Assembly: GCF_000169455.1 (NCBI RefSeq)
Contig: NZ_AAYC01000008.1
Span: 62,001 to 126,000 of the forward strand
Source: Roseobacter sp. SK209-2-6
GTDB lineage: Bacteria > Pseudomonadota > Alphaproteobacteria > Rhodobacterales > Rhodobacteraceae
Direction: 5' to 3'
DNA length: 64,000 bases
Shown: positions 1 through 64,000 of the stretch, one piece after another
How positions within the stretch are numbered: position 1 is the stretch's first letter
Layout of the letters: each line of letters begins with the position of its first letter
Made by a program: the position numbers and the translations under genes
The notes under the pieces: generated by a model
Databases searched by the model: none
Seen by the model: the letters and a program-made list of their open reading frames with translations, nothing else
What the model was told of the DNA's origin: nothing

Positions 1-678
1 AACGAAATTGAGTCCTCATCCAGCAGGATCTCGCAAATCATTGGAGTGATTGACGATATTGCCTTCCAAACCAACCTCCTGGCCCTCAACGCAGGTGTTG
101 AAGCGGCCCGAGCGGGTGAAGTTGGTCGCGGTTTCGCCGTGGTGGCATCGGAAGTCCGTGGGCTTGCTCAGCGTTCTTCCGAAGCCGCCAACGAAATCAA
201 GGTTCTTATTAGCACCAGTACCAAACATGTGCAGGACGGCGTACGCCAAGTTGACGGAGCCGGCAAAGCCCTGTCAGCGGTCGTTCGCCAAGTCGCGAAT
301 ATTTCTGATTTGGTGACAGGCATCGCGACAACCTCCGTCGAACAGGCAAATGGCATCAAAGAGGTCAATGTCGGTGTTTCTCAACTCGATCAGGTAACGC
401 AGCAAAACGCCACTATGGTCGAAGATTCCAGCAATGCGACCCAGAGCTTGAACAATGAGACCCTCGGCCTGGGCCAATTGGTTGGGCAATTCAAACTGAT
501 GAGTGGCGCCCCAATGGGGAGTTCCGAATTTTCCTCCTATCCGGAAAGCGACGACACCCCGTATGAGCAGTCCTTTGAAAGCGGCTTTGACGAACCCGCA
601 GAGGAAATGTCCATTGACGATGAAGACTTCCAGTCGTTCGATGATTTCGATGATGAGGACATTGCCAAAAGCGCCTAG
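1..678 (+). CDS. Methyl-accepting chemotaxis protein, C-terminal part (5' end outside window)
   Basis: The reading frame is open from base 1, so only the last 225 residues are seen. They contain the highly conserved signalling hairpin tip of chemoreceptors (DDIAFQTNLLALNAGVEAARAGE, followed by GFAVVASEVRGLAQRSS) and the returning coiled-coil helix. This part binds CheA/CheW in the cytoplasm. The protein ends in an acidic, low-complexity tail of about 50 residues and has no NWE(T/S)F-type CheR-binding pentapeptide. The sensor and membrane segments lie upstream of the window, so the ligand cannot be inferred. A probable terminator hairpin follows at about 715-748. The family assignment is certain; its role as a chemotaxis receptor is known for the family. 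Confidence 0.95.
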   Translation, partial: NEIESSSSRISQIIGVIDDIAFQTNLLALNAGVEAARAGEVGRGFAVVASEVRGLAQRSSEAANEIKVLISTSTKHVQDGVRQVDGAGKALSAVVRQVANISDLVTGIATTSVEQANGIKEVNVGVSQLDQVTQQNATMVEDSSNATQSLNNETLGLGQLVGQFKLMSGAPMGSSEFSSYPESDDTPYEQSFESGFDEPAEEMSIDDEDFQSFDDFDDEDIAKSA

Positions 679-714
679 CGGACCGTAAGCAGTTTTTGAA
701 AGCTAGATCTTACA

Positions 715-748
715 AAAGTTCGGGCCCCAAAAGCCGGGTCCGAACTTT
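715..748 (+). terminator. Probable terminator hairpin after the chemoreceptor gene
   Basis: An inverted repeat with arms AAAGTTCGGRCCC and its complement surrounds a short loop about 40 bases after the stop codon. No long T tract follows, so factor-independent termination is only plausible. The rest of 679-888 shows nothing recognisable. Confidence 0.45.
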
Positions 749-888
749 GCCATGCTCGCAGGCCTCCCCCTTCCTTTCTCGTGAGAAAGCGCAAAAAGGT
801 TTTCGGAACCAGGTCGTCGGCAGGGTTTATGATGAGTTGTGGCGGCGAACTGCTGCGCTCACCCGAAAACGCCAAAGGTGGGAACAGT

Positions 889-1179
889 TCAAAGCTCTTC
901 GTAGACCTGAAACTCCATCTCACAGGCTTCATCGCGGAGCGGGATCAGCTCGGCATAGGCAGGCGAGCCAAAGAAGGCCTCAAGAGTGTCGCGACTGTCA
1001 TATCGGAAAGCCGCCATTATATGCTCCCCCTGAGTGGCTCCCTTGAGGGTATGATCGTAACGCCCGCGCATCACCACTTCGACGCCATGATCCAGCATCA
1101 GCTTCCCCGCGCCTTCAACATAGTTTGCGAATTTTTCCGGGTTCAGGATCACTGCCTTGGCAATCATCAAAAGCGGCAT
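889..1179 (-). CDS. DUF1330 family protein
   Basis: A 96-residue protein beginning MPLLMIAKAVILNPEKF and containing the family pattern of small dimeric alpha/beta-barrel (ferredoxin-like) DUF1330 proteins: a Y-V-x-G-A-G region, a central RGRYDHTLKGATQGEHI stretch, and DSRDTLEAFFGSPAYAELIPLRDEA near the end. No catalytic role is established for the family. The start at 1179 is chosen because AGGAG lies six bases upstream; a longer reading into the ileS sequence is not credible. It follows ileS on the same strand, but a hairpin terminator separates them, so expression probably depends on read-through or a promoter inside ileS. Confidence 0.85.
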   Translation of the reverse strand: MPLLMIAKAVILNPEKFANYVEGAGKLMLDHGVEVVMRGRYDHTLKGATQGEHIMAAFRYDSRDTLEAFFGSPAYAELIPLRDEACEMEFQVYEEL

Positions 1180-1196
1180 CTTCAAAGCTCCTAAAG

Positions 1197-1226
1197 AAAA
1201 GGCCCCGGCAATGCCGAGGCCTTTTT
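1197..1226 (-). terminator. Rho-independent terminator after ileS
   Basis: The stem AAAAGGCCyCGGCA pairs with TGCCGRGGCCTTTT around a one-base loop. On the minus strand the single imperfect pair is a G-U wobble, and a T-rich run (CCTTTTCTTT) follows. It ends directly against the ribosome binding site of the DUF1330 gene. Confidence 0.8.
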
Positions 1227-1231
1227 GATAC

Positions 1232-4174
1232 TTAGCTGAGCGCCGTTTCGCAACGCCCGCAGACGCCTGCGTGGCTGTGACTACCGACATCCGGCAGGAT
1301 CTTCCAGCAGCGCTGGCATTTTTCGCCCTCGGCCTTTTCAAAGACCACGGAAACACCATCGACTTCGGGCATACGGAAGGCCTCGGCCGGAGCGGGGTCA
1401 CCGGTGAGGGTGATATCGGAGGTGATGCAGACATCGGCAAAATTCACCGTGCCCAGTGCCTCCAGAGCTTCAGCGTCGCGTACATGGACAAACGGGTGCG
1501 CCTCGAGCGAGGCACCGATGACCTTGTCAACGCGCTGCACTTCCAGTGCTGCTGTCACCACACGGCGGGCCTGACGGATCTTGGACCATTTGGCCGCCAG
1601 AGGCTCATTCAGCCAATCCGCCGGAGTCGCAGGAATGTCTTGCAGGTGGATCGAACTGTCCTCGCCGGGGAAGCGCTCCAGCCAAACCTCTTCCATGGTG
1701 AAGACCAGGATCGGCGCCAGCCAAGCGGTCAGGCGGTGGAACAGGATATCCAGCACCGAGCGCGCGGCCCGTGCATTCAGCGTGTCGCCATCACAATAAA
1801 GCGCATCCTTGCGGATATCGAAGTAGAAGGCCGAGAGATCCACGGTAGCAAAGTTGAAAATCGCCTGCCAGACCCCGTTGAAATCGAACTTCTGATAGCC
1901 GCTGCGCACCTGATGGTCGAGCTCTGCCAGACGGTGCAGCACCCATTGCTCCAGCTCGGGCATATCGGCAGGTTCTACCCGCTGATCTTCGCTGAAATCA
2001 TGCAGCGAGCCGAGCATATAGCGCATGGTGTTGCGCAGACGGCGGTAGCTGTCGGCGGTGCCTTTCAGGATCTCAGGCCCTATGCGCTGGTCGGTGGTGT
2101 AATCAGTCTGCGCCACCCAAAGGCGCAGGATATCGGCGCCATATTGCTTAACGACCTCTTCCGGAACAATGGTATTGCCGAGAGATTTGGACATCTTCAT
2201 GCCCTTTTCGTCCAGCGTGAAACCATGGGTCACCACATTGCGGTAAGGCGCGCGGCCCTTGGTGCCGCAGGCCTGCAACAGGGAAGAGTGGAACCAGCCG
2301 CGGTGCTGGTCGGTGCCTTCCATATAGACATCTGCAATACCGTCTTCGGTGCCATCCTCGCGGTCGCGGAGCACAAAGGCATGAGTCGAACCGCTATCGA
2401 ACCAGACGTCCAGCACGTCAAAGACCTGTTCATAGGCCTCGGCATCCGCGATGCCTTCCAGCACGCGGGTCTTAAAACCGTCTTCATACCAGACATCAGC
2501 GCCGTGTTCTTCGAACTCGGCCACGATGCGCTTGTTCAGCTCTTCATTGCGCAACAGGAAGTCCGCATCGGTGGGCAGCGCGCCTTTCTTGGTGAAACAG
2601 GTGAGCGGCACACCCCAGGCACGCTGGCGGGACAGAACCCAGTCCGGACGCGCTTCGATCATCGAATGCAGGCGGTTGCGGCCCGCCTGCGGATACCAGG
2701 TGACCAGCTCATCGATGGATTTCAACGCACGCTCGCGGATGGTGTCACCCATCTGATCCATGCCGTCATCCATTTTACGGTCCACAGAGGCAAACCACTG
2801 CGGCGTATTGCGATAGATGATCGGTGCTTTGGAGCGCCAGGAGTGCGGGTAGCTATGCTTGATCTTGCCGCGCGCCAGAAGGCCGCCGACCTCGACCAGC
2901 TTGTCGATGATCTTCTTGTTGGCATCGCCCTCGCCGCCCTTGCGGCTGAGGATATAGCTGCCGCCAAAGAAGGGCAGATCCGCGCGGAAGCCGCCGTCAT
3001 CCATCACGTTATAGGTAATGACCTGCTCCAGCATGCCGAGATCACGGTAGAGTTCGAATTCCTCCATACCGTGGCTGGGCGCACAATGGACAAAACCGGT
3101 GCCTTCGGTGTCGGTGACAAAATCAGCGGCGCGGAAGTCGCGGATATCGTCCCATTCGCCATCTGCGCCTTCGGCGCCAGCCAGCGGATGGGTCAGACCG
3201 ATGCCTGCCAGATCGGCGGCAGGCACGTCGGCAACACGTGTATACTGGTCCTCGCCCAGGCGAGCGCGTTTAAACACATCCGCTGCCAGATTGTCGGCCA
3301 GGATGTATTTCTCACCCACCACTGCCCAGCACTCATCCGGCGTGCCGGTGACTTCATAAAGGCCGTAGGCGATCTCTTCACCGTAAACGACAGCCTTGTT
3401 CGACGGCATGGTCCAGGGGGTGGTGGTCCAGATCACAACATTTGCGCCCGCGAGTTTATGATCTGCGGGCTCGGCCACTTTGAACTTCACCCAGATGGTG
3501 AAGCTTTCCTTGTCGTGATACTCGACCTCGGCCTCGGCCAGGGCGGTCTTTTCGACCGGGGACCACATCACCGGCTTGGAGCCCTGATAGAGGGTGCCGT
3601 TCATCAGGAACTTCATGAATTCATCGGCGATCACTGCCTCTGCATGATAGTCCATGGTGATATAGGGATCAGCCCAATTGCCAGTGATGCCAAGGCGCTT
3701 GAACTCTTCGCGCTGGATGTCGATCCAACCCTCGGCGAATTTGCGGCATTCCTGACGGAACTCCACCACATTGACCGCATCCTTGTTCTTGCCCTTCTTG
3801 CGGTACTGCTCTTCGATCTTCCATTCGATCGGCAGACCGTGGCAGTCCCAACCCGGCACATAGCGGCTGTCAAAGCCCATCATCTGATGCGAACGCACGA
3901 TCATGTCCTTGATCGTCTTGTTCAGCGCGTGGCCGATGTGCAGGTGGCCGTTGGCATAGGGCGGGCCGTCATGCAGGGTGAAGGGCTGGCGCTCTGCATC
4001 AGAGCCTTTGCCCGCGGCGGCCTTGTCGCGCAGGCGGTCATAGACACCAAGCTTGGCCCAGCGCTCCAGCCAGGCGGGCTCCCGCTTGGGCAGGCCGGCG
4101 CGCATCGGGAATGCGGTCTTGGGCAGGTTCAACGTATCTTTGTATTCGGGTGTGTCAGCTGTGTCGGCGCACAT
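1232..4174 (-). CDS. ileS: Isoleucyl-tRNA synthetase
   Basis: A 980-residue class I aminoacyl-tRNA synthetase that charges tRNA-Ile in the cytoplasm. Visible signatures are HIGH at residues 79-82 (PPYANGHLHIGHALNK), the editing CP1 domain with WTTTPWTMPSNKAV, a KMSKS loop near residue 660 (GMKMSKSLGNTI), and a C-terminal zinc finger with Cys pairs CQRCW and CGRC. The length is normal for the bacterial type with zinc finger. The start at 4174 is preceded by AAAGGA at good spacing; the frame stays open 25 codons further but that extension has no family similarity. The upstream gap (4175-4601) must hold its promoter. A terminator follows the stop. Confidence 0.97.
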   Translation of the reverse strand: MCADTADTPEYKDTLNLPKTAFPMRAGLPKREPAWLERWAKLGVYDRLRDKAAAGKGSDAERQPFTLHDGPPYANGHLHIGHALNKTIKDMIVRSHQMMGFDSRYVPGWDCHGLPIEWKIEEQYRKKGKNKDAVNVVEFRQECRKFAEGWIDIQREEFKRLGITGNWADPYITMDYHAEAVIADEFMKFLMNGTLYQGSKPVMWSPVEKTALAEAEVEYHDKESFTIWVKFKVAEPADHKLAGANVVIWTTTPWTMPSNKAVVYGEEIAYGLYEVTGTPDECWAVVGEKYILADNLAADVFKRARLGEDQYTRVADVPAADLAGIGLTHPLAGAEGADGEWDDIRDFRAADFVTDTEGTGFVHCAPSHGMEEFELYRDLGMLEQVITYNVMDDGGFRADLPFFGGSYILSRKGGEGDANKKIIDKLVEVGGLLARGKIKHSYPHSWRSKAPIIYRNTPQWFASVDRKMDDGMDQMGDTIRERALKSIDELVTWYPQAGRNRLHSMIEARPDWVLSRQRAWGVPLTCFTKKGALPTDADFLLRNEELNKRIVAEFEEHGADVWYEDGFKTRVLEGIADAEAYEQVFDVLDVWFDSGSTHAFVLRDREDGTEDGIADVYMEGTDQHRGWFHSSLLQACGTKGRAPYRNVVTHGFTLDEKGMKMSKSLGNTIVPEEVVKQYGADILRLWVAQTDYTTDQRIGPEILKGTADSYRRLRNTMRYMLGSLHDFSEDQRVEPADMPELEQWVLHRLAELDHQVRSGYQKFDFNGVWQAIFNFATVDLSAFYFDIRKDALYCDGDTLNARAARSVLDILFHRLTAWLAPILVFTMEEVWLERFPGEDSSIHLQDIPATPADWLNEPLAAKWSKIRQARRVVTAALEVQRVDKVIGASLEAHPFVHVRDAEALEALGTVNFADVCITSDITLTGDPAPAEAFRMPEVDGVSVVFEKAEGEKCQRCWKILPDVGSHSHAGVCGRCETALS

Positions 4175-4601
4175 GGAGAGCGTCCTTTGGAAGATCGTAG
4201 AGGGGATCGTTTCGGAAATTGGAATATTCGGTTCGGCGCGATGGCTCAAGCGCCTTTGCCCGGCAGCTCGAATGCAGTCAGAGCGCCGGGGATATAATTC
4301 GAATAATGATGGCCGCGATATGGGACATGCGGGCCTTATATGACGGACCCGCCGGAGGGTAAAGCCGCAGATGCAATCCTATTGCCAAGGCTCAACCCCA
4401 ATGCACAGGGTCCCCCTCGCCCAGGAACACACTCCCCTGCTCGCTCTGGGGTTCGGCGCGCTACGTGTTCACAAAGAGATGCGTTCACAAAGAGTTTTCC
4501 GAATGCCTTCCACGCAACGGCTTGCCTTCATCATTTGTTAGCGCCCCGTCGTGAATAAAACGAAAAAACAGCATTTACCTCAAAGACTGGGAAAATTGAA
4601 A
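4175..4601. promoter_or_regulatory. Divergent intergenic region with ileS promoter
   Basis: A gene-free stretch of about 430 bases between the divergent ileS and methyltransferase genes. It must contain both promoters, but I cannot place clear -35/-10 boxes. A short direct repeat of GCGTTCACAAAGAG-like sequence (GTTCACAAAGAG twice, around 4469-4495) is the only pattern noticed. There is no RNA gene here that I recognise. Confidence 0.4.
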
Positions 4602-5834
4602 ATGACCAAAGATTGCTCCCCAACTTCGCCCAATGTTTTTTCGCCCCCCAACAAGACCGAAGCAGAACGGCTGGTTGAGCGAGCGAAATCCACACCTTTG
4701 AGTGACGGGGGGCTGCAGACATCCGCGCTCTTATCGCGCGCCCTTTGCCTGGATCCGCACAATCACGATTCGCATATCCTGCAAGAGCGTCTGCATCAGA
4801 CGTTTGTGCCACGCTGGCATTTTCCCATGCTTGCCGACAGCCTGCGCAATCGCGCCTATGCCAAGGCAATCGCGGCAACCGTCACCCCCGATGATGTGGT
4901 CCTAGACATAGGCTGTGGCGCCGGTCTGACTGCCATGTTGGCGGCTCGCGCCGGAGCCAAACATGTCTATACCTGCGAACAACAACCCCTGATCGCCCAG
5001 GCTGCGCGGCAGGTGATCGCTGACAATGGGCTCAGCGACAAGATCACCGTGATCTCGAAATGGTCGCATGACATCATCATTGGCGAGGATATGCCGGAAC
5101 AGGCCGATGTGGTCCTGTCTGAAATTGTCGACACGGTTCTTTTGGGCGAAGGCGCTTTGGCGACCCTCATTCATGCCATGTCAGCCCTTGCCAAACCTGA
5201 AGCCCGTGCAATCCCTGAATGCGGTGTTTTGCGGGCGCAGATGGTCGAGAGCGATATGCTCCTCTCTCTCTGGCGCCCACAAGAGGCCGAGGGTTTCGAT
5301 CTCAGCGCCTTTCACAGATTTGTCGCGGTGGCGCAGCTCACGCCCAGCGACTTTGAAGCCTGCAATATGAAAGCGCTGGGGGCCAGCACGGATCTGTTTC
5401 ACTTTGATTTCAAGAGGCCCAGCTTGTCCCCGGCCCGCGTAACAACGGATCTGACCTGCTCCACCCCTGGACGGGCGCATGCTGTTCTGGCCAGTTTTCA
5501 GCTGCAACTCGCCCCTGGGGTGGTCTTGGACAACGGCCTGAATGGCGGGGGACACTGGGGACGAACGGCCTTCTTGCTGGATCAGACGGGAACCACAAAA
5601 CCCTGCGACCGCCTGCGGATCACGGCGCAACATGACGCCGCCCATCTGAGCCTTTCGGTTCATGGCAAGTTACCCGCCTTGGAAGAAACCGGCACCCACG
5701 GCATATGGCTCTCCCCCGCTTGGATGAAGCAGCGCCCACAACAAGAGAATGTTGGCCAAAGGGCCTCTGATGCTCCTGCCTGGCGCCGGTCAGAAGCCGC
5801 CACAGGTCAAAGCCTGGAGAACATCCCCCATTAG
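4602..5834 (+). CDS. PRMT-type (PRMT9-like) SAM-dependent methyltransferase
   Basis: About 410 residues. The N-terminal part has a TPR-like helix pair (ALLSRALCLDPHNHDSHIL), followed by VPRWHFPMLADSLRNRAYAKAI and a Rossmann methyltransferase core: motif I VLDIGCGAGLTAMLAA, post-I VYTCEQ, then ADVVLSEIVDTVLLGEGALATLI. The last segment has the two acidic residues of the arginine-methyltransferase double-E loop, and its wording resembles PRMT9 rather than PRMT1 or PRMT5. Protein arginine methylation is therefore possible, but the substrate is unknown. The ATG at 4602 is used; a GTG at 4551 would add 17 residues, and neither has a strong ribosome binding site. The downstream globin gene is on the same strand 144 bases away. 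Confidence 0.7.
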   Translation: MTKDCSPTSPNVFSPPNKTEAERLVERAKSTPLSDGGLQTSALLSRALCLDPHNHDSHILQERLHQTFVPRWHFPMLADSLRNRAYAKAIAATVTPDDVVLDIGCGAGLTAMLAARAGAKHVYTCEQQPLIAQAARQVIADNGLSDKITVISKWSHDIIIGEDMPEQADVVLSEIVDTVLLGEGALATLIHAMSALAKPEARAIPECGVLRAQMVESDMLLSLWRPQEAEGFDLSAFHRFVAVAQLTPSDFEACNMKALGASTDLFHFDFKRPSLSPARVTTDLTCSTPGRAHAVLASFQLQLAPGVVLDNGLNGGGHWGRTAFLLDQTGTTKPCDRLRITAQHDAAHLSLSVHGKLPALEETGTHGIWLSPAWMKQRPQQENVGQRASDAPAWRRSEAATGQSLENIPH

Positions 5835-5978
5835 GCACCAAACACAGGCGAAAGGCCTGGCGCAACCAGCGTCACAGGGCGGGCAAAAAGGTGGTCGCAA
5901 AAGAACACCGCCTGCCCCTTCACCTTTGAGCGGAACTCTCTATTTTCAGCAGCGCATGAACCTAGAGCGAGCACCCTG

Positions 5979-6401
5979 ATGACCCAGTCAGAAATCAGCA
6001 GACCCCTGGCCCGGTTTGATATCACACCAGAGCAGATCACCCAGGTGGTCACAGTTTTCTATGCTCGTGTTCGGCAACATGAAACGCTTGGCCCGGTCTT
6101 TGCGGCTCATATCTCCGATTGGGTAAAACATGAGAAAAAAATCACTGATTTCTGGCGCAATGCGATCCTGCGGGAAAAGAGCTATAGCGGCAATCCCATG
6201 CGGGTGCATGTTTCGCGCTCCGATGTGAAGGCGGAGCATTTCCCCCTTTGGCTAGGCCTTTTCCATGAGGTACTCAAAGCTGAGTTGCCAGAGAAAACAG
6301 CGCTGCAATGGGGCGCGCTGGCCGATCGAATTGGTGAGGGGTTCCGAACCGGTATCGTTGCCATGCGCCAATCCAAAGATGCGCATCCCAAGTTGTTTTA
6401 G
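5979..6401 (+). CDS. Group III truncated haemoglobin
   Basis: A 140-residue haem protein of the group III (class P) truncated globins, thought to bind O2, NO or peroxide in the cytoplasm. The diagnostic pattern is present: FYARVRQHETLGPVFAAHI, HEKKITDFWRNAILREKSYSGNPM with distal-side residues, a conserved His77 after GNPM, and the proximal His87 in AEHFPLWLGLF. The length is as expected. The ATG at 5979 is used. Some databases mislabel this family as TatC-like; nothing here supports that. The partner and regulation are not visible. Confidence 0.88.
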   Translation: MTQSEISRPLARFDITPEQITQVVTVFYARVRQHETLGPVFAAHISDWVKHEKKITDFWRNAILREKSYSGNPMRVHVSRSDVKAEHFPLWLGLFHEVLKAELPEKTALQWGALADRIGEGFRTGIVAMRQSKDAHPKLF

Positions 6402-6437
6402 TGCCTGCTTGCAGGGGGTGGTTGCCCCTCTTGCCAT

Positions 6438-8168
6438 TCAGAACAGCATGTTCTTGAACACGGACCAGACCGGTCCCAGGCGCAGCCATCCTGAATACCC
6501 GGTATGAACAGGCTGCCCATCCTTCCAGGTGCCCGCAATCGCAAGATCCTGCCAGTCAGCGGTCAATGGGTCGCCATGAAACAGGGTGAAATCCGCGCGT
6601 TTGCCTACTTCGATTGAACCTAGCGTTGCCCCCTGCCCTAACTGCTCTGCCGCCATCAGGGTCATCGCGCGCAGCGCTTCCTCGCGTGTCAGCGCTTGGT
6701 CTGGCGCTGTTACGGTCTCACCAGAGGCAGATCGCCGCTCCACCGCCACACGCAGGGTGCGCAGTGGATCGAGCGGTGAGGCAGGATGATCCCCATGCAG
6801 CGTAGTAACGGCTCCGCTGCGCATGGCCTGTGCAACGGGCATATAGCGCTGGGCGCGTTCACCGACGATCTGGGGCAGAACATCGCCGTAAAAATAGATG
6901 TGGTCCACGAAAAAGCCGAGACTGATACCCAGGTTACGCGCTTTTTCTATTTGCGCTTCCGTAATCAAAGCGTTGTGTTCAATCCTATGCGTCACACCTG
7001 ACGGTGCCGGACCTGCGGCCTCAAAGGCTGCAAGAACCGCATCAAGTGCGCGCTCCCCCTGTGCGTGAACGGCAATTTGATGACCCTTGGCCTGCAAAGA
7101 GGAGACCTTTGCCAGAAAATCATGGGCAATAGGTGTCAGCGGCCCCAAATGCCCATGCGGAATATGCATTCGATCCTTGGTGAGCGTAGTGTCTTCATAG
7201 GCATCTGCAAAGGCAGCCCCACCTGTAAAAGGTGAGCCATCCATCCAGAATTTGGTGCCAAGGATTTTGAAGTCATCCGTTCCGCCAATATCCCCCTTTT
7301 GATGCGAAAGCAGATATAGGAAGCTGCGTAGGGGCGCATCATCATGACCCACATCTCGCAGCAACCCAACGGGGTCTTCATGCTTCCCTACCGCGCCAGT
7401 TATCCCAATACTGGTATATCCCGCTTTGGCATAGACTGCATACTGCCTCCGCAACAGTAGCTCGACCATAGCGGGATCCGCTGTTGGCATAGCACCCAGT
7501 ATCAAGTTCACCGCATTTAGCTCCCGAAACGCACCCGTGGCTTTCCCGTTTTCGTCCCGGATGACACCCTCCTGGTGCTGCTCAGACTGGAAGGGGACCG
7601 AAGCGGCTGCCATGGCAGCGCTATTGGCAAAGACCTCATGCAGCATCTGAGTTATCACCACCATTGGCCTGTCAGGTGCGATTTCATCCAGTTCCGACAA
7701 ACTGGGCGGCGCCAGATCCGCAATCGCAACCGGATCCCAACCATAGGCTATCAGCCAAGGTGTAAGTGCCGCCCCATCAGCGGCCTTTCGCAGCGTTTGC
7801 ATCACCTCAACGCGCGAGCTGTGGGTAAAGCCACTGACATCAACTGCTGCCCCCAAAAGAGCTGTTGCCAAAGGGTGGGTGTGCGGCTCGATCAAACCGG
7901 GGGTAAGCACCCGCCCATTCAGGTCATAAATCTGGGCGTCTTTGTCGCTAAAGTCAGCGAGAGCCCCAACGGCTGTAATGAGACCATTTTCGACCAGAAC
8001 CGCCTCAACAGAGCGCGCGCCAGCGGTAGGCGACATGGTCAGAACCTCGCCACCGGTCAGAATGACGCGCGGGGAAACTGTTTCAGGTCTGAGGAAAAGC
8101 CAACCGGTCACTCCCAGGATAGCCAACCCCAACAGTAAGCTTCGCAATAGTCGCCCAAACCGCCTCAT
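6438..8168 (-). CDS. Amidohydrolase family protein (YtcJ / Amidohydro_3 type), membrane-anchored
   Basis: A 576-residue metal-dependent hydrolase. After a single N-terminal hydrophobic segment (LLLGLAILGVTGWLFL), which suggests a periplasmic protein with an uncleaved anchor, it shows the composite-domain start VILTGGEVLTM, the metal-binding EPHTHP (HxH), HAQGERALDAVL, RIEHNALI, and LHGDHPASPLDPL with the catalytic Asp, and ends with the typical DFTLFHGDPL segment. Family members hydrolyse N-substituted amides, formamides or carbamates; the substrate cannot be assigned here. The start at 8168 has GAGGGTGG upstream. It is transcribed away from gcvH with about 300 bases between them. Confidence 0.85.
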   Translation of the reverse strand: MRRFGRLLRSLLLGLAILGVTGWLFLRPETVSPRVILTGGEVLTMSPTAGARSVEAVLVENGLITAVGALADFSDKDAQIYDLNGRVLTPGLIEPHTHPLATALLGAAVDVSGFTHSSRVEVMQTLRKAADGAALTPWLIAYGWDPVAIADLAPPSLSELDEIAPDRPMVVITQMLHEVFANSAAMAAASVPFQSEQHQEGVIRDENGKATGAFRELNAVNLILGAMPTADPAMVELLLRRQYAVYAKAGYTSIGITGAVGKHEDPVGLLRDVGHDDAPLRSFLYLLSHQKGDIGGTDDFKILGTKFWMDGSPFTGGAAFADAYEDTTLTKDRMHIPHGHLGPLTPIAHDFLAKVSSLQAKGHQIAVHAQGERALDAVLAAFEAAGPAPSGVTHRIEHNALITEAQIEKARNLGISLGFFVDHIYFYGDVLPQIVGERAQRYMPVAQAMRSGAVTTLHGDHPASPLDPLRTLRVAVERRSASGETVTAPDQALTREEALRAMTLMAAEQLGQGATLGSIEVGKRADFTLFHGDPLTADWQDLAIAGTWKDGQPVHTGYSGWLRLGPVWSVFKNMLF

Positions 8169-8427
8169 GGTGCCACCCTCCCGACATGCACGGGCATGAT
8201 TGGCAGCTCTTGGTAACCGAGCAAGCCTGACGTGGCGGGAGCCGCACACTCATGTTGAGAAAGCAGGCAAAACACCTGAAATTGGAGCAGCTGGTGACCG
8301 GTAGTGTTTACGGCATACAGAGGATGCATACAGGGCATCGCCACAGCGCAAAGCCTGGCTGGCTGGCTCCTGACCGTTCAGATTTGAGGCCGGGTTGGTT
8401 GGCATACCCTGCACTGCTACCAGAGCC

Positions 8428-8457
8428 GCCGGATCCAATTTCCCATCTGGATCCGGC
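8428..8457. repeat. Perfect inverted repeat downstream of gcvH
   Basis: Arms GCCGGATCCA and TGGATCCGGC enclose about ten bases. The adenine run that follows on the plus strand would be a T run before, not after, the hairpin in the gcvH transcript, so it is not a textbook terminator for gcvH. It may still stop or stabilise the 3' end. Nothing else is recognisable in 8169-8475. Confidence 0.5.
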
Positions 8458-8475
8458 GAAAAAAAGGAAGAGGCT

Positions 8476-8835
8476 TTAGCCAATGAAATCCTTGTAGCCC
8501 GCTTCATCCATATAGTCCTCCATAGGGGACATGTCTGAGACTTTGAGCTTGAAGAACCAGGCATCGCCCTGAGGATCATCATTTACCTTGCCAGGTTCAT
8601 CCGTGAGCGCTTCGTTCACCTCGACGACTTCACCATCCAGAGGGGCCAGAATGTCAGAGGCGGCTTTCACGGATTCGATGACAACAATCTCATCATCCTT
8701 GGCCACCTCATCGCCGACCTCTGGCAACTCGACAAAGACCACATCGCCCAGCTGCTCTGCCGCATGGGTGGTGATGCCTACGGTCACGATATCGCCTTCG
8801 GCAAAAAGCCATTCGTGTTCTTCGGTAAATTTCAT
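8476..8835 (-). CDS. gcvH: Glycine cleavage system H protein
   Basis: A 119-residue lipoyl carrier protein that shuttles the aminomethyl group between the P, T and L proteins of the glycine cleavage complex. The whole family pattern is present: [37 protein letters not shown], the lipoylated lysine in ESVKAASD, and [14 protein letters not shown]. The start ATG at 8835 has AGGA five bases upstream. A tandem glycine riboswitch lies in its leader. The genes gcvT and gcvP, which usually accompany gcvH, are not in the window. Confidence 0.96.
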
Positions 8836-8949
8836 TGTCCTATTCCCGTTCTGACGCCCCGTCCCGTCGGGGTCTCTCGCTTGGCCGGTGGTATTGGCTG
8901 CATCCTCCGGCATCACATTTGCGCAAAGCAAGCCCTGCACGTTTGATGC

Positions 8950-9122
8950 CCCCTCTGTCCTTTTGCCTGAGATCGTTATCCTTCGGCGTCCCGGTCCGGC
9001 CGGGCCCTCTCCAGAGTTCAAATGCATAAGGTCCCTGTTGCCTGAGAGTTTCCGGGGCGGTTGCTCCTTCGGCACCGTGCTCACCTCGTGGTTAACCCCC
9101 AAGTGGCATCGGTTCTCCCGTA
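8950..9122 (-). promoter_or_regulatory. Tandem glycine riboswitch in the gcvH leader
   Basis: Read on the minus strand, two aptamer copies follow each other. The first has CGGGAGAAC, then GCCGAAGGAGCAA and GGAAACTCTCAGGCA followed by AGGGACC. The second has GGAGAGGGCCCGG, then GCCGAAGGA and ATCTCAGGCAAAAGGAC. These are the conserved glycine aptamer elements, and the tandem arrangement is the known cooperative form. The stretch between the second aptamer and gcvH (8836-8949) contains a CCCCG/CGGGG hairpin close to the ribosome binding site and probably serves as the expression platform. Glycine is expected to switch gcvH on. Confidence 0.92.
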
Positions 9123-9243
9123 TACACAGGCATACGCTAGCAGTGGGGCGCAGCCCCTTCAAGCCGCATTCACGACCGATAATGGCGTTTTTACCCACCT
9201 AGTTTTCCACGCCCAGGCAAAAGGCTAGAACCAACGCTCCGGG

Positions 9244-10701
9244 TCAGAACAGATTGAAATACTCTGCCTGCTCCCACTCACTGACAGTGTCCAGATAGCG
9301 TTCCCATTCAAACCGTTTGAGCGTTGAAAGGTAGGTGACGAAGTGCTCTCCCAGGCTGTCCCGGTAAAGATCCGAAGCATCAAAGGCCGCCAGAGCCTGC
9401 CCCAATGACCGGGGCAAACGCGCGGCATTGTCCTGATAGGGTGAAACCGTTGGCTCTGGCGCTTGCAACTCCGCCTCCATCCCTGCAACACCCGCAAAGA
9501 TCTGCGCAGCCAGCGCAAAATAGGGGTTGGCGGAACTGTCCGGCGCCCGGTTTTCAATCCGGCTGGCCGGATCGCCAGATTTAATCAAGGCCCGCAGCAT
9601 GGCCCCTCGGTTATCGCGCCCCCATTGGATGCGGTTCGGGGCGAGCTGAAAGGGCAAATAGCGTTTATAGCTGTTCACAGTGGGTGCAATCATCAATGAT
9701 GAAGCCGCTGCGTGGTGCAACAACCCAGCAATCCAACCAGAGGCCTCCGGGCTAAGCGTGCCATCCGGCAAGGGTTCAAACAGATTGCGCCCCGATGACA
9801 TGTCGACCAGTGATTGGTGCAGATGCCAGCCATTGGCCATCGCGTTTTCCAATCTAGGTTTGGCCATAAAGCTGGCATGAAACCCTTCCCGCGCGCAGAC
9901 TTCTTTGACCATGGTGCGGAACATCACCATGGCATCCGCTTGCTGCATTGCGGGCAGTGGTGCAAAGGTGAACTCAACCTGGCTGGGCCCCATCTCAATC
10001 TCGACAGAACGGACCTGCAAACCGAGCCCCTGTGCGTTGCGGCGCAACCGATCCAGGATTTCTTCACATTCGGCATAGCGGGTCTCTGTCAGGTACTGAT
10101 ACCCTTGTGACAGGTTCCGGGTCTCAACCGGCGCACCTGGCATGGCGCTTTGGGCATGCCCCCTGGCCCCATCCAGACGTTCAAAAATCTGAAACTCCAC
10201 CTCCAACCCAAAGATGGCTTGCTGCCCCCTGAGAGCCAATCGCTCCTCAGCGCGCCGCAGCACCTCGGTTGACGAGAAAGCAATAGGTCTTCCATCAGCA
10301 TAGGCCGCATCACAGAGGATCCAAGCTGAATGCGGCGACCAGGGAAGAATACGAAAACTCTCCGGCCGCGGCACCAACAGCACATCTCCCGCACCGGTCA
10401 TGGGCTCAAACCCATCGACCGAGGCCTCCTGAGCCTCCCAAACAGGAAAGGCCGTACGGTGAGAGGTGTCCTTTAGCAAAAGCGTAGAAGGAACATTGAG
10501 GCCAGATTTGAACAGGCTGGCACTGGCTTCGGCGGTCAGCGTTTTACCGCGCAAAAGCCCGTGCTGATCCGCAAAAAGCACGCGCAGAGTTTCAACGTCC
10601 TTAGCCTCAATCTCAGCCAGCACCTCTTGCGCCCTATCCAGCGCTTCGGCTTTCAAGAGGCCCATCTCCGCCAACCTGCCACCCGCAAGATTGTCCACCA
10701 T
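9244..10701 (-). CDS. Glutamine synthetase family protein (gamma-glutamyl-amine ligase type)
   Basis: A 485-residue ATP-dependent ligase of the glutamine synthetase fold. Visible active-site segments are GLEVEFQIF, EIEMGPSQVEFTF (metal-binding Glu), NGWHLHQSL (conserved His), NRIQWGRDN and RIENRAPDSSANPYFALAA near the C-terminus. The divergent N-terminus and overall length fit PuuA/GlnT-like enzymes that glutamylate amines, rather than housekeeping GlnA. The start at 10701 has GGGAGG at ideal spacing; upstream ATGs lack this. It begins 56 bases after the Rieske oxygenase gene on the same strand, so the two are probably co-transcribed. The amine substrate is unknown; an aromatic amine is possible given the neighbour (inference). 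Confidence 0.85.
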   Translation of the reverse strand: MVDNLAGGRLAEMGLLKAEALDRAQEVLAEIEAKDVETLRVLFADQHGLLRGKTLTAEASASLFKSGLNVPSTLLLKDTSHRTAFPVWEAQEASVDGFEPMTGAGDVLLVPRPESFRILPWSPHSAWILCDAAYADGRPIAFSSTEVLRRAEERLALRGQQAIFGLEVEFQIFERLDGARGHAQSAMPGAPVETRNLSQGYQYLTETRYAECEEILDRLRRNAQGLGLQVRSVEIEMGPSQVEFTFAPLPAMQQADAMVMFRTMVKEVCAREGFHASFMAKPRLENAMANGWHLHQSLVDMSSGRNLFEPLPDGTLSPEASGWIAGLLHHAAASSLMIAPTVNSYKRYLPFQLAPNRIQWGRDNRGAMLRALIKSGDPASRIENRAPDSSANPYFALAAQIFAGVAGMEAELQAPEPTVSPYQDNAARLPRSLGQALAAFDASDLYRDSLGEHFVTYLSTLKRFEWERYLDTVSEWEQAEYFNLF

Positions 10702-10757
10702 TTGCTGCCTCCCGTTTTCAGAGGAAAGAAACCTCTGATCCATCCGCTTGTCCAGTG

Positions 10758-12074
10758 TCAGATATCTGCGTCCCAGGGACAATCGCTGCGACGTTTCTGA
10801 TCCCCTGCCTTGGCGCTGCCAAGCCAGTCGCCATCCTTGGCAATTGTGTCATTTGAGAGAGGGCCTGCAATGCTTGCGATATTCTCCTCACACCACATGG
10901 GCAACTCCTCCTCGCGCCCTGCCTTTACGGCCGTAATGGCAGCGCGCAATTGGCGGCGATAGCGAATGATTGCCGCATCGGTTTTGCCCAGATGCTCTTG
11001 GGTTCGATCCTGGATCGCACCCATGCTCTCGACCGCCCATTGGTCATGCACATTGATGTCCAACCCCATGCCCGTATAGGTCTCTTTTGCCTGCTCCTCT
11101 GGATCAAACCCATAGTTGTTATGAGCACCTTTGAGAGGTGCATAATCTGGCAGGCTATGCTCCTTCAGGCGCTGCTCGCGCATCAGCTGCTTATCCACAG
11201 GATTGTCGAAACTGGTGAACATCGCATACCAGTAGCAATTTTCATCGTCGATTGGCACGTGCCATTGGGTAATCGTCATCTCTCGCGACATCGGAATGCA
11301 GATGGCGCCGGGGAAAATCTGATTGGTGATGCGCACATGGGTGCGCCCATCCTCCAGGTGGCGCAAAGCTGTGATCCGAAGGCCATGCGGCGCGTCTTCT
11401 GCCAGAATCTCCGGGCGCGGATATTCCCGCAAGAGCTGCGTCATGGGGATTTCCGTATCTGCAGCCGTGTCACGAAACTGCTTTCCATAGGCTTCTGCCG
11501 GGTCCTCATCCTGCAGGAAACGATGCAGGAAGGAGGCATGCGCAGGATCGATGCCGACCTCCATCGCTTGCAACCAATTGCACCGCCAAAGCCCCTTAAA
11601 GGCGAAAACATGGCTGTCGGGAGCGCGAAAACAATCAAAGGCAGGGAACTCGGGCGGTTCACCCGGTCCTAGATAGGCCCAAATGATGCCGTTCTTCTCT
11701 TGCACCGGATATGAGACCGCCTTGATCTGCTCATGCATACGGCTGTCTTCTGGCTCTCCAGGTTGCTCCACACATTGGCCCGAGCGGTCGAAATGCCACC
11801 CGTGAAAGGGGCAGCGCAGCCCGTTGTCCTCCAATCGGCCAAAACACATGTCGGCCCCACGATGCGGGCAATGCCGCCCGATAAGGCCCAACTCCCCTGA
11901 AGCATTGCGAAACAGCACAAGATCTTCGCCCAGCAGGCGCACTGGGACCACCGGGCGTGGTCCCTCCAGCTCATCCAAAAGAGCAGCAGGTTGCCAATAG
12001 CGTCGCAACACTTCTCCGGCGTCACTCCCACGCCCTACCCGGGTCAAACTGTCGTTCAATTCTTGGCTAATCAT
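10758..12074 (-). CDS. Rieske non-haem iron oxygenase, phthalate 4,5-dioxygenase-like alpha subunit
   Basis: A 438-residue terminal oxygenase. The Rieske [2Fe-2S] ligands are Cys69, His71, Cys88 and His91 (HCPHRGADMCFG and RCPFHGWHF). The mononuclear iron site is the N-x-x-Q-x-x-E-x-x-D176-x-x-H179-x4-H184 pattern in NWLQAMEVGIDPAHASFLHR. The layout and C-terminus resemble homomeric phthalate 4,5-dioxygenase-type oxygenases acting on substituted aromatic acids or ethers. No reductase or ferredoxin gene is nearby, so electrons must come from a partner encoded elsewhere. The start at 12074 has GGGAGCGA upstream. It is divergent from an IclR regulator, which probably controls it and the GS-like gene. 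Confidence 0.88.
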   Translation of the reverse strand: MISQELNDSLTRVGRGSDAGEVLRRYWQPAALLDELEGPRPVVPVRLLGEDLVLFRNASGELGLIGRHCPHRGADMCFGRLEDNGLRCPFHGWHFDRSGQCVEQPGEPEDSRMHEQIKAVSYPVQEKNGIIWAYLGPGEPPEFPAFDCFRAPDSHVFAFKGLWRCNWLQAMEVGIDPAHASFLHRFLQDEDPAEAYGKQFRDTAADTEIPMTQLLREYPRPEILAEDAPHGLRITALRHLEDGRTHVRITNQIFPGAICIPMSREMTITQWHVPIDDENCYWYAMFTSFDNPVDKQLMREQRLKEHSLPDYAPLKGAHNNYGFDPEEQAKETYTGMGLDINVHDQWAVESMGAIQDRTQEHLGKTDAAIIRYRRQLRAAITAVKAGREEELPMWCEENIASIAGPLSNDTIAKDGDWLGSAKAGDQKRRSDCPWDADI

Positions 12075-12108
12075 CGCTCGCTCCCAATCAAAGTGACCTG
12101 ACGACATA

Positions 12109-12150
12109 TTTAGTAAGTACGCTTGACATAAGTTCGATTTACGTACTAAA
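12109..12150. promoter_or_regulatory. Inverted repeat in the Rieske/IclR divergent promoter region
   Basis: TTTAGTA at 12109-12115 is mirrored by TACTAAA at 12144-12150, each extended by a GTAC core nearby. The region is AT-rich and lies between the divergent oxygenase and IclR genes, where an IclR-type operator is expected. Assigning it to the regulator is inference. Confidence 0.45.
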
Positions 12151-12242
12151 CATGTTAAATACGACCAAATGTTGTGGTGCGTGCCGGTCCTTGTCAAGAC
12201 CAACAGATTTTAAGTTCCAAGTTTCGCGGGGGCGGCAACTTT

Positions 12243-13019
12243 ATGAGTACTACAGAACAAGATCGAAACATCTCTTCCAGTTTCGCCAAGGGTTTGGCCG
12301 TCTTGGCCGTTTTTGATGCTGCAACACCTTCTATGACCCTGGCAGAGATTGCCCGGCGTACCGGGCAAGATCGCGCCACCGCAAGGCGCGGCGCCTTGAC
12401 CTTGGTGCAGGCAGGTTATCTGCGCCAACAAGGTAGAATGCTCTCTCTGACTCCCAGGGTATTGGCGCTGGCTGGTGGTTTCTTGCAGGCCAACCAATTT
12501 GGGCGCAGGGTTCAACCGGTTTTAAACCAGCACGCCGCCAAGCTGGAAACCGAAGTCACTCTTGCCACGCTTGACCAAGGGCGTGTTCTGCTGCTGGCGC
12601 AATCCACCACAGAACGTGGCATAGTCACCTATGGCTTCACCGCCGGAGCCCATATCCCCCTTGCCCATACCAGCCTGGGTCGGATGTTGCTTGCCTGTCT
12701 GCCCAACGAAGACGCGGAACGCGCTATTATCCAGGCTGATATTCCAAAGCACACCGAGCAATCGCTGACCCGGCCGGAAGCGATTCTGGAGCAGATTGAC
12801 GCGGCCCGCAGCCAAGGGTTTTCTGTTACCGATAGTGAGTTTGAGCCAGGCATCATTGGCTATGCAGTTCCGGTATCACGCCCCGATCAAACGCCTGTTG
12901 TCGTTGGCAGCTCTGCCCCGCGTGGCATCGATGCCGGTCGCGCTTCGCAGCGCCTCTTGCAGGGTCTACAGGTCTGCGCGGCGGAGTTGCGACAAACCGA
13001 AGCCGTGAACGACCTATAA
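12243..13019 (+). CDS. IclR-family transcriptional regulator
   Basis: A 258-residue regulator. Residues about 10-75 form the winged helix-turn-helix (FAKGLAVLAVFD, LAEIARRTGQDRATARRGALTLVQAGYL), followed by the IclR effector domain (LEVTLATLD-like region, IPLAHTSLGRMLLA, SDSEFEPGIIGYAVPV). The PobR/PcaR-like N-terminus, in which a KGLAVL motif precedes the HTH, is typical of regulators of aromatic-acid catabolism. The nearest target is the divergent Rieske oxygenase operon. The ureidoglycine aminohydrolase gene downstream is also possible, since AllR of the allantoin pathway is an IclR protein too. The ATG at 12243 has only a weak G-rich site upstream. Confidence 0.87.
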   Translation: MSTTEQDRNISSSFAKGLAVLAVFDAATPSMTLAEIARRTGQDRATARRGALTLVQAGYLRQQGRMLSLTPRVLALAGGFLQANQFGRRVQPVLNQHAAKLETEVTLATLDQGRVLLLAQSTTERGIVTYGFTAGAHIPLAHTSLGRMLLACLPNEDAERAIIQADIPKHTEQSLTRPEAILEQIDAARSQGFSVTDSEFEPGIIGYAVPVSRPDQTPVVVGSSAPRGIDAGRASQRLLQGLQVCAAELRQTEAVNDL

Positions 13020-13057
13020 CCTCTATCCATTTACAATAACTCGAAATTTCCCCCTCT

Positions 13058-13082
13058 GCATCCTGGGTCATTTCCAGGATGC
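13058..13082. terminator. Hairpin after the IclR gene
   Basis: The arms GCATCCTGG and CCAGGATGC form a perfect 9-bp stem with a seven-base loop 39 bases after the stop codon. No T run follows. The rest of 13020-13346 holds a striking poly-pyrimidine then poly-A tract (13135-13164) and no credible gene; it should contain the promoter of the next gene. Confidence 0.5.
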
Positions 13083-13346
13083 CTTAAGGTGCTGCAGGCC
13101 TGTGCCCCACGGCAGGGAAGGGAGAAAGTAAGACCTCCCCCTTTTTTCAAAAAAAACAAAAAAATGCTATTCCCTCGGGGCTGCTTGGAGCCAAGTCCCA
13201 GCAAGCGCATATTTGTCCTGACCCTCCCAGGCAGCATTCGGTGGGGCTACCGCTCTTGCGGATCGCACACTCCGGATGCTGCCTATTCGAACAAAGGCTT
13301 CTTTTTGGGCAATCTCCCAAACCCGGGCCGTATCAAAGGAAAAAAC

Positions 13347-14171
13347 ATGAGCGCAGGCAGCTACTTCACCCCTAAGGGAGGACTTCCGGGACAGGAGCAA
13401 TTGCTGACCGGCCGCGCGGTATTCACGGACGCCTATGCCGTTATCCCACAGGGGACAATGCAGGATATCGTGACCTCCTTTTTGCCCGGATGGACCGGCA
13501 TGCGCATGTGGGTGCTGGCACGCCCTCTAAGTGGTTTTGCCGAGACCTTCTCGCAATACATCGTCGAGTTGCAGCCCGGTGGAGGCTCTGAAACTCCTGA
13601 GAGCGATGCAGAGGCTCAGGGCAGCCTCTTTGTGACCGAAGGCCAGGTCACGCTGGTTCTAGAAGGCCAGGAACACATTCTGCAAGAAGGCGGATTTGCC
13701 TACATACCTGCCGGAAGCACCTGGTCTCTGCGCAATCTGACGGGCAGCCAAGCGGTCTTCCACTGGATTCGCAAGCGCTGGCAGCCGGCACCGGGGATGG
13801 ACAAGCCCAAGGCCTTTACTGCCAATGAGCGCGACATCACACCAAATGCAATGGTCGGCACGGACGGCCGCTGGGCCACCACCCGCTTTATGGATCCAGA
13901 AGATCTGTCCCACGACATGCATGTGACGATTGTCACCTTTGAGCCCGGCGGCGTCATTCCCTTTGCTGAGACCCATGTCATGGAACATGGTCTCTATGTG
14001 CTTGAGGGCAAGGCTGTGTACCGCCTCAATCAGGACTGGGTTGAAGTGGAAGCCGGCGACTTCATGTGGTTGCGTGCCTTCTGCCCCCAGGCTTGCTATG
14101 CCGGCGGGCCGGGCCGTTTCCGCTATCTGCTTTATAAAGATGTGAACCGGCACATGCCTCTGCACCTCTGA
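13347..14171 (+). CDS. (S)-ureidoglycine aminohydrolase, bicupin
   Basis: A 274-residue manganese enzyme of two cupin domains that removes ammonia from ureidoglycine to give (S)-ureidoglycolate, in the cytoplasm. The first cupin shows PGGGSETPESDAEAQGSLFV and YIPAGSTWSLRN. The second contains the metal-binding stretch ETHVMEHGLYVLEGKAVYRL and a terminal AGDFMWLRAFCPQACYAGG that forms the substrate pocket. The length and the phrases TMQDIVTSFLPGW and MRMWVLARPL are characteristic of the family. The start at 13347 has AAAGGA upstream. It supplies the substrate of the AllA enzyme encoded at 17507-17998. Confidence 0.9.
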   Translation: MSAGSYFTPKGGLPGQEQLLTGRAVFTDAYAVIPQGTMQDIVTSFLPGWTGMRMWVLARPLSGFAETFSQYIVELQPGGGSETPESDAEAQGSLFVTEGQVTLVLEGQEHILQEGGFAYIPAGSTWSLRNLTGSQAVFHWIRKRWQPAPGMDKPKAFTANERDITPNAMVGTDGRWATTRFMDPEDLSHDMHVTIVTFEPGGVIPFAETHVMEHGLYVLEGKAVYRLNQDWVEVEAGDFMWLRAFCPQACYAGGPGRFRYLLYKDVNRHMPLHL

Positions 14172-14322
14172 CCGCAGCCTCAACAGGGGTAAGTCTGGCT
14201 GTTCTGCCCTTACTAGACACCAATCTGCCGCTTTCCACGCCAGCGCTGGCGGGGAAGGGCGTTGCAAAGACCCGCGAAGACGCTAGGCTGCAGCCATGTT
14301 TCCGGATTATGGAGTCTGTGCA

Positions 14323-14652
14323 ATGAAACCCTCTGTCCCGACCGCCGTTTTTTTGCTGAGCCTGCTGGCAGTTATGCCCCCTATGGCCGGTGCTGCGAAA
14401 ACAGTTGAAATCAAAGCTGTCACGGTCTTTGAGCGGGTCTGGCATGTGAGGGGTTCAGAGGTTTTTCCAGGCTACCATCAGGCGACACGTCAGAATGCAG
14501 AACTACTGCCATTCCGTGGGCCTCCCATCCTCTCAGCCAAGCAGGCCACGCGCGCCTTTCGCGCAGCTACCGGCTGTCGCGTCAAATTGGATACGCTCAT
14601 CCGAACAATTTCTGGCAGCTATCATGCCGTTTTGATCTGCCCATCTCGCTGA
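14323..14652 (+). CDS. Small secreted hypothetical protein
   Basis: A 109-residue protein with a clear signal peptide (FLLSLLAVMPPMAGAA, cleavage expected near residue 25). The mature part has two cysteines-poor blocks, VFERVWHVRGSEVFPGYHQ and AFRAATGCRVKLDTLIRTISGSYHAVLIC. The end contains two Cys residues about thirty apart that could form a disulfide in the periplasm. I do not recognise the family. GGAG lies eight bases before the ATG at 14323. It sits between the ureidoglycine aminohydrolase and GAPDH genes on the same strand, without obvious functional linkage. Confidence 0.6.
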   Translation: MKPSVPTAVFLLSLLAVMPPMAGAAKTVEIKAVTVFERVWHVRGSEVFPGYHQATRQNAELLPFRGPPILSAKQATRAFRAATGCRVKLDTLIRTISGSYHAVLICPSR

Positions 14653-14726
14653 ATTAAGAGCGAAATTTCCTCATTTCTTGCTGCCCGAGCTGCTCCTGCA
14701 CCGTGGCTTTTGGAGACCTGACAGTC

Positions 14727-15710
14727 ATGAAAATCGCTATCAATGGTTTTGGCCGCATCGGCCGTGCAATTCTGCGCCAGATCCTGACCACCCCGCGCGG
14801 AGAGGGCATCGAAGTTGCCCTGATCAATGACATCGCGGAACTGGAGATGTGCGCCTATCTGTTTCAATACGACAGCACCTTTGGCCCCTTTCCGCACGAA
14901 GCCTCACACGAGGGCAAAGCGCTGCATGTGCTGGGGCGGAGTATTCCCATGCACCATGCGGCCAACCTCACTGAAGTGGATCTCAGCGGCGTTGACGTGG
15001 TGCTGGAATGCACCGGCATCGCCCGCACCTCCGATGTGGCAGAGCGGGGATTGCAAGCCGGGGCCGGGAAAGTACTGATTTCGGGGCCTTCGCCAGCGGC
15101 AGAACTAACTCTGGTTCTTGGGGTAAACGATGCAGAACTCGGCGCAGAACGGATTGTCTCCAACGCCTCCTGCACCACCAACGGCCTGGCCCCCCTGGTC
15201 AAACTTGTGGATCAGATCGCGGGCATCGAAAGCGCCCATATGACCACGATCCACTGCTATACCAACTCACAGCCGATGGTCGACGCGCCACGCGGAGATT
15301 TTGCCCGGTCCCGCGCCGGCGCACTCTCGATGGTGCCTACAACCTCTTCGGCGACACATCTGATTGACGAGGTATTGCCGCATCTCAAAGGCCGGATCAG
15401 CGGGGCCGCCGTGCGGGTGCCAACCGCCAGCGTGTCGGCCGTGGATCTGGTTGCGCAGTTGCGCCAAGAGATTACCGCCGATGGTTTTGCGCAAGCGCTT
15501 CGTCAAGGGGTCGGTGCGTCAGAGGTCCTGGGCTGGACCGATCTCCCGCTGGTCTCCTCCGATATGCGATCGCGCCCAGAATCTCTGGTAATAGCCGGCC
15601 CGGAATTCCGGCTCTGCGGGCCCCGGCAAGTCCGGATTTTCGGCTGGTATGATAACGAATGGGGTTTCTCCGCCCGAATGCTAGATGTCGCCCGGAAGAT
15701 GGCGCAGTAG
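14727..15710 (+). CDS. gap: Glyceraldehyde-3-phosphate dehydrogenase, type I
   Basis: A 327-residue NAD-dependent enzyme that oxidises and phosphorylates glyceraldehyde 3-phosphate. It shows the dinucleotide-binding start KIAINGFGRIGRAIL, the catalytic cysteine in SNASCTTNGLAPL, a conserved HCYTNSQ (His), MVPTTSSATHLI, RVPTASVS and the C-terminal WYDNEWGFSARMLD. The length is normal and the active site looks complete. The start at 14727 keeps the canonical N-terminus; GGAG is 11 bases upstream. It lies inside the purine-catabolism cluster without an obvious link and is convergent with the permease gene. It may be an accessory copy; whether it is the only gap gene of the genome cannot be seen here. 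Confidence 0.93.
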   Translation: MKIAINGFGRIGRAILRQILTTPRGEGIEVALINDIAELEMCAYLFQYDSTFGPFPHEASHEGKALHVLGRSIPMHHAANLTEVDLSGVDVVLECTGIARTSDVAERGLQAGAGKVLISGPSPAAELTLVLGVNDAELGAERIVSNASCTTNGLAPLVKLVDQIAGIESAHMTTIHCYTNSQPMVDAPRGDFARSRAGALSMVPTTSSATHLIDEVLPHLKGRISGAAVRVPTASVSAVDLVAQLRQEITADGFAQALRQGVGASEVLGWTDLPLVSSDMRSRPESLVIAGPEFRLCGPRQVRIFGWYDNEWGFSARMLDVARKMAQ

Positions 15711-15742
15711 CTTCCCCTTCCTAGCCGACCACCAGCACAACA

Positions 15743-15817
15743 GGGGCTCCCGCCCGTCGTTGCTGCAGCAAAACTGCAGCCCTCCCGTTGGGCCGGGCGC
15801 CGTGCTGCGCACGGCGC
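15743..15817 (-). repeat. Dispersed palindromic intergenic repeat, copy 1
   Basis: Read on the minus strand: a GCGCCG/CGGCGC hairpin, then CCCGGCCCAACGGG, a variable stretch, and GGGCGGGAGCCCC. The same order appears in copies 2 and 3. With copy 2 it forms a large inverted repeat between the convergent gap and permease genes. Confidence 0.7.
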
Positions 15818-15877
15818 TGGCTGCTCTCAAAGGGCGGCCGACAGCGTAAATCTCTTCGGGACTTCGCAATAAGAAAA

Positions 15878-15954
15878 GCGCCGCGCAAAGCGCGGCGCCG
15901 GGCCCAACGGGTCTTGGGCAATCTTTGATTGTCTTGGACCGGGCGGGAGCCCCC
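15878..15954 (+). repeat. Dispersed palindromic intergenic repeat, copy 2 (also terminator for the permease gene)
   Basis: GCGCCGCG-CAAA-GCGCGGCGC hairpin, then GGGCCCAACGGG, then GGGCGGGAGCCCC. The outer 14 bases are the exact reverse complement of copy 1. On the minus strand the GC hairpin is followed by TTTTCTT, so it also makes a good factor-independent terminator for the permease gene. Confidence 0.75.
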
Positions 15955-15964
15955 GCCCTTGACC

Positions 15965-17428
15965 TTATTCTCCAGGCAGGCTGCCTGACCCGTGACCTGC
16001 ATGCCCGCCAGAGACTTCATCAGTGGCTTCCGCAGCCAGCTCTTCCGGCAGGATCAGATTCAGCACAATGGCAATCAGTGCCGCCGGGAGAATGCCTGAA
16101 GCCGCCAGGATACGCAGGGTATCCGGCAAATACTGCAGCGCATTCGGCGAACCCGGCTTGAGGTTCATCACCTCCAGCTGCAGGCCGAACCCAATTGACA
16201 GGGCAATCGCAAAAATCACCATGTTACGGCGATTCCAGACCACATCAGACAACATCGAGACTCCGGCGGAAACCACCATGCCGAACATCACGATCACACC
16301 GCCGCCCAGTACCTCAATCGGGATGGTGCGGATCACCGCGCCAACCTTGGGAATCAAGCCGCAGATGATCAGGAAGATGGCGCCAATGGTCACCACATGA
16401 CGGCTCATCACACCAGTCATGGCAATCAGGCCCACGTTCTGGCTGAAGGAGGTATTGGGCAGCCCTCCGAACAGACCCGCAACGGCGGTGCCGACACCAT
16501 CGGCATAGGTTGCGCCCTGGATCTCCTTATCGGTGGCCTCACGGCCCGCGCCGCCTTTGGTGATGCCGCTGACGTCGCCCACGGTCTCGACCGCGCTGAC
16601 AAAGGACATCAGGCAGAAGCCGATAACCGCAGCCGTGGTGATCTCAATCCCGTATTTGAACGGGTTTGGCAGGCCAAAGGCGGCTGCACGGCTCCAGCTC
16701 TGACCAATGCCTTCCAAGGTCACGAGGCCAAAAAACATCGCATAAACGTAACCAATCAGGATGCCAATCAGCACCGCCGAAACCGACAACATGCCACGGG
16801 CAAAGAATTTGAGCCCCAGAGTCGAGAAGATCACCACCAGTGCCACCGACCAGTTCAAAAGGCTGCCGTATTCCGCTTTGCCGAATGCCTTGGCAGGCAC
16901 GCCGCCCGCTGCGTATTCGATGCCGACCCGCACCAGATAGAGACCTATCATCATGACCACCAATCCGGTTACCAGCGGTGGTAAGGCAAAACGGATACGG
17001 CCAATGATGGTGCCAAGCGCCGCATGGAACAGACCACCAATCAAGACGCCGCCAAATATCACCGGCAGAGCCTCGGGGCCTTTGCCCGCAACCAGCGGGA
17101 TCATGATTGGGATAAAGGCAAAACTAGTGCCTTGCACAATCGGCAACCGGGCACCGACGGGCCCCATGCCGATAGACTGAAACAGCGTTGCGATACCGGC
17201 AAACAGCATCGACATCTGGATCAGATAGCTCATATCCGGGAAGCCCTGGGCGCCGGCATCAGAGCCAAAACCAAAGCCGGCAGCGCCCGAAATAATGATG
17301 GCAGGGGTGATGTTTGAAACAAACATCGCCAGCACATGCTGGATGCCGAGAGGCACCGCCTGCATAAGCGGCGGTGTATAATTAGGATCGCGCAGCTGCT
17401 GCGGCGTCCCGATGGAAGTGTCAGCCAT
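15965..17428 (-). CDS. NCS2-family purine (urate/xanthine) permease
   Basis: A 487-residue inner-membrane protein with about 14 hydrophobic segments of the nucleobase:cation symporter-2 family. Signature regions are GIQHVLAMFVSNITPAII near the start, PIVQGTSFAFIPIM, the substrate-site stretch SAVETVGDVSGITKGG (conserved Glu), and the family motif GLFGGLPNTSFSQNVGLIAMTGVMSRHV. In this context urate or xanthine is the likely substrate. The start at 17428 has AGGAGA about ten bases upstream; an ATG at 17452 is possible but less well supported. It ends a minus-strand unit with allA and puuE, with the terminator in repeat copy 2 downstream. Confidence 0.92.
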   Translation of the reverse strand: MADTSIGTPQQLRDPNYTPPLMQAVPLGIQHVLAMFVSNITPAIIISGAAGFGFGSDAGAQGFPDMSYLIQMSMLFAGIATLFQSIGMGPVGARLPIVQGTSFAFIPIMIPLVAGKGPEALPVIFGGVLIGGLFHAALGTIIGRIRFALPPLVTGLVVMMIGLYLVRVGIEYAAGGVPAKAFGKAEYGSLLNWSVALVVIFSTLGLKFFARGMLSVSAVLIGILIGYVYAMFFGLVTLEGIGQSWSRAAAFGLPNPFKYGIEITTAAVIGFCLMSFVSAVETVGDVSGITKGGAGREATDKEIQGATYADGVGTAVAGLFGGLPNTSFSQNVGLIAMTGVMSRHVVTIGAIFLIICGLIPKVGAVIRTIPIEVLGGGVIVMFGMVVSAGVSMLSDVVWNRRNMVIFAIALSIGFGLQLEVMNLKPGSPNALQYLPDTLRILAASGILPAALIAIVLNLILPEELAAEATDEVSGGHAGHGSGSLPGE

Positions 17429-17506
17429 GTCTTCATCTCTCCTGTCAGTCATGGGGGTCTTGCTGCCTCTTTTGGCGGGCAGCTTCACTTGGGTGCGGCT
17501 CCAGCG

Positions 17507-17998
17507 TCAGCCGGAGACCACGGTAAAGGGGGTCTTGAACCAGTGTTCTTCGAGGTTCGGGGTGCTACCGATGCGGTCGACAACGATGTATTGTCCCGGC
17601 GCGCCCATGGGGGCTAGGACGCCGTGCCAGCAGCCCCGGTGCAGATTGATGCTCTGGCCTGGCTGGCTCAGGAAAGCCCTGAGATTTGCAGGGGCGCCAG
17701 CTTCATCCTCCGCGACCACAACCAGCATCGGCACGCCGTTCAGCGGCACAAAGGCCTGGCTGCCCTCAGGATGCCGCTCGACCATATCAACTTTATGCGG
17801 GAAGTGCCGCGCCTTGGCATCGAACAGGCTGATGCCCGCACGCCCCTCGGGCCCGAAATCAAGCCGCGCCCGGTCATGGTGGCGCCCGCACATGCCCTGA
17901 TTGATGATCTTGTCCGGCGCGCCAGAGACCTCGATGACCTCGCCATAGGGGGCAAAGGCTTCGGCGGTCAGGGGTTCAGCGGTCAGCTGCAGGCTCAT
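17507..17998 (-). CDS. allA: Ureidoglycolate lyase
   Basis: A 163-residue cupin-like enzyme that splits ureidoglycolate into glyoxylate and urea. Family patterns are PLTAEAFAPYGEVIE at the start, NQGMCGRHHDRARLDF, RHPEGSQAFVPLNGVPMLVVVA and the C-terminal LHRGCWHGVLAPMGAPGQYIVVDRIG. The start codon overlaps the stop of the upstream puuE gene by ATGA, so translation is coupled. The permease gene follows 78 bases later. It completes the carbon end of the purine pathway in this cluster. Confidence 0.93.
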   Translation of the reverse strand: MSLQLTAEPLTAEAFAPYGEVIEVSGAPDKIINQGMCGRHHDRARLDFGPEGRAGISLFDAKARHFPHKVDMVERHPEGSQAFVPLNGVPMLVVVAEDEAGAPANLRAFLSQPGQSINLHRGCWHGVLAPMGAPGQYIVVDRIGSTPNLEEHWFKTPFTVVSG

Positions 17999-19410
17999 GG
18001 CAAGAGGTCCATCAGGCGGAACTGAGCGATGCGCTCCACCTGTTTGCAGGCCTCGGCAAACTCACTTGCCCGGTCATTGCCGATACGGCGATGGAAGGAC
18101 TCCATGATCGAGGCCTTGTTGTGATCGCGCACTGCGATGATGAAGGGAAAGCCGTGTTTCTCTACATAGTCCGTGTTCAGCCGGGTAAATGTATCGCGTT
18201 CCTCGTCGGTCAGCATGTCGAGGCCAGCGCCTGCCTGTTCCGAAGTGCTCTCGGCAGTCAGGCGGCCTGCTGTGGCCAGCTTACCCGCAAGATCCGGGTG
18301 CGCGGTCAGAACACCCAGGCGCTCTTCCTCGCTGGCGGTGCGGAACATCCGGCACAGAGCATTGTGCACTCCAGCCGCGCAGTCATGGGCCGGGCCCAAT
18401 TCCAGATCAAAAGCCCGGTCGGCGATCCAGGGCGAATGCTCAAAAATCGAACCATAGGCGGCCACAAAGTCTTCGCGCGTCATTTGGCTGGGTCGGTCCC
18501 AGCGTTGATGCGGATGGGTCTTTGCCCAATGCTCGGCAATATCGATACGGCGCGGGCACCAGACGCCTTCAAAGCCTTGGATATAATCGATGAAACGCTT
18601 CAACCCCGCAATTTTGCCCGGACGGCCGATCAGCCGGCAGTGAAGACCAATGCTCATCATCTTGGGCGCGCCGGTTTCGCCTTCCGCATAAAGCACATCA
18701 AAAGCATCTTTCAGATACTGAAAGAACTGCTCTCCGGTGATATAGCCCGGCGCCGTGGCAAAGCGCATGTCGTTGGCTTCCAGAGTGTAAGGGATGATCA
18801 GCTGATCCCGCCCCCCGAATTCCATCCAATGCGGCAGATCGTCATCATAGGTGTCCGAGACATAGTCAAAGCCGCCTTCTTCCGCAGCCAGACGCACTGT
18901 ATTGACGCTGCAGCGCCCGGTATACCAGCCGCGCGGGCGTTCACCCACAACCTCGGTATGGAGGCGCACCGCCTCGGCAATCGCCACGCGCTCTTCCTCT
19001 TCGGGCATATCTTTATGCTCAACCCATTTAAGCCCGTGGCTGGCAATCTCCCAGCCGGCATCCTTCATCGCCTGAACCTGCGCCGGGCTGCGGGCCAGCG
19101 CAGTGGCAACGCCATAGATCGTCAGCGGGATACCTGCACCAGTAAACAGCTGATGCAGCCGCCAGAACCCCGCACGGGCGCCGTATTCGTAAATCGACTC
19201 CATGTTCCAATGGCGCTGGCCCGGCCATTGCGCGGCACCTGGGATGTCTGATAGAAAGGCCTCCGAGGCGGCATCCCCATGCAGAGTGCAGTTCTCGCCG
19301 CCTTCCTCGTAATTCAGCACAAATTGCACCGCTACCTTGCCGCCGCCCGGCCATGCGGCATCCGGAGCCTTGCTGCCATAGCCAATCATATTGCGCGGGT
19401 ATCTGTTCAT
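17995..19410 (-). CDS. puuE: Fused allantoinase PuuE and OHCU decarboxylase UraD
   Basis: A 471-residue two-domain protein. Residues 1 to about 300 are the metal-independent, polysaccharide-deacetylase-fold allantoinase (RYPRNMIGYG, NYEEGGENCTLHGD, ASHGLKWVEHKDM, GWYTGRCSVNTV, IGLHCRLIGRPGK). Residues about 308-471 are 2-oxo-4-hydroxy-4-carboxy-5-ureidoimidazoline decarboxylase (FEHSPWIADRAF with His325, HPDLAGKLA, SEQAGAGLD with Glu391, HGFPFIIAVRDHN). One chain therefore performs two consecutive steps, OHCU to allantoin to allantoate. This fusion is known in several alphaproteobacteria. The start at 19410 keeps the normal PuuE N-terminus. It leads a unit with allA and is divergent from uraH. 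Confidence 0.93.
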   Translation of the reverse strand: MNRYPRNMIGYGSKAPDAAWPGGGKVAVQFVLNYEEGGENCTLHGDAASEAFLSDIPGAAQWPGQRHWNMESIYEYGARAGFWRLHQLFTGAGIPLTIYGVATALARSPAQVQAMKDAGWEIASHGLKWVEHKDMPEEEERVAIAEAVRLHTEVVGERPRGWYTGRCSVNTVRLAAEEGGFDYVSDTYDDDLPHWMEFGGRDQLIIPYTLEANDMRFATAPGYITGEQFFQYLKDAFDVLYAEGETGAPKMMSIGLHCRLIGRPGKIAGLKRFIDYIQGFEGVWCPRRIDIAEHWAKTHPHQRWDRPSQMTREDFVAAYGSIFEHSPWIADRAFDLELGPAHDCAAGVHNALCRMFRTASEEERLGVLTAHPDLAGKLATAGRLTAESTSEQAGAGLDMLTDEERDTFTRLNTDYVEKHGFPFIIAVRDHNKASIMESFHRRIGNDRASEFAEACKQVERIAQFRLMDLLP

Positions 19411-19631
19411 GCGCCTGTCTCTTTCCTGTGCCGGACCGCGCCTTTTGCCCTGCTTGGTCTCAGGTCGGCAAAGCATAAATCGCGGATGAATCTTTTCCTT
19501 CTCTCTTGATATTGCAAAAAGCGGTGGTGATTTTTCAAATTTTCCAGAACACACTGTCAAAACCTCCCCATTTGCAGCCCTGCCGTTCCTGGTGCAGGAG
19601 AGAAGAGGGAACAAGTATAAGGAAATCCAAG

Positions 19632-19988
19632 ATGACCGGCTATCTTACGACTCATGTTTTGGACACGGCCCGCGGCTGCCCTGCCAAAGGTCTGCCGATC
19701 ACCCTTTACCGGGTTGAGCGCGGCACCCGCGAGAAAATAGCAGAGATGGTAACCAATGATGACGGGCGCACCGACACGCCGATCCTACCCAAAGAAACTT
19801 TTGCCACCGGCAGCTATGAGCTGGTGTTCCACGCAGGCACCTATCTGCGCGCCAGCAGCCAGGCCGCCGAAGAGCCGCTTTTTCTCGACGAAGTCCCGAT
19901 CCGTTTCGGCATGAGCGACGCATCGGCTCATTACCACGTGCCGCTGCTGCTTTCCCCTTATGGCTACTCGACCTACCGGGGCAGCTGA
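19632..19988 (+). CDS. uraH: 5-hydroxyisourate hydrolase
   Basis: A 118-residue transthyretin-related protein that opens 5-hydroxyisourate to OHCU. It starts with [23 protein letters not shown], contains the conserved His in THVLD and Arg in ending segments, and carries the diagnostic C-terminal tetrapeptide YRGS. AAGGAA precedes the ATG at 19632. It works between PuuD (supplier of 5-hydroxyisourate) and the UraD domain of the divergent fusion gene. No signal peptide is seen, so it is cytoplasmic. Confidence 0.95.
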
Positions 19989-20145
19989 GCCTGAATTCTG
20001 CAAACTCCTGCAGCAGCGGGTCAAGGGCGGCAAAGCCGCCGCGGCTTGCGCTGCCTGCCCTTGAGGCGATGCTGTTGGAACTGAAACTCGAAGTAGCGCG
20101 TTCAGGGCAGACCTGCCCCTGAACCGCTTCTCAGCAAAAAGACCT

Positions 20146-20218
20146 GCGCCGCGCCAGCGGCGCCCGGCCCAACTCCGGTAGGGCCCGAATGGGCCAGAAC
20201 GGAGGCGGGAGCTCCCCT
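20146..20218 (+). repeat. Dispersed palindromic intergenic repeat, copy 3
   Basis: GCGCCGCGCCAGCGGCGC hairpin, CCGGCCCAAC, a secondary GGGCCC/GGGCC hairpin, then GGAGGCGGGAGCTCCC. It has the order of elements of copies 1 and 2 but is more diverged. It lies between the convergent uraH and LysR genes, where it may act as a terminator. Confidence 0.65.
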
Positions 20219-20243
20219 CCCCAGCCGCTTAGGTCCAGGCAGC

Positions 20244-21185
20244 CTATTCCTGCGACAAGACTTCTGCGACCGAGGCCTCCGCCGCGCGCACCGAGGTCCC
20301 CACCCTCTGTGTCATATATTCCATAAACAGCCGCGTTTTCGGATCCTGATGACGCCTATGGGTATAAAGACAGGCCATCTGCACCGGCACCGGCGGTGTT
20401 TTCTGCGCCACAGGCACCAACGCACCACTCTGCAGGTGCTCAGCCACTTCAAAGACCGGTTTCAACGCCACGCCTTCCCCTGACAAAGCCCAATCGGTCA
20501 GCACATCGCCGTCATCGCACTCATAGCGCCCGGAGATGGCAAAGCGCTGCGGCCCTTCCTCTGTCTGCAGCATCCACTGGAATTCGCTTGCGCCAGGAAA
20601 GCGCAAGTTCAGGCAGTTATGCTTGTCCTTAACCAGGTCCTCGCCGCTTTCGGGTTTTCCCCTTCGTGCCAGGTATTCAGGCGCAGCGCAAAGCACACGC
20701 TGGCAATCAGCGATCTTGCGGATGCGCAGATTGCTGTCCTCCGGCTGCCCCAAGAAGAACGCCAGATCCAGCCCTTCAGTGGTCAGGTCCACCGAACGGT
20801 CCGACATCCGCAGACGCATGTTGATCTCAGGGTATTCTTTCAGAAAAGTCGGCACTTCCGGCGCCACCAGCCGCCGCCCCGCGCCAAGCGGTGCTGCCAC
20901 AAACAAGGTCCCGCGCGGAGTGTCGGTCAGATGCATCACCTGCGCCTCGGCCTGATCCACCGCATCCAGCACCGACACAGCACCGGTATAAAAGGCCTGA
21001 CCCTGCTCGGTCGCGGTCAGATTGCGGGTGGTGCGCTGGAACAGCCGCACGCCGAGATAATCCTCCAGCTGCGAGATTCGCGCCGAGGTCACTGCCGGTG
21101 AAATCCGCAGATCCCGCCCCGCCGCAGACATGGAGCCCAGCTCATAAACCCGCACAAAGGTTCGAATATTGTCGAGATAGGACAT
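20244..21185 (-). CDS. LysR-family transcriptional regulator
   Basis: A 313-residue LTTR. Residues 1-65 are the winged HTH (YLDNIRTFVRVYELGSMSAAGRDLRISPAVTSARISQLEDYLGVRLFQRTTRN), followed by an effector-binding domain of the CrgA-like clade (GTLFVAAPLGAGRRLVAPEVPTFL, RSVDLTTEGLDLAFFLG). It is divergent from puuD with 125 bases between them, so control of urate oxidation, with a purine intermediate as inducer, is the natural guess. A convergent uraH gene lies on the other side. The effector is not known from sequence. Confidence 0.9.
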   Translation of the reverse strand: MSYLDNIRTFVRVYELGSMSAAGRDLRISPAVTSARISQLEDYLGVRLFQRTTRNLTATEQGQAFYTGAVSVLDAVDQAEAQVMHLTDTPRGTLFVAAPLGAGRRLVAPEVPTFLKEYPEINMRLRMSDRSVDLTTEGLDLAFFLGQPEDSNLRIRKIADCQRVLCAAPEYLARRGKPESGEDLVKDKHNCLNLRFPGASEFQWMLQTEEGPQRFAISGRYECDDGDVLTDWALSGEGVALKPVFEVAEHLQSGALVPVAQKTPPVPVQMACLYTHRRHQDPKTRLFMEYMTQRVGTSVRAAEASVAEVLSQE

Positions 21186-21310
21186 GTCGGCCCCGCCATT
21201 CTTCCAGAATTTTTGATACAGTTTGGAAGTTTACTGGAATACCGAATAAACGCCACTTTGCCTAGGGTGCAAAACACACGACTCTGCCAGAAGACTTAAA
21301 GGGGCACGGC
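21186..21310. promoter_or_regulatory. Divergent LysR-puuD promoter with nested inverted repeats
   Basis: TTCCAG (21202-21207) is mirrored by CTGGAA (21234-21239), and inside it CAGT-N10-ACTG lies at 21219-21236. Dyads of this size next to a divergently oriented LTTR gene are typical operator candidates. The assignment is inference. Confidence 0.45.
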
Positions 21311-22540
21311 ATGTATGAAATGATAATGATGTGGGATTGGCTTGGCTTTGCGATCCGCTGGCTGCATGTAATCACCGCAATCGCCTGGATCGGATCCTCC
21401 TTCTACTTTATCGCGCTGGACCTCGGCCTGCGCAAAGTGCCGGACCTGCCGGTCGGAGCCCACGGAGAAGAGTGGCAGGTCCACGGCGGCGGCTTCTATC
21501 ACATCCGCAAATTCCTGGTGGCACCGGAGAACATGCCGGACCACCTGATCTGGTTCAAATGGGAAAGCTATATGACCTGGATCAGCGGCTTTGCCCTGCT
21601 GATGCTGGTCTATTGGGTTGGCGGCGAGCTCTACCTGATCGACGCAAACAAGGCGGATCTTTCCTTGTGGCAGGGCATTGCCATCTCTGCGGCAACCCTG
21701 TCGATCGGCTGGCTGATCTATGACCGCCTGTGCAAATCCGGCCTGTCGGAAAACCCCACCCTGCTGATGGTGCTGCTCTTTGTCCTGCTGGTTGCCATGG
21801 GCTGGGGCCTCAACCAGGTTTTCACCGGCCGTGCGATGATGCTGCACCTCGGTGCTTTCACCGCTACCATCATGACCGCCAACGTCTTCTTCATCATCAT
21901 TCCGAACCAGAAGATCGTTGTCGCCGACCTCAAGGCAAGCCGCACCCCGGATGCGAAATACGGCAAGATCGCCAAGCTGCGTTCGACCCATAACAACTAC
22001 CTCACCCTGCCGGTGGTGTTCCTGATGCTGTCCAACCACTACCCGCTGGCCTTTGCCTCAGAGTACAACTGGCTCATTGCGGCGCTGGTCTTCCTGATGG
22101 GCGTCACCATCCGCCACTACTTCAACACCTGCCATGCCCGTGCTGGCAATCCGACCTGGACCTGGGCTGTGACCGCGCTCCTCTTCCTCGGTGTGATCAT
22201 CCTCTCCACCATGGGGCTGGAGTATGAAGGCGACGAAGAGGAGCAGGCCGCGCTCAGCGGTTCTGCCCTGGTGATGGCACAGGCCGATGGTTTTGAAGAA
22301 GTGCATGAGATCGTCATGGGGCGCTGCAGCATGTGCCACGCCCGCGAGCCCTTCTGGGACGGGATCCGCACCGCCCCCAAAGGTGTGCTCTTGGAAACCG
22401 AAGCCGATGTAGCGCTTCAGGCCCAGGCCATCTACCTGCACTCAGGCGTGACCGATGCTATGCCACCCGCAAATGTCACCTTTATGGAAGCCGAAGACCG
22501 GGCCGCAATCCGTCGCTGGTTCCGCAACGCCGAAGGCTGA
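21311..22540 (+). CDS. puuD: Membrane-bound urate oxidase PuuD with C-terminal cytochrome c domain
   Basis: A 409-residue inner-membrane enzyme that oxidises urate to 5-hydroxyisourate without a flavin. The N-terminal PuuD_N (DUF989) region has about eight membrane helices, beginning IRWLHVITAIAWIGSSFYFI, with conserved HxxxxK/R and GRAMMLHLGAFTATIMTANVF segments and RSTHNNYLTLPVVFLML. The C-terminal part is a cytochrome c with the haem motif CSMCH at residues 339-343 and a distal Met (TDAMPPANVTFM). Electrons presumably go to the respiratory chain. AGGGGC precedes the ATG. A strong terminator follows at 22579. Confidence 0.94.
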   Translation: MYEMIMMWDWLGFAIRWLHVITAIAWIGSSFYFIALDLGLRKVPDLPVGAHGEEWQVHGGGFYHIRKFLVAPENMPDHLIWFKWESYMTWISGFALLMLVYWVGGELYLIDANKADLSLWQGIAISAATLSIGWLIYDRLCKSGLSENPTLLMVLLFVLLVAMGWGLNQVFTGRAMMLHLGAFTATIMTANVFFIIIPNQKIVVADLKASRTPDAKYGKIAKLRSTHNNYLTLPVVFLMLSNHYPLAFASEYNWLIAALVFLMGVTIRHYFNTCHARAGNPTWTWAVTALLFLGVIILSTMGLEYEGDEEEQAALSGSALVMAQADGFEEVHEIVMGRCSMCHAREPFWDGIRTAPKGVLLETEADVALQAQAIYLHSGVTDAMPPANVTFMEAEDRAAIRRWFRNAEG

Positions 22541-22578
22541 CCTCCTCCTTCTCCAAATTCTAGTTACTTCCCCAAACT

Positions 22579-22610
22579 GGCGGCCGGATCCTCTGGCCGC
22601 CTTTCTTTTT
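22579..22610 (+). terminator. Rho-independent terminator after puuD
   Basis: A perfect GGCGGCC/GGCCGCC stem with a nine-base loop is followed by TTTCTTTTT. Confidence 0.9.
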
Positions 22611-22768
22611 GTCACGGCTTTCGGCGGCAACCTGCCTGAGCGACAGCTGACAGATATGAATTACACTCTCTCTGCTTTACCCTCGCAGTGGCTGTGATAG
22701 GTTTCCCCGCAAGGCATTCTGTGGATCTGCACCTAGGGTGCCGGAAATTGCACGCTGCCGGAGTGCCC

Positions 22769-24586
22769 ATGACCTTTCGCTTTTCTCTGCGCCCCTCCTT
22801 GAGCACAGCCGCCTTGGGCGCGGCCATTTCCTGTCTGGGTGCTGTATCCGCGGAACCGGCCCTCTCTGCAGAGGTGCATTTCAACGCCCCGGGAGCGAGT
22901 GTTGAGCTGAGCGACCGTCTCCAGGCGGCCTCGACAAGTTTGGGCGTCGCACAAAGCAACAATGTGCAAGAGATACTGGCTGCTGCACTCTCTGACTACA
23001 GAACGCTGGTGCAGGTCCTCTATGATGCCGGACATTTTGCACCCATCGTGCATGTCCGGCTTGATGGCCGCGAAGCGGCTCTGATCCAACCTCTTTACTT
23101 GCCACGACAGGTGCAAGCGGTTGCAATTACCGTCAAACCCGGCCCTCGCTTTCGCTTTTCACATGCCTCAATCGGCCCACTGCCCGCTCATCCGGAGGCC
23201 AGCATCCCAAAAGGCTTTGCCAGAGGTGAAGATGCAAACACCGGCATCCTAAAGGAAGCCGCTGATGCTGGAACACAGGCCTGGCGGCAGGCAGGTCACG
23301 CCAAGGCGCAAATCGCGGGGCAAGAGATCGCGGCCAATCATCGGAGCGCGACCCTGCGTGCACGACTTCACCTGAACCCAGGCCCAAAGTTGCGATTTGG
23401 TTATTTGCAAGCCGTCGGAGATAGCGATGTCTCCCCACAGGCAATCCAGCGTATCGCCGGCTTTCCAACCGGTGAGGTCTTTCATCCCGATCTTGCAGCC
23501 AAGACAGCCACACGCCTGCGCCGCACTGGAACCTTTGCCAGTGTCACCCTAAAAGAAGCGCCTACACCCAATCCAGATGGCAGCCTGGATTTCACCGCGC
23601 GACTTGAGGATATGCCAAAACGCCGCCTGACCTTCGGCGCCGAACTCAGCTCTACTGACGGGTTGGAAGTCTCAGCCTCATGGATGCATCGCAATCTCTT
23701 TGGCAATGCGGAAAAATTCCGATTTGAAACCCGCCTTAGCGGTATTGGCAGTAGCAACGATCTGGACGGCCGGATCGCGCTCAGGCTGGATCAACCCGCC
23801 ACATTGGGTCCTGACGACAATCTGTTCTATCTGCTGGAAGCCGAACGGCTGGATGAGGAACATTACAGCACTTTTCAAGCGCTAGGGGGGATTGGTGTGC
23901 GCCGCGTCTTTTCCGATCACCTCTTTGCCGAAGCCGGTATTGGCGCCACCAGCATTCTGGCGACAGATGCCTTTGGCAAGCGTCGATTCAAATATGCTGC
24001 TGGCTTCCTAAGGGTCGAATATGACCGGCGGAACAGCTCTGTCGACGCCTCACGCGGCTATTTTCTGGATGCCCGTGCCCGGCCATTCTTTGGGCTAGAC
24101 GGTCGGGACCCAGGCCTGCAACTAAAGCTGGACGGCCGCATATACCATGGGCTGGGTGGTTCCGATCGGATTGTTCTGGCTGGCCGAGCCCAGCTTGGTT
24201 CTGTCATTGGCCCCTCACTGGGAGATACCGCGCCAACCCTGTTGTTCTTTTCCGGTGGTGCCGGATCTGTGCGTGGGCATGAGTTTCAATCCCTCGGCAT
24301 CCCCGTTGGCACCAATGCCTCTGGCGGGCGCGGCTATCTGGCGCTCTCCGGTGAAATTCGCGCCAAGATCGGAGAGAAATTCTCTCTCGTTGGTTTTGCG
24401 GACATCGGGTATCTGGACAGCGATAGCTTCATCACCTCCTCCTCTCAAAGCCATGCCGGTGCCGGGATCGGGTTGCGATATGATGTTGCGGGCATTGGAC
24501 CATTGCGGGTTGATTTCGCCTACCCCGTCAAAGGCGACAAAACGGATGGATTGCAATTCTATATCGGTGTGGGGCAGGCCTTTTGA
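22769..24586 (+). CDS. tamA: Outer-membrane assembly protein TamA (BamA/Omp85 superfamily)
   Basis: A 605-residue outer-membrane protein. It has a signal peptide (LGAAISCLGAVSAEPALSAE), a region of POTRA-like repeats to about residue 250 (LVQVLYDAGHFAPIVHVRLDG, ITVKPGPRFRFSHASIG, LNPGPKLRFGYLQAVGDSDVSPQAI), and a C-terminal 16-strand barrel with the Omp85 lid-lock type motif VRGHEFQSLG and a final aromatic residue (GVGQAF). It helps to insert autotransporters and other barrel proteins, with TamB. The start at 22769 has GGAG upstream and gives the signal peptide. Its stop overlaps the tamB start. Confidence 0.9.
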   Translation: MTFRFSLRPSLSTAALGAAISCLGAVSAEPALSAEVHFNAPGASVELSDRLQAASTSLGVAQSNNVQEILAAALSDYRTLVQVLYDAGHFAPIVHVRLDGREAALIQPLYLPRQVQAVAITVKPGPRFRFSHASIGPLPAHPEASIPKGFARGEDANTGILKEAADAGTQAWRQAGHAKAQIAGQEIAANHRSATLRARLHLNPGPKLRFGYLQAVGDSDVSPQAIQRIAGFPTGEVFHPDLAAKTATRLRRTGTFASVTLKEAPTPNPDGSLDFTARLEDMPKRRLTFGAELSSTDGLEVSASWMHRNLFGNAEKFRFETRLSGIGSSNDLDGRIALRLDQPATLGPDDNLFYLLEAERLDEEHYSTFQALGGIGVRRVFSDHLFAEAGIGATSILATDAFGKRRFKYAAGFLRVEYDRRNSSVDASRGYFLDARARPFFGLDGRDPGLQLKLDGRIYHGLGGSDRIVLAGRAQLGSVIGPSLGDTAPTLLFFSGGAGSVRGHEFQSLGIPVGTNASGGRGYLALSGEIRAKIGEKFSLVGFADIGYLDSDSFITSSSQSHAGAGIGLRYDVAGIGPLRVDFAYPVKGDKTDGLQFYIGVGQAF

Positions 24587-27500
24587 TGCGTTACTTCTCT
24601 ATCAAACCTATCCTAGCCACCACGGTTTTTTGCCTGTTTTCACTGGGGGCACCTTCCGCGCAAACAACCCAAGAAGAGCCTAGCAACGAAGGCAGCTACC
24701 TCTCAGAACTGCTGGAAGAGAACCTCTCTGGTGAGAACCAGTTCATCAAAGTTACCGGCCTTACTGGCGCGCTTTCATCACAGGCCAGCATTGAGAAGCT
24801 TACAGTCGCTGATGCCTCGGGGGTCTGGCTGACCCTTGAAGGGGCTGAACTGGATTGGAACCGTCTGGCTCTCTTGCGTGGCGAGTTTTCGGTAAATCGC
24901 CTTGCCGCACAACGTATCACCGTTGCGCGCGCACCAGAGCCACTGCCCCCGGATGAGACATTGCCAAGCCCTGAGGCCACGGCATTTCAGTTGCCGGAGC
25001 TGCCGGTAGCGGTCAACATCGGCGAGATCTCGGCCAAGCGGATCCAGTTGGGCAAAGCGCTTTTGGGTATTGAGGCGGAACTCAGCCTCGTCGGGAACCT
25101 AGCCCTGGCCGATGGCAACTTGACCAGTCTTTTTGATCTGAGACGGGTAGATCGCCCCGGCGATCATCTTTTTCTGGAGGGCGCCTATAGCACTCAAAGC
25201 AGTCAACTGGCGTTGGATCTTCAATTGCAAGAAGCTCCCGGAGGGCTATTGTCAGCGGCGCTGTCTCTGCCCGCTGCACCCAGCCTCGATCTGAACCTCA
25301 AGGGGAACGGACCCCTAGCAGATTTCACCGCAGATATGCGTCTGGCCTCCAACGGAACCGAACGTCTGGCAGGTCAGGTTCAACTCCTCGGGCTAGCTGC
25401 AACCCCGACGGATGAGGTTGGAACACAACCCAAAGCGACAGACACAGGTCTGCAGTTTTCAGCGGAACTCTCTGGTGATATCGATCCGCTCCTGCATCCG
25501 GACTATCGACCGTTCTTTGGCGCTGACCTGCAGCTGCACCTCACTGGCAAGCAGCACCCGGAAACGGGTCTATCCCTTGATCAATTGCAAATCCAAAGTC
25601 AGGCACTCGAACTGACCGGGCGATTGCTAATCTCCCCTGATGGATTGCTGCAGCAGGCCGATCTATTCTCCCAGATCTCCCCGCCAATGGGCCAAAGTGC
25701 CGTGCTTTTACCCCTGCCAGGGGCAGCCACAACTTTGGGTTCCTCTCGGGTGGGCCTAAAGCTCACCAGCCGCCAAAGCTGGGCCATTGAGGGTCTGATC
25801 CAGGACCTGAGCCATCCGGAAGGGGGCTTGAGTGAACTGCGCCTCACCGGCAAAGGTCGTTTGGCCAAGGATAGCCGCAGCCCCCTGGCGCTGAATGGTG
25901 AGATCTCAGCTGGGCTTGCTGGTATTACCCTGCGCGAGAAAAACCTGTCCCGTGCCATCGGCAACCGCCTAACCCTGGACACCCGGATTTCAACCGATGG
26001 TCAGGGGCGCCTGGCCCTCAGCGGGCTTCGCGCCACAGCGGGTGATCTCGCAACCACAGGTTCGCTTTTCTTTGCCGGGTTGGATCAAGGGCTAGAGATC
26101 AACAGTGATCTGCATGTCTCCGTCCCCTCCCTCAAGCGTTTTGCGCCCCTGACGGGCCTTAGCCTCAGAGGGACTTTTGACGGACAGGTAGCAGGAGCCT
26201 TTACGCCCCTGTCTGGTGAATTTGATCTGAAACTGGCGGCCCAGGCCAAGGACCTGGGGTTGGGCATCTCGCAACTTGATACCCTGACCCGCGGTCCCCT
26301 ATCGCTTGTTTTTCAAGGCAGACGTGACGCGGGCGGTCTGACAGTAGAAAACCTGTCACTCAAAGGGGAAGAACTGACCGCTCACGCTCATGGTGACCTC
26401 AGCAGTCACACAGGGAAAATGCAGTTCGATGCCTCCATTCATGAGTTGCAGAAAATCCTACCTCAAATCTCTGGGCCATTGCACCTGTCCAGCCAAGTGC
26501 AGCGACAGGGCAGTGATCTCAATGGCAAAGCAGAGCTACAAGGCCCGAACGAATCCCATGCCCTCTTGATCGGCAGCGCCACTCTGCAGGGAAATGCTGA
26601 TCTGACATTCGACGCAGCGCTTTCATCTCTGGAACGGTTTCTACCGGAATTGCCAGGAAAGCTGACAGCCAAAGGCAGGGCCAACCGTAAAGATGGCGTC
26701 TGGCAGGTTGAGGCCGATACTCAGGCACCAGCCGGCGCCTTGGCAAAGGTAGCGGGCAGTTTCAACGAAGATACGGGCTTGGCGGATCTGACCGCCAAGG
26801 GCACCTTGCGCCTGGAAGGGGCAAATCCCTTTATGAAGCCCAACTTGCTACAGGGCAGCGCAGCGTTCGATCTTGCGCTGCAAGGTGCCCATTCGCTGGC
26901 GGCGCTGAACGGCACTATCAGCACCGCAAACGCAAGATTGGTTCTGCCCACTGCGGGGCAAAATTTGAACGGCATCAACGCTCAGGTCACATTGGCGCAG
27001 TCCAGTGCCAATGTAAGGGTCTCAGCCCAGCCACAGGAAGGTGGGAGCCTGCAGATTTCGGGCCCTGTTTCCCTATCAGCGCCTTTCCAGACCGCGCTGA
27101 ACATCGGCCTCTCCGGCGTGGTTCTCAAAGATCATCTGAGCTACGAGACTCTCTTGAACGGAGATCTGAACCTGACAGGTGCGCTGACAGGACAAGCAGG
27201 ATTAAGTGGCCGGATTGATGTCGGTGAGACCGTGATCAATCTCAATACCGCCGGTGGTTCGATTTCCTCGGCTCCCATTCCCCCGATCCGACACTTTGGT
27301 GAAAGCCGAGAGAGCCGATTGACGCGGAGCAGGGCCGGGTTGACCCAAACCGCTGGTAGTGCTGGTTCGAACAGCAATATTGCTCTGGATATCCTGATAA
27401 ACGCACCGGATCGGATCTACGCGCGAGGGCGTGGATTGCGGTCTGAACTGGGGGGGCAAATTCACCTGCGCGGCAGTACCGCGGATTTGGCCCCGTCTGG

Positions 27501-28071
27501 ACAAATCGAGTTGATCCGGGGCACCTTTGACATCCTGGGGCGTCGCCTGACTTTGGACGAAGGCCGGATCACTCTCCTTGGTGATCTCATGCCTTATCTG
27601 GAGCTCAAATCTTCTGCCAGTACCGCTAATGGCACCGCAACTCTGGAAATCTCTGGTCGATCCGACGCACCAGAAATAAAGGTGATCTCCGATCCGCCGC
27701 GTCCCAGCGAGGAAGCACTGGCCCTTCTGCTTTTTGGCGACAATATCGGCAACCTCTCCCCGCTTGCCTTGGCCCGACTGGCCAGTTCAGCCCTGGAGCT
27801 GAGCGGCCGCGGTGGCAACCGTGCGGCCAACAAACTGCAACAGGAAACTGGTGCAGACAATGTGGATATCGGGCTGGACAACCTCGGTGCCGGGCTGTTG
27901 GGATTGGGGGGATATGTGTCGGACAATGTCTATACCGATTTTAACGTCAACACCCGGGGCGACAGCGAGTTGAGCATTAACCTGGATCTGAGCAAAAGCC
28001 TGACAGCAACCGGAACGGTGGATAGTGCCGGAGAGACCGGTGTCGGACTCTTTTTCAAGCGAGATTACTAG
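24586..28071 (+). CDS. tamB: Translocation and assembly module protein TamB
   Basis: An 1161-residue AsmA-like periplasmic protein. It has one N-terminal membrane anchor (ILATTVFCLFSLGAPSA), long runs of beta-taco repeats rich in alternating hydrophobic residues (LRLTGKGRLA, LNGEISAGLAGITL and similar), and the conserved C-terminal DUF490 domain (GQIHLRGSTADLAPSGQIEL, RGTFDILGRRLTLDEGRITL, RPSEEALALLLFGDNI, GVGLFFKRDY). It spans the periplasm and probably moves lipids or supports barrel assembly with TamA. TGATG joins it to tamA, so the pair is translationally coupled. The frame's TTG one codon earlier is disregarded. Confidence 0.92.
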   Translation: MRYFSIKPILATTVFCLFSLGAPSAQTTQEEPSNEGSYLSELLEENLSGENQFIKVTGLTGALSSQASIEKLTVADASGVWLTLEGAELDWNRLALLRGEFSVNRLAAQRITVARAPEPLPPDETLPSPEATAFQLPELPVAVNIGEISAKRIQLGKALLGIEAELSLVGNLALADGNLTSLFDLRRVDRPGDHLFLEGAYSTQSSQLALDLQLQEAPGGLLSAALSLPAAPSLDLNLKGNGPLADFTADMRLASNGTERLAGQVQLLGLAATPTDEVGTQPKATDTGLQFSAELSGDIDPLLHPDYRPFFGADLQLHLTGKQHPETGLSLDQLQIQSQALELTGRLLISPDGLLQQADLFSQISPPMGQSAVLLPLPGAATTLGSSRVGLKLTSRQSWAIEGLIQDLSHPEGGLSELRLTGKGRLAKDSRSPLALNGEISAGLAGITLREKNLSRAIGNRLTLDTRISTDGQGRLALSGLRATAGDLATTGSLFFAGLDQGLEINSDLHVSVPSLKRFAPLTGLSLRGTFDGQVAGAFTPLSGEFDLKLAAQAKDLGLGISQLDTLTRGPLSLVFQGRRDAGGLTVENLSLKGEELTAHAHGDLSSHTGKMQFDASIHELQKILPQISGPLHLSSQVQRQGSDLNGKAELQGPNESHALLIGSATLQGNADLTFDAALSSLERFLPELPGKLTAKGRANRKDGVWQVEADTQAPAGALAKVAGSFNEDTGLADLTAKGTLRLEGANPFMKPNLLQGSAAFDLALQGAHSLAALNGTISTANARLVLPTAGQNLNGINAQVTLAQSSANVRVSAQPQEGGSLQISGPVSLSAPFQTALNIGLSGVVLKDHLSYETLLNGDLNLTGALTGQAGLSGRIDVGETVINLNTAGGSISSAPIPPIRHFGESRESRLTRSRAGLTQTAGSAGSNSNIALDILINAPDRIYARGRGLRSELGGQIHLRGSTADLAPSGQIELIRGTFDILGRRLTLDEGRITLLGDLMPYLELKSSASTANGTATLEISGRSDAPEIKVISDPPRPSEEALALLLFGDNIGNLSPLALARLASSALELSGRGGNRAANKLQQETGADNVDIGLDNLGAGLLGLGGYVSDNVYTDFNVNTRGDSELSINLDLSKSLTATGTVDSAGETGVGLFFKRDY

Positions 28072-28174
28072 CGCCCCAAAAACCTATCTGCGCGTGAAAG
28101 AGTATCTGCCCCCTTCCCTGCCAATTGGCTTCAGCCTAGGTTTGCTTGAAACAAGGGTAAATTCTGGAACGGGC

Positions 28175-29233
28175 ATGACGAAGACCTCCGAGCGCGAAGC
28201 TTTCGGGCAAAGACTGCGCAAGCGGTTGGCCAAGGAAAAGCACAGAATGCGGTTGCATAGGGCCATCCGGCATCTGCATGGCCCGCGCCGACGTATGGCT
28301 GCACCGGATGAGGTGGTCTTAGTCACATTGGTCCGGGACGGTAGCTACTACCTTGATGCTTTTTTCGACCACTATCGTGGACTGGGCATCCGGCATTTTG
28401 CGTTTGTTGACAATGGCTCCAGCGATGACACCGTTGAACGCTTAAAACAGGAAGACGGCGTTGCTCTGCTACAATGTCGCCTTCCTTGGGGTGAGTTTGA
28501 AAACGATCTGCGTGCCTACGCTGCCCAACGCTATGGTCAGGATCGCTGGTGCTTGATCGCAGATATGGATGAGATTTTTGTCTTTGAGGGCCAAAATGGA
28601 AACGGAATTTCCAACTTGATCCAGGATCTAGCGAGCCACGGTTACACCGGCCTTATGGCGCAAATGCTGGAGATGTTTCCCAAGGCCCCTCTGTGTGAGG
28701 TTGCCCATCTTCCCTATCGGGAAGTGTTAGATCGCTTTGAATATTGCGACACCACGAGCATCAAGGCCTGGTCGTATTTTGCTCCTGAAAGTGGGCTTTC
28801 CTATTTCACACAACAGAACCAGGGCGCTACAGATCAGATGCAGCTTCTCTATGGCGGGATTCGCGGCAAGGTTTTTGGCGAAAACTGCTGCCTTACTAAA
28901 CACCCGTTGTTTTTCCTTGGACCTGATGTGTCACCTTGCCCGCATCCACATGTTTCTGCGGGACTTAACCTTGCCCCTTGGACCGCTCTCATCAAGCACT
29001 ATAAATTCGCCAATGACGCTCTGGAACGGGATCGCCTTAGCCTTGCCAGTGCGGCTATTTCCCATGGTGAAGATCGCCTGCGCTATGACCTGCTGCAAAA
29101 CCAACCAGATCTCAGCCTCTGGAGTGAAGCAGCACAGCTCTATCCAGGCTTTCTAGCATTGCAAAAACAGGGCTTCTTATGCGCGTCGGGCGGTATAGCG
29201 GATATCGAAAACACGGGCACAAGCCATGACTGA
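28175..29233 (+). CDS. Glycosyltransferase, family 2 type (Glyco_tranf_2_4 / GT92-like)
   Basis: A 352-residue glycosyltransferase-A-fold protein. After a basic N-terminus it shows VTLVRDGSYYLDAFFDHYRGLGIRHFAFVDNGSSDDTVERL and the metal-binding DMDEIFVF (DxD type), as in the Glyco_tranf_2_4 group that transfers sugars in envelope polysaccharides. Several Cys residues and a KHPLFFLG segment are typical. The ATG at 28175 is chosen because it fits the family's start; the frame stays open upstream into tamB. It overlaps the next glycosyltransferase by eight bases and follows tamB closely. It is the first gene of the polysaccharide locus on this strand. Donor and acceptor are unknown. Confidence 0.82.
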   Translation: MTKTSEREAFGQRLRKRLAKEKHRMRLHRAIRHLHGPRRRMAAPDEVVLVTLVRDGSYYLDAFFDHYRGLGIRHFAFVDNGSSDDTVERLKQEDGVALLQCRLPWGEFENDLRAYAAQRYGQDRWCLIADMDEIFVFEGQNGNGISNLIQDLASHGYTGLMAQMLEMFPKAPLCEVAHLPYREVLDRFEYCDTTSIKAWSYFAPESGLSYFTQQNQGATDQMQLLYGGIRGKVFGENCCLTKHPLFFLGPDVSPCPHPHVSAGLNLAPWTALIKHYKFANDALERDRLSLASAAISHGEDRLRYDLLQNQPDLSLWSEAAQLYPGFLALQKQGFLCASGGIADIENTGTSHD

Positions 29234-30203
29234 CAAAGCGGCCCCTCCCATTGTTGACGCGGTTGCGATTGGTCGCAATGAAGGTGCCCGACTGGAAGCC
29301 TGTCTTGCCTCCCTCAAACCGCAGGTCAGACGTTTGGTCTATGTCGACAGCGGTTCAACTGATGGTTCTGTTGTCGCGGCCCGCCGATTGGGCGCAGAAG
29401 TTGTAGAATTGGATATGTCCCTACCCTTCACCGCTGCACGCGCCAGAAATGCCGGGCTTTTAGCACTACAACAGGGTTGTCAACAAAAGGCCGAGTTCAT
29501 TCAGTTGGTCGATGGGGATTGTGAGGTGGACGCCGATTGGATCCCCAAAGCACAGCAGTTTTTGGCATCGAGCCCAAAGGCGGCTGTTGCCTGTGGCCGT
29601 CGCCGTGAACGCTTTCCACAAGCCTCCTTTTTCAATCAGCTTTGTGATCAGGAATGGGACACCCCAATTGGTGAGGCCAAAGCCTGTGGGGGGGATGCAT
29701 TGATGCGTTTGGCGGCCTTGCAAGAGGTCGGGGGATATCGGGATAATCTGATTGCGGGCGAAGAGCCCGAAATGTGCCTGCGCCTACGACAGGCGGGCTG
29801 GACTATCTGGCGCTTGGATCATGAGATGACGTTGCATGACGCCCAGATGACCCGTTTTTCGCAGTGGTGGAAACGCAGCAGACGAGCAGGCCATGCCTTC
29901 GCAGAAGGTGCGGCTCTGCATGGGAAATCACAAGAAAAGCACTGGGTTGCCGAAACCCGGCGCGCGACCCTATGGGGCATTGCCATACCAGCTGTTATCC
30001 TCGCGGGGGCCTTGCTGTTTGGCTGGTGGGCTCTCTTAGGATTCTTAGTCTATCCCGCGCAGATCTTGCGCCTAAGCCAACGTATGGGACCCGCTTCAGC
30101 GTTGCTTACCACGCTGGGAAAATTCGCGGAAAGTCATGGTATTTTGGAATACTGGTGGAATCGAGCCCGCGGTAAGGGGCGTGGGATACTGGAGTACAAG
30201 TAA
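29226..30203 (+). CDS. Glycosyltransferase family 2 with C-terminal membrane segments
   Basis: A 325-residue GT2 enzyme. It begins with AVAIGRNEGARLEACLASL and VYVDSGSTDGSV, has the DxD-type LVDGDCEVD, GEEPEMCLRLRQAGWTIWRLD as acceptor/base region, and ends with two hydrophobic helices (LWGIAIPAVILAGALLFGWWALLGFLVYPAQIL). It likely adds a sugar to an undecaprenol-linked intermediate at the inner face of the membrane. Its ATG overlaps the upstream glycosyltransferase, and a small hairpin separates it from the convergent WecG-like gene. Confidence 0.87.
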   Translation: MTDKAAPPIVDAVAIGRNEGARLEACLASLKPQVRRLVYVDSGSTDGSVVAARRLGAEVVELDMSLPFTAARARNAGLLALQQGCQQKAEFIQLVDGDCEVDADWIPKAQQFLASSPKAAVACGRRRERFPQASFFNQLCDQEWDTPIGEAKACGGDALMRLAALQEVGGYRDNLIAGEEPEMCLRLRQAGWTIWRLDHEMTLHDAQMTRFSQWWKRSRRAGHAFAEGAALHGKSQEKHWVAETRRATLWGIAIPAVILAGALLFGWWALLGFLVYPAQILRLSQRMGPASALLTTLGKFAESHGILEYWWNRARGKGRGILEYK

Positions 30204-30225
30204 GCGCAGTAGAAACTGCCTGCGC
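30204..30225. terminator. Short inverted repeat between convergent genes
   Basis: GCGCAG and CTGCGC lie 10 bases apart, exactly filling the 22-base gap between two convergent genes. No T tract follows, so a role as bidirectional terminator is only suggested. Confidence 0.3.
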
Positions 30226-31017
30226 CTACTTGTCGCGCATTACACCCAGAGTTCCCTGATGGCTCGATTCACGCCGCAGCTTTAGCGCTTTCAGCAGTAA
30301 GCCCGGCAGAATTGCAAAACACTTCGCATAACGCGGAAACATTCGCTTTGGACTGCTGAGCGCCCGCCACAGCCACTCAAGCGCCATGTTTCGCATCCAC
30401 ATAGGCGCTCGGCGTTGATGACCACCTAAGAAATCGATCCCTGCGCCAACAGAAGCAAACCCTACGGCAGGAGACAATCTACGACCGCGATACGCAAAAA
30501 GCTCTTGCTTGGGAGCACCCAAAGCCAGAAAACACAAACGGATCTTCTTTTCTTTCAACTGGCCAAAGATCTCTTCAGCCTCCGCTCCCTCGGGATCAAA
30601 TCCACGCGAAGGCGAATACTTCCAGGCCAGATTCAGCCCCGGAACCGCCGATTCGAGATGGCTTGCCCCATCTTCCAATGCTGTTTCCGTGCTCCCGACC
30701 AGGGCAACAGGCACATTGGCAGCAGCGGCCAATTGGCAGAGCGGCAACACCATATCAGAGCCAGGCATAAGTTCGACTGGACTACGGGCAAGTTGAGAAA
30801 GCCAAACAATCGGGCGACCATCCGCAACAATGAGATCATGCCCAACATAGGCATCCAAAAAGGCTTTGGAACTTTCCAGTTTCACCAGGTGATCCAAGTT
30901 TACCGTAGCCAAAGCAAAGCCCTCCCCTGAAGCAAACCTGCGCAGGACTTCGGCTCTGAGACCGGACCAATCTGGCATGTTTACGGGAATGACCCGTCCC
31001 TGAAATTCAAACAGCAA
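30226..31017 (-). CDS. WecG/TagA/CpsF family glycosyltransferase
   Basis: A 263-residue enzyme of the GT26 family, which transfers N-acetylmannosaminuronate or related sugars onto lipid-linked intermediates. Signatures are FALATVNLDHLVKL (T-x-N-x-D), DLIVADGRPIVWLSQL (ADG), PVALVGSTE, LCFLALGAPKQELFAYR (GxPKQE) and VGAGIDFLGGHQRRAPMWMRN near the end with the conserved R-AP-W pattern. A TTG at 31017 with AGGAA five bases upstream is taken as the start because it preserves the family's first strand; an ATG at 30978 would truncate it. It is on the opposite strand from its neighbours but belongs to the same polysaccharide locus. Confidence 0.88.
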   Translation of the reverse strand: MLFEFQGRVIPVNMPDWSGLRAEVLRRFASGEGFALATVNLDHLVKLESSKAFLDAYVGHDLIVADGRPIVWLSQLARSPVELMPGSDMVLPLCQLAAAANVPVALVGSTETALEDGASHLESAVPGLNLAWKYSPSRGFDPEGAEAEEIFGQLKEKKIRLCFLALGAPKQELFAYRGRRLSPAVGFASVGAGIDFLGGHQRRAPMWMRNMALEWLWRALSSPKRMFPRYAKCFAILPGLLLKALKLRRESSHQGTLGVMRDK

Positions 31018-31291
31018 AGGTTCCTGCGCCCTTTCTCACCATTGTGGTTCACACGCCTTTGCCCTAGCCGGAAAAGATGGCAAAGCTGAGGCGTCTGCAC
31101 TTATTTTCCAGTGTTTTCGATCAGAAAGCGACTCCCCTTTAGTATGTTTTCGCTGACCTTTTGGCATTCCGACTAGTGATAATGCGTTTAGGAACTGGTT
31201 TAAGAAATCCTCTATGCTGAACTTTGAAAATGTCAAAAGCCAGCCACCAAATCCTCTATCCCTTGCCGCATTCTCTCACTAGGTAATGCAC

Positions 31292-32755
31292 ATGCCCAAC
31301 GCACTCGCTTATCTCATGCTGATGCTTTGGCCCGCAGTGAGCCTGATTCTGTTCCGGAGGTTGCCTCTCGAACGGGCTATTCTTTGGTGCATCCTCGCAG
31401 GATACCTGATCCTCCCTCCGGTTGCTGAGTTTGACCTGCCTTTGGTCCCGGATATGGATAAGTTCACAATCCCTTCGGTCATGGCTTTCGTACTGTGCAT
31501 CGGGCTCTTGCGCAAACCGGTTCCGCTACTGCCGCATCATCCTTTGGCAAAGCTACTCACCCTTGGCTTTGTCTTTGGCGTCATCCCCACGGTTCTAACC
31601 AATGATGATCCGGTGATTTTTGAAGTTCTGGCCGGATCTGAACCGATCCGATACATCACTGATATGCTTCCGGGTCTGCGCTGGATTGACTTGGGCTCGG
31701 TGGCGATCAATCAGGTGATCATCTTGATGCCCTTCCTGCTTGCGCGGCGTTACCTGTCCTCTCCGGACGGACAAAAAGAACTGTTGCTGGCCATTGCGAT
31801 TGCAGGATTGGCATATACGATCCCCTCTCTGATCGAAATCAGGCTAAGCCCGCAAACCAACACGATAATCTATGGCTTTTTTCAGCACGACTTCTCACAG
31901 ATGATGCGGCAAGGCGGCTTTCGCCCCATTGTTTTCCTTCCCCATGCTCTCTGGCTGGCGCTTTTCATGTTTTCGGCAATGATTGCAGCAGCAGCACTGG
32001 CACGCGCCGCCAATCAAAAAACACGCGCCCGTTTTGCAATTGCCTGCGCCTATCTCTTTGTTGTCCTTTTCCTGTGCAAAAGCTTGGCGTCTTTCACCTA
32101 TGCGCTTGCCTTCTTGCCTTTGGTTGCCCTTGGGTCCTATCGACTGCAGATCAAAGTAGCCGTTCTCTTGGCGACAATCGCCATCACCTATCCCATGCTG
32201 CGCAATCTTGGTCTGTTCCCAACCGAAGCAATTCTGGCCCAAGCCGAAGCTATCAGCGCTGATCGCGCACAATCATTGGGATATCGATTTCACAATGAAG
32301 CACTGATGCTGGAACGCGCGGCTGAGAAGCCCTGGTTTGGCTGGGGCGGCTGGGGGCGCAACCTCGTCCGGGACGGAGAAACCGGTTCGATCATTTCAAT
32401 TCCCGATGGGCATTGGATCCTGGTCTTTGGCACCCTGGGATGGCTGGGCTATATCTCGGAAATGGGCCTGCTGAGCCTCTCTCTCATTTTGTTGGGGATA
32501 GAACTGCATCGCCACAAGGCGAAAGAGGTATCCCCCTATGCGACGGCGATTGCCATCATTCTGGCGGCAACTCTGGTTGATATGATGCTGAACGACACGC
32601 TTGTTCCCTTTACCTGGCTTTGTGCCGGGTCGGTGCTGGGCTATGCTGAACGCCTGCGCTACCCAAACCTCTTTGGCAAAGCCAAACCTCTGTTTGACGG
32701 CCGTCAAATTCTAACGCAGGCCGGATCTGCACCGGAAAAACGGAGCCTGCTATGA
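31292..32755 (+). CDS. Wzy-like O-antigen ligase/polymerase family membrane protein
   Basis: About 487 residues with 10-12 hydrophobic segments and a large periplasmic loop carrying RFHNEALMLERAAEKPWFGWGGWGRN, which resembles the PF04932 Wzy_C loop motif. It lacks other recognisable domains. In this locus it is the best candidate for the enzyme that polymerises repeat units, or attaches the chain, on the outer side of the inner membrane. The ATG at 31292 lies eight bases after AGG; an ATG two codons earlier is also possible. The gap 31018-31291 holds no other gene that I can support. Confidence 0.82.
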   Translation: MPNALAYLMLMLWPAVSLILFRRLPLERAILWCILAGYLILPPVAEFDLPLVPDMDKFTIPSVMAFVLCIGLLRKPVPLLPHHPLAKLLTLGFVFGVIPTVLTNDDPVIFEVLAGSEPIRYITDMLPGLRWIDLGSVAINQVIILMPFLLARRYLSSPDGQKELLLAIAIAGLAYTIPSLIEIRLSPQTNTIIYGFFQHDFSQMMRQGGFRPIVFLPHALWLALFMFSAMIAAAALARAANQKTRARFAIACAYLFVVLFLCKSLASFTYALAFLPLVALGSYRLQIKVAVLLATIAITYPMLRNLGLFPTEAILAQAEAISADRAQSLGYRFHNEALMLERAAEKPWFGWGGWGRNLVRDGETGSIISIPDGHWILVFGTLGWLGYISEMGLLSLSLILLGIELHRHKAKEVSPYATAIAIILAATLVDMMLNDTLVPFTWLCAGSVLGYAERLRYPNLFGKAKPLFDGRQILTQAGSAPEKRSLL

Positions 32756-32862
32756 TGCCTTATTGTTTCCGTCTTTCCGTCAGAATTCGACACCATGCCT
32801 TCATGACTTGGCCGTATAAATTGAGCAATTTCGCCGTGGGTGACTGGGATTCGTAGTTTTGG

Positions 32863-32903
32863 GGTGAGCAGTCTGGCAGAAGCCAGACCAAGCACGGCTC
32901 ACC
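32863..32903 (+). promoter_or_regulatory. Nested hairpin in the leader of the PKS operon
   Basis: GGTGAGC at 32863-32869 pairs with GCTCACC at 32897-32903, enclosing GTCTGGC-AGAA-GCCAGAC. The result is a two-part stem 67 bases before the start of the PKS gene. It has no T run, so a leader or processing structure is more likely than a terminator. Its function is unknown. Confidence 0.5.
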
Positions 32904-32969
32904 TCTGTTCATGCGCTTGGGCACAAGGAAATAGCAGCATGTGGTCCTCCCCCCGGCAGGAGGGCATGA

Positions 32970-35900
32970 GTGCTGCGAAACGAAGAAATGAATGCCGGAT
33001 GTATGGGGTCTGTGGGTTACGTGATGAAGTCTGAAGAAAACACCGCTGCACAAACGGAGTATTCCGGCGATATTGCCATTGTGGGTATGGCTGCCGATCT
33101 GCCCGGCGCCCCAAGCGTTGAAACCTTCTGGAACAACCTGCGCAATGGCATCGAGTCCATTGCCCCTCTCAGCCGCGAAACCCTGCTGGAAGCTGGGGTT
33201 TCCGAAGCCATGCTTGCTGACCCTAACTATGTTCCGAATGCAGCGCTCCTAGAGAATTTTGACCATTTCGACGCCGATTTCTTTGGCTTTAGTCCAAAGG
33301 AAGCAGCAATCCTGGACCCGCAGCACCGCAAGTTTCTTGAGGTATCCTGGAGCGCGATGGAAAACGCGGGGCACCTTCCTGAAAGCCTGAAAGAGCCCAT
33401 CGGAGTCTATGCGGGCTGTGGCATGGGCAGCTATTTTTATTTCAACATATGTTCCAACCCGGATCTTGTAGAAGAAACCGGCATGTTCCTGTTGCGCCAT
33501 ACCGGCAATGACAAGGACTTCCTGTCAACGCGTGTCAGCCATGTTTTTGACCTGAAAGGCCCATCACTCAACATCCAGACAGCCTGCTCCACCTCATTGG
33601 TTGCAGTCCACTATGCCTGCAAGGCCCTGCGCGAGGGCGAATGCGGCATGGCACTAGCGGGTGGTGTCACCATCGACATGCCTCAGGGGCGTGGCTATCT
33701 CTACAAAGAGAACGAGATCCTTTCACCTGATGGGCATTGCCACGCCTTTGATCACCGTGCCAAAGGCACGGTCTTTGGCTCTGGAGCCGGGGTTGTTGCG
33801 CTCCGGCGACTGGAAGATGCGATTGCTGATGGTGACCATATTTGGGCGGTCATCAAAGGATCTGCCGTCAACAACGATGGTGCGGACAAGGCCGGCTATC
33901 TGGCCCCTTCCGTAGGCGGGCAGGCCACAGCAATTCGTCAGGCTTTGAACGCGGCCAAGACGCCCGCCGAAACCATCGACTATGTCGAATGCCATGGTAC
34001 CGGCACCTATCTGGGAGACCCGATTGAGGTCTCAGCCCTCACAGAGGCCTACCGCGAAACCACAGAAGACACAGGCTACTGCCGGATTGGGTCGGTCAAA
34101 ACCAATATCGGCCATCTTGATACCGCGGCGGGTATTGCCGGGCTGATCAAAACCACGCTAGGCCTGAAACATCAGGAAATCCCCCCCTCACTTGGCTATG
34201 AGGCGCCAAACCCTGCGATTGATTTTGAGACATCCCCGTTTAAAGTGAATGATCGCCTCTCACCTTGGGCGTCTCACAAAGGTCCAAGGCGCGCAGCGAT
34301 CAATGCGCTTGGCGTAGGTGGAACCAATGCCCATGCAATCCTGGAAGAAGCGCCAAAACGCCAAGCTTCTGAGGAAAGCGATTTTCCCTTTCATATTCTG
34401 TGCATTTCCGGACAATCAAAATCCGCTCTGGAAGAAAACAGCACTGCTCTTGCAGACTATTTGGAAGGCAATCCAGAAGCAGACATGGCAGATGTCGCCT
34501 TTACCTTGAAAGAAGGCCGCAGAGGTTTTGCCAAACGGCGTGTCCTGATTGCAGAAACCACGACGGAGGCCGCCGAGCAGCTGCGCACCGGTGACCCAAG
34601 AGAGATCTTCACCCATGATCACCTCGGTACTGCGCCGGAGGTGGTCTTTTCCTTTCCCGGTGGGGGCGCCCAATATGCAGGCATGGCCCGCGACCTCTAT
34701 GAGACAGAGCCGGTTTTTGCCGACTGGATGGATCGTGGGTTAGATCACCTGCAACCTCAGCTAGACTATGACATTCGCGCGCTCTGGCTGCCAGAGGATG
34801 ACGCTATTGAGGCCGCAAACGCGCGCCTTCAGAAACCTTCGGTCCAACTGCCGCTTATCATGATCGTGGAATATGCCCTGGCCCAGCTCTGGATCAGCTG
34901 GGGTATCCGCCCTGCGGCCTTAGTTGGGCATTCCATGGGTGAAAACACAGCAGCCTGTCTGGCAGGGGTGCTTTCATTTGAGGACTGTATCGATTTGGTT
35001 CTGCTGCGCGGGCGGCTCTTTGACCAGGTCCCGGCAGGAGGCATGCTCTCAATAGCGCTGCCACTGGATGAGGTGCAAAAACTGATTGGTGACGATCTGG
35101 ACATCGCCAGTGTGAATGCCCCCGCACTGACCGCTGTTTCAGGCCCTCAGGCAGCCTTGGATGCGCTGTCAAAACAGCTTGCCGCCAAAGAGATCGATCA
35201 CCAACGCATTCAGATCGACATCGCAGCCCATTCACGCATGCTGGAGGGAATCCTAGAGAACTATCGCGCTTTTCTTGCATCCCTCACCCTCTCCGCACCT
35301 CAGCTCCCGGTGATCTCCAACCGGACGGGACAACCTCTGACCGCTGAAGAGGCCACGGATCCCGACTATTGGACCGGGCAGCTGCGCCATACGGTGCGCT
35401 TTGCAGATTGCATCAACACATTGGCCGCAATCCCCGGTCGAGTCTTCCTGGAGGTCGGCCCGGGCAAGGCACTCAGCGCGCTGGCGCAGATGTCGCCTTC
35501 GGTGCAGCCTGGGCAGGTTCTCAGCTCGCTGCGCCATCCAGACCAGGAGATTATGGATGATGCCTTCTTTTTTGGCGTCATAGGCCGACTTTGGGCCTGT
35601 GGCGTTGAGGCGGATTGGGATCAAATCTGGGGCGAAGCACGGCGTAACCGTTTGCCCCTGCCCGGATATGCCTTTCAGCGCAGCCGGTATTTTATCGCCC
35701 CCGGAAAGGCCCATATTGCGGAGGAGGCCCCTCTCCCGCAGCGCCACGACGCGCTTACAGACTGGGGCTATCGGCTGACCTGGCGCCTGCGCCTGGCAGA
35801 TTGCGCTTTGGATCTCGATGAAGATCTCGGCGATGGCCCCCTCACCTGGTTGTTTTTTGAGGACGACTGCGGCTTTGCAGCGCCTGCCCTCGCAAAGCTG

Positions 35901-38900
35901 AGTGAAGCAGGCCACCGGGTCATCCGGGTCCGCCCAGGCGATACATTTGCGCGCCTCTCTGACACCTCTTATGTTTTGGCGCCAGAAGAGGGTCGTTCGG
36001 GCTATGGCTTGCTCCTGAGTGATCTTGCCGAGCGCGACCTTTTACCGGATCGGGTTGCCCATTTCTGGCTGGTTACCGAGAGGGAAAGCTATCGCCCCGG
36101 ATCCTCTTTCTTCGACCGTAATCTGGAGATGGGTTTTCACTCACTGACAGCCCTTGTGCAGGAGCTAGGCGGGCTGGAGATCGACCAGCCATTGCATATC
36201 TCCCTGTTCACAACAGGCGCGGTCAGCCTCAAATCAGAGGCACTGCCCTATCCCGAAAAAGCTCTGATTGGTGGGGCAGCGGGAGTCATTCCGCGGGAGT
36301 TCCCACTGATTACCTGTTCCCTCACAGATGTGGAGCTCCCCCGTCAACCTGGCCCATTGGAGCGTTTGCTGGGCGCCGGAGAGGCAGATCTCACGCAGCG
36401 CCTGCTCGAAGAGCTTTTGGCCACGGCGCAGAATACCCAAGCGGCCTGGCGGGGCGAAAAGAGGTTTGAAAAGACCTGGCGCAGCCAGACCTTGCCAGAA
36501 GTGGATCTTCCCTCCTCTGGCTTCAAAGAAGGTGGCACCTATCTGATCACCGGCGGATACGGTGGTATTGGCCTCACCCTAGCGGCGCATTTGATGCAAA
36601 CCAATGGTGCCAAAGTTGGGCTTTTGTCGCGGCAAGGACTTCCGCCGCGGGCGGCCTGGGATCGGCATATCGCCTCTCATAGTCCCGCAAATCGCATCGC
36701 CCGCCGGATCAAGGACGTGCAGGCCCTGGAAGCCATAGGCAAAGGCTCGGTGCTGCCGCTGACTGCGGATGTCTGCAACAGCGGTGATCTGCGCGCAGCC
36801 GTCGCCGAGTTGGAACAGGCCCATGGGCCCATTAGCGGTGTGCTGCACGGCGCTGGTTATATTGAAGATGGCCCCATTCTCGCAAAAACCGGTACTCAGA
36901 TCGCCAAAGTACTAGCCCCTAAGGTCAGCGGGCTGCGTGTGCTGGAAGAGGTTTTTCCTGATGGAAGCCTCGACCTGATGGTGCTGTTTTCCTCTTCCTC
37001 GACCGCGACTACACCTGCGGGGCAAATCGACTATGCTGCCGCGAATGAATACCTGAACGCCTGGGCTGCCCAGCGCCAGGGAGGCAAGACTCGGGTGCTG
37101 GCACTGAACTGGGGGGTCTGGAGTGATACCGGCATGGCGGCCGAGGCGCTTTCAGCCCGCACAGGTAGGCAAGCGCCCAGCCCACGCCACCCCTCATCGC
37201 AACCCTTGCTGCAAGAAGAGGGCTTTGACGTCGAGGGCAATCCGATTTTTGCCACAGCTTTGCGTGCGGATCGCGATTGGATTGTTGATGAGCATCGCAC
37301 CAAGGCAGGCACTGCTTTGGTACCAGGCACCGGTTACATCGAATATGCTGCCGAGGCGCTCTCAGCTCTTGGCATGGAGGGTCCCTTTGACCTCCATGAT
37401 CTCTACTTCCTGCGCCCCTTGGTGGTTTCACAAGACAGTGAGCAGGATCTCGTTTTGCGGTTGACCGCACATGATACCGGCTATGACTTTTCACTGCTCA
37501 GCCATCATAGTGAAGGCGGCTACCGTCTGCACGCTGAAGCGCAGATCGCCCTATTGCCGGATGCAATGCCCCTGCCTCCACTGGATCTAGAGGCGATCAA
37601 AGCCCGCTGCCGTGAACAGACATCGGGGCAAAACCTACGCTCTCCGCAGGAAGCGCATCTGCAGTTTGGTCCGCGCTGGCATGTTCTGCAGGAAACTGCC
37701 TTTGGCGAGGCGGAGGGATTGGCGCGCCTTCGGCTACCAGAGGTGGCCCAGGATGATCATTGCCTTTTGCACCCGGGGCTGATGGATCTGGCCACGGGCT
37801 GGGCAATCCAACTGGCACCGGGCTATCGAGATGATGCTCTCTGGGTTCCGGTATCCTACCAGTCTATTTTGGTACGCGCGCCTCTTCCGGTAGAGATTTT
37901 CAGCCACATGCGGCTTGCAGAAAGCACCGGTGGTGACCAGGCCAGTTTCGATATCACCCTCTGTGACTGTTCCGGGCGCATTCTGGTCGAGATCACCGGT
38001 TTCAGGATGACCCGTTTGGCGGCCGGTTTTGAGACTGGACTGCTGCAGCAGGACAAAGCTGATGCCAGCGCTGCCAGTCTGGCTCTGGAAACAGGGGGCG
38101 CAGCGCAACCCCTTTCTCCCGAAGAGCAGCAGTTGCAACGAAATGTTCAAAATGGCATTCGCGCAGAAGAAGGCGCAGAAGCCCTGGAACGCGCTCTTGC
38201 GATCAGCAATTCAAAAGGCCTGTCACAGATCCTGGTCTCTTCGCTCGATTTGCCTGCCTTGATCACCCAGGCTGAACGAAATGGGCAATCCTCGTCACAA
38301 AGCGAAGCCCCCGCCTTTGAACGGCCTGATCTGGACAATGGCTACGTGGCCCCCTCGAACCCGATCGAAGAGAGCCTCGCAGGGCTGTTCCAGAAGCTGC
38401 TGGGCGTTGGGCAGGTCGGTATCGACGACAGCTTCTTCGACCTTGGTGGTCATTCACTGATTGCAGTGCGTCTCTTTGCCCAGATCAAGCGCCTGCACGG
38501 GGTAGATTTCCCGCTGGCTGTACTGTTTGAAGCTCCAAATGTCCGCCAGCTTTCCGAACAGGTCATTGAACAGACCGGGGGCGGTGTTGCGCTGGAACAA
38601 GCTGACACCGGTGCAGGCAGGGATACCGATGACGACGGCAAAGCCCCCGTCAAGACCCATCTGGTTCAGCTGCATCCTGGCAATGGTACCGGGCAGCGGC
38701 CCTTCTTCCTGGTGGCCGGCATGTTTGGCAACGTTCTGAACCTGCGGCACCTGGCGCAACTGTTGGGACAAGACCGCCCGGTCTACGGGTTGCAGGCCAG
38801 AGGGTTGATCGGCAGCGATGAGCCGCATGACACCATGCCAGAAGCCGCGCGCGATTACTTGGCTGAAATCCGTCAAATCCAACCCGAAGGCCCCTATCTT

Positions 38901-39512
38901 CTTGGCGGCTTTTCAGGGGGCGGTATCACCGCCTATGAAATCGCCCAGCAGCTGAAACAGGCCGGTGAAGAAACTGCGGCCCTGGTGCTGCTCGATACCC
39001 CTCTACCGGTACGGCCTCCGCTTAATCGTCAGGACAAACTCCTGATCAAACTGCAAGAGTTGAAGACCAAAGGGCCGGGATACCTTTGGGAATGGGCCAA
39101 AAAGCGCATTGCCTGGGAATTCGAAAAACGCAAGGGCGCTTTGGCCGAAGCTGGGAACACCCCCAGTTTCAACAACCGCAAGATCGAACTTGCCTTCCGC
39201 CACGCGGTTGCCTGTTATGATCTGAAACCCTGGGCTGGCCCCATGTTGTTGTTGCGCCCGCCGCTCGATCAACATTGGAAGGTTTCCAACAGCAATTGGG
39301 TCAGCAGCGAGCGCGAATATGTCTTTGCCGACAATGATTGGACCCAGTGGGCGCCAGCAATTGAAGTGGTGGAGGTGCCCGGAGATCACGACAGCATGGT
39401 CCTCACACCGAATGTCACCACCCTGGCAGCAGAGGTGAAACAACGCCTCGACCGGGCAGAAGCCCTGCATCTGGAGGCTCAACGAAGCAGCCTCTCACAA
39501 GCAGCGGAGTAA
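32970..39512 (+). CDS. Type I polyketide synthase, single module KS-AT-KR-DH-ACP-TE
   Basis: A 2180-residue enzyme that adds one extender unit and releases the product. The KS (about 34-455) has Cys206 (TACSTS), His342 (HGTGT) and His382 (KTNIGH). The AT (about 550-860) has Ser655 in GHSMGE and an AAHS pattern in place of the usual HAFH or YASH specificity motif. The KR (about 1190-1390) has GGYGGIG and a DYAAANEYL catalytic Tyr. A DH-like hot-dog domain (about 1420-1690) carries His1442 in DEHRTKAGTALVPG and a HPGLMD Asp. The ACP carries Ser1829 (DLGGHSL). The TE has Ser1982 (GFSGGG) and a late His (PGDHD). The DH follows the KR, the reverse of the usual order. The GTG at 32970 has AGGAGGG in front. 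It opens an overlapping operon with an NRPS and glycosyltransferases. Confidence 0.9.
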   Translation: MLRNEEMNAGCMGSVGYVMKSEENTAAQTEYSGDIAIVGMAADLPGAPSVETFWNNLRNGIESIAPLSRETLLEAGVSEAMLADPNYVPNAALLENFDHFDADFFGFSPKEAAILDPQHRKFLEVSWSAMENAGHLPESLKEPIGVYAGCGMGSYFYFNICSNPDLVEETGMFLLRHTGNDKDFLSTRVSHVFDLKGPSLNIQTACSTSLVAVHYACKALREGECGMALAGGVTIDMPQGRGYLYKENEILSPDGHCHAFDHRAKGTVFGSGAGVVALRRLEDAIADGDHIWAVIKGSAVNNDGADKAGYLAPSVGGQATAIRQALNAAKTPAETIDYVECHGTGTYLGDPIEVSALTEAYRETTEDTGYCRIGSVKTNIGHLDTAAGIAGLIKTTLGLKHQEIPPSLGYEAPNPAIDFETSPFKVNDRLSPWASHKGPRRAAINALGVGGTNAHAILEEAPKRQASEESDFPFHILCISGQSKSALEENSTALADYLEGNPEADMADVAFTLKEGRRGFAKRRVLIAETTTEAAEQLRTGDPREIFTHDHLGTAPEVVFSFPGGGAQYAGMARDLYETEPVFADWMDRGLDHLQPQLDYDIRALWLPEDDAIEAANARLQKPSVQLPLIMIVEYALAQLWISWGIRPAALVGHSMGENTAACLAGVLSFEDCIDLVLLRGRLFDQVPAGGMLSIALPLDEVQKLIGDDLDIASVNAPALTAVSGPQAALDALSKQLAAKEIDHQRIQIDIAAHSRMLEGILENYRAFLASLTLSAPQLPVISNRTGQPLTAEEATDPDYWTGQLRHTVRFADCINTLAAIPGRVFLEVGPGKALSALAQMSPSVQPGQVLSSLRHPDQEIMDDAFFFGVIGRLWACGVEADWDQIWGEARRNRLPLPGYAFQRSRYFIAPGKAHIAEEAPLPQRHDALTDWGYRLTWRLRLADCALDLDEDLGDGPLTWLFFEDDCGFAAPALAKLSEAGHRVIRVRPGDTFARLSDTSYVLAPEEGRSGYGLLLSDLAERDLLPDRVAHFWLVTERESYRPGSSFFDRNLEMGFHSLTALVQELGGLEIDQPLHISLFTTGAVSLKSEALPYPEKALIGGAAGVIPREFPLITCSLTDVELPRQPGPLERLLGAGEADLTQRLLEELLATAQNTQAAWRGEKRFEKTWRSQTLPEVDLPSSGFKEGGTYLITGGYGGIGLTLAAHLMQTNGAKVGLLSRQGLPPRAAWDRHIASHSPANRIARRIKDVQALEAIGKGSVLPLTADVCNSGDLRAAVAELEQAHGPISGVLHGAGYIEDGPILAKTGTQIAKVLAPKVSGLRVLEEVFPDGSLDLMVLFSSSSTATTPAGQIDYAAANEYLNAWAAQRQGGKTRVLALNWGVWSDTGMAAEALSARTGRQAPSPRHPSSQPLLQEEGFDVEGNPIFATALRADRDWIVDEHRTKAGTALVPGTGYIEYAAEALSALGMEGPFDLHDLYFLRPLVVSQDSEQDLVLRLTAHDTGYDFSLLSHHSEGGYRLHAEAQIALLPDAMPLPPLDLEAIKARCREQTSGQNLRSPQEAHLQFGPRWHVLQETAFGEAEGLARLRLPEVAQDDHCLLHPGLMDLATGWAIQLAPGYRDDALWVPVSYQSILVRAPLPVEIFSHMRLAESTGGDQASFDITLCDCSGRILVEITGFRMTRLAAGFETGLLQQDKADASAASLALETGGAAQPLSPEEQQLQRNVQNGIRAEEGAEALERALAISNSKGLSQILVSSLDLPALITQAERNGQSSSQSEAPAFERPDLDNGYVAPSNPIEESLAGLFQKLLGVGQVGIDDSFFDLGGHSLIAVRLFAQIKRLHGVDFPLAVLFEAPNVRQLSEQVIEQTGGGVALEQADTGAGRDTDDDGKAPVKTHLVQLHPGNGTGQRPFFLVAGMFGNVLNLRHLAQLLGQDRPVYGLQARGLIGSDEPHDTMPEAARDYLAEIRQIQPEGPYLLGGFSGGGITAYEIAQQLKQAGEETAALVLLDTPLPVRPPLNRQDKLLIKLQELKTKGPGYLWEWAKKRIAWEFEKRKGALAEAGNTPSFNNRKIELAFRHAVACYDLKPWAGPMLLLRPPLDQHWKVSNSNWVSSEREYVFADNDWTQWAPAIEVVEVPGDHDSMVLTPNVTTLAAEVKQRLDRAEALHLEAQRSSLSQAAE

Positions 39513-39517
39513 CAGTG

Positions 39518-40525
39518 ATGCAGAATGGCAGTGTCCTAACCATTATTCTGAACTATCAAACCCCGGAGATGACACTGCAATGTGCGCAGGCCGCCCTTGG
39601 GGAGATGGAAGATCTCACCGGGGAAGTCCTGATCATCGACAATGGTTCCGGTGATGGGTCTTGGGAGAAACTGCAGCAGGGCGTGCGGGAACGCGGCTGG
39701 CAGGACTGTGGCCGTTTGCGCCTGCACCGCTCTATGACGAATGGCGGCTTTGGGGCAGGAATGAACATCGGCTTTGCGTCTGGCTTTTCTGATGGCACCC
39801 AACCTGACTATTACTACCTTCTGAACTCTGATGCCTTTGTTCAGGGGCGCTCGATCCGCACCCTGCGCAACTTTCTCAAAGACCACCCTGGTGCTGGACT
39901 GGCCGGCTCTTATACCGAGGGAACTGATGGCACCCCACACCGCACTGCCTTTCGCTTTCCTTCGATCGCGGGTGAGTTTGAAATGGCCGCACGCACCGGT
40001 GTTTTCACACGGCTGCTAAAGCCATGGATCGTGGCGATGGAAATCCCCTCGGATGAGACGCAGGTGGATTGGGTCGCTGGTGCCAGTCTCATGATTACCC
40101 AAGCCGCTCTTGAGGCAATCGGAGGATTTGATGAGACCTTCTTCCTCTACTTTGAAGAAACCGACCTCTGCAAACGGGCCGCCAATGCCGGTTGGCGCAC
40201 ACATTACGTCCCGGAAAGCCGAGTTATTCACGTCGGTTCTGCCTCAACTGGAATGAAAGAGTGGCAACGCACGCCAAGCTACTGGTTTCAATCCCGCCAG
40301 CATTACTTCACCAAAACCCATGGCAAAGCCTATGCAGCCTGCGCCACTTTTGCACGTGCATTGGGCTGCGCGATCTATCGCTTTCGACAGGTTGTACAAG
40401 GCAAGCCCAAGCAAGACCCTGATCACTTCCTTCGCGATTTGATCCGCCATGCGCTCCCCCGTGTGAGCGCCCTTTCCAAACCCGAAACGCGCGCCCATAC
40501 CCCGATTTCGGAGGACCTTAAATGA
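39518..40525 (+). CDS. Glycosyltransferase family 2 (rhamnosyltransferase-like)
   Basis: A 335-residue GT2 enzyme. It shows TIILNYQTPEMTLQCAQAAL, VLIIDNGSGDGSW, NGGFGAGMNIGF, the LLNSDAFV metal site, DWVAGASLMITQAALEAIGGFDETFFLYFEETDLCKRA and a final WYRTPSYWF-like region (WQRTPSYWFQSRQHY), the pattern of dTDP-rhamnosyl- and related transferases. The ATG at 39518 has GGAG eight bases upstream; a GTG three bases earlier is disregarded. It stands between the PKS and NRPS genes, five bases after the first and overlapping the second by four. The polyketide machinery and sugar transfer are thus co-translated. Confidence 0.88.
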   Translation: MQNGSVLTIILNYQTPEMTLQCAQAALGEMEDLTGEVLIIDNGSGDGSWEKLQQGVRERGWQDCGRLRLHRSMTNGGFGAGMNIGFASGFSDGTQPDYYYLLNSDAFVQGRSIRTLRNFLKDHPGAGLAGSYTEGTDGTPHRTAFRFPSIAGEFEMAARTGVFTRLLKPWIVAMEIPSDETQVDWVAGASLMITQAALEAIGGFDETFFLYFEETDLCKRAANAGWRTHYVPESRVIHVGSASTGMKEWQRTPSYWFQSRQHYFTKTHGKAYAACATFARALGCAIYRFRQVVQGKPKQDPDHFLRDLIRHALPRVSALSKPETRAHTPISEDLK

Positions 40526-43500
40526 GCCCCTTTTCCTGCGTCGTCATCGGCGATGAGTCCCTTTTGATTGGCTGTTCAGAAGCCCTTTTGTCTGGAGGGC
40601 ATCACATCAAGGCAGTGGTCACCCAGGATCAGGACATCACCTCCTGGGCTGCTGACAAGGGTCTGCCGGTTCTCGCCTATCCCAAGGACATCAATGAGGA
40701 GTTCGATTGGCTCCTCTCCATCGCCAACCTCCGCATGATCCCACAGGGGGTTCTGGACAAAGCCACCAAAGGTGCGGTTAATTTCCACGATGGGCCGCTC
40801 CCAAACTATGCTGGCTTGAACACTCCAGTCTGGGCGATGATCGCTGGAGAGGCACAACATGGAATAACCTGGCACGTGATGGAGGGCGGCGTGGATGAGG
40901 GTGACATCCTGGCCCAACGCCTCTTTGACATTGGCGCGGATGAAACCGCCCTTAGTCTGAATTCCAAATGCTACGCAGCCGCCATGGACAGTTTTCCAGA
41001 GGTTCTGGCGCAGTTGGAAAGCGGCAGCTTGCAGCGCCGCGCCCAGGATCTGAGCCAGCGTAGTTATTTTGCCAAAGATCAACGCCCCTCGGGAGGGGCT
41101 GTTTTGGATTTTTCCAAACCGGCAGAAGAGCTGGCGCGCCTGGTTCAAGCGCTTGATTTCGGCGGCTATTGGAACCCGCTCTGGGCCCCAAAGATCATGA
41201 CCGCAACACGGTCACTTCTGGTCAGCAAGGCGCAGGTTGTGGATGGGATTGGTGCTGCCGGGACCATACTCTCGGTAACAGGAGCAGAGCTGCGCGTTGC
41301 GACCGGCCAGGGAACCCTGGCTCTCTCGGGTATCACTGAATTTGATGGTCAGGCCGCAGATCTCCCCGCTCTGTTCGAAGCGGGGCACACACTCCCGAGT
41401 TTCAACGCAGTTGCCGCCGAGCGCCTGACGCAAGCCCTTCGACAGACCCAGGGTGGAGAAAGCCACTGGCGCAAGGCCCTTGCCAATCTGCAGCCTGTAA
41501 CCGTCCCCCTCAGCGGGCAATACCCAGCATCTGGCCTCACTCGTCATGCAGTCGCGCTCCCCCAGGGTCTGGCCGAAGAAGACGTCATTGCCACAGTTTC
41601 AGCTTGGGCCATGCTCAGCACTGGTGAAGAAACCGCCGATATCGCTTTTGCGGTTGAGCCAGCTGACGAAACGTTAGGGCTCGTCTCGCCCTGGGTTCCC
41701 TTGCAGGCCTCTCGCAACCTTCTTGCAGGAGAGCACCTCTCTCGGGTAAAGGCCGAGGTCCAAATGGCGCGCGAGCATGGCGGATTCGCATTGGACCTGG
41801 TTGCACGTGCACCAGAGCTGGCACCGCATCAACAACCGGCAATTGGAATGACGGTGAAACAGGATGCGGACCTGCCAGGCTGCGTTGCAACGGTTTCACT
41901 TCATGACGGCGTTTTGGCGCTGCATGTGGATGACGCCCGGCTTGACAGCAAAACCGCGGAGCTGCTCGCCGCGCGGCTGGAGCTGGCGCTGGGTGTCATC
42001 CCCACCAATCCTGACTGCCCGCTGTCAGATCTATCCATCCTCCCCGAAGCGGAGCGAAAACAATTGCTGTCGGATTGGAACCAGACAGCAGCAGACCTTC
42101 CAGAGGCACCAACAATTCAAGCTGCCTTTGAAGCCCAGGTTGCCCAAACACCCGACGCAATTGCACTGGTTTTTGAGGATCAGAGTTTCAGCTACGCCGC
42201 TTTGAATGCCCGTGCCAATGGGGTGGCTGCTCAACTGCAAGCAAGGGGCGTTGCTCCTGGCGACCATGTTGGCATCTATGTAAAACGTTCGGCTGAGCTG
42301 CTGATCGCGGCTCTAGGTGTCCTCAAGGCGGGCGCGGCCTATGTTCCAATGGATCCCGCCTATCCAGCCAATCGACTAGAACATTTTCTGACCGACAGCG
42401 CGGCCAAATTCGTCATCACACAGGAAAACCTCCTGGATAGCCTTCCTGACAGCGCGGCGCAGGTGCTTTTGGTCGACCAGATCGCAGTGGGTGATGCTCT
42501 CCAGTCAAACATTACCAGTGAAGCAACGGCGGCGGATACGGCCTATCTGATCTACACCTCCGGCTCTACGGGCACGCCAAAGGGCGTGGTTGTGCGTCAC
42601 GAAAATGTCGCCAACTTCTTCGCTGCCATGGATGCACGTATCCCACACAAAGCCGGAGATTGCTGGCTCGCCGTCACCAGCCTCTCCTTTGACATCTCCG
42701 TTCTAGAGTTGTTCTGGACGCTTTCGCGGGGTTTCAAACTGGTGTTGTCCAGCGACGAAAGTCGCCTGGAACTATCCAAAGGCACGATTGCGATCTCGGA
42801 TCGGCGAATGGATTTCAATCTGTTCTACTGGGGCAATGACGACGGACCAGGACCGCGTAAATACCACCTTCTTCTGGAAGGAGCCAAATTCGCCGATGAA
42901 AATGGCTTTAACGCGGTCTGGACACCGGAACGCCATTTCCACGCCTTTGGCGGCCCCTATCCAAACCCCTCTGTTACCGGTGCGGCTGTTGCAGCGGTGA
43001 CCAAAAACCTGAGCGTGCGGGCAGGATCGGTGGTTGCTCCTCTGCATCACCCTGCCCGGGTGGCCGAGGAATGGTCGGTGATCGACAACCTCACCAATGG
43101 TCGAGCCGGGCTTGGCATCGCCTCCGGTTGGCAGCCAGATGATTTTATCCTGCGCCCGGAGAACACACCTCCGGCGAACAAACCCGCAATGTATGAATGC
43201 ATCGAAACCCTGCGCAAGCTGTGGCGGGGTGAGGAGGTTGAATTTCCCCGAAAAGATGGCTCCATGCATAGCGTCATCACCCAGCCGCGGCCGGTCTCCA
43301 AAGAGCTACCCCTCTGGGTGACAACCGCTGGCAACCCGGACACTTGGCGTGAAGCCGGTGAAATCGGCGCCAATGTGCTGACCCATCTGCTGGGGCAGAG
43401 CATTGATGAGGTGGCAGGAAAGATCCGTATTTATCATGATGCTCTGCGCGCTGCGGGCCGGGATCCTGCTGATTTCAAAGTCACGCTGATGCTGCACAGC

Positions 43501-45105
43501 TATCTCGCAGAAACCCGCGAGGAAGCGCGGCAAACAGCGCGGGAACCCATGAAGGACTACCTGCGCGCCGCCGCAGGGTTGATCAAGCAATATGCCTGGG
43601 CTTTCCCTGCCTTTAAGCGACCCAAGGGTGTGAACAACCCCTTTGAGATGCAACTGGATGCCCTCACGGCAGATGAGCTGGAGGCCATTCTGGAATTCGC
43701 CTTCGAACGCTATTTTGAAGACTCCGGCCTCTTTGGAACGGTAGAAGACGCGCTGGCCCGGACCGAAGAGCTGAAGCGCATTGGCGTTGATGAGATTGCC
43801 TGTCTCATCGACTATGGCATCGCCCCGGAACAAGTACTGGAGGGCCTCAAACCGCTAGCCGTAGTCTTGCGCCGCGCCAATACGGCACAGGAACTGGCAG
43901 AGGATGATTTCTCTCTCTCTGCGCAGATGATGCGGCACCAAGTCACCCATATGCAGTGTACACCTTCAATGGCTCGTATGCTGGTTCAGGATGATGAAGC
44001 ACGTGTCGTGCTGGGGCGTCTGCAGCATCTCTTGGTTGGGGGTGAGGCCCTGCCTGCCGACTTGGCTGGCAGTCTGCGCGAGGCCACAAATGCCGAAATT
44101 CGCAATATGTATGGCCCGACAGAAACCACCATTTGGTCAACAATGCATAGTATGCGCGGACACCCGCATGGAATAGCACCAATTGGAAAGCCGATTGCCA
44201 ATACATCTGTTTTTGTCCTGGATCAGGCGCAACACCCAGTGCCCATGGGCGCTGCGGGAGAGCTCTATATCGGTGGGTTAGGCGTTACCGCAGGCTATTG
44301 GCAGCGGCCTGATCTAACCGCCGAACGTTTCCCGAAAAACCCCTTTGGACAGGGCAAAATCTATCGCACCGGCGATCTGGTACGCTGGCGCGCTGATGGT
44401 GAACTCGATTTCCTTGGGCGCAGCGATCATCAGGTCAAAATCCGCGGGCAGCGGATCGAGCTGGGTGAGATTGAGGCCGCCATGGCAGCCTTTGAAGGGG
44501 TCACTGGTGCAGTCGTCATTCAACGCCAAGTCGGAAAGACCGAGCAACTGTTGGGCTATGTGACACAGAACCCGGAAAATCCGGTAGACCAGCAGGCATT
44601 GCTCTCTGCGCTTTCCGGTCAACTGCCCGAGGTCATGGTTCCAAACCAGATCGTCGCCCTGGACCGCTTTCCTCTGACTCCAAATAAGAAGATCGATCGC
44701 AAGGCTTTGCCCGATCCCAAACCACAAAAAGCGGCGCCTGCGGTCCAAGTTTCAGCACAGACCCCGGCACTAGGGGCGCAGAGCACAATTGCAGAGATTT
44801 GGAGCCGGATCTTGGGCGTGCAGGACATCGGAGCGCAGGACAACTTCTTTGCCCTTGGCGGACACAGTCTGCTCGCGGTTCAGGCCCACCGAGACATTCG
44901 CGAAGCGCTTTCGGTCCAGAAACTCTCGATCACCGATATTTTCCGCTTCCCCACTCTTTCGGGTCTAGCTACCCATGTGGAAGGTTTGACGGGCAACGGG
45001 GGGAGTTCGGACGATCAGCCGGACGACACCCCCACCGCTGACAAAAGCGACACCATTTCGAAACGGCGCGCGATGCGGGCCAACCGCAAAGCAAGGTCCG
45101 GATGA
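40522..45105 (+). CDS. NRPS: formyltransferase - degenerate C - A domain with inserted luciferase-like monooxygenase - PCP
   Basis: A 1527-residue synthetase. Residues 1-290 are a formyltransferase with Asn87, His89 and Asp125 (VNFHDGPLPNYAG, VDEGDI). Residues about 300-510 look like a C-domain remnant without HHxxxDG. The A domain starts near 530, with YTSGSTGTPKG at 678-688 and FDISVLELF at 723-731. It is then interrupted by an FMN-dependent luciferase-like domain (about 760-1110, DFNLFYWGNDDG, VWTPERHFHAFGG, GLGIASGW), and resumes with LLVGGEAL and NMYGPTETT. The specificity residues D724-I725-L728-Q1145-L1171-G1173-M1196-I1204-W1205-K1390 give DILQLGMIWK, against DILQLGLIWK for glycine. 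The PCP has Ser1449 (LGGHSL). There is no TE. It overlaps both neighbours by ATGA. Confidence 0.92.
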   Translation: MSPFSCVVIGDESLLIGCSEALLSGGHHIKAVVTQDQDITSWAADKGLPVLAYPKDINEEFDWLLSIANLRMIPQGVLDKATKGAVNFHDGPLPNYAGLNTPVWAMIAGEAQHGITWHVMEGGVDEGDILAQRLFDIGADETALSLNSKCYAAAMDSFPEVLAQLESGSLQRRAQDLSQRSYFAKDQRPSGGAVLDFSKPAEELARLVQALDFGGYWNPLWAPKIMTATRSLLVSKAQVVDGIGAAGTILSVTGAELRVATGQGTLALSGITEFDGQAADLPALFEAGHTLPSFNAVAAERLTQALRQTQGGESHWRKALANLQPVTVPLSGQYPASGLTRHAVALPQGLAEEDVIATVSAWAMLSTGEETADIAFAVEPADETLGLVSPWVPLQASRNLLAGEHLSRVKAEVQMAREHGGFALDLVARAPELAPHQQPAIGMTVKQDADLPGCVATVSLHDGVLALHVDDARLDSKTAELLAARLELALGVIPTNPDCPLSDLSILPEAERKQLLSDWNQTAADLPEAPTIQAAFEAQVAQTPDAIALVFEDQSFSYAALNARANGVAAQLQARGVAPGDHVGIYVKRSAELLIAALGVLKAGAAYVPMDPAYPANRLEHFLTDSAAKFVITQENLLDSLPDSAAQVLLVDQIAVGDALQSNITSEATAADTAYLIYTSGSTGTPKGVVVRHENVANFFAAMDARIPHKAGDCWLAVTSLSFDISVLELFWTLSRGFKLVLSSDESRLELSKGTIAISDRRMDFNLFYWGNDDGPGPRKYHLLLEGAKFADENGFNAVWTPERHFHAFGGPYPNPSVTGAAVAAVTKNLSVRAGSVVAPLHHPARVAEEWSVIDNLTNGRAGLGIASGWQPDDFILRPENTPPANKPAMYECIETLRKLWRGEEVEFPRKDGSMHSVITQPRPVSKELPLWVTTAGNPDTWREAGEIGANVLTHLLGQSIDEVAGKIRIYHDALRAAGRDPADFKVTLMLHSYLAETREEARQTAREPMKDYLRAAAGLIKQYAWAFPAFKRPKGVNNPFEMQLDALTADELEAILEFAFERYFEDSGLFGTVEDALARTEELKRIGVDEIACLIDYGIAPEQVLEGLKPLAVVLRRANTAQELAEDDFSLSAQMMRHQVTHMQCTPSMARMLVQDDEARVVLGRLQHLLVGGEALPADLAGSLREATNAEIRNMYGPTETTIWSTMHSMRGHPHGIAPIGKPIANTSVFVLDQAQHPVPMGAAGELYIGGLGVTAGYWQRPDLTAERFPKNPFGQGKIYRTGDLVRWRADGELDFLGRSDHQVKIRGQRIELGEIEAAMAAFEGVTGAVVIQRQVGKTEQLLGYVTQNPENPVDQQALLSALSGQLPEVMVPNQIVALDRFPLTPNKKIDRKALPDPKPQKAAPAVQVSAQTPALGAQSTIAEIWSRILGVQDIGAQDNFFALGGHSLLAVQAHRDIREALSVQKLSITDIFRFPTLSGLATHVEGLTGNGGSSDDQPDDTPTADKSDTISKRRAMRANRKARSG

Positions 45106-45815
45106 TCTTAGACACCCTGAACCAAGACAAAGAGCGATGGGGCCTGGCCCGGTCGCTCTTTGCTGACGATATTGCACTTGCTGTATGTGATCCTCTCTCC
45201 GACCTGCCCGCCCCATTGACCGAGGAAAGCGCCTGCCTGTCTCCCAATGCCGTAGAAAAGAGACGCCGTGAATTTGCTGCGGGTCGTGCCGCTGCTCACG
45301 ATGCCCTGACCGCACTCGGAGAACCGGTGGTCCCTATCCTGGCTGGAGAAGACCGCGCGCCCATCTGGCCCCTCGGCGTCACCGGATCGATCAGCCATAC
45401 TAAAAGCTGCGCCATGGCCGTTGCCGCCCTGCAAGATCCCACCACGGCGAATATGGTTCTGGGGCTTGGAATTGATATTGAAGAAGACACCCCCCTGGCC
45501 AAGGTTCTTTGGCGTGCGATCTGCACCCCGCAAGAGCAGGAATGGGCCAGAACCCAAGCAAATCCAGGACAAATGGCGAAGCTGGTTTTTTCCGCCAAGG
45601 AAGCTGCCTACAAATGCCAGTATGCCACCAGTCGCCGCTACTATGGATTTGACGGAATGGAACTGGAGTTTGATGTGGAAAACGGATCATTCCGCGCCTA
45701 TTTTTGCGCCGATCAGCCCCCTTTCAGATCCGGAGATTTTATCGCTGGGCGCTATGCCATAGGTGCTGGCCTGATCCTAACGGCAGCAGAAAACAGGCAG
45801 AAACCACAATGCTAA
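45102..45815 (+). CDS. 4'-phosphopantetheinyl transferase (EntD/Sfp-type)
   Basis: A 237-residue enzyme that arms carrier proteins with the pantetheine arm of CoA. It has the EntD-like N-terminal stretch RRREFAAGRAAAHDAL, GSISHTKSCAMA, the magnesium-binding GLGIDIEED, and FSAKEAAYKCQY. All four motifs are complete. It overlaps the NRPS gene by four bases, and is therefore the obvious activator of the PCP (Ser1449) and the ACP of the PKS (Ser1829). A tandem of synthase and dedicated PPTase shows the pathway is self-contained. Confidence 0.95.
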   Translation: MILDTLNQDKERWGLARSLFADDIALAVCDPLSDLPAPLTEESACLSPNAVEKRRREFAAGRAAAHDALTALGEPVVPILAGEDRAPIWPLGVTGSISHTKSCAMAVAALQDPTTANMVLGLGIDIEEDTPLAKVLWRAICTPQEQEWARTQANPGQMAKLVFSAKEAAYKCQYATSRRYYGFDGMELEFDVENGSFRAYFCADQPPFRSGDFIAGRYAIGAGLILTAAENRQKPQC

Positions 45816-46744
45816 GATGTCATCTTTGGGCACTTTCGGCCTTCATGGCGCTGTGGCCTTTTGCCAGTATCGCAGGCCCCTTCCCCATTCCGCCGCTCCC
45901 CCCTCCCAAAGGCGCGCTTTCCACCTATCACCTTGGACATTCGCTCGTAGGTCCTGATGTGCCTCATATGTTGGCGCAGCTAGCACCCAATGGGCATCGC
46001 TGGAATGCGCAGCGTGGCTCTGGAACTTCACTTAGGGCCCATTGGGAACCAGAGGAAGAGATCCTGCACTTTGAAATCAGCAATCCTGCTCCGGCCTATC
46101 GCGATGCGCGTGAGGCAGTGGGCTCTGGTGAATATGATGTCATCGTGCTGACCGAAATGGTCGAATTGCGCGATGCGCTGAAGTACTTTGATGGCGCAAA
46201 GTACCTGCGCTATTGGGCGGATCTGGCCCGCAAAGCCAACCCCGAAACCCGCATCTATCTCTATGAGACCTGGCACCACCTGAACGACCCTACTGGGTGG
46301 GAAAGGCGGATCCAGCAGGATTTGGATTCTCTTTGGTTGGGTGGTTTGCTGGGACCAGACAGCCGACGCAATCCGCGTCGCCCGGTCTATTTGATCCCCG
46401 CAGGCCAGGTGATGGCCGCAGTTGTCCAGGCAATCGAAGCTGGAAAGATCGAGGGCCTTGTCACACGTGAGGATCTCTTTGCACGCACGCCCGAGGGAGA
46501 GGTTGATACCATCCACATCAATGATCTGGGCGCCTATCTCGTAGCGCTCACCCATTTTGCGGTCATTTACCAACTCTCTCCGGTCGGCCTGCCACATCAA
46601 CTGACACGCGCGGATGGATCCCCTGCTCAGGCCTTCTCTGCTCCCGCTGCAAATGAGATCCAGAAACTTGTCTGGCAGGTGGTGCAAGCACAGCCTCGCA
46701 CCGGCCTTGCCAGTGTTTCCGCCTCCGAGGGCGCGCAGGAATGA
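45809..46744 (+). CDS. Secreted SGNH-hydrolase-like protein
   Basis: A 311-residue protein with a signal peptide (LWALSAFMALWPFASIAG) and a GDSL/SGNH-hydrolase fold: nucleophile candidate Ser45 in YHLGHSLVG, and the Asp-x-x-His pair D233-H236 in VDTIHINDLG. Family members are esterases or lipases, often acting on acetylated or acylated polysaccharides. The ATG at 45809 gives the signal peptide and overlaps the PPTase gene by seven bases. Its body is recognisably similar to residues 1-230 of the next gene product (YETWHHL versus QETWHSL, IPAGQVMAAVVQAIEAGKIEG versus LPAGQALARLDDAIRAGTIPG), so the two arose by duplication. The likely role is periplasmic acyl removal or transfer on the polymer (inference). 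Confidence 0.72.
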   Translation: MLRCHLWALSAFMALWPFASIAGPFPIPPLPPPKGALSTYHLGHSLVGPDVPHMLAQLAPNGHRWNAQRGSGTSLRAHWEPEEEILHFEISNPAPAYRDAREAVGSGEYDVIVLTEMVELRDALKYFDGAKYLRYWADLARKANPETRIYLYETWHHLNDPTGWERRIQQDLDSLWLGGLLGPDSRRNPRRPVYLIPAGQVMAAVVQAIEAGKIEGLVTREDLFARTPEGEVDTIHINDLGAYLVALTHFAVIYQLSPVGLPHQLTRADGSPAQAFSAPAANEIQKLVWQVVQAQPRTGLASVSASEGAQE

Positions 46745-49266
46745 ATGTCGAGAGCCTCATCACCAGCGTGGTCATGATCGGCCATTCGCTCTTTGGTCAA
46801 GATAACCCCGTCATGCTGGAACAGCTGCTCAGCAATCAACACCAGGTTTCTGAGGTTGCGGTAGAAGCGCAGATCATCAATGGGGCTCCACTCGGCTACA
46901 ACTGGGAGCATGCGGACCGCGCCGAGGGCATCAATGCCCGCCTTCGCCTCAGCAAGAGCGCTGATGTGGTCATCGTGACTGAGGCCATTCCGCTGGACAA
47001 CCACCTAAAATGGAGTGGAACCGAAGAGGCCATCACCAATTTCTATGAGCTGGCCCGCAGCAGCAATCCGGAGGTGAAATTCTATCTCCAGGAAACCTGG
47101 CACAGCCTTGAGAGTGGCACGGGAAAAGAGATCCGTTTTGATGATGGGGCCGAAACGCCCTGGCGGGACCGGTTGGAGTTAGACTTCCCGAAGTGGCAGG
47201 GACTGGTGGACGAAGTCAACGACGCCACCGGAGGCACAATCGCACTTTTGCCTGCTGGCCAGGCCCTGGCGCGACTGGATGATGCGATCCGCGCGGGAAC
47301 TATACCGGGTCATCACAAAATCCAGGATTTCTTTGCCGATGATATCCACCCCAATGCGCTGGGGTTCTACTATCTGAGTCTGTTGCAATATGCCGTGCTG
47401 ACCGGATCCTCGCCCGAGGATCTGCCATCCCATATGAAAGACCGGTGGGGGGAAGCCTATCGCGCGCCCTCACCCGAGGTTGCCCAGCGCCTCAAGGAAC
47501 TTGCATGGGCGTCGGCTCAGGATGGGGTTGTACAGACTGAGGTCCTACCAGAAGAGCTTCCGCTCCCACCCGCAGACCTTGATGTGCCAGCGCTGAATGG
47601 CCCCCTTGCGGTTGCTCTCCCCGATGCGCTTGAGCCCGCATCAGAGGTAGACCGCCAGCCCATTGCCATGAACTTGATGCCTGTTGCGGACTGGAGCCCA
47701 CAGGCCCCCTTTCTGGATCACTTCAAGACCTCGCGCCCCTGGATTGGGCATCTTCCGGGACGCTGGGGTGGCGCAACCGAACAGGATCTAGAGCTTGCGG
47801 GCTATTTGGACCCGACAGGCTGGCCCACCGCAATCCCGCCAGAGCTAGGATCCATCGGCACCGTGATCCTGACCGACCTGCCTGACGAGGCCAGCTCTCT
47901 GGCTGGACGTTATGTGTTGCGGTTTGAAGGTGATGGTATTGTCGAAGTCGCTGGCAGGGCAACGAACCAGCGCTATGGCAAGGGACAGGTATCGTTTGAC
48001 TACAGCCCCGGCCCTGGTCCGGTCGAAATCCGCATTCAAAGGCTGAGCCCAAAAGGGGACTACATCCGCAATATCACCGTGGTCAAAGAAGAGCATCTCG
48101 AAGCTTTTGACGCCGGAGCTTTGTTCAACCCGCTCTGGCTGGAGAGGCTGGACGGCTTTGCCGCCCTTCGGTTCATGGATTGGATGGGGACAAATGATTC
48201 CGCTCAAGTAGGCTGGGAAGACCGCCCTCTTATCAGCGATTACAGCTGGGCCCGCAAAGGTGTTCCCGCAGAAGTAATGATCTCATTGGCCAATGAACTT
48301 GGTACTGCACCATGGTTCAATATGCCCCACCGGGCCGATGATACCTACACGCGAAAATTCGCAACCCTGGTTCAAGAGCAGCTGGATTTCGATCTACAGG
48401 CCTATGTGGAATATTCCAATGAGGTCTGGAACTGGCAATTTGAACAGGCCCGATGGGCAGATGAGCAGGCCCAAAGGATATGGGGGGGAAGAGATCTCTG
48501 GATGCAGTTCTATGGGGGGCGGGCCGCCGAGATCTCGCAGATTTGGACCGATGTTTTTGGGGACCAGAGCAAAGAACGCTTGATCCGTGTACTCGCCACC
48601 CAAACGGGTTGGCTGGGCCTCGAAGAACAGATCCTCAACGCACCACTCTGGACAGCCGAAGTCGCAGATCGCCGCCCCCCTGCCAGCTATTTTGATGCCT
48701 ATGCAGTCACTGGATATTTTGGCGGCATCCTTGGTTCAAAAGAACGCGCTCCGGTGTTGCGTGCCTGGCTCGCCGAGAGCCGCAGCCTGGCAGCGGAACA
48801 GGCTAGGTCAAACGGCTTGAAGGGCGAAGAGGCGGAACGCTTCATTCTGGAGCACCAATATGACATCGCGGTGGCTCAGGCCGCCATTGAAATTGAAGAT
48901 GGGCTCGTGACCGGCAATGTCGATGACACGCTCACCGACCTCTTAGGTCGGGTATTGCCCTATCACAAAACCGTGGCAGACCGTCATGGGCTGGACCTCA
49001 TCATGTATGAGGGCGGAAGCCATGTGGTGGGACTGGGCCCCATTGTAGAAGATGAAGCCATTACCGCCTTCTTCACCCATTTCAACTTTACCCCAGAGAT
49101 GGGGAAACTCTATGAAATGCTGCTCGCAGGTTGGCAAGAGAATGGCGGCGGCCTATTTGCGGCCTATGCGGATATTGCCGTCCCCGGAAAATGGGGCAGT
49201 TGGGGTGCCTTGCGTTTCCTAAGCGATGAGAACCCTCGTTGGTCTGTACTGGAGGCCGTGAAATGA
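46741..49266 (+). CDS. SGNH-hydrolase domain fused to a clan GH-A-like glycoside hydrolase domain
   Basis: An 841-residue two-domain protein. Residues 1-250 repeat the SGNH unit of the previous gene, with Ser16 (GHSLFG) and D200-x-x-H203 (DDIHPNALG). Residues about 330-460 are a beta-rich linker domain (RFEGDGIVEVAG, RIQRLSPKGDYIRNI). Residues about 465-841 form a barrel with the acid/base candidate Glu561 in YVEYSNEVWNW and nucleophile candidate Glu757 in IMYEGGSHV, as in clan GH-A glycosidases. No signal peptide is visible, unlike in its paralogue, so export is unclear. It may cut or trim the polysaccharide. The start overlaps the upstream stop by ATGA, as does its stop with the next gene. 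I do not know the exact GH family. Confidence 0.75.
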   Translation: MNVESLITSVVMIGHSLFGQDNPVMLEQLLSNQHQVSEVAVEAQIINGAPLGYNWEHADRAEGINARLRLSKSADVVIVTEAIPLDNHLKWSGTEEAITNFYELARSSNPEVKFYLQETWHSLESGTGKEIRFDDGAETPWRDRLELDFPKWQGLVDEVNDATGGTIALLPAGQALARLDDAIRAGTIPGHHKIQDFFADDIHPNALGFYYLSLLQYAVLTGSSPEDLPSHMKDRWGEAYRAPSPEVAQRLKELAWASAQDGVVQTEVLPEELPLPPADLDVPALNGPLAVALPDALEPASEVDRQPIAMNLMPVADWSPQAPFLDHFKTSRPWIGHLPGRWGGATEQDLELAGYLDPTGWPTAIPPELGSIGTVILTDLPDEASSLAGRYVLRFEGDGIVEVAGRATNQRYGKGQVSFDYSPGPGPVEIRIQRLSPKGDYIRNITVVKEEHLEAFDAGALFNPLWLERLDGFAALRFMDWMGTNDSAQVGWEDRPLISDYSWARKGVPAEVMISLANELGTAPWFNMPHRADDTYTRKFATLVQEQLDFDLQAYVEYSNEVWNWQFEQARWADEQAQRIWGGRDLWMQFYGGRAAEISQIWTDVFGDQSKERLIRVLATQTGWLGLEEQILNAPLWTAEVADRRPPASYFDAYAVTGYFGGILGSKERAPVLRAWLAESRSLAAEQARSNGLKGEEAERFILEHQYDIAVAQAAIEIEDGLVTGNVDDTLTDLLGRVLPYHKTVADRHGLDLIMYEGGSHVVGLGPIVEDEAITAFFTHFNFTPEMGKLYEMLLAGWQENGGGLFAAYADIAVPGKWGSWGALRFLSDENPRWSVLEAVK

Positions 49267-50099
49267 GCGCCGCGCTCTCCGTTTTGATCCCTGCACATAA
49301 TGAGGCGAACTATATAGGGCCTTGCCTCAGCGCCCTTTTCGCATCTGATCCTTTGCCTGATGGGGACGAAGTCGAGGTTCTGGTTCTTGCCAATGCCTGC
49401 AGCGACGAAACAGCATCGATCGCCCGTGGCGTGCCCGTGCCCAAAGGATGGCACTGCGAAGTGATTGAAATCCCCGAGGGGGGAAAGCTGAACGCGCTCA
49501 ACCACGGCGATGCACGCGCCAAAGGGAACGTTCTTGTCTACCTTGATGCAGATGTTGAGGTCGCACCAGATTTGATCCGACAGATCCGGAAAACACTGGA
49601 TCGCTCGGCTCCGATCTATGCCAGCGGGACCCCTCTGATCGCACCATCCCCAAGCCTGATCTCCAGGCTCTATGGGCGGTTTTGGGTAAGGCTGCCTTTC
49701 TTTCGCAGTGGTGTTCCTGGGTTTGGTCTCTTTGCAATGAACAGAGCGGGACGAGAACGCTGGCAGAGCTGGCCGGATATCATCGCCGATGACATGTTTG
49801 CCCGCCTCTCTTTTGCACCCACTGAACGCATCCGCCTCGCGGGTAAATATAGCTGGCCCCTGGTCGAGGGGTTCCGCAATCTCGTTCGTGTCCGGCGGCG
49901 GCAAAATGAAGGGGTGGCGGAACTGGCTCAGCGTTTCCCTCATCTCTTGCAGAACGAGGATAAATCAGAGCTAACCATCACAGAACTGCTGCGCCTGATG
50001 CGACAAGATTGCTTGGGGTTTGCCGTCTACGCACTTTTGTCCCTTGCGGTGAAATCTCCGCTTTTCCCCTCCTCCCAACGCTGGACACGAGGGCGCTAG
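49263..50099 (+). CDS. Glycosyltransferase family 2
   Basis: A 278-residue GT2 enzyme. It starts SVLIPAHNEANYIGPCLSALF, has VLVLANACSDETASIA, KLNALNHGDARAKGNVLVYLDADVEV (DxD) and IADDMFARL, and a weakly hydrophobic C-terminus (LGFAVYALLSLAVKSPLF). It is related to polyprenol or sugar transferases of envelope synthesis. Its ATG overlaps the preceding stop by four bases. It is the last gene of the plus-strand operon that begins with the PKS; a convergent glycosyltransferase ends 35 bases further. Confidence 0.87.
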   Translation: MSAALSVLIPAHNEANYIGPCLSALFASDPLPDGDEVEVLVLANACSDETASIARGVPVPKGWHCEVIEIPEGGKLNALNHGDARAKGNVLVYLDADVEVAPDLIRQIRKTLDRSAPIYASGTPLIAPSPSLISRLYGRFWVRLPFFRSGVPGFGLFAMNRAGRERWQSWPDIIADDMFARLSFAPTERIRLAGKYSWPLVEGFRNLVRVRRRQNEGVAELAQRFPHLLQNEDKSELTITELLRLMRQDCLGFAVYALLSLAVKSPLFPSSQRWTRGR

Positions 50100-50134
50100 C
50101 TGCTGTTCGAACTGTTCGCTCTGATGATTGCTAA

Positions 50135-51361
50135 CTAGGCTTGTTCACAGGCTTCTCGGAACAACGCCGCAAGCTTGACCGCTTCTTTGTCACTGTCGTG
50201 CCGCTGAAGAACCCTTTCGCGACCGGCCATCCCCATTTCAGAGAAACGTTCTTGCGACAAATCCGCTATCTCCAGTATCTGCTCTGCCAATGCTCCTGCG
50301 TCACCAGCCGGGACCAGCCAGCCGTTTTCTCCATGCAAAACCAGTTCTGGCGTTCCGGCAATATAGGTGGCCAGCACGGGACGCCCCGCAGCCATGGCCT
50401 CCATAACCACCATCGGCAACCCTTCCGCAAAGGAGGGCATGACCAAAGCATGGGAGGCGGCAAGCTCTGCGCGCACACCAGCCTCCGAGAGCCAGCCAGT
50501 CAATGTGACATGCGCCCCTAGACCGTTTTCCGCAATTGCGGCTTCCAACTCAGGCCGCATCTCACCATCCCCTATCAGGGTTAGATGCACAGAAGGCTGC
50601 TCTTTGATCACCTGTAAAAGAGCTTGGATCAGTACCATCTGCCCTTTTTGCTCTACAAAACGACCAATCGCCACAAGTCGCAATCTACTCGAAGGGAGGG
50701 GCACCACCTCAGAAAAATGCTTGGGCTCGATGCCGCAATGAACGACCCTTAACTTGCGCCAACAATCAAAATCGGCCCAGCGGCTCAATTGGCTTTTTCC
50801 AAAACTGCTCACCGCGACTGCAAAACTGGCCTGTTTAAGTTTTTCACCCAGAGACAATGCGCGTGGGCTGTCAAACTCTTCGGGACCGTGAGTTGTAAAA
50901 CTGAAACTGGGTCCATTCAGTGCTTTTGCAAAAAGCGCAACCGAGGTGGCATTGGTCCCAAAATGGGCGTGCATATGGTCAATGCCAGCACGCTGGCATT
51001 CTTGTTTCACATAAGCGGCCTCGACCAGATAGATCAGGTGTTTCAGATAGCCAACCTCGGACACACGCCCCATTTTCACCGCCAGACGCAGAGCCTGCCA
51101 GAACGGCCTTGGAGTTTGGACAAGACTGAGAAAAAGCGCAGAAAGCAGGGCCCCGCCCCCCGCCTTGAGAACATATTGCGTTCTCTGGGCTTCGCTCATA
51201 TCGCCCGGATCAACCAATGGTGCTGACCCCGGTCGCATAGCCAAACGTAAAACCTCTATTCCCTGGTTTTCCAGGGCTTGAATTTCCCGCCTGATGAAGC
51301 TGTGAGAAGGCTGTGGGTAGCTGTTCAGAACATAAGCAATTTTCAAAGGCCTATACTCCAA
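50135..51361 (-). CDS. Glycosyltransferase family 4 (GT-B fold)
   Basis: A 408-residue retaining GT-B enzyme. The N-terminal domain has IAYVLNSYPQPSHSFIRREIQAL and HMHAHFGTNATSVALFAKAL (GT4 acceptor side). The C-terminal domain has LRLVAIGRFVEQKGQMVLIQAL, LTLIGDGEMRPELEAAI and the nucleotide-sugar site MPSFAEGLPMVVMEAMAAGRPVLAT with the E-x7-E pair. The start at 51361 is the first Met before the first strand. It is divergent from the flippase gene, with a 217-base region between them. The sugar donor is unknown. Confidence 0.9.
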   Translation of the reverse strand: MEYRPLKIAYVLNSYPQPSHSFIRREIQALENQGIEVLRLAMRPGSAPLVDPGDMSEAQRTQYVLKAGGGALLSALFLSLVQTPRPFWQALRLAVKMGRVSEVGYLKHLIYLVEAAYVKQECQRAGIDHMHAHFGTNATSVALFAKALNGPSFSFTTHGPEEFDSPRALSLGEKLKQASFAVAVSSFGKSQLSRWADFDCWRKLRVVHCGIEPKHFSEVVPLPSSRLRLVAIGRFVEQKGQMVLIQALLQVIKEQPSVHLTLIGDGEMRPELEAAIAENGLGAHVTLTGWLSEAGVRAELAASHALVMPSFAEGLPMVVMEAMAAGRPVLATYIAGTPELVLHGENGWLVPAGDAGALAEQILEIADLSQERFSEMGMAGRERVLQRHDSDKEAVKLAALFREACEQA

Positions 51362-51578
51362 GGTCAGCCAAATTTTCGGCAGAATAGCCGCTACCCCACC
51401 GTTTGCCTAGAGGTGTTAAGCGATTGTTCTTTATCCATCTTTAATGAGGGTTTCTCATCGGAATTGATCCCGCAACCAATCCTGAAATTGGCCTAAAATC
51501 TAGCACTTTCGCCCTTCAATTGACGATAACAGGCAGGCCCTTTAGCTTGCAGTGGCACATTCAGAAGCCGGAGAAACC

Positions 51579-52949
51579 ATGAAGCAGATCGCAGCCCATT
51601 TTTCCGGCCAAGGACTTTTGGCACGGGTCCTGCGATCCACGTTTTGGCTCGTTGCAGGCTATGGCGGCAGCCAGGCCCTGAGGCTTGGCGCAAACCTGAT
51701 CCTTGCGCGACTTTTGTTTCCCGAAGCCTTCGGCTTGATGGCCTTGATTACGGTGGTAACCGTGGGTCTTTCACTGTTCTCTGATGTAGGGATCGGCCCC
51801 TCGATTGCACAAAACAGCCGCGGGGATGACCCTGCCTTTCTGGATACTGCCTGGAGTATTCAGATCCTGCGAGGCTTTGTCCTATGGGGCATGACACTGC
51901 TTCTTGCCTGGCCGATGGCAGAGTTTTACGGCAGCCGTGAGTTGCTTTACTACCTGCCTATTGCGGGGGTTGGACTGGCCGTCGCAGGTTTCAACCCGAC
52001 GCGGATTGAAACCGCACATCGCCACCTCCTAGTAGGGCGCGTCACTCTTTTGGATCTTGCCGCCCAGATATTGGGGGTCAGCGCCATGGTCTGTTTGGCC
52101 TGGGTGACAGAATCCGTCCTGGCACTGGTCTTGGGAGGCGTTATCCAAGCCATAGCCAAGCTGACCATGATGCATGTTGGCCTACCTGGGCACCGCAATC
52201 GGTTTCGTTGGGAAAAAGATGCCGCCAAAGAGCTGATACGATTTGGAAAATGGATCTTCATGTCGACCGCGTTTTGGTTTCTCACCTCCCAGGGAGACCG
52301 CGCCATTCTAGGGAAGTTCGTCCCCTTGGAGACCCTGGGGATCTACAATATCGGTTTTTTCCTGGCCAGTTTTCCGATGTTGCTGGGGCATGCCGTCAAC
52401 CAGCGCCTGATGATCCCGGTTTATCGCGATAAACCTGTATCCGCTGATCCGGCAAACCGGCGGAAACAACGACTGCTTCGTTTTGGCCTCAGCTTCGGCG
52501 TTCTGGGGATGTTATTTGCGATGGCGATGCTGGGCCCATGGCTCATAGATCTGCTTTATGATGCCCGTTACACAATGGCTGGCCCAATGATGGTCATGAT
52601 CGCCCTGTCACTTGTGCCCGCCGTAATTACCATGACCTATGATCAGGCCGCTTTGGCCGCTGGTGATGGGCGGTCTTTCTTTGCCTTTACCGCAACCAGA
52701 GCCATTCTGCAGACCGGGCTATTCTTGCTCGCGACTATGTTCTGGGGGCTACCCGGCGGCATTGTCACCATGGGGGGCTCCATGCTGCTGGCATATCCGG
52801 TTCTGATTTGGTTGGCACGAAAGCACCAGGCCTGGGATCCGCTCCATGACGTCGTCTTTGCCACAGGCTCACTGCTGGCAGGTGCGGCCATCCTCTGGTG
52901 GCATCAAGACGCTTTGGTAGAGCTGATTTACATGGCGCCACCTCAGTAG
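51579..52949 (+). CDS. Wzx-like polysaccharide flippase (MOP superfamily)
   Basis: A 456-residue inner-membrane protein with about 14 helices. It starts ARVLRSTFWLVAGYGGSQALRLGANLILARLLFPEAFGLMAL, the typical flippase opening, and contains LSLFSDVGIGPSIAQNSRGDDPAFLDTAW and LEPLGIYNIGFFLASFP-like central helices (LETLGIYNIGFFLASF). It should flip undecaprenol-linked repeat units across the inner membrane for the Wzy-like polymerase. The ATG at 51579 has GGAG six bases upstream; a GTG nine codons earlier is less likely. It is divergent from the GT4 gene. Confidence 0.9.
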   Translation: MKQIAAHFSGQGLLARVLRSTFWLVAGYGGSQALRLGANLILARLLFPEAFGLMALITVVTVGLSLFSDVGIGPSIAQNSRGDDPAFLDTAWSIQILRGFVLWGMTLLLAWPMAEFYGSRELLYYLPIAGVGLAVAGFNPTRIETAHRHLLVGRVTLLDLAAQILGVSAMVCLAWVTESVLALVLGGVIQAIAKLTMMHVGLPGHRNRFRWEKDAAKELIRFGKWIFMSTAFWFLTSQGDRAILGKFVPLETLGIYNIGFFLASFPMLLGHAVNQRLMIPVYRDKPVSADPANRRKQRLLRFGLSFGVLGMLFAMAMLGPWLIDLLYDARYTMAGPMMVMIALSLVPAVITMTYDQAALAAGDGRSFFAFTATRAILQTGLFLLATMFWGLPGGIVTMGGSMLLAYPVLIWLARKHQAWDPLHDVVFATGSLLAGAAILWWHQDALVELIYMAPPQ

Positions 52950-53011
52950 CGGAAAACGCGACATCCCCCCAAAAGAGACGCCCTTGCAACCATCCTCCCA
53001 AGCAAAAGAAG

Positions 53012-54277
53012 TTATCTTTTTCCGATCATGCGCAGAGGCGCCAAAAGCGAAAACAGCAATTGCCCACGGCGCCCCACCTTCAACGGGGGAATAGAAGCAA
53101 CGGGAGCCAGACCGGTTTCACGCTCCATCTGTGCTGCAGTTCGCAGCACCGGAGCCCGCAGCTCCAGGAGAAAGGCAATGATCAAGCCGATCAGAATGCT
53201 TGCAGCCCCACCTATGATCGCTTTCTTCTTTCGCGCTGAAGTCGCAGGATAATCCGCAAGTGTCGCGGGCTCCAGAACGGTCAAACGCTCCGATTGGCGC
53301 GCTGTTTCAAGCCGAAAACCTACTTCGGCCTCATTCCGGCGGGCTGAAATCATGGAAAACTCCGCTTGCAGGGTCTCCATCCGGCGTTCATAGGCGCCCA
53401 ACTGACGCTGTACCTCCGGTGTAGTCTGCAGGGCGGCTTCAAGCTCTTCTTTGCGCTGCTGAAGCAATTCACGCTGGGCATCCAGTGTGGCCAGCTGTTC
53501 TTCATACTCCGCCAGCATACGCCGTGCCGTTGCGGGGCGTTCATTGGCGCTCACCTGGTCTGCGGCCCGGCGCACCTGAATTTGCTCACGTGCAATATCC
53601 AGGAGGCTCTCGTTGATTGCCGCGATTTCGTTGCGGCGAAACTCTATCGTACCAGGCTGTGCCACATCATTTTCTGCGTAGAATGCTGCAATTTCACTCT
53701 CCAGCTCGGCAACCTGAGCTGCAACCGCCGACTCCTTCTCCGCAAAGAAACCCAGCGTTTCACGGGCCTGCTCAATCCTAGTGTTGATGCTCAACTCGAT
53801 CGTTCGGCGACCAAACTCACTTGCAACATCGCGTGCTTGTTCTGCAGAAGGTAGCAGGGCGGTGATGGTCACAACCGAGATCGTACCATCATCAGTGAAG
53901 CCTTCGCGAGCAGCGGCAACGCCCGTAATGCTGATGGACTCACGCAGCATTACCACTTTTTCCGTCGGCGTCATCTGGGTGAGATCAGTATAAAGACCAA
54001 ACTTGTCGATGATCTCCAAGAGAGTGCCACGTGCCATGAGACGTTGCTCAATCAACTGGATACGCCTGGCAGAGGAGCCTTCCACTGTTGATTTCGCTAG
54101 ATCATCGGCGATGGTTGGACGCACAACCTGCAAGACTTCAGCGCTGTGGTACATATGCTGTTGCTGCAAGGCGCCCCAAACAGAGAAGACTGAACCGATC
54201 ATCGCGACAAGCAGGATTACGGATGCTCGCCGCCGCAGCATATCCCAAAAATCTCTGAGCGAATAAATCGGCCCCAT
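53012..54277 (-). CDS. Wzz/GumC-type chain-length determinant protein
   Basis: A 421-residue polysaccharide co-polymerase. It has a membrane helix near residues 20-38 (SVILLVAMIGSVFSVWGAL), a periplasmic part with a long coiled coil (about 180-330, rich in Glu/Gln/Arg) and a second helix (IIGGAASILIGLIIAFLLEL) after a P-rich VLEPATLADYP motif. No C-terminal tyrosine kinase domain follows; the kinase-like protein is encoded separately just upstream at 54446. It controls polymer length in the inner membrane. The start at 54277 gives the expected short cytosolic N-terminus. Confidence 0.9.
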   Translation of the reverse strand: MGPIYSLRDFWDMLRRRASVILLVAMIGSVFSVWGALQQQHMYHSAEVLQVVRPTIADDLAKSTVEGSSARRIQLIEQRLMARGTLLEIIDKFGLYTDLTQMTPTEKVVMLRESISITGVAAAREGFTDDGTISVVTITALLPSAEQARDVASEFGRRTIELSINTRIEQARETLGFFAEKESAVAAQVAELESEIAAFYAENDVAQPGTIEFRRNEIAAINESLLDIAREQIQVRRAADQVSANERPATARRMLAEYEEQLATLDAQRELLQQRKEELEAALQTTPEVQRQLGAYERRMETLQAEFSMISARRNEAEVGFRLETARQSERLTVLEPATLADYPATSARKKKAIIGGAASILIGLIIAFLLELRAPVLRTAAQMERETGLAPVASIPPLKVGRRGQLLFSLLAPLRMIGKR

Positions 54278-54445
54278 GCTACTGCTCTCTGTTCTTCTGC
54301 TTTGATCTCGGTCTGGCTAGATCACCGTTTTTCGCTTCACAGCGGTTCTCTTTGCCAAAACTCTGACCACAGCAACGCGGCAAAACTGTGTCGACGCGAT
54401 GGAAAAGCACCGTGTAAGTGAAAATGGTCACCGATTTTCGCTAGG

Positions 54446-55447
54446 TTAAGCTGTGACTTGCGACCGGTCTGTTTGCTGCGCCCGGTTCAGCACGACACCC
54501 AGCAAAGGCGCATGCCCCGCCAGCATCTTTTCACATGCCGCCAGCTGCGCTGCGGTGGTTTTCTCTCCATCAGAGATCAGCAGAACCCCGTCCACCTGAG
54601 GCAGAAATGCGGTCGCATCATCGTGTTCCAACAGGGGCGGCAAATCGAAGATCACCGTATCTGCGGCCATCTCCTCAATCAGCAATGCCAGGACGTCAGC
54701 CGTTCGACTGTCGTGCAACAAGTCAGAGGCATCACTGTCAGGGTTGCGGTTCGTGGCAACGGCTAGGGTTTCCGATAGGCGCTGGAGGTGCTGACTTGGC
54801 AGCTCCTCCTCAGTCAGCAATCGCGCCATATCACCATGAGGAGCAATTCCCAGTGCCTGCGCCAAACTGGGCGTGTGGAAGTTCAAATCCATCAGAATCG
54901 TCCGGCTTCCAGGTACACGAGCAAGACTCAGCGCGAGGTTCACCGCACAAAAGGTGGTTCCCGCTCCGCTTGTGGCGCTGGTGACAGCGACCCGCTTCCA
55001 ACCATGTGCCTTGAGGCTATGCAGCATACGGGTGCGCAATAGATCAAAGGCCCGTGCAGTTGGCGACCGACGAAACGCGCTGACCAAAGGCAAACGCGTC
55101 CTTTGCTCCCCTTTGAAATCAAACGGTATTTGGGGCAGTTGATGCCAGGGCTCAACTCGCATGGGCAGGCGACTTTGCACTTGCTGCTTCCGCGGCAACG
55201 GGGCTGCGATCTCCACCTGGGTTTCGTCCAGCGGCCGCAGCTCGTCATCAGAGATGATTGCAGCGCCTTCATCACTGGAAGCAGCGCGCCGTGCACGACG
55301 GCGGAATTTCTTGAAACCCTCTTGCATCATATCCTGGCCAACATTCGTTTCGGCTACGTAGCCCTCGCACAGAGGATCCACTGTTGAGGTGCCGGACAGA
55401 CCGGGAAGCAAGCTGGAAGCCGTGCCAGAAAAAGAAACATGCTTCAC
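54446..55447 (-). CDS. BY-kinase-like (CpsD/CapB-type) ATPase with altered Walker A
   Basis: A 333-residue protein of the MinD-like group that pairs with Wzz proteins. The first ~110 residues are low in conservation; then come RSPTARAFDLLRTRML, the Walker A region ATSGAGTTFCAVNLALSLA, Walker A' ILMDLNFHTPSLAQAL and Walker B VIFDLPPLL. In a normal BY-kinase the P-loop reads PGEGKS; here the invariant lysine is Thr (SGAGTT), and the C-terminus has no tyrosine cluster. It may therefore be catalytically weak or a regulator of chain length without phosphorylation. Positioned 168 bases upstream of the Wzz gene. The family is clear; the activity is uncertain. Confidence 0.8.
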   Translation of the reverse strand: MKHVSFSGTASSLLPGLSGTSTVDPLCEGYVAETNVGQDMMQEGFKKFRRRARRAASSDEGAAIISDDELRPLDETQVEIAAPLPRKQQVQSRLPMRVEPWHQLPQIPFDFKGEQRTRLPLVSAFRRSPTARAFDLLRTRMLHSLKAHGWKRVAVTSATSGAGTTFCAVNLALSLARVPGSRTILMDLNFHTPSLAQALGIAPHGDMARLLTEEELPSQHLQRLSETLAVATNRNPDSDASDLLHDSRTADVLALLIEEMAADTVIFDLPPLLEHDDATAFLPQVDGVLLISDGEKTTAAQLAACEKMLAGHAPLLGVVLNRAQQTDRSQVTA

Positions 55448-55521
55448 GCGCGATCTCCTGTCGAACTTAACATGGTCTGCGGCACCCGCCTAGCGGCACA
55501 CCTTAGTCAAACCCAGAGAGG

Positions 55522-56334
55522 TTAATATCCAGTGCCACGGAGAACGACACCCACAGTGCGCCAAATCAGGGAGATATCCTGTTTAAGGCCAAAGGCACGC
55601 AGGTAATCCGCATCTGCCTGGGCACGGAATGCAAAGCTGCTCTCATTGCGGGTCGAGACTTGCCACAAACCGGTAATCCCGGGCTGAACCGCAAAATAGG
55701 CAGTGGCATCCCCATAGAGTGGCAGTTGCTCTGGCATCATTGGGCGCGGGCCTACAAGGCTCATCTCACCAGTGAAAACGTTCCAGAGCTGAGGCAGTTC
55801 ATCCAAAGAGGTCATCCGCAGGAACCGACCCACAGGTGTGATGCGCGGATCCGCTTTAAGCTTTTGCGTTTCATTCCACTCTCGGCGCATTTCTGGGTTG
55901 TTTTTCAAACACTCGGCCAAAAGACAATCGGCATTGCGTACCATTGTACGGAGTTTGTAGATCCTGAAACGCTTGCCGTTCCGGCCCAGACGTTCCTGGG
56001 TGTAGAAGGGGGATCCCCCCTCCATCCACAGCGCCAAAGCAGGCAGCAGGATCAGTGGTAAAGCAATAGGCAGCGCCAAAATCACCAACAGCAGATCCAG
56101 GCTGCGTTTTCCAAGGCTCCGGTAGAGGGCGTTTTTACGACCTGCAACTTCGCTTACTGGGTGCGCCAGGGGCCGATTATTGGCCAACTTGGCATTCACA
56201 TTCGCCGCTTTCGGTGGCGTTTGCCCGTCCGATGACATCGGGAAGACAATGGCGGAAGCCTCGTTTTCTTTGGACGGCAACCGGATTTCTCCATGTGAAA
56301 TTGCTGCAGAACCCTCTGCCAAGAAATCCTTCAT
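55522..56334 (-). CDS. Undecaprenyl-phosphate sugar phosphotransferase (priming transferase, ExoY/WcaJ type)
   Basis: A 270-residue Bac_transf enzyme that starts each repeat unit by moving a sugar phosphate to undecaprenyl phosphate. After a variable N-terminus (1-70) it has RSLGKRSLDLLLVILALPIALPLILLPALALWMEGGSPFYTQERLGRNGKRFRIYKLRTM, DELPQLWNVFTGEMSLVGPRPMMPEQ and QPGITGLWQVSTRNESSF. The membrane hairpin and the catalytic DE and PR residues are present. The start at 56334 has GGGAG upstream. It closes the polysaccharide locus on the right; with the Wzz and kinase-like genes it forms a minus-strand unit. Confidence 0.93.
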   Translation of the reverse strand: MKDFLAEGSAAISHGEIRLPSKENEASAIVFPMSSDGQTPPKAANVNAKLANNRPLAHPVSEVAGRKNALYRSLGKRSLDLLLVILALPIALPLILLPALALWMEGGSPFYTQERLGRNGKRFRIYKLRTMVRNADCLLAECLKNNPEMRREWNETQKLKADPRITPVGRFLRMTSLDELPQLWNVFTGEMSLVGPRPMMPEQLPLYGDATAYFAVQPGITGLWQVSTRNESSFAFRAQADADYLRAFGLKQDISLIWRTVGVVLRGTGY

Positions 56335-56828
56335 CTCCACTCCCCTTCGCACGCGGCCACACGATCCGGTCCAGTCACCAGTCGGTGCTTAATTTTCTAA
56401 CAGCCCGGAACAGCACTATCCGGGTCAATTACTAACTGAAGGAAACATCCAGCATGCCCCCACATGATGGTCCCTTGCTATTTTTGATTGGCGATGCGTT
56501 CGATCCAATACTAGCGCATCGCGGCTCAACACCTACTTACGCAATTTGCCAAGAATTGTAATAAAAGGCTATCGAGAGCCCCAATTTAGCCTATTTCCCA
56601 CTCAAAAGTAGAAACAATCACTCCTTTAGGGGGGGAACTATCCCTTCACTACGCTAATTGGCGGGAATCAATGCCTCTAAAAAGCCACCCTCGTTAATCT
56701 CTGATTAAGGCATGAAAGCGGTATTCTGGACCGCTAGCAGGTTTGAATTCCGCTTCACTGCTGTTTATGAATGTCGGGTTTTTAGTGCTGCATTGTCGTA
56801 GCTCCCCCTGCCAATATCCGGAGATCTC
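56335..56828. promoter_or_regulatory. AT-rich divergent intergenic region with an 8-bp palindrome pair
   Basis: About 490 bases without a credible gene between the priming transferase and the DgoK-like gene, clearly richer in A+T than its surroundings. GCGATGCG (56491-56498) is mirrored by CGCATCGC (56515-56522). Long AT-rich upstream regions are common targets of MucR/Ros-type repressors of exopolysaccharide genes, but no such site can be named here. Promoters for both genes must be in it. Confidence 0.4.
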
Positions 56829-57716
56829 ATGCACAGCTCATCCCCCGCACCAGATTGGACAAACACCCGCTGGATTGCCGCGGCAGTCCTGGATCAGGAA
56901 ATGTTTCTCTGGGTCATGTCGGAAGACAAGTTGTCTAGTAAAGAGGTTCTGCCAGCCACCTCCGAGCCAAGGCAGGCGCTGACCCATGCACTTCGCGAGG
57001 CTGGTCTAGCAAGTCTTCCGATCTTGGCCTGCGGATTTCCCGCCGCGCCCAGCGCTGCCATTCCGGCAAAACCTCTTGAGCTGGCTCCCACGCTAGAAAA
57101 GCTCGCAAATCGAGATCTTGCCTTATTACCTGTCCTTGACCAGGCAACCCCTCCAGCTCAGCTTGCAGGTTCTCTGTGCCACGTGGCGGGCTTTCAGACC
57201 CTCAACCCACGCTGGGACGGGGTGATCTGCTTGCCGGGCTCTCGCAGCCACTGGGTGCTTAGCAGCGCATCTGAAGTTGTCAGTGTACAGAGTTTCATAA
57301 CCGGCACACTTCAACAGGAGTTTTCACACCGTGTTCTCGGGCAACAAATTCGCCCTCAGACAGCTTGGTCTCAGAGCGCGCTTTGCGAAGCTGTGGAGGA
57401 CATCATGTCCAAACCAGAGCGTCTCGCCGCGCGTCTCGCTGAACTGGAGGTCAGCGCGATACGCGACAAAACCGATCCGCTTGAGGCTCAGGGGCGGTTA
57501 TGGGGCTATCTTATTGGGGCAGAGCTCGCTGCGGCGCGCCCCTATTGGCTTGGGCAAAACCTCGCCTTGATTGCACACGATGATCTTGCCGCCCCCTATG
57601 AAGCGGCCTTTGCGGCACAGGGTCTACCGGTCACGCGATGCGCACCAGAGGCCATGGCATTGGCCGGGCTCACAGCTATCAGGCGCAATCTCCGGAAAGA
57701 AGATGATCAGAATTGA
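56829..57716 (+). CDS. Diverged 2-dehydro-3-deoxygalactonokinase-like protein
   Basis: A 295-residue protein. Its middle and end match DgoK: CLPGSRSHWVLSSASEVVSVQSFITGTLQQEFSHRVLG and LWGYLIGAELAAARPYWLGQNLALIAHDDLAAPYEAAFAAQGLPV, then EAMALAGL. But the ATP-binding N-terminus (normally a DWGTT segment) reads WIAAAVLDQEMFLWVM, and the MRGEE motif before the substrate site reads CHVAGFQ. The protein is therefore probably not an active sugar-acid kinase, or has a new role. GGAG is six bases before the ATG. It is convergent with the DinB-like gene. Classification as a DgoK relative is confident; function is open. Confidence 0.7.
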   Translation: MHSSSPAPDWTNTRWIAAAVLDQEMFLWVMSEDKLSSKEVLPATSEPRQALTHALREAGLASLPILACGFPAAPSAAIPAKPLELAPTLEKLANRDLALLPVLDQATPPAQLAGSLCHVAGFQTLNPRWDGVICLPGSRSHWVLSSASEVVSVQSFITGTLQQEFSHRVLGQQIRPQTAWSQSALCEAVEDIMSKPERLAARLAELEVSAIRDKTDPLEAQGRLWGYLIGAELAAARPYWLGQNLALIAHDDLAAPYEAAFAAQGLPVTRCAPEAMALAGLTAIRRNLRKEDDQN

Positions 57717-57836
57717 CATGCTCCTGCCATGCAATCGCCGCTTGGCTGGAACGTGGCATTGGCCCGGTATCATCACCCCGGTTTTCCGTACAATAGCTGC
57801 GCGCCTTTGGTCATGCCTTCAGGCCAATGCCCGGGA

Positions 57837-58631
57837 TCAAGCCTTGTGACGGCTGCCTGGCGCTGGTGGCGCATTTGCGGGACCAGCAAAACACTGCGCA
57901 ATCTCCATCCAGCGCTTGGCAACCTCCCCGCGCACCGCAAGCTCTGTATCCGCAAAGTTACGCACCTGCGTGACCACCCTGCAAAACTCCACGGCTGGCC
58001 CTTTCACGCTGTTCTCTGCCTGAACATCGTTCCACTGCCATATCTCTCCGGACGGTCCTGTTAGTTCCACAAAGGGTGCAGGGGTCGGTACGGGTTCTTT
58101 TCTGTTGATAAAGGTCCAACCAAAGGTAGAGACGCCCAAATGCGCAATATTGCGGATGCGATCCTCTTCTTTACGCTCCAGCCCCAGCAGATCAAAAACC
58201 TCTTGCCCATGGGCCCATGTCTCCATTTGGCGTGCGGTGATCGAGCTAAGCGCACTCATCTCGGGACCAACCCATGTCACCCGCGCCTTGGGATCCGCCT
58301 GTGCAAAAGCGTCAGCGCAACTCTCCGCCCCTTGGCGCCAAGCGTCAAACAGAGTTTTTCCAGAAAGCCCGTCGAGCCATGGGAACTGAACCTCTAAGAT
58401 AGATTTCCCACGCTGCATCTCTTGGACAATAGGAGTGATGAATGTGGAAAACTCAGCCTCACCTTTCAACGAGATCTCTGCCGCCGTGTTAAACAGATGC
58501 AGGTGACCCAGGACATGATCAATGGTCCAGTCTTTGAACTGGGTCACTCGGTGAAGGTCGGCTTCTGGCAAATCCTCAAGGATGCCAGCTAAGGCCCGGC
58601 TCTCTGCTCGAAAATCCTCTGCTTGCTGCAT
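57837..58631 (-). CDS. TIGR03084-like metal-binding protein (DinB / maleylpyruvate-isomerase N fold)
   Basis: A 264-residue protein. It has the four-helix DinB-type fold with metal-ligand His in DWTIDHVLGHLHLFNTAAE and WAHGQEVFDLLG, preceded by EDLPEADLHRVTQF. The second half (FINRKEPVPTPAPFVELTGPSGEIWQW) is the small beta domain of the mycothiol-dependent isomerase family. Function is unknown. The ATG at 58631 has a strong GGGGAG site; the upstream ATG at 58682 lies over the TetR operator. It is divergent from the TetR gene and may be controlled by it. Confidence 0.8.
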   Translation of the reverse strand: MQQAEDFRAESRALAGILEDLPEADLHRVTQFKDWTIDHVLGHLHLFNTAAEISLKGEAEFSTFITPIVQEMQRGKSILEVQFPWLDGLSGKTLFDAWRQGAESCADAFAQADPKARVTWVGPEMSALSSITARQMETWAHGQEVFDLLGLERKEEDRIRNIAHLGVSTFGWTFINRKEPVPTPAPFVELTGPSGEIWQWNDVQAENSVKGPAVEFCRVVTQVRNFADTELAVRGEVAKRWMEIAQCFAGPANAPPAPGSRHKA

Positions 58632-58688
58632 TGCGCTCTCCCCTTCCCGGCCTAAATGCCGCTGCGTCCGGTCTGCATCCATGCAATT

Positions 58689-58709
58689 GAACAGACCGAG
58701 TGTTCTGTT
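58689..58709. promoter_or_regulatory. TetR-type operator candidate
   Basis: AACAGA (58690-58695) and TCTGTT (58704-58709) form an inverted repeat with an eight-base spacer between the divergent DinB-like and TetR genes, and also GAACA/TGTTC within it. The size and place fit a TetR-family autoregulatory site. Confidence 0.55.
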
Positions 58710-58736
58710 TTACGATTCGACCGTGAGGATAAGCTG

Positions 58737-59504
58737 ATGCGCAAGAGAACCGAAGACCAACCGAACGTCACGGATCAGAGTGACCCAGAACGGAGTGGCT
58801 CTGGGCCAAGCAGCATTGATCAAAGGGTTATCGACCAAAGTGACAAAGGGCTCAAAGGAAATCCGGCACGGGTTGCGCGCACCCGTGGTCGTATTTTTGC
58901 GGCGGTCATTTCTTGCCTAGATGATCTGGGCTATGCCGAGTGCTCAATCAATCGCGTTCAGACCCGCGCAGGTGTCTCACGCGGCGCACTGACCCATCAC
59001 TTTCCCTCGCGAGAAGAAATGATGGTCAAAACACTTGAGCATTTGCTGGCCCCAGTGCGTGGCCCCTCTCGTCCGGGGGAGGAAGCCAACCTGTTGAGCC
59101 AGGCCAAGGGCAGCAATCTACAGGAAGAGCTGCACAGGCTATGGGCACGCGTCATCAATACACGCGAAGGCCGGGCCTTGATGGAAATTCTGGTTGCTTC
59201 ACGCACCGATGCTGCACTCAGCGCGCGGATTTCCCCATCCCTTTGGGCCTATAACGACGAGTTCAATCGCAATATCGCCCATATCTATCAAGCAACTTCC
59301 GGGCAGCCAGAACAACTGTCTTTGCTTTGGTCGATCTGCCGCAGTTTCATGCGCGGCCTGCACACACAGGCGCCTTATGAGCGGGATCCCGAAATCATAA
59401 CCAAAATGGTTGATCTCTTTGGTCAAATCATGGCTCCGCACCTTTCTGCGAGGGCTCAGGAAACACTTGGACAACAGGAAGGTCACAATGAAGAACCCCT
59501 TTGA
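58737..59504 (+). CDS. TetR-family transcriptional regulator
   Basis: A 255-residue regulator. A variable, polar N-terminus (1-45) leads to the HTH VARTRGRIFAAVISCLDDLGYAECSINRVQTRAGVSRGALTHHFPSREEMMVKTLEHLL; the C-terminal helices are ligand-binding. The start at 58737 has AGGA upstream. Its 3' end overlaps the acyl-CoA dehydrogenase start by 17 bases, so both are co-translated. The ligand may be an acyl-CoA or fatty acid, as for other regulators in this neighbourhood (inference). The dyad at 58689 is its likely operator. Confidence 0.88.
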   Translation: MRKRTEDQPNVTDQSDPERSGSGPSSIDQRVIDQSDKGLKGNPARVARTRGRIFAAVISCLDDLGYAECSINRVQTRAGVSRGALTHHFPSREEMMVKTLEHLLAPVRGPSRPGEEANLLSQAKGSNLQEELHRLWARVINTREGRALMEILVASRTDAALSARISPSLWAYNDEFNRNIAHIYQATSGQPEQLSLLWSICRSFMRGLHTQAPYERDPEIITKMVDLFGQIMAPHLSARAQETLGQQEGHNEEPL

Positions 59505-60630
59505 GACAGAAGAAAGAAGCGCCTTCCGCAAGAGCATCCGCTCCTTTGTTGAGAAGGAAATTCAACCCTATTGCGACGACTGGGACGAGGCCGGAGAAAT
59601 CCCCTGGGAGTTGCACCAGAAGGTTGGTGACTTTGGTGTCTGGGGCTTTGGCATCGACGAAAAGTTTGGCGGGCTTGGCTTTGACGACTGCTTTTTGCGC
59701 GCCGCCTATAGCGAGGAAATGGCGCGTTGTGGCGCTGGCGGGGTAACCGCGGCCATGGCGGGGCGAACCATATCGGTTGAGCCCATCGCCCGGCTTGCCT
59801 GCGACGAGATCCGCGAGAGGGTTCTGCCAGAGATCCTCTCGGGCGAGAAAGGCTCTTCGCTAGGCGTTACAGAACCGGGAGGCGGCTCAGATGTGGCAAA
59901 CCTCAAGACCACAGCGCGACGTGACGGGAACCACTGGGTTCTGAACGGCTCCAAGACCTTCATTACCGGTGGGATGACCTCAGACTATTTTGTCATTCCC
60001 GCCCGCACCGGCGGCAAAGGCCTGGCGGGAATTTCCCTGTTCTTTGTCGAGGCTGACACAGCAGGTTTTTCCCGCAGCCCCCTCCCCCGGAAAATGGGCT
60101 GGTGGTGTTCTGATCAAGCCACGCTCTACCTAGATGAGGTTCGCGTCCCGGCCAGCCATATGATGGGTGAAGAGGGCACCGGTTTTCTGGCCATCATGAA
60201 CAACTTCAATATGGAACGCCTCAACCTGATCGCTGCAGTTCTGGGTATGATGAAAGCCTGCCTGGAAGACAGTATTGCATGGGCACAAGACCGCGAGACC
60301 TTTGGTCAGAAGCTCATCGAGCATCAGGTCATCCGGCACAAAATCGCAGAGATGTCTGCGCGTATCGATGCGGTTGAGGCGCTATTGCGGATGATCTGCT
60401 GGCAGGTGAACGAAGGTGAGATGCCGGTGGCGGAACTCAGCAAGGCCAAGTTCTTTGCGACCAAAGCCTGTGAGTTCTGTGCCTCAGAGGCGATGCAGAT
60501 CCTTGGCGGGGCTGGCTACCTACGGGGCAACCGAGTTGAACGCATCTACCGAGAGGTCAAGGTCATGGCCATCGGGGGCGGGTCAGAGGAAATCATGCGC
60601 GACCTCGCGGTGCGTCAGATGGGGCTGTAA
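59488..60630 (+). CDS. Acyl-CoA dehydrogenase
   Basis: A 380-residue FAD enzyme that introduces the alpha-beta double bond into acyl-CoA, passing electrons to ETF. It shows FVEKEIQPYCDDWDEAGEIPWELHQKVGDFG, LGVTEPGGGSDVANL, GSKTFITGGMTSDYFVI, the FAD-contact MGWWCSDQATLYLDEVRVPASHMMGEEGTGF, RQETFGQ-like ETFGQKLIEHQV, and AMQILGGAGYLRGNRVERIYREVKVMAIGGGSEEIMRDLA near the end. The Glu base expected near the C-terminus in EIYREVK-type segment is present as in long-chain/isovaleryl types. AGGAAGG lies seven bases before the ATG. Coupled with TetR. Confidence 0.92.
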   Translation: MKNPFETEERSAFRKSIRSFVEKEIQPYCDDWDEAGEIPWELHQKVGDFGVWGFGIDEKFGGLGFDDCFLRAAYSEEMARCGAGGVTAAMAGRTISVEPIARLACDEIRERVLPEILSGEKGSSLGVTEPGGGSDVANLKTTARRDGNHWVLNGSKTFITGGMTSDYFVIPARTGGKGLAGISLFFVEADTAGFSRSPLPRKMGWWCSDQATLYLDEVRVPASHMMGEEGTGFLAIMNNFNMERLNLIAAVLGMMKACLEDSIAWAQDRETFGQKLIEHQVIRHKIAEMSARIDAVEALLRMICWQVNEGEMPVAELSKAKFFATKACEFCASEAMQILGGAGYLRGNRVERIYREVKVMAIGGGSEEIMRDLAVRQMGL

Positions 60631-60650
60631 CCACCCCCATTCCATTGCCA

Positions 60651-61664
60651 TTAGCCTTCTGCAATCGCCCTAAAGGCCCGGCCAGCAGATTCGAAATTGC
60701 GGGTCAGTGGGGCGGTTAGATTTGACTGAGCGGAGAAATACGCCCCAACCCGACAAAGCTGAGCAGCATAATCTGGGTGAACACCTGCGTCATCATAGCG
60801 GATCACCCGGTCCTTGCTCAGCCATCCGCGTTTCTTCACCTCTTTCTGGATCAGCTTCAATCGCTGAACGGAATGAAGCGTCACATAGACTGACAAGTAG
60901 TCCAGATAGTCTTCGATTTCATAACCCGAACTATGATCAAAGGTATCGATCATCACATCCGCCATCTTGTCGGGTGCCACAGGCCATGTCTCATCAGCAA
61001 TCAGCCAGGCAAAATCCTCTGCTCCGTGACGCACACCTGCGTATTCAAAATCAAACCAACGCACATAGCCATCATATCCGATTGCAGCATTGCCGGATCG
61101 GCAGTCCCATTTCAGAAACTGACGCCCTGGCTGATCCATGCGTTCAGCAACCGCCACAAAGTCGAAATCTTTGGAAAGTCCCATTGAATAGGCCTGCAAA
61201 GCATCAACTGAACCAACCAAGTTGATGATCCAGTCTCTGTTCGATCCGAGATGCGGCATCATTTCGGCAAGATCGGTTTTACGCGCGGCGGCATGAATGC
61301 GGAACAGGCCCGCACAGGCTTCGGCGGCCAGCTCTACCTGATCCGCTTCCTCATGCACCAGGACTTCTTCGCTAAGGCGAATATCGCCGGTGTCGGACTG
61401 AAACAGCACATCATCACTGACCCCAAGAACCTTGGGAATATCATCACAATGGGGCGCAAGTTGCTCAAGCACATAGGCTTCAAGATGCGTGCGCCGAAAG
61501 TTCTCGCGCAGTGTGGCGATCGCCGACCAATCCTTGAAATGAAGCCGGATCGAGGAACGCGACTTGCCACCGGGTGTCGTGATCTGCTCTGGCACCTCAC
61601 CCAAAACATCCTGGGCCTTGGCCGAAATATAGGCCATGCGGTCATCAAAATTTCCGTCTGCCAC
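60651..61664 (-). CDS. Aminoglycoside phosphotransferase-fold kinase (APH family)
   Basis: A 337-residue protein. The N-terminal kinase lobe contains SSIRLHFKDWSAIATLRENFRRTHLEAYVLEQL, a loop-rich region, and the catalytic loop FLKWDCRSGNAAIGYDGYVRWFDFEYAGVRHGAEDFAWLI with the D-x4-N pair and the DFEYAG metal-binding segment, like APH/ChoK-type small-molecule kinases. Substrate unknown; no sign of antibiotic resistance specificity. The GTG at 61664 has GGGAG at good spacing; an ATG nine codons later is possible but lacks a site. It is convergent with the acyl-CoA dehydrogenase gene. Confidence 0.72.
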   Translation of the reverse strand: MADGNFDDRMAYISAKAQDVLGEVPEQITTPGGKSRSSIRLHFKDWSAIATLRENFRRTHLEAYVLEQLAPHCDDIPKVLGVSDDVLFQSDTGDIRLSEEVLVHEEADQVELAAEACAGLFRIHAAARKTDLAEMMPHLGSNRDWIINLVGSVDALQAYSMGLSKDFDFVAVAERMDQPGRQFLKWDCRSGNAAIGYDGYVRWFDFEYAGVRHGAEDFAWLIADETWPVAPDKMADVMIDTFDHSSGYEIEDYLDYLSVYVTLHSVQRLKLIQKEVKKRGWLSKDRVIRYDDAGVHPDYAAQLCRVGAYFSAQSNLTAPLTRNFESAGRAFRAIAEG

Positions 61665-62019
61665 CCTTGGCTCCCTTTTCCGGCTTCGGACCCCGCGTTC
61701 CCGCCTGCTCGAATCTCTAATTGTTACCGGATACGCAAGGAAGATGGCGTTTTTCGGGACAGAGAATGACGAGAGATGGCCCGCTCTGATTGATTCGCAT
61801 CGCAGCACACTCAACGGGGTTCTGCCACATGAAGCACTGGAAACAATCAAAATTTCGCTCAGCCTCTGTTTCCGCTTTTGCCGACAATATGTTGAAATAA
61901 ACACTAAAATTGGACGAAAGTTTGGCACCCATTGTCCATGTTTTTATGATCCAACCCGATAGCAGATCACTCCTTTGGATAGAGGTCTGCCACCTTTTTA
62001 GTGCTGGAAGGATTTCAAA
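61665..62019. promoter_or_regulatory. Intergenic region before the Gly/Ser-rich gene
   Basis: About 355 bases, AT-rich toward the right end, without a gene I can support. It should carry the promoters for the APH-fold kinase and the Gly/Ser-rich protein. GGAAGGA at 62005-62011 is the ribosome binding site for the latter. No clear palindrome was noticed. Confidence 0.35.
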
Positions 62020-63486
62020 ATGGGTTGGGGAAGATTTCATAGCTGGGGTGGTGGTCGCTCCTCTTGGGGGGGCAAGAATGCCTGCCAAAGCAAAAGCTAT
62101 CATGACGGCGGCGTCCGAGGGGGCGGGTTTGAAAAATGGTATAGTGATAGGCTCTCCAACCATTATGGCGGCCGAGGCGGTCGTAAACATTGGCAACGTG
62201 ACGACGATGATCGCGGAACGGGATCCGGCACCGGCGGCAGCGGAGGATCAGGCGGGGGCCGTGGCCGTTGGGGCAAAAAGAAAAAGTGGTGGGAAGACCG
62301 CAAGGACGATGATCGTAACGGCACGGGATCTGGAACAGCAGGGTCCGGTACCGGCGGCTCTGGGACGGATGGATCAGGCAAAGGTGGGTCTGGCAAGGGC
62401 GGATCCGGGTCCCGCGGTTCCGGAACCTGTGGATCGGGCTCTGGTGGCACCCTTGGATCAGGCGGGGGCCGTGGTCGCTGGGGCAAAAAGAAAAAATGGT
62501 GGGAAGATCGCGACGAAGACAACAATGGTTCCGGTAGCGGCGGATCCGGAACCGGTGGGTCTGGTACAGGCGGCACCCGTGGTTCTGGAACTGGAGGATC
62601 AGGCACCGGTGGTTCTTCCGGCACTGGAGGTTCAGGAACAGGTGGATCTGGTTCACGCGGGTCCGGCACCGGTGGCTCTGGAACCAATGGGTCCGGCACA
62701 AATGGTTCTGGCACCAATGGGACCGGGTCTACTGGCTCTGGGACGAGTGGCTCCGGCGGTGGCAATGGCGGAGGCGGCGGAAATGGAGGGGGTAGCGACA
62801 AACCCTCTGTTACTTTTGAAATCGGTGGCAACGGCCAGCCCAGCGTAACCGTTGAGGTCGTCGAGAACACAGGCGGACAGCTTTTCGTCAATCTGACCCC
62901 GACTTCCTTTGACGGAGAAGTCGCGGATATCGACGGGCTCTTCTTTAACTTCAACGATGACGCAACGGTTCAGGGGCTGAATTTCTTCCCCGATGAAAAC
63001 GCGCTTCCTGTGACCGGCCATGCGGCGGCAGCCAATGGCGTTAACTCTTTGGATGACGGCACGACCGTTCCAGAAAACTTCGATGGCATGGTTCAGTTTG
63101 GTCAGGCACCCGACAGTACCGATGGCACGGTAAACAACGCGAATTTCACCCTCTGGAGTGACAATGGGCCGCTTTCGCTCGCGGATCTAGACCTGTCATC
63201 CATGTCTTTGGTCGTGACACGACCTGACGGGACACAGGATGTCTTGGAAGGCGGCTATGACCCCGCAACCGCAGCCTCTGATAGCAGCAGCTATTCAAAT
63301 GGTGGCGTCTCCGACGATGGGCTGGATGCGTGGTACAGCGCCAATTTGGCCACTGGAGACAGCGGTGAAAGCAGCAGCACCCCAAGCGAAGCAGACGTTT
63401 TTGCGCTGATGACCCAGCCTGTAGACGAAGAAGACGAGGCCTGCGGTAGTGGCACCCATGGCAGCGATCTGGAGCATTGTTTCTGA
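62020..63486 (+). CDS. Gly/Ser/Thr-rich protein with duplicated basic-aromatic motif
   Basis: A 488-residue protein that I do not recognise. Residues 1-60 are rich in Gly, Trp, His and Arg. The stretch GSGGGRGRWGKKKKWWEDR occurs twice, at 76-94 and 146-164, exactly 70 residues apart, in a linker of GSGTGG-type repeats (65-258). Residues about 260-405 look globular (PSVTFEIGGNGQPSVTVEV, FDGEVADIDGLFFNFNDD, QGLNFFPDENALP, LWSDNGPLSLADL), and the tail is acidic with Cys-rich end CGSGTHGSDLEHCF. No signal peptide is visible, so if it is exported a leaderless route would be needed. GGAAGGA precedes the ATG at eight bases and a strong terminator follows, so it is a genuine single-gene unit. Confidence 0.75.
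   Translation: MGWGRFHSWGGGRSSWGGKNACQSKSYHDGGVRGGGFEKWYSDRLSNHYGGRGGRKHWQRDDDDRGTGSGTGGSGGSGGGRGRWGKKKKWWEDRKDDDRNGTGSGTAGSGTGGSGTDGSGKGGSGKGGSGSRGSGTCGSGSGGTLGSGGGRGRWGKKKKWWEDRDEDNNGSGSGGSGTGGSGTGGTRGSGTGGSGTGGSSGTGGSGTGGSGSRGSGTGGSGTNGSGTNGSGTNGTGSTGSGTSGSGGGNGGGGGNGGGSDKPSVTFEIGGNGQPSVTVEVVENTGGQLFVNLTPTSFDGEVADIDGLFFNFNDDATVQGLNFFPDENALPVTGHAAAANGVNSLDDGTTVPENFDGMVQFGQAPDSTDGTVNNANFTLWSDNGPLSLADLDLSSMSLVVTRPDGTQDVLEGGYDPATAASDSSSYSNGGVSDDGLDAWYSANLATGDSGESSSTPSEADVFALMTQPVDEEDEACGSGTHGSDLEHCF
62247..62512 (+). repeat. Internal direct repeat encoding the basic-aromatic motif
   Basis: The 56-base stretch starting at about 62247 recurs at about 62457 with only a few substitutions, so the copies are 210 bases apart. 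They encode the RGRWGKKKKWWEDR blocks. Between and after them the sequence is a degenerate array of short GGTTCTGGAACC-like units. Confidence 0.8.
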
Positions 63487-63525
63487 CCAAAGCCAGGATC
63501 AACTTCTGACAGTGAAAAACAAATC

Positions 63526-63550
63526 AGGGCGCCCGATTGGCGCCCTTTTT
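63526..63550 (+). terminator. Rho-independent terminator after the Gly/Ser-rich gene
   Basis: AGGGCGCC and GGCGCCCT make a perfect 8-bp stem with a five-base loop, followed by TTTTT. Confidence 0.93.
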
Positions 63551-63580
63551 CATGACTTATTCCTGCGGCCTTGCCAGTCT

Positions 63581-64000
63581 CTAGGGCAAAGGGTCGGTTT
63601 TAAACAACCTGATCTTTAGCCCCCCGTGGGCCACCGGTGCCCCAACAGGTAAAAAGGGCAAAGCCGTTGCCTTTGCCAATGCGTTGTCGCTGGTCACAAT
63701 GCCCACGCGCCATCCCGAAAACCGTTCTCTCAGAACCTGTCCCAAAGCACCGTAAAGGGCAAAGAGCAGCTTCTTGTTGCCAATCCGGGCCCCGTAGGGC
63801 GGGTTCACTATTACCAGCCCTGGCGGACCTTCAGGCCTTTCCAGATCGCTCACAGCCCGCTGCACGAAGGAGGTAACTTCTTGAACTCCCGCGCGTTCCG
63901 CATTTGCCGCAGCCATCTCGACGGCGCCTGCATTGCGATCAGATCCATAAAAGCGGGGCCCTGCAGCAAGACCTCCGGATTGATCCAATTCCAGCCTGAG
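63581..64000 (-). CDS. rRNA methyltransferase, RlmL/TrmN-like class I SAM-dependent, C-terminal part
   Basis: The gene continues beyond the right end of the window; only its last ~139 residues are seen. They hold FYGSDRNAGAVEMAAANAERAGV (motif II-III), the catalytic VIVNPPYGARIGNKK (NPPY) and GWRVGIVTSDNALAKATALP, ending LFKTDPLP. This matches THUMP-domain class I RNA methyltransferases that modify guanine N2 in 23S rRNA (RlmL/K-like, UPF0020). The exact target cannot be fixed without the N-terminal half. The stop codon is 35 bases after the neighbouring terminator, on the opposite strand. Confidence 0.85.
   Translation of the reverse strand, partial: LRLELDQSGGLAAGPRFYGSDRNAGAVEMAAANAERAGVQEVTSFVQRAVSDLERPEGPPGLVIVNPPYGARIGNKKLLFALYGALGQVLRERFSGWRVGIVTSDNALAKATALPFLPVGAPVAHGGLKIRLFKTDPLP

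Follow-up and report, generated by a model that had tools for sequence, protein, structure and literature searches.

NRPS-PKS operon and domain anatomy

An open reading frame at positions 40522-45105 of the window, by which we mean the whole 64,000-nucleotide stretch of Roseobacter sp. SK209-2-6 DNA analyzed, was confirmed in the ORF list and encodes an NRPS. The gene is part of an NRPS-PKS operon lying in a polysaccharide locus (Table 1), a setting that an earlier reading of the gene made from sequence only had missed. The PKS, GT2, NRPS, and PPTase genes overlap or lie 2 bases apart in the window, and their order and strand are identical in 80 of the 93 loci with a formyltransferase domain (F loci). 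The catalytic residues of the PKS are conserved in 84 rows, the TE Ser and His among them. Chance origin or a broken gene is excluded for the NRPS, because all 11 same-genus genomes searched hold a full-length copy at 70-74% identity.

Table 1. Features of the NRPS-PKS operon and the surrounding polysaccharide locus (window positions).
Feature	Position	Strand	Basis or remark
Two GT2 enzymes (+), WecG/TagA/CpsF glycosyltransferase (-)	28025..31017	mixed	
Protein with 11 hydrophobic segments, no Pfam family	31286..32755	+	Polymerase- or ligase-like by topology only
Type I PKS, KS-AT-KR-DH-ACP-TE, 2180 aa	32970..39512	+	Pfam; active-site residues in 84 rows
GT2 glycosyltransferase between PKS and NRPS	39515..40525	+	ORF list, Pfam; 4-base overlap with NRPS start
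Predicted initiation NRPS, F - half C - A(LLM) - PCP, 1527 aa	40522..45105	+	ORF list, Pfam, TIGR04020, alignments
Formyltransferase domain (F), residues 1-299, core and C-terminal subdomain	40522..41418	+	Pfam, model, Foldseek
F triad N87, H89, D125	40780..40896	+	N/H/D in 97/100 aligned rows
Condensation C-terminal lobe (half C), residues 300-525, N-lobe with HHxxxDG absent	41419..42096	+	hhalign
Adenylation domain (A), part 1; A4 FDIS at 42688-42699	42127..42768	+	Pfam; D724 invariant in alignment
TIGR04020 FMN luciferase-like monooxygenase (LLM) between A4 and A5	42814..43863	+	469 bits
Adenylation part 2 and A_C subdomain; A5 NMYGPTE at 44104-44124	43885..44691	+	Pfam, alignment, model
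Peptidyl carrier protein (PCP), phosphopantetheine Ser1449	44785..44979	+	Pfam, alignment
4'-Phosphopantetheinyl transferase (PPTase)	45102..45815	+	ORF list, Pfam; 4-base overlap with NRPS stop
Secreted-looking protein, GHSL and DxxHxN motifs (SGNH-like by eye)	45809..46744	+	DUF4886 below cut-off; ORF list begins at 45704, start 45809 inferred
841-aa protein without a Pfam family, N-terminus SGNH-like by eye	46741..49266	+	4-base overlap with preceding gene
GT2 glycosyltransferase	49239..50099	+	
GT4 EpsE-like glycosyltransferase (-), Polysacc_synt_3 flippase-type protein (+)	50135..52949	mixed	
Two-ended membrane protein (chain-length type by topology only), CpsD-like ATPase, PF02397 initiating sugar transferase	53012..56352	-	

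Per Pfam, the NRPS contains Formyl_trans_N (residues 68-162, E 5e-16), Formyl_trans_C (195-281, E 1.2e-4), an AMP-binding match split in two stretches (the best being 536-749), Bac_luciferase (777-1091, E 6.4e-50), AMP-binding_C (1316-1390), and PP-binding (1422-1486). The alignment of this family used below has 100 rows, representing 96 distinct sequences.

Formyltransferase and half condensation region

The sequence-only reading had pointed to an intact formyltransferase triad (Asn87, His89, and Asp125), and this holds: the three residues are kept in 97 of the 100 rows, and the model of the domain has a formyltransferase fold. Two of the three rows without the triad (L025 and L026) have a C domain in place of F, and the other (L043) is an ORF lacking that stretch. 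The model of residues 1-530, covering F and the half C region, reached a mean pLDDT of 93.1, and Foldseek matched its F portion to ArnA (4.3e-24) and Fmt (3.4e-23). The F domain gives better scores against Fmt (73.7 bits) and a sugar formyltransferase (67.4) than against LgrA (31.5).

What follows F had been described as a condensation-like region without HHxxxDG. The motif is indeed absent, and none of 98 rows shows HHxxxD in its C region, but the region is not a whole C region: it is the C-terminal lobe only, and F occupies the place of the catalytic N-lobe. This lobe aligned by hhalign to template columns 186-455 (probability 96.1, E 3.5e-9), and its match to McyB (1.2e-11) is confined to the final 65 positions of the profile. 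A mutated yet complete C domain was rejected, given that no Pfam Condensation match was found in the NRPS at E 0.001 and the profile alignment starts past the catalytic motif. F is thus not joined directly to A, being separated from it by a half C lobe of about 225 aa. In its anatomy the module resembles C-A(LLM)-PCP modules, from which it may descend, with the formyl group replacing the upstream acyl chain.

Adenylation domain, specificity code, and LLM insertion

The proposal that the A domain is split between A4 and A5 by an FMN-type luciferase-like domain was borne out by Pfam and by the MupA/Atu3671 luciferase-like monooxygenase family TIGR04020, which scored 469.2 bits over residues 765-1114 against a curated cut-off of 244.45. 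Read in the sequence, the insert comes after A4 (FDIS, 723-726) and before A5 (NMYGPTE, 1195-1201). The A domain model matched GrsA (1amu) with a TMt of 0.84, the A fold being kept around the insert, and the LLM matched the monooxygenase domain of PuwE (6ket) at 1e-99 with a Foldseek TMt of 0.87. The model of A and LLM together had a pTM of 0.62, so the placement of the LLM within it is unsure. A search of phages returned 3 distant luciferase-like matches.

The specificity code was read by eye, anchored on motifs, at the GrsA positions (D724, I725, L728, Q1145, L1171, G1173, M1196, I1204, W1205, and K1390), giving DILQLGMIWK. This agrees at 9 of 10 positions with the published glycine code, as the sequence-only reading had stated; the one-residue deviation, however, is the norm of the family. 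The glycine-type residues are near-invariant across the 100 rows (96 distinct), and because the Met is fixed in all 100 of them, including two rows without F, the deviation was set aside as a sign of another substrate.

Surrounding polysaccharide locus

The flippase-type protein, initiating sugar transferase, and glycosyltransferases that mark a Wzx-dependent locus are all present in the window. The CpsD-like ATPase fell below the Pfam cut-off and has a homologue named CpsD/CapB; no export (Wza-type) family was found among the window ORFs searched by Pfam.

Polysaccharide genes were found by tblastn in 84 of the 93 F loci (82 without counting glycosyltransferases), and flippase, initiating transferase, kinase, export, or ligase genes in 77. 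Three further loci (L022, L099, and L106) gained polysaccharide genes by Pfam, bringing the total to 87 of 93, counts that favor kin because the census queries were the window and four of the F loci and the 80 genome loci were the best 80 of 575. Polysaccharide genes were present in none of 20 random 20-kb segments from three same-genus genomes and in none of 6 control loci from Streptomyces and cyanobacteria, in which the match to an LLM-containing NRPS starts past F. The polysaccharide neighbors span Rhodobacterales, Hyphomicrobiales, and Deinococcus, where a plasmid copy is surrounded by such genes as well; the Aliiroseovarius locus (L023) had no polysaccharide assembly gene within the stretch examined.

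Distribution and relatives

The joining of F and LLM is not singular: it is common to the F-type rows aligned, and 575 stretches in genome contigs encode F/half-C relatives. Uniqueness of this single gene was rejected. In a midpoint-rooted tree of 44 rows, three of them long, the branching order among three controls, a set of L022, L023, and L024, and a 37-row clade is unsure, and the F-containing rows may or may not form a single clade. Five NRPSs opened from rhizobia, Paraburkholderia, and Mycetohabitans (L136-L140) share the F and half-C regions (99% query coverage, 30-31% identity) but lack an LLM within residues 1-1700, have a complete C domain after the first PCP, and, in the stretches read, show no polysaccharide gene. 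In 11 annotated plasmid stretches, flavin reductase is not among the gene names near the F-type genes, whereas 3 of the 6 control loci have one, which weighs against the oxidizing initiation module proposed below.

The F/half-C region of this one NRPS family is carried by 55 of the 149 sampled genomes of the source family, whereas F domains are called very scarcely observed in a 2022 review, with only three peptides said to be N-formylated by one (PMC8949500).

Comparison with known systems

As in LgrA (linear gramicidin), an N-terminal formyltransferase stands ahead of A-PCP; the half C lobe and LLM, neither of which LgrA is known to carry, set the present NRPS apart. PuwE shares 45% identity over the Foldseek alignment as well as the stretch PERHFHAFGG, but comes from a hybrid PKS/NRPS and is not known from a formylglycine module. 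A family of formyltransferases that carry a flavin monooxygenase domain may already have been noted by curators in connection with oxazolomycin; if so, the F-LLM combination is less novel.

The likeness to MtaG and MelG (myxothiazol and melithiazol) drawn by the sequence-only reading was upheld, in that their flavin monooxygenase is reported to interrupt a glycine A domain between a4 and a5 (PMC10204066) and the LLM lies at the same site here, with a glycine-type code. Compared by description only, MtaG and MelG act on a finished chain and free an amide, whereas the present NRPS has no working upstream C domain and its F and half C would start a line into a PKS.

Excerpts of an account of Phaeobacter inhibens T5 place PKS and NRPS genes (Inhi_1972 and Inhi_1974) two locus tags apart in three strains (PMC4062626). 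Judged by description rather than by sequence, these could be the same operon, although neither a product nor details of the domains nor any tie to polysaccharide appears in the excerpts. A T1PKS/NRPS hybrid cluster is likewise named for Tritonibacter in part of another article (PMC11225332). No description of the F-half C-A(LLM)-PCP architecture or of its polysaccharide link was found in the open-access literature as partly available, which tests its absence weakly.

Interpretation

We give a little better than an even chance to the NRPS being an initiation module that formylates and oxidizes glycine and hands it to a single PKS module, with the two serving surface polysaccharide. The A domain, going by its code, would load glycine onto the PCP, and F, going by its fold and triad, would formylate the amine with formyl-tetrahydrofolate as donor. 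The LLM would then act on N-formylglycyl-S-PCP, probably by the C-alpha hydroxylation reported for MtaG/MelG. The unit would pass to the KS of the adjacent PKS for one extension, KR reduction, and perhaps DH dehydration, after which the TE would release or transfer a small acyl acid that bears a formamido group or derives from formamide. The predicted acids are 4-formamido-3-hydroxybutanoic acid (C5H9NO4, 147.05), 4-formamidobut-2-enoic acid (C5H7NO3, 129.04), and the +O form of each. The least certain step is the last, in which the acyl unit would most likely be joined to the glycan or produced along with it, perhaps with the help of the GT2 from the same transcript or of the SGNH-like proteins; nearness of genes alone does not prove glycan attachment. 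A starter module making formylglycine, perhaps alpha-hydroxylated, had already been put forward, and it would fit the lack of a working C domain, the F fold and triad, the glycine-type A domain, and the LLM site.

It is rather less probable that the assembly line yields a free small molecule (a signal, metallophore, or glycosylated metabolite), hydrolyzed or cyclized by the TE and merely co-regulated with the exopolysaccharide genes. The conserved TE Ser and His would suit such a product, as would the LLM-NRPS relatives matching without F, which sit among secondary-metabolite genes (one adjoining siderophore uptake genes), and the F/half-C modules without LLM at the start of long NRPSs from rhizobia and Mycetohabitans, away from polysaccharide genes in the stretches read. 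Yet the polysaccharide neighbors recur across Rhodobacterales, Hyphomicrobiales, and Deinococcus, a GT2 gene is conserved in the operon, and no TonB receptor was seen among the domain matches of the window ORFs searched, all of which argues against a free product.

The fate of the hydroxylated unit is left open by the surface-polysaccharide reading, which thereby overlaps with an unlikely further one: that the formyl group is only a handle for oxidation, the hydroxylated N-formylglycyl-S-PCP losing formamide to pass glyoxylyl-S-PCP to the PKS. With oxidation as in MtaG, the bond between N and C-alpha would become weaker and formamide could be lost. Such a loss would leave the formylation wasted, a point against our preferred reading. 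The LLM occupies the MtaG/MelG A4-A5 site, where excerpted accounts have the hydroxylated residue breaking to leave a glyoxylyl unit (PMC10204066, PMC11342130), and formylation turns the substrate into an N-acylglycine. Cleavage is nevertheless not obligatory, since solanimycin B is reported in one of these excerpts to retain alpha-hydroxyglycine (PMC10204066). It would also be a costly way to glyoxylate. We think it very improbable that the LLM acts elsewhere, for instance on the chain bound to the PKS, or by N-hydroxylation to yield a hadacidin-like unit of N-formyl-N-hydroxyglycine; members of TIGR04020 have varied substrates and an N-formyl hydroxamate would be chemically useful, but the cases of an LLM in a glycine A domain described in the excerpts are C-alpha hydroxylations (PMC10204066, PMC11342130).

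Extended to the family, the preferred reading would mean that about a third of the sampled genera (55/149) make an exopolysaccharide acyl group on an NRPS-PKS line from N-formyl-(alpha-oxidized) glycine, an antibiotic-type line serving as a surface-glycan decoration pathway; we regard this as plausible, at somewhat less than an even chance. If the polysaccharide link is true, a major marine group connects assembly-line chemistry with its surface glycans, and the locus offers a simple two-enzyme system for testing PKS extension, formylation, and oxidation by an LLM within an A domain. The analysis suggests that many marine bacteria build an unusual chemical moiety intended for surface polysaccharide by means of a predicted glycine-loading, formylating, and oxidizing enzyme together with a PKS.

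The module joins a formyltransferase to half a condensation domain

Domain searches with Pfam and TIGR04020 resolved the 1527 aa NRPS into a formyltransferase (F), a condensation-like stretch, an adenylation (A) domain split by a luciferase-like monooxygenase (LLM), and a carrier protein, i.e., every part that the sequence-only reading had named, and the observation on the ORF as a whole was right. The predicted model of residues 1-530 (mean pLDDT 93.1, pTM 0.88) matches ArnA (4.3e-24) and methionyl-tRNA formyltransferase (3.4e-23). By phmmer, LgrA (31.5 bits) is a weaker relative of the F domain than Fmt (73.7 bits) or a sugar formyltransferase (67.4 bits). The NRPS alignment holds 100 rows, 96 of them distinct, L024, L077, L079, and L104 having been dropped for length or coverage from 104 candidates (the window and loci L004-L106). 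The triad N87, H89, and D125, reported as intact from the sequence, is present in 97/100 rows; the three others are L025 and L026, with a condensation (C) domain in place of F, and L043, whose ORF is without that stretch.

No Pfam Condensation match was found in residues 300-525. When a profile of 13 homologous stretches was aligned against one built from four complete C domains, the match (probability 96.1, E 3.5e-9) covered template columns 186-455; in the first sequence of the four-domain set, HHxxxDG occupies positions 131-137. In a profile search against solved structures, the hits to C domains were confined to the final 65 of the 237 positions (McyB, 1.2e-11). Given these spans, residues 300-525 are, as judged by alignment, the C-terminal lobe of a C domain alone (half C), with the formyltransferase filling the place of the N-lobe. 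The earlier description of a condensation-like region without HHxxxDG thus holds for the motif, as HHxxxD occurs in 0/98 aligned rows, but the region is only half a domain. It is also the least conserved part of the NRPS (mean majority share 0.46).

The LLM (TIGR04020, 469 bits against a cut-off of 244, residues 765-1114; mean majority share 0.84) is flanked by the A4 motif (FDIS, 723-726) before and A5 (NMYGPTE, 1195-1201) after. Its best solved structure by sequence is PuwE (E 1e-99). In the predicted model of residues 521-1490 (mean pLDDT 83.2, pTM 0.62), the A domain resembles GrsA (1amu, TMt 0.84) and the insert resembles PuwE (6ket, TMt 0.87); with a pTM of only 0.62, the orientation of the insert relative to the A domain is uncertain.

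For the specificity code DILQLGMIWK, the A4, A5, and A10 motifs served as anchors, with GrsA numbering, and the code was compared with the glycine reference code. All 100 rows agree in D, Q, G, M, W, and K; I725 and L728 are kept in 99 and I1204 in 97, and the residue at position five differs among rows (Leu in 51, Met in 38, Phe in 9, Cys and Val in one each). The one-residue deviation noted earlier is there, measured against that reference code, but it is not peculiar to this protein: the Met is a family feature, since all 100 rows have it, including the two relatives without F (L025 and L026).

Distribution of the module and of its F/half-C unit

A homologue is carried by 12/12 genomes searched in the genus, source genome included, and by 3/12 other family members in a first draw, one of the three being split. 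In genome G020 (C3:523967-528498), the homologue lies in two adjacent frames, with the break between query residues 1210 and 1214. The F/half-C profile matched 55/149 genomes in the family draw, 4/240 in the class draw, and 11/299 in the phylum draw, all three counting the source genome and the latter two including 2 and 6 other family members, respectively. With a threshold of E 1e-3, relatives are encoded in at least 575 genome stretches, counted irrespective of the LLM, and the best 80 of these, retained as loci, are mostly from Roseobacteraceae or Paracoccaceae. The protein that joins F and LLM is not singular; the module is widespread. Copies on contigs of MAGs labelled as Hydrogenophaga, Verrucomicrobiales, and Burkholderiales (L084, L087, L096, and L104) may reflect transfer or misbinning; in the NRPS tree, L084 falls within a group of alphaproteobacterial rows. 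In an 8.8-Mb genome of the same class (G578), F/half-C matched four times; one match lies in a 3123-aa frame and another contains an internal stop.

Used as a query against plasmids, the F/half-C stretch returned 65 records at 80% cover or more. Among the 60 matches listed of these 65, 41 are from rhizobia (four genera, ~29-32% identity), 4 from Mycetohabitans, and 1 from Paraburkholderia. In the five opened (L136-L140), from plasmids of these three groups, the unit heads long NRPS or NRPS-PKS genes. Their F is followed by A, PCP, and a complete C domain, and their half-C stretch aligns with that of the window. They share F and half C with the window NRPS; unlike it, their first module has no LLM, none being found in the first 1700 residues. 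Because the plasmid matches carry F/half-C and the opened five do so without an LLM, F plus half C is, on this comparison, a wider starter unit, of which the LLM form with a PKS is one branch.

Operon partners and polysaccharide surroundings

The PKS (domain order KS, AT, KR, DH, ACP, TE) lies upstream of the NRPS, with a GT2 enzyme between them and a PPTase downstream; GT2/NRPS and NRPS/PPTase overlap by 4 bases each. Across 84 PKS rows, all distinct, the AT Ser, KR Tyr and Asn, DH His and Asp, ACP Ser, and TE Ser and His are kept in 84/84, and the KS Cys and both His in 83 (one gap); at the position where a KR usually has Ser, 60 rows have Ser, 23 Thr, and one Val. Placed after the KR, the DH has atypical HxxxxGxxxxP and D...G motifs: relative to the usual form, His and Gly are separated by one residue more, and Gly replaces the customary Gln or His. 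The motif Pro, like the His and Asp, is kept in every row and the motif Gly in 81/84. With this odd motif and the KR preceding the DH, dehydration is uncertain. The two genes directly after the PPTase look SGNH-like by eye (GHSL and DxxHxN motifs).

Features of the window, with positions in nucleotides
Feature	Position	Strand	Remark
LysR regulator	20244-21185	-	
TamA-like Omp85 protein and TamB pair	22688-28071		upstream of glycosyltransferases
PKS DH domain	37203-38024		
NRPS	40522-45105	+	
841-aa protein	46741-49266		N-terminus SGNH-like and C-terminal part glycoside hydrolase-like (both by eye); no Pfam family

Genes in the surroundings of the operon encode glycosyltransferases, an enzyme of the WecG/TagA/CpsF family, a flippase-type protein, an initiating sugar transferase (PF02397), and a CpsD-like ATPase, which scores under the Pfam cut-off and is named after its homologue. 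The F-NRPS gene also sits amid polysaccharide genes on plasmids of Parasedimentitalea, Ruegeria, Paracoccus, Aminobacter, Shinella, and Deinococcus. This setting was seen in 10/11 annotated F-type plasmid stretches, which leave out L021 and L022 (without annotation) and include two near-relative pairs (L019/L113 and L111/L112); it was not found in the annotated stretch of Aliiroseovarius (L023), the sole exception. TamA/TamB are near that F-NRPS too.

In a census of 93 F-type loci (L015-L106 minus L025 and L026, plus L111-L113), PKS, GT2, NRPS, and PPTase follow in this order on one strand in 80. At least one polysaccharide gene (tblastn >60 bits) was found in 84/93, though the census favours kin, as the genome loci are the best 80 of at least 575 matches and the queries were taken from the window and four loci. 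The count is 82 without glycosyltransferases and 77 when only genes for a flippase, initiating transferase, kinase, export protein, or ligase are scored; a glycosyltransferase besides the operon GT2 is present in 81. Nine loci gave no such hit: five are pieces shorter than 13 kb (L034, L077, L079, L096, and L104), and the others are L022, L023, L099, and L106. Pfam adds three of these nine, raising the total to 87/93: L022 (a Wzz-like protein just under the cut-off), L099 (a nucleotidyl transferase/mannose-phosphate isomerase protein), and L106 (a polysaccharide export protein).

Polysaccharide genes were found in 0/6 control LLM-NRPS loci, all from Streptomyces or cyanobacteria, in which the match starts at query residue 387 or later, and in 0/20 random 20-kb stretches from three genomes of the same genus. 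In two of the six controls, Pfam confirmed that a C domain replaces F, and the LLM of L108 and L109 is encoded by a gene of its own. A flavin reductase gene adjoins or lies near the NRPS in three controls (L026, L107, and L110); no gene so named was found near the F-type genes in annotated stretches.

Proposed role

According to PMC10204066 and PMC11342130, MtaG and MelG hydroxylate the glycine alpha carbon, after which the bond breaks; PMC10204066 also places their monooxygenase at the same insertion site as the window LLM and describes solanimycin B as retaining alpha-hydroxyglycine. Glycine in the MtaG/MelG modules is N-acylated by the upstream chain; in the window module formyl would be the N-acyl group. 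Formyl would be the smallest such group, which would explain a formyltransferase standing in for half the C domain. The hydroxylated unit could reach the PKS step, or it could break first. The earlier interpretation as a starter module is largely plausible but incomplete.

Plasmid records name homologues after the LLM alone. The genes of the operon have probably been reported earlier under plain PKS and NRPS labels: PMC4062626 gives a PKS (Inhi_1972) and an NRPS (Inhi_1974), two tags apart, in Phaeobacter inhibens, which may be their counterparts. The module joins two known features, and the combination is a new variant. From gene context only, we infer that the product may be attached to the polysaccharide, and the interest of the module lies mainly in its consistent link to exopolysaccharide loci.
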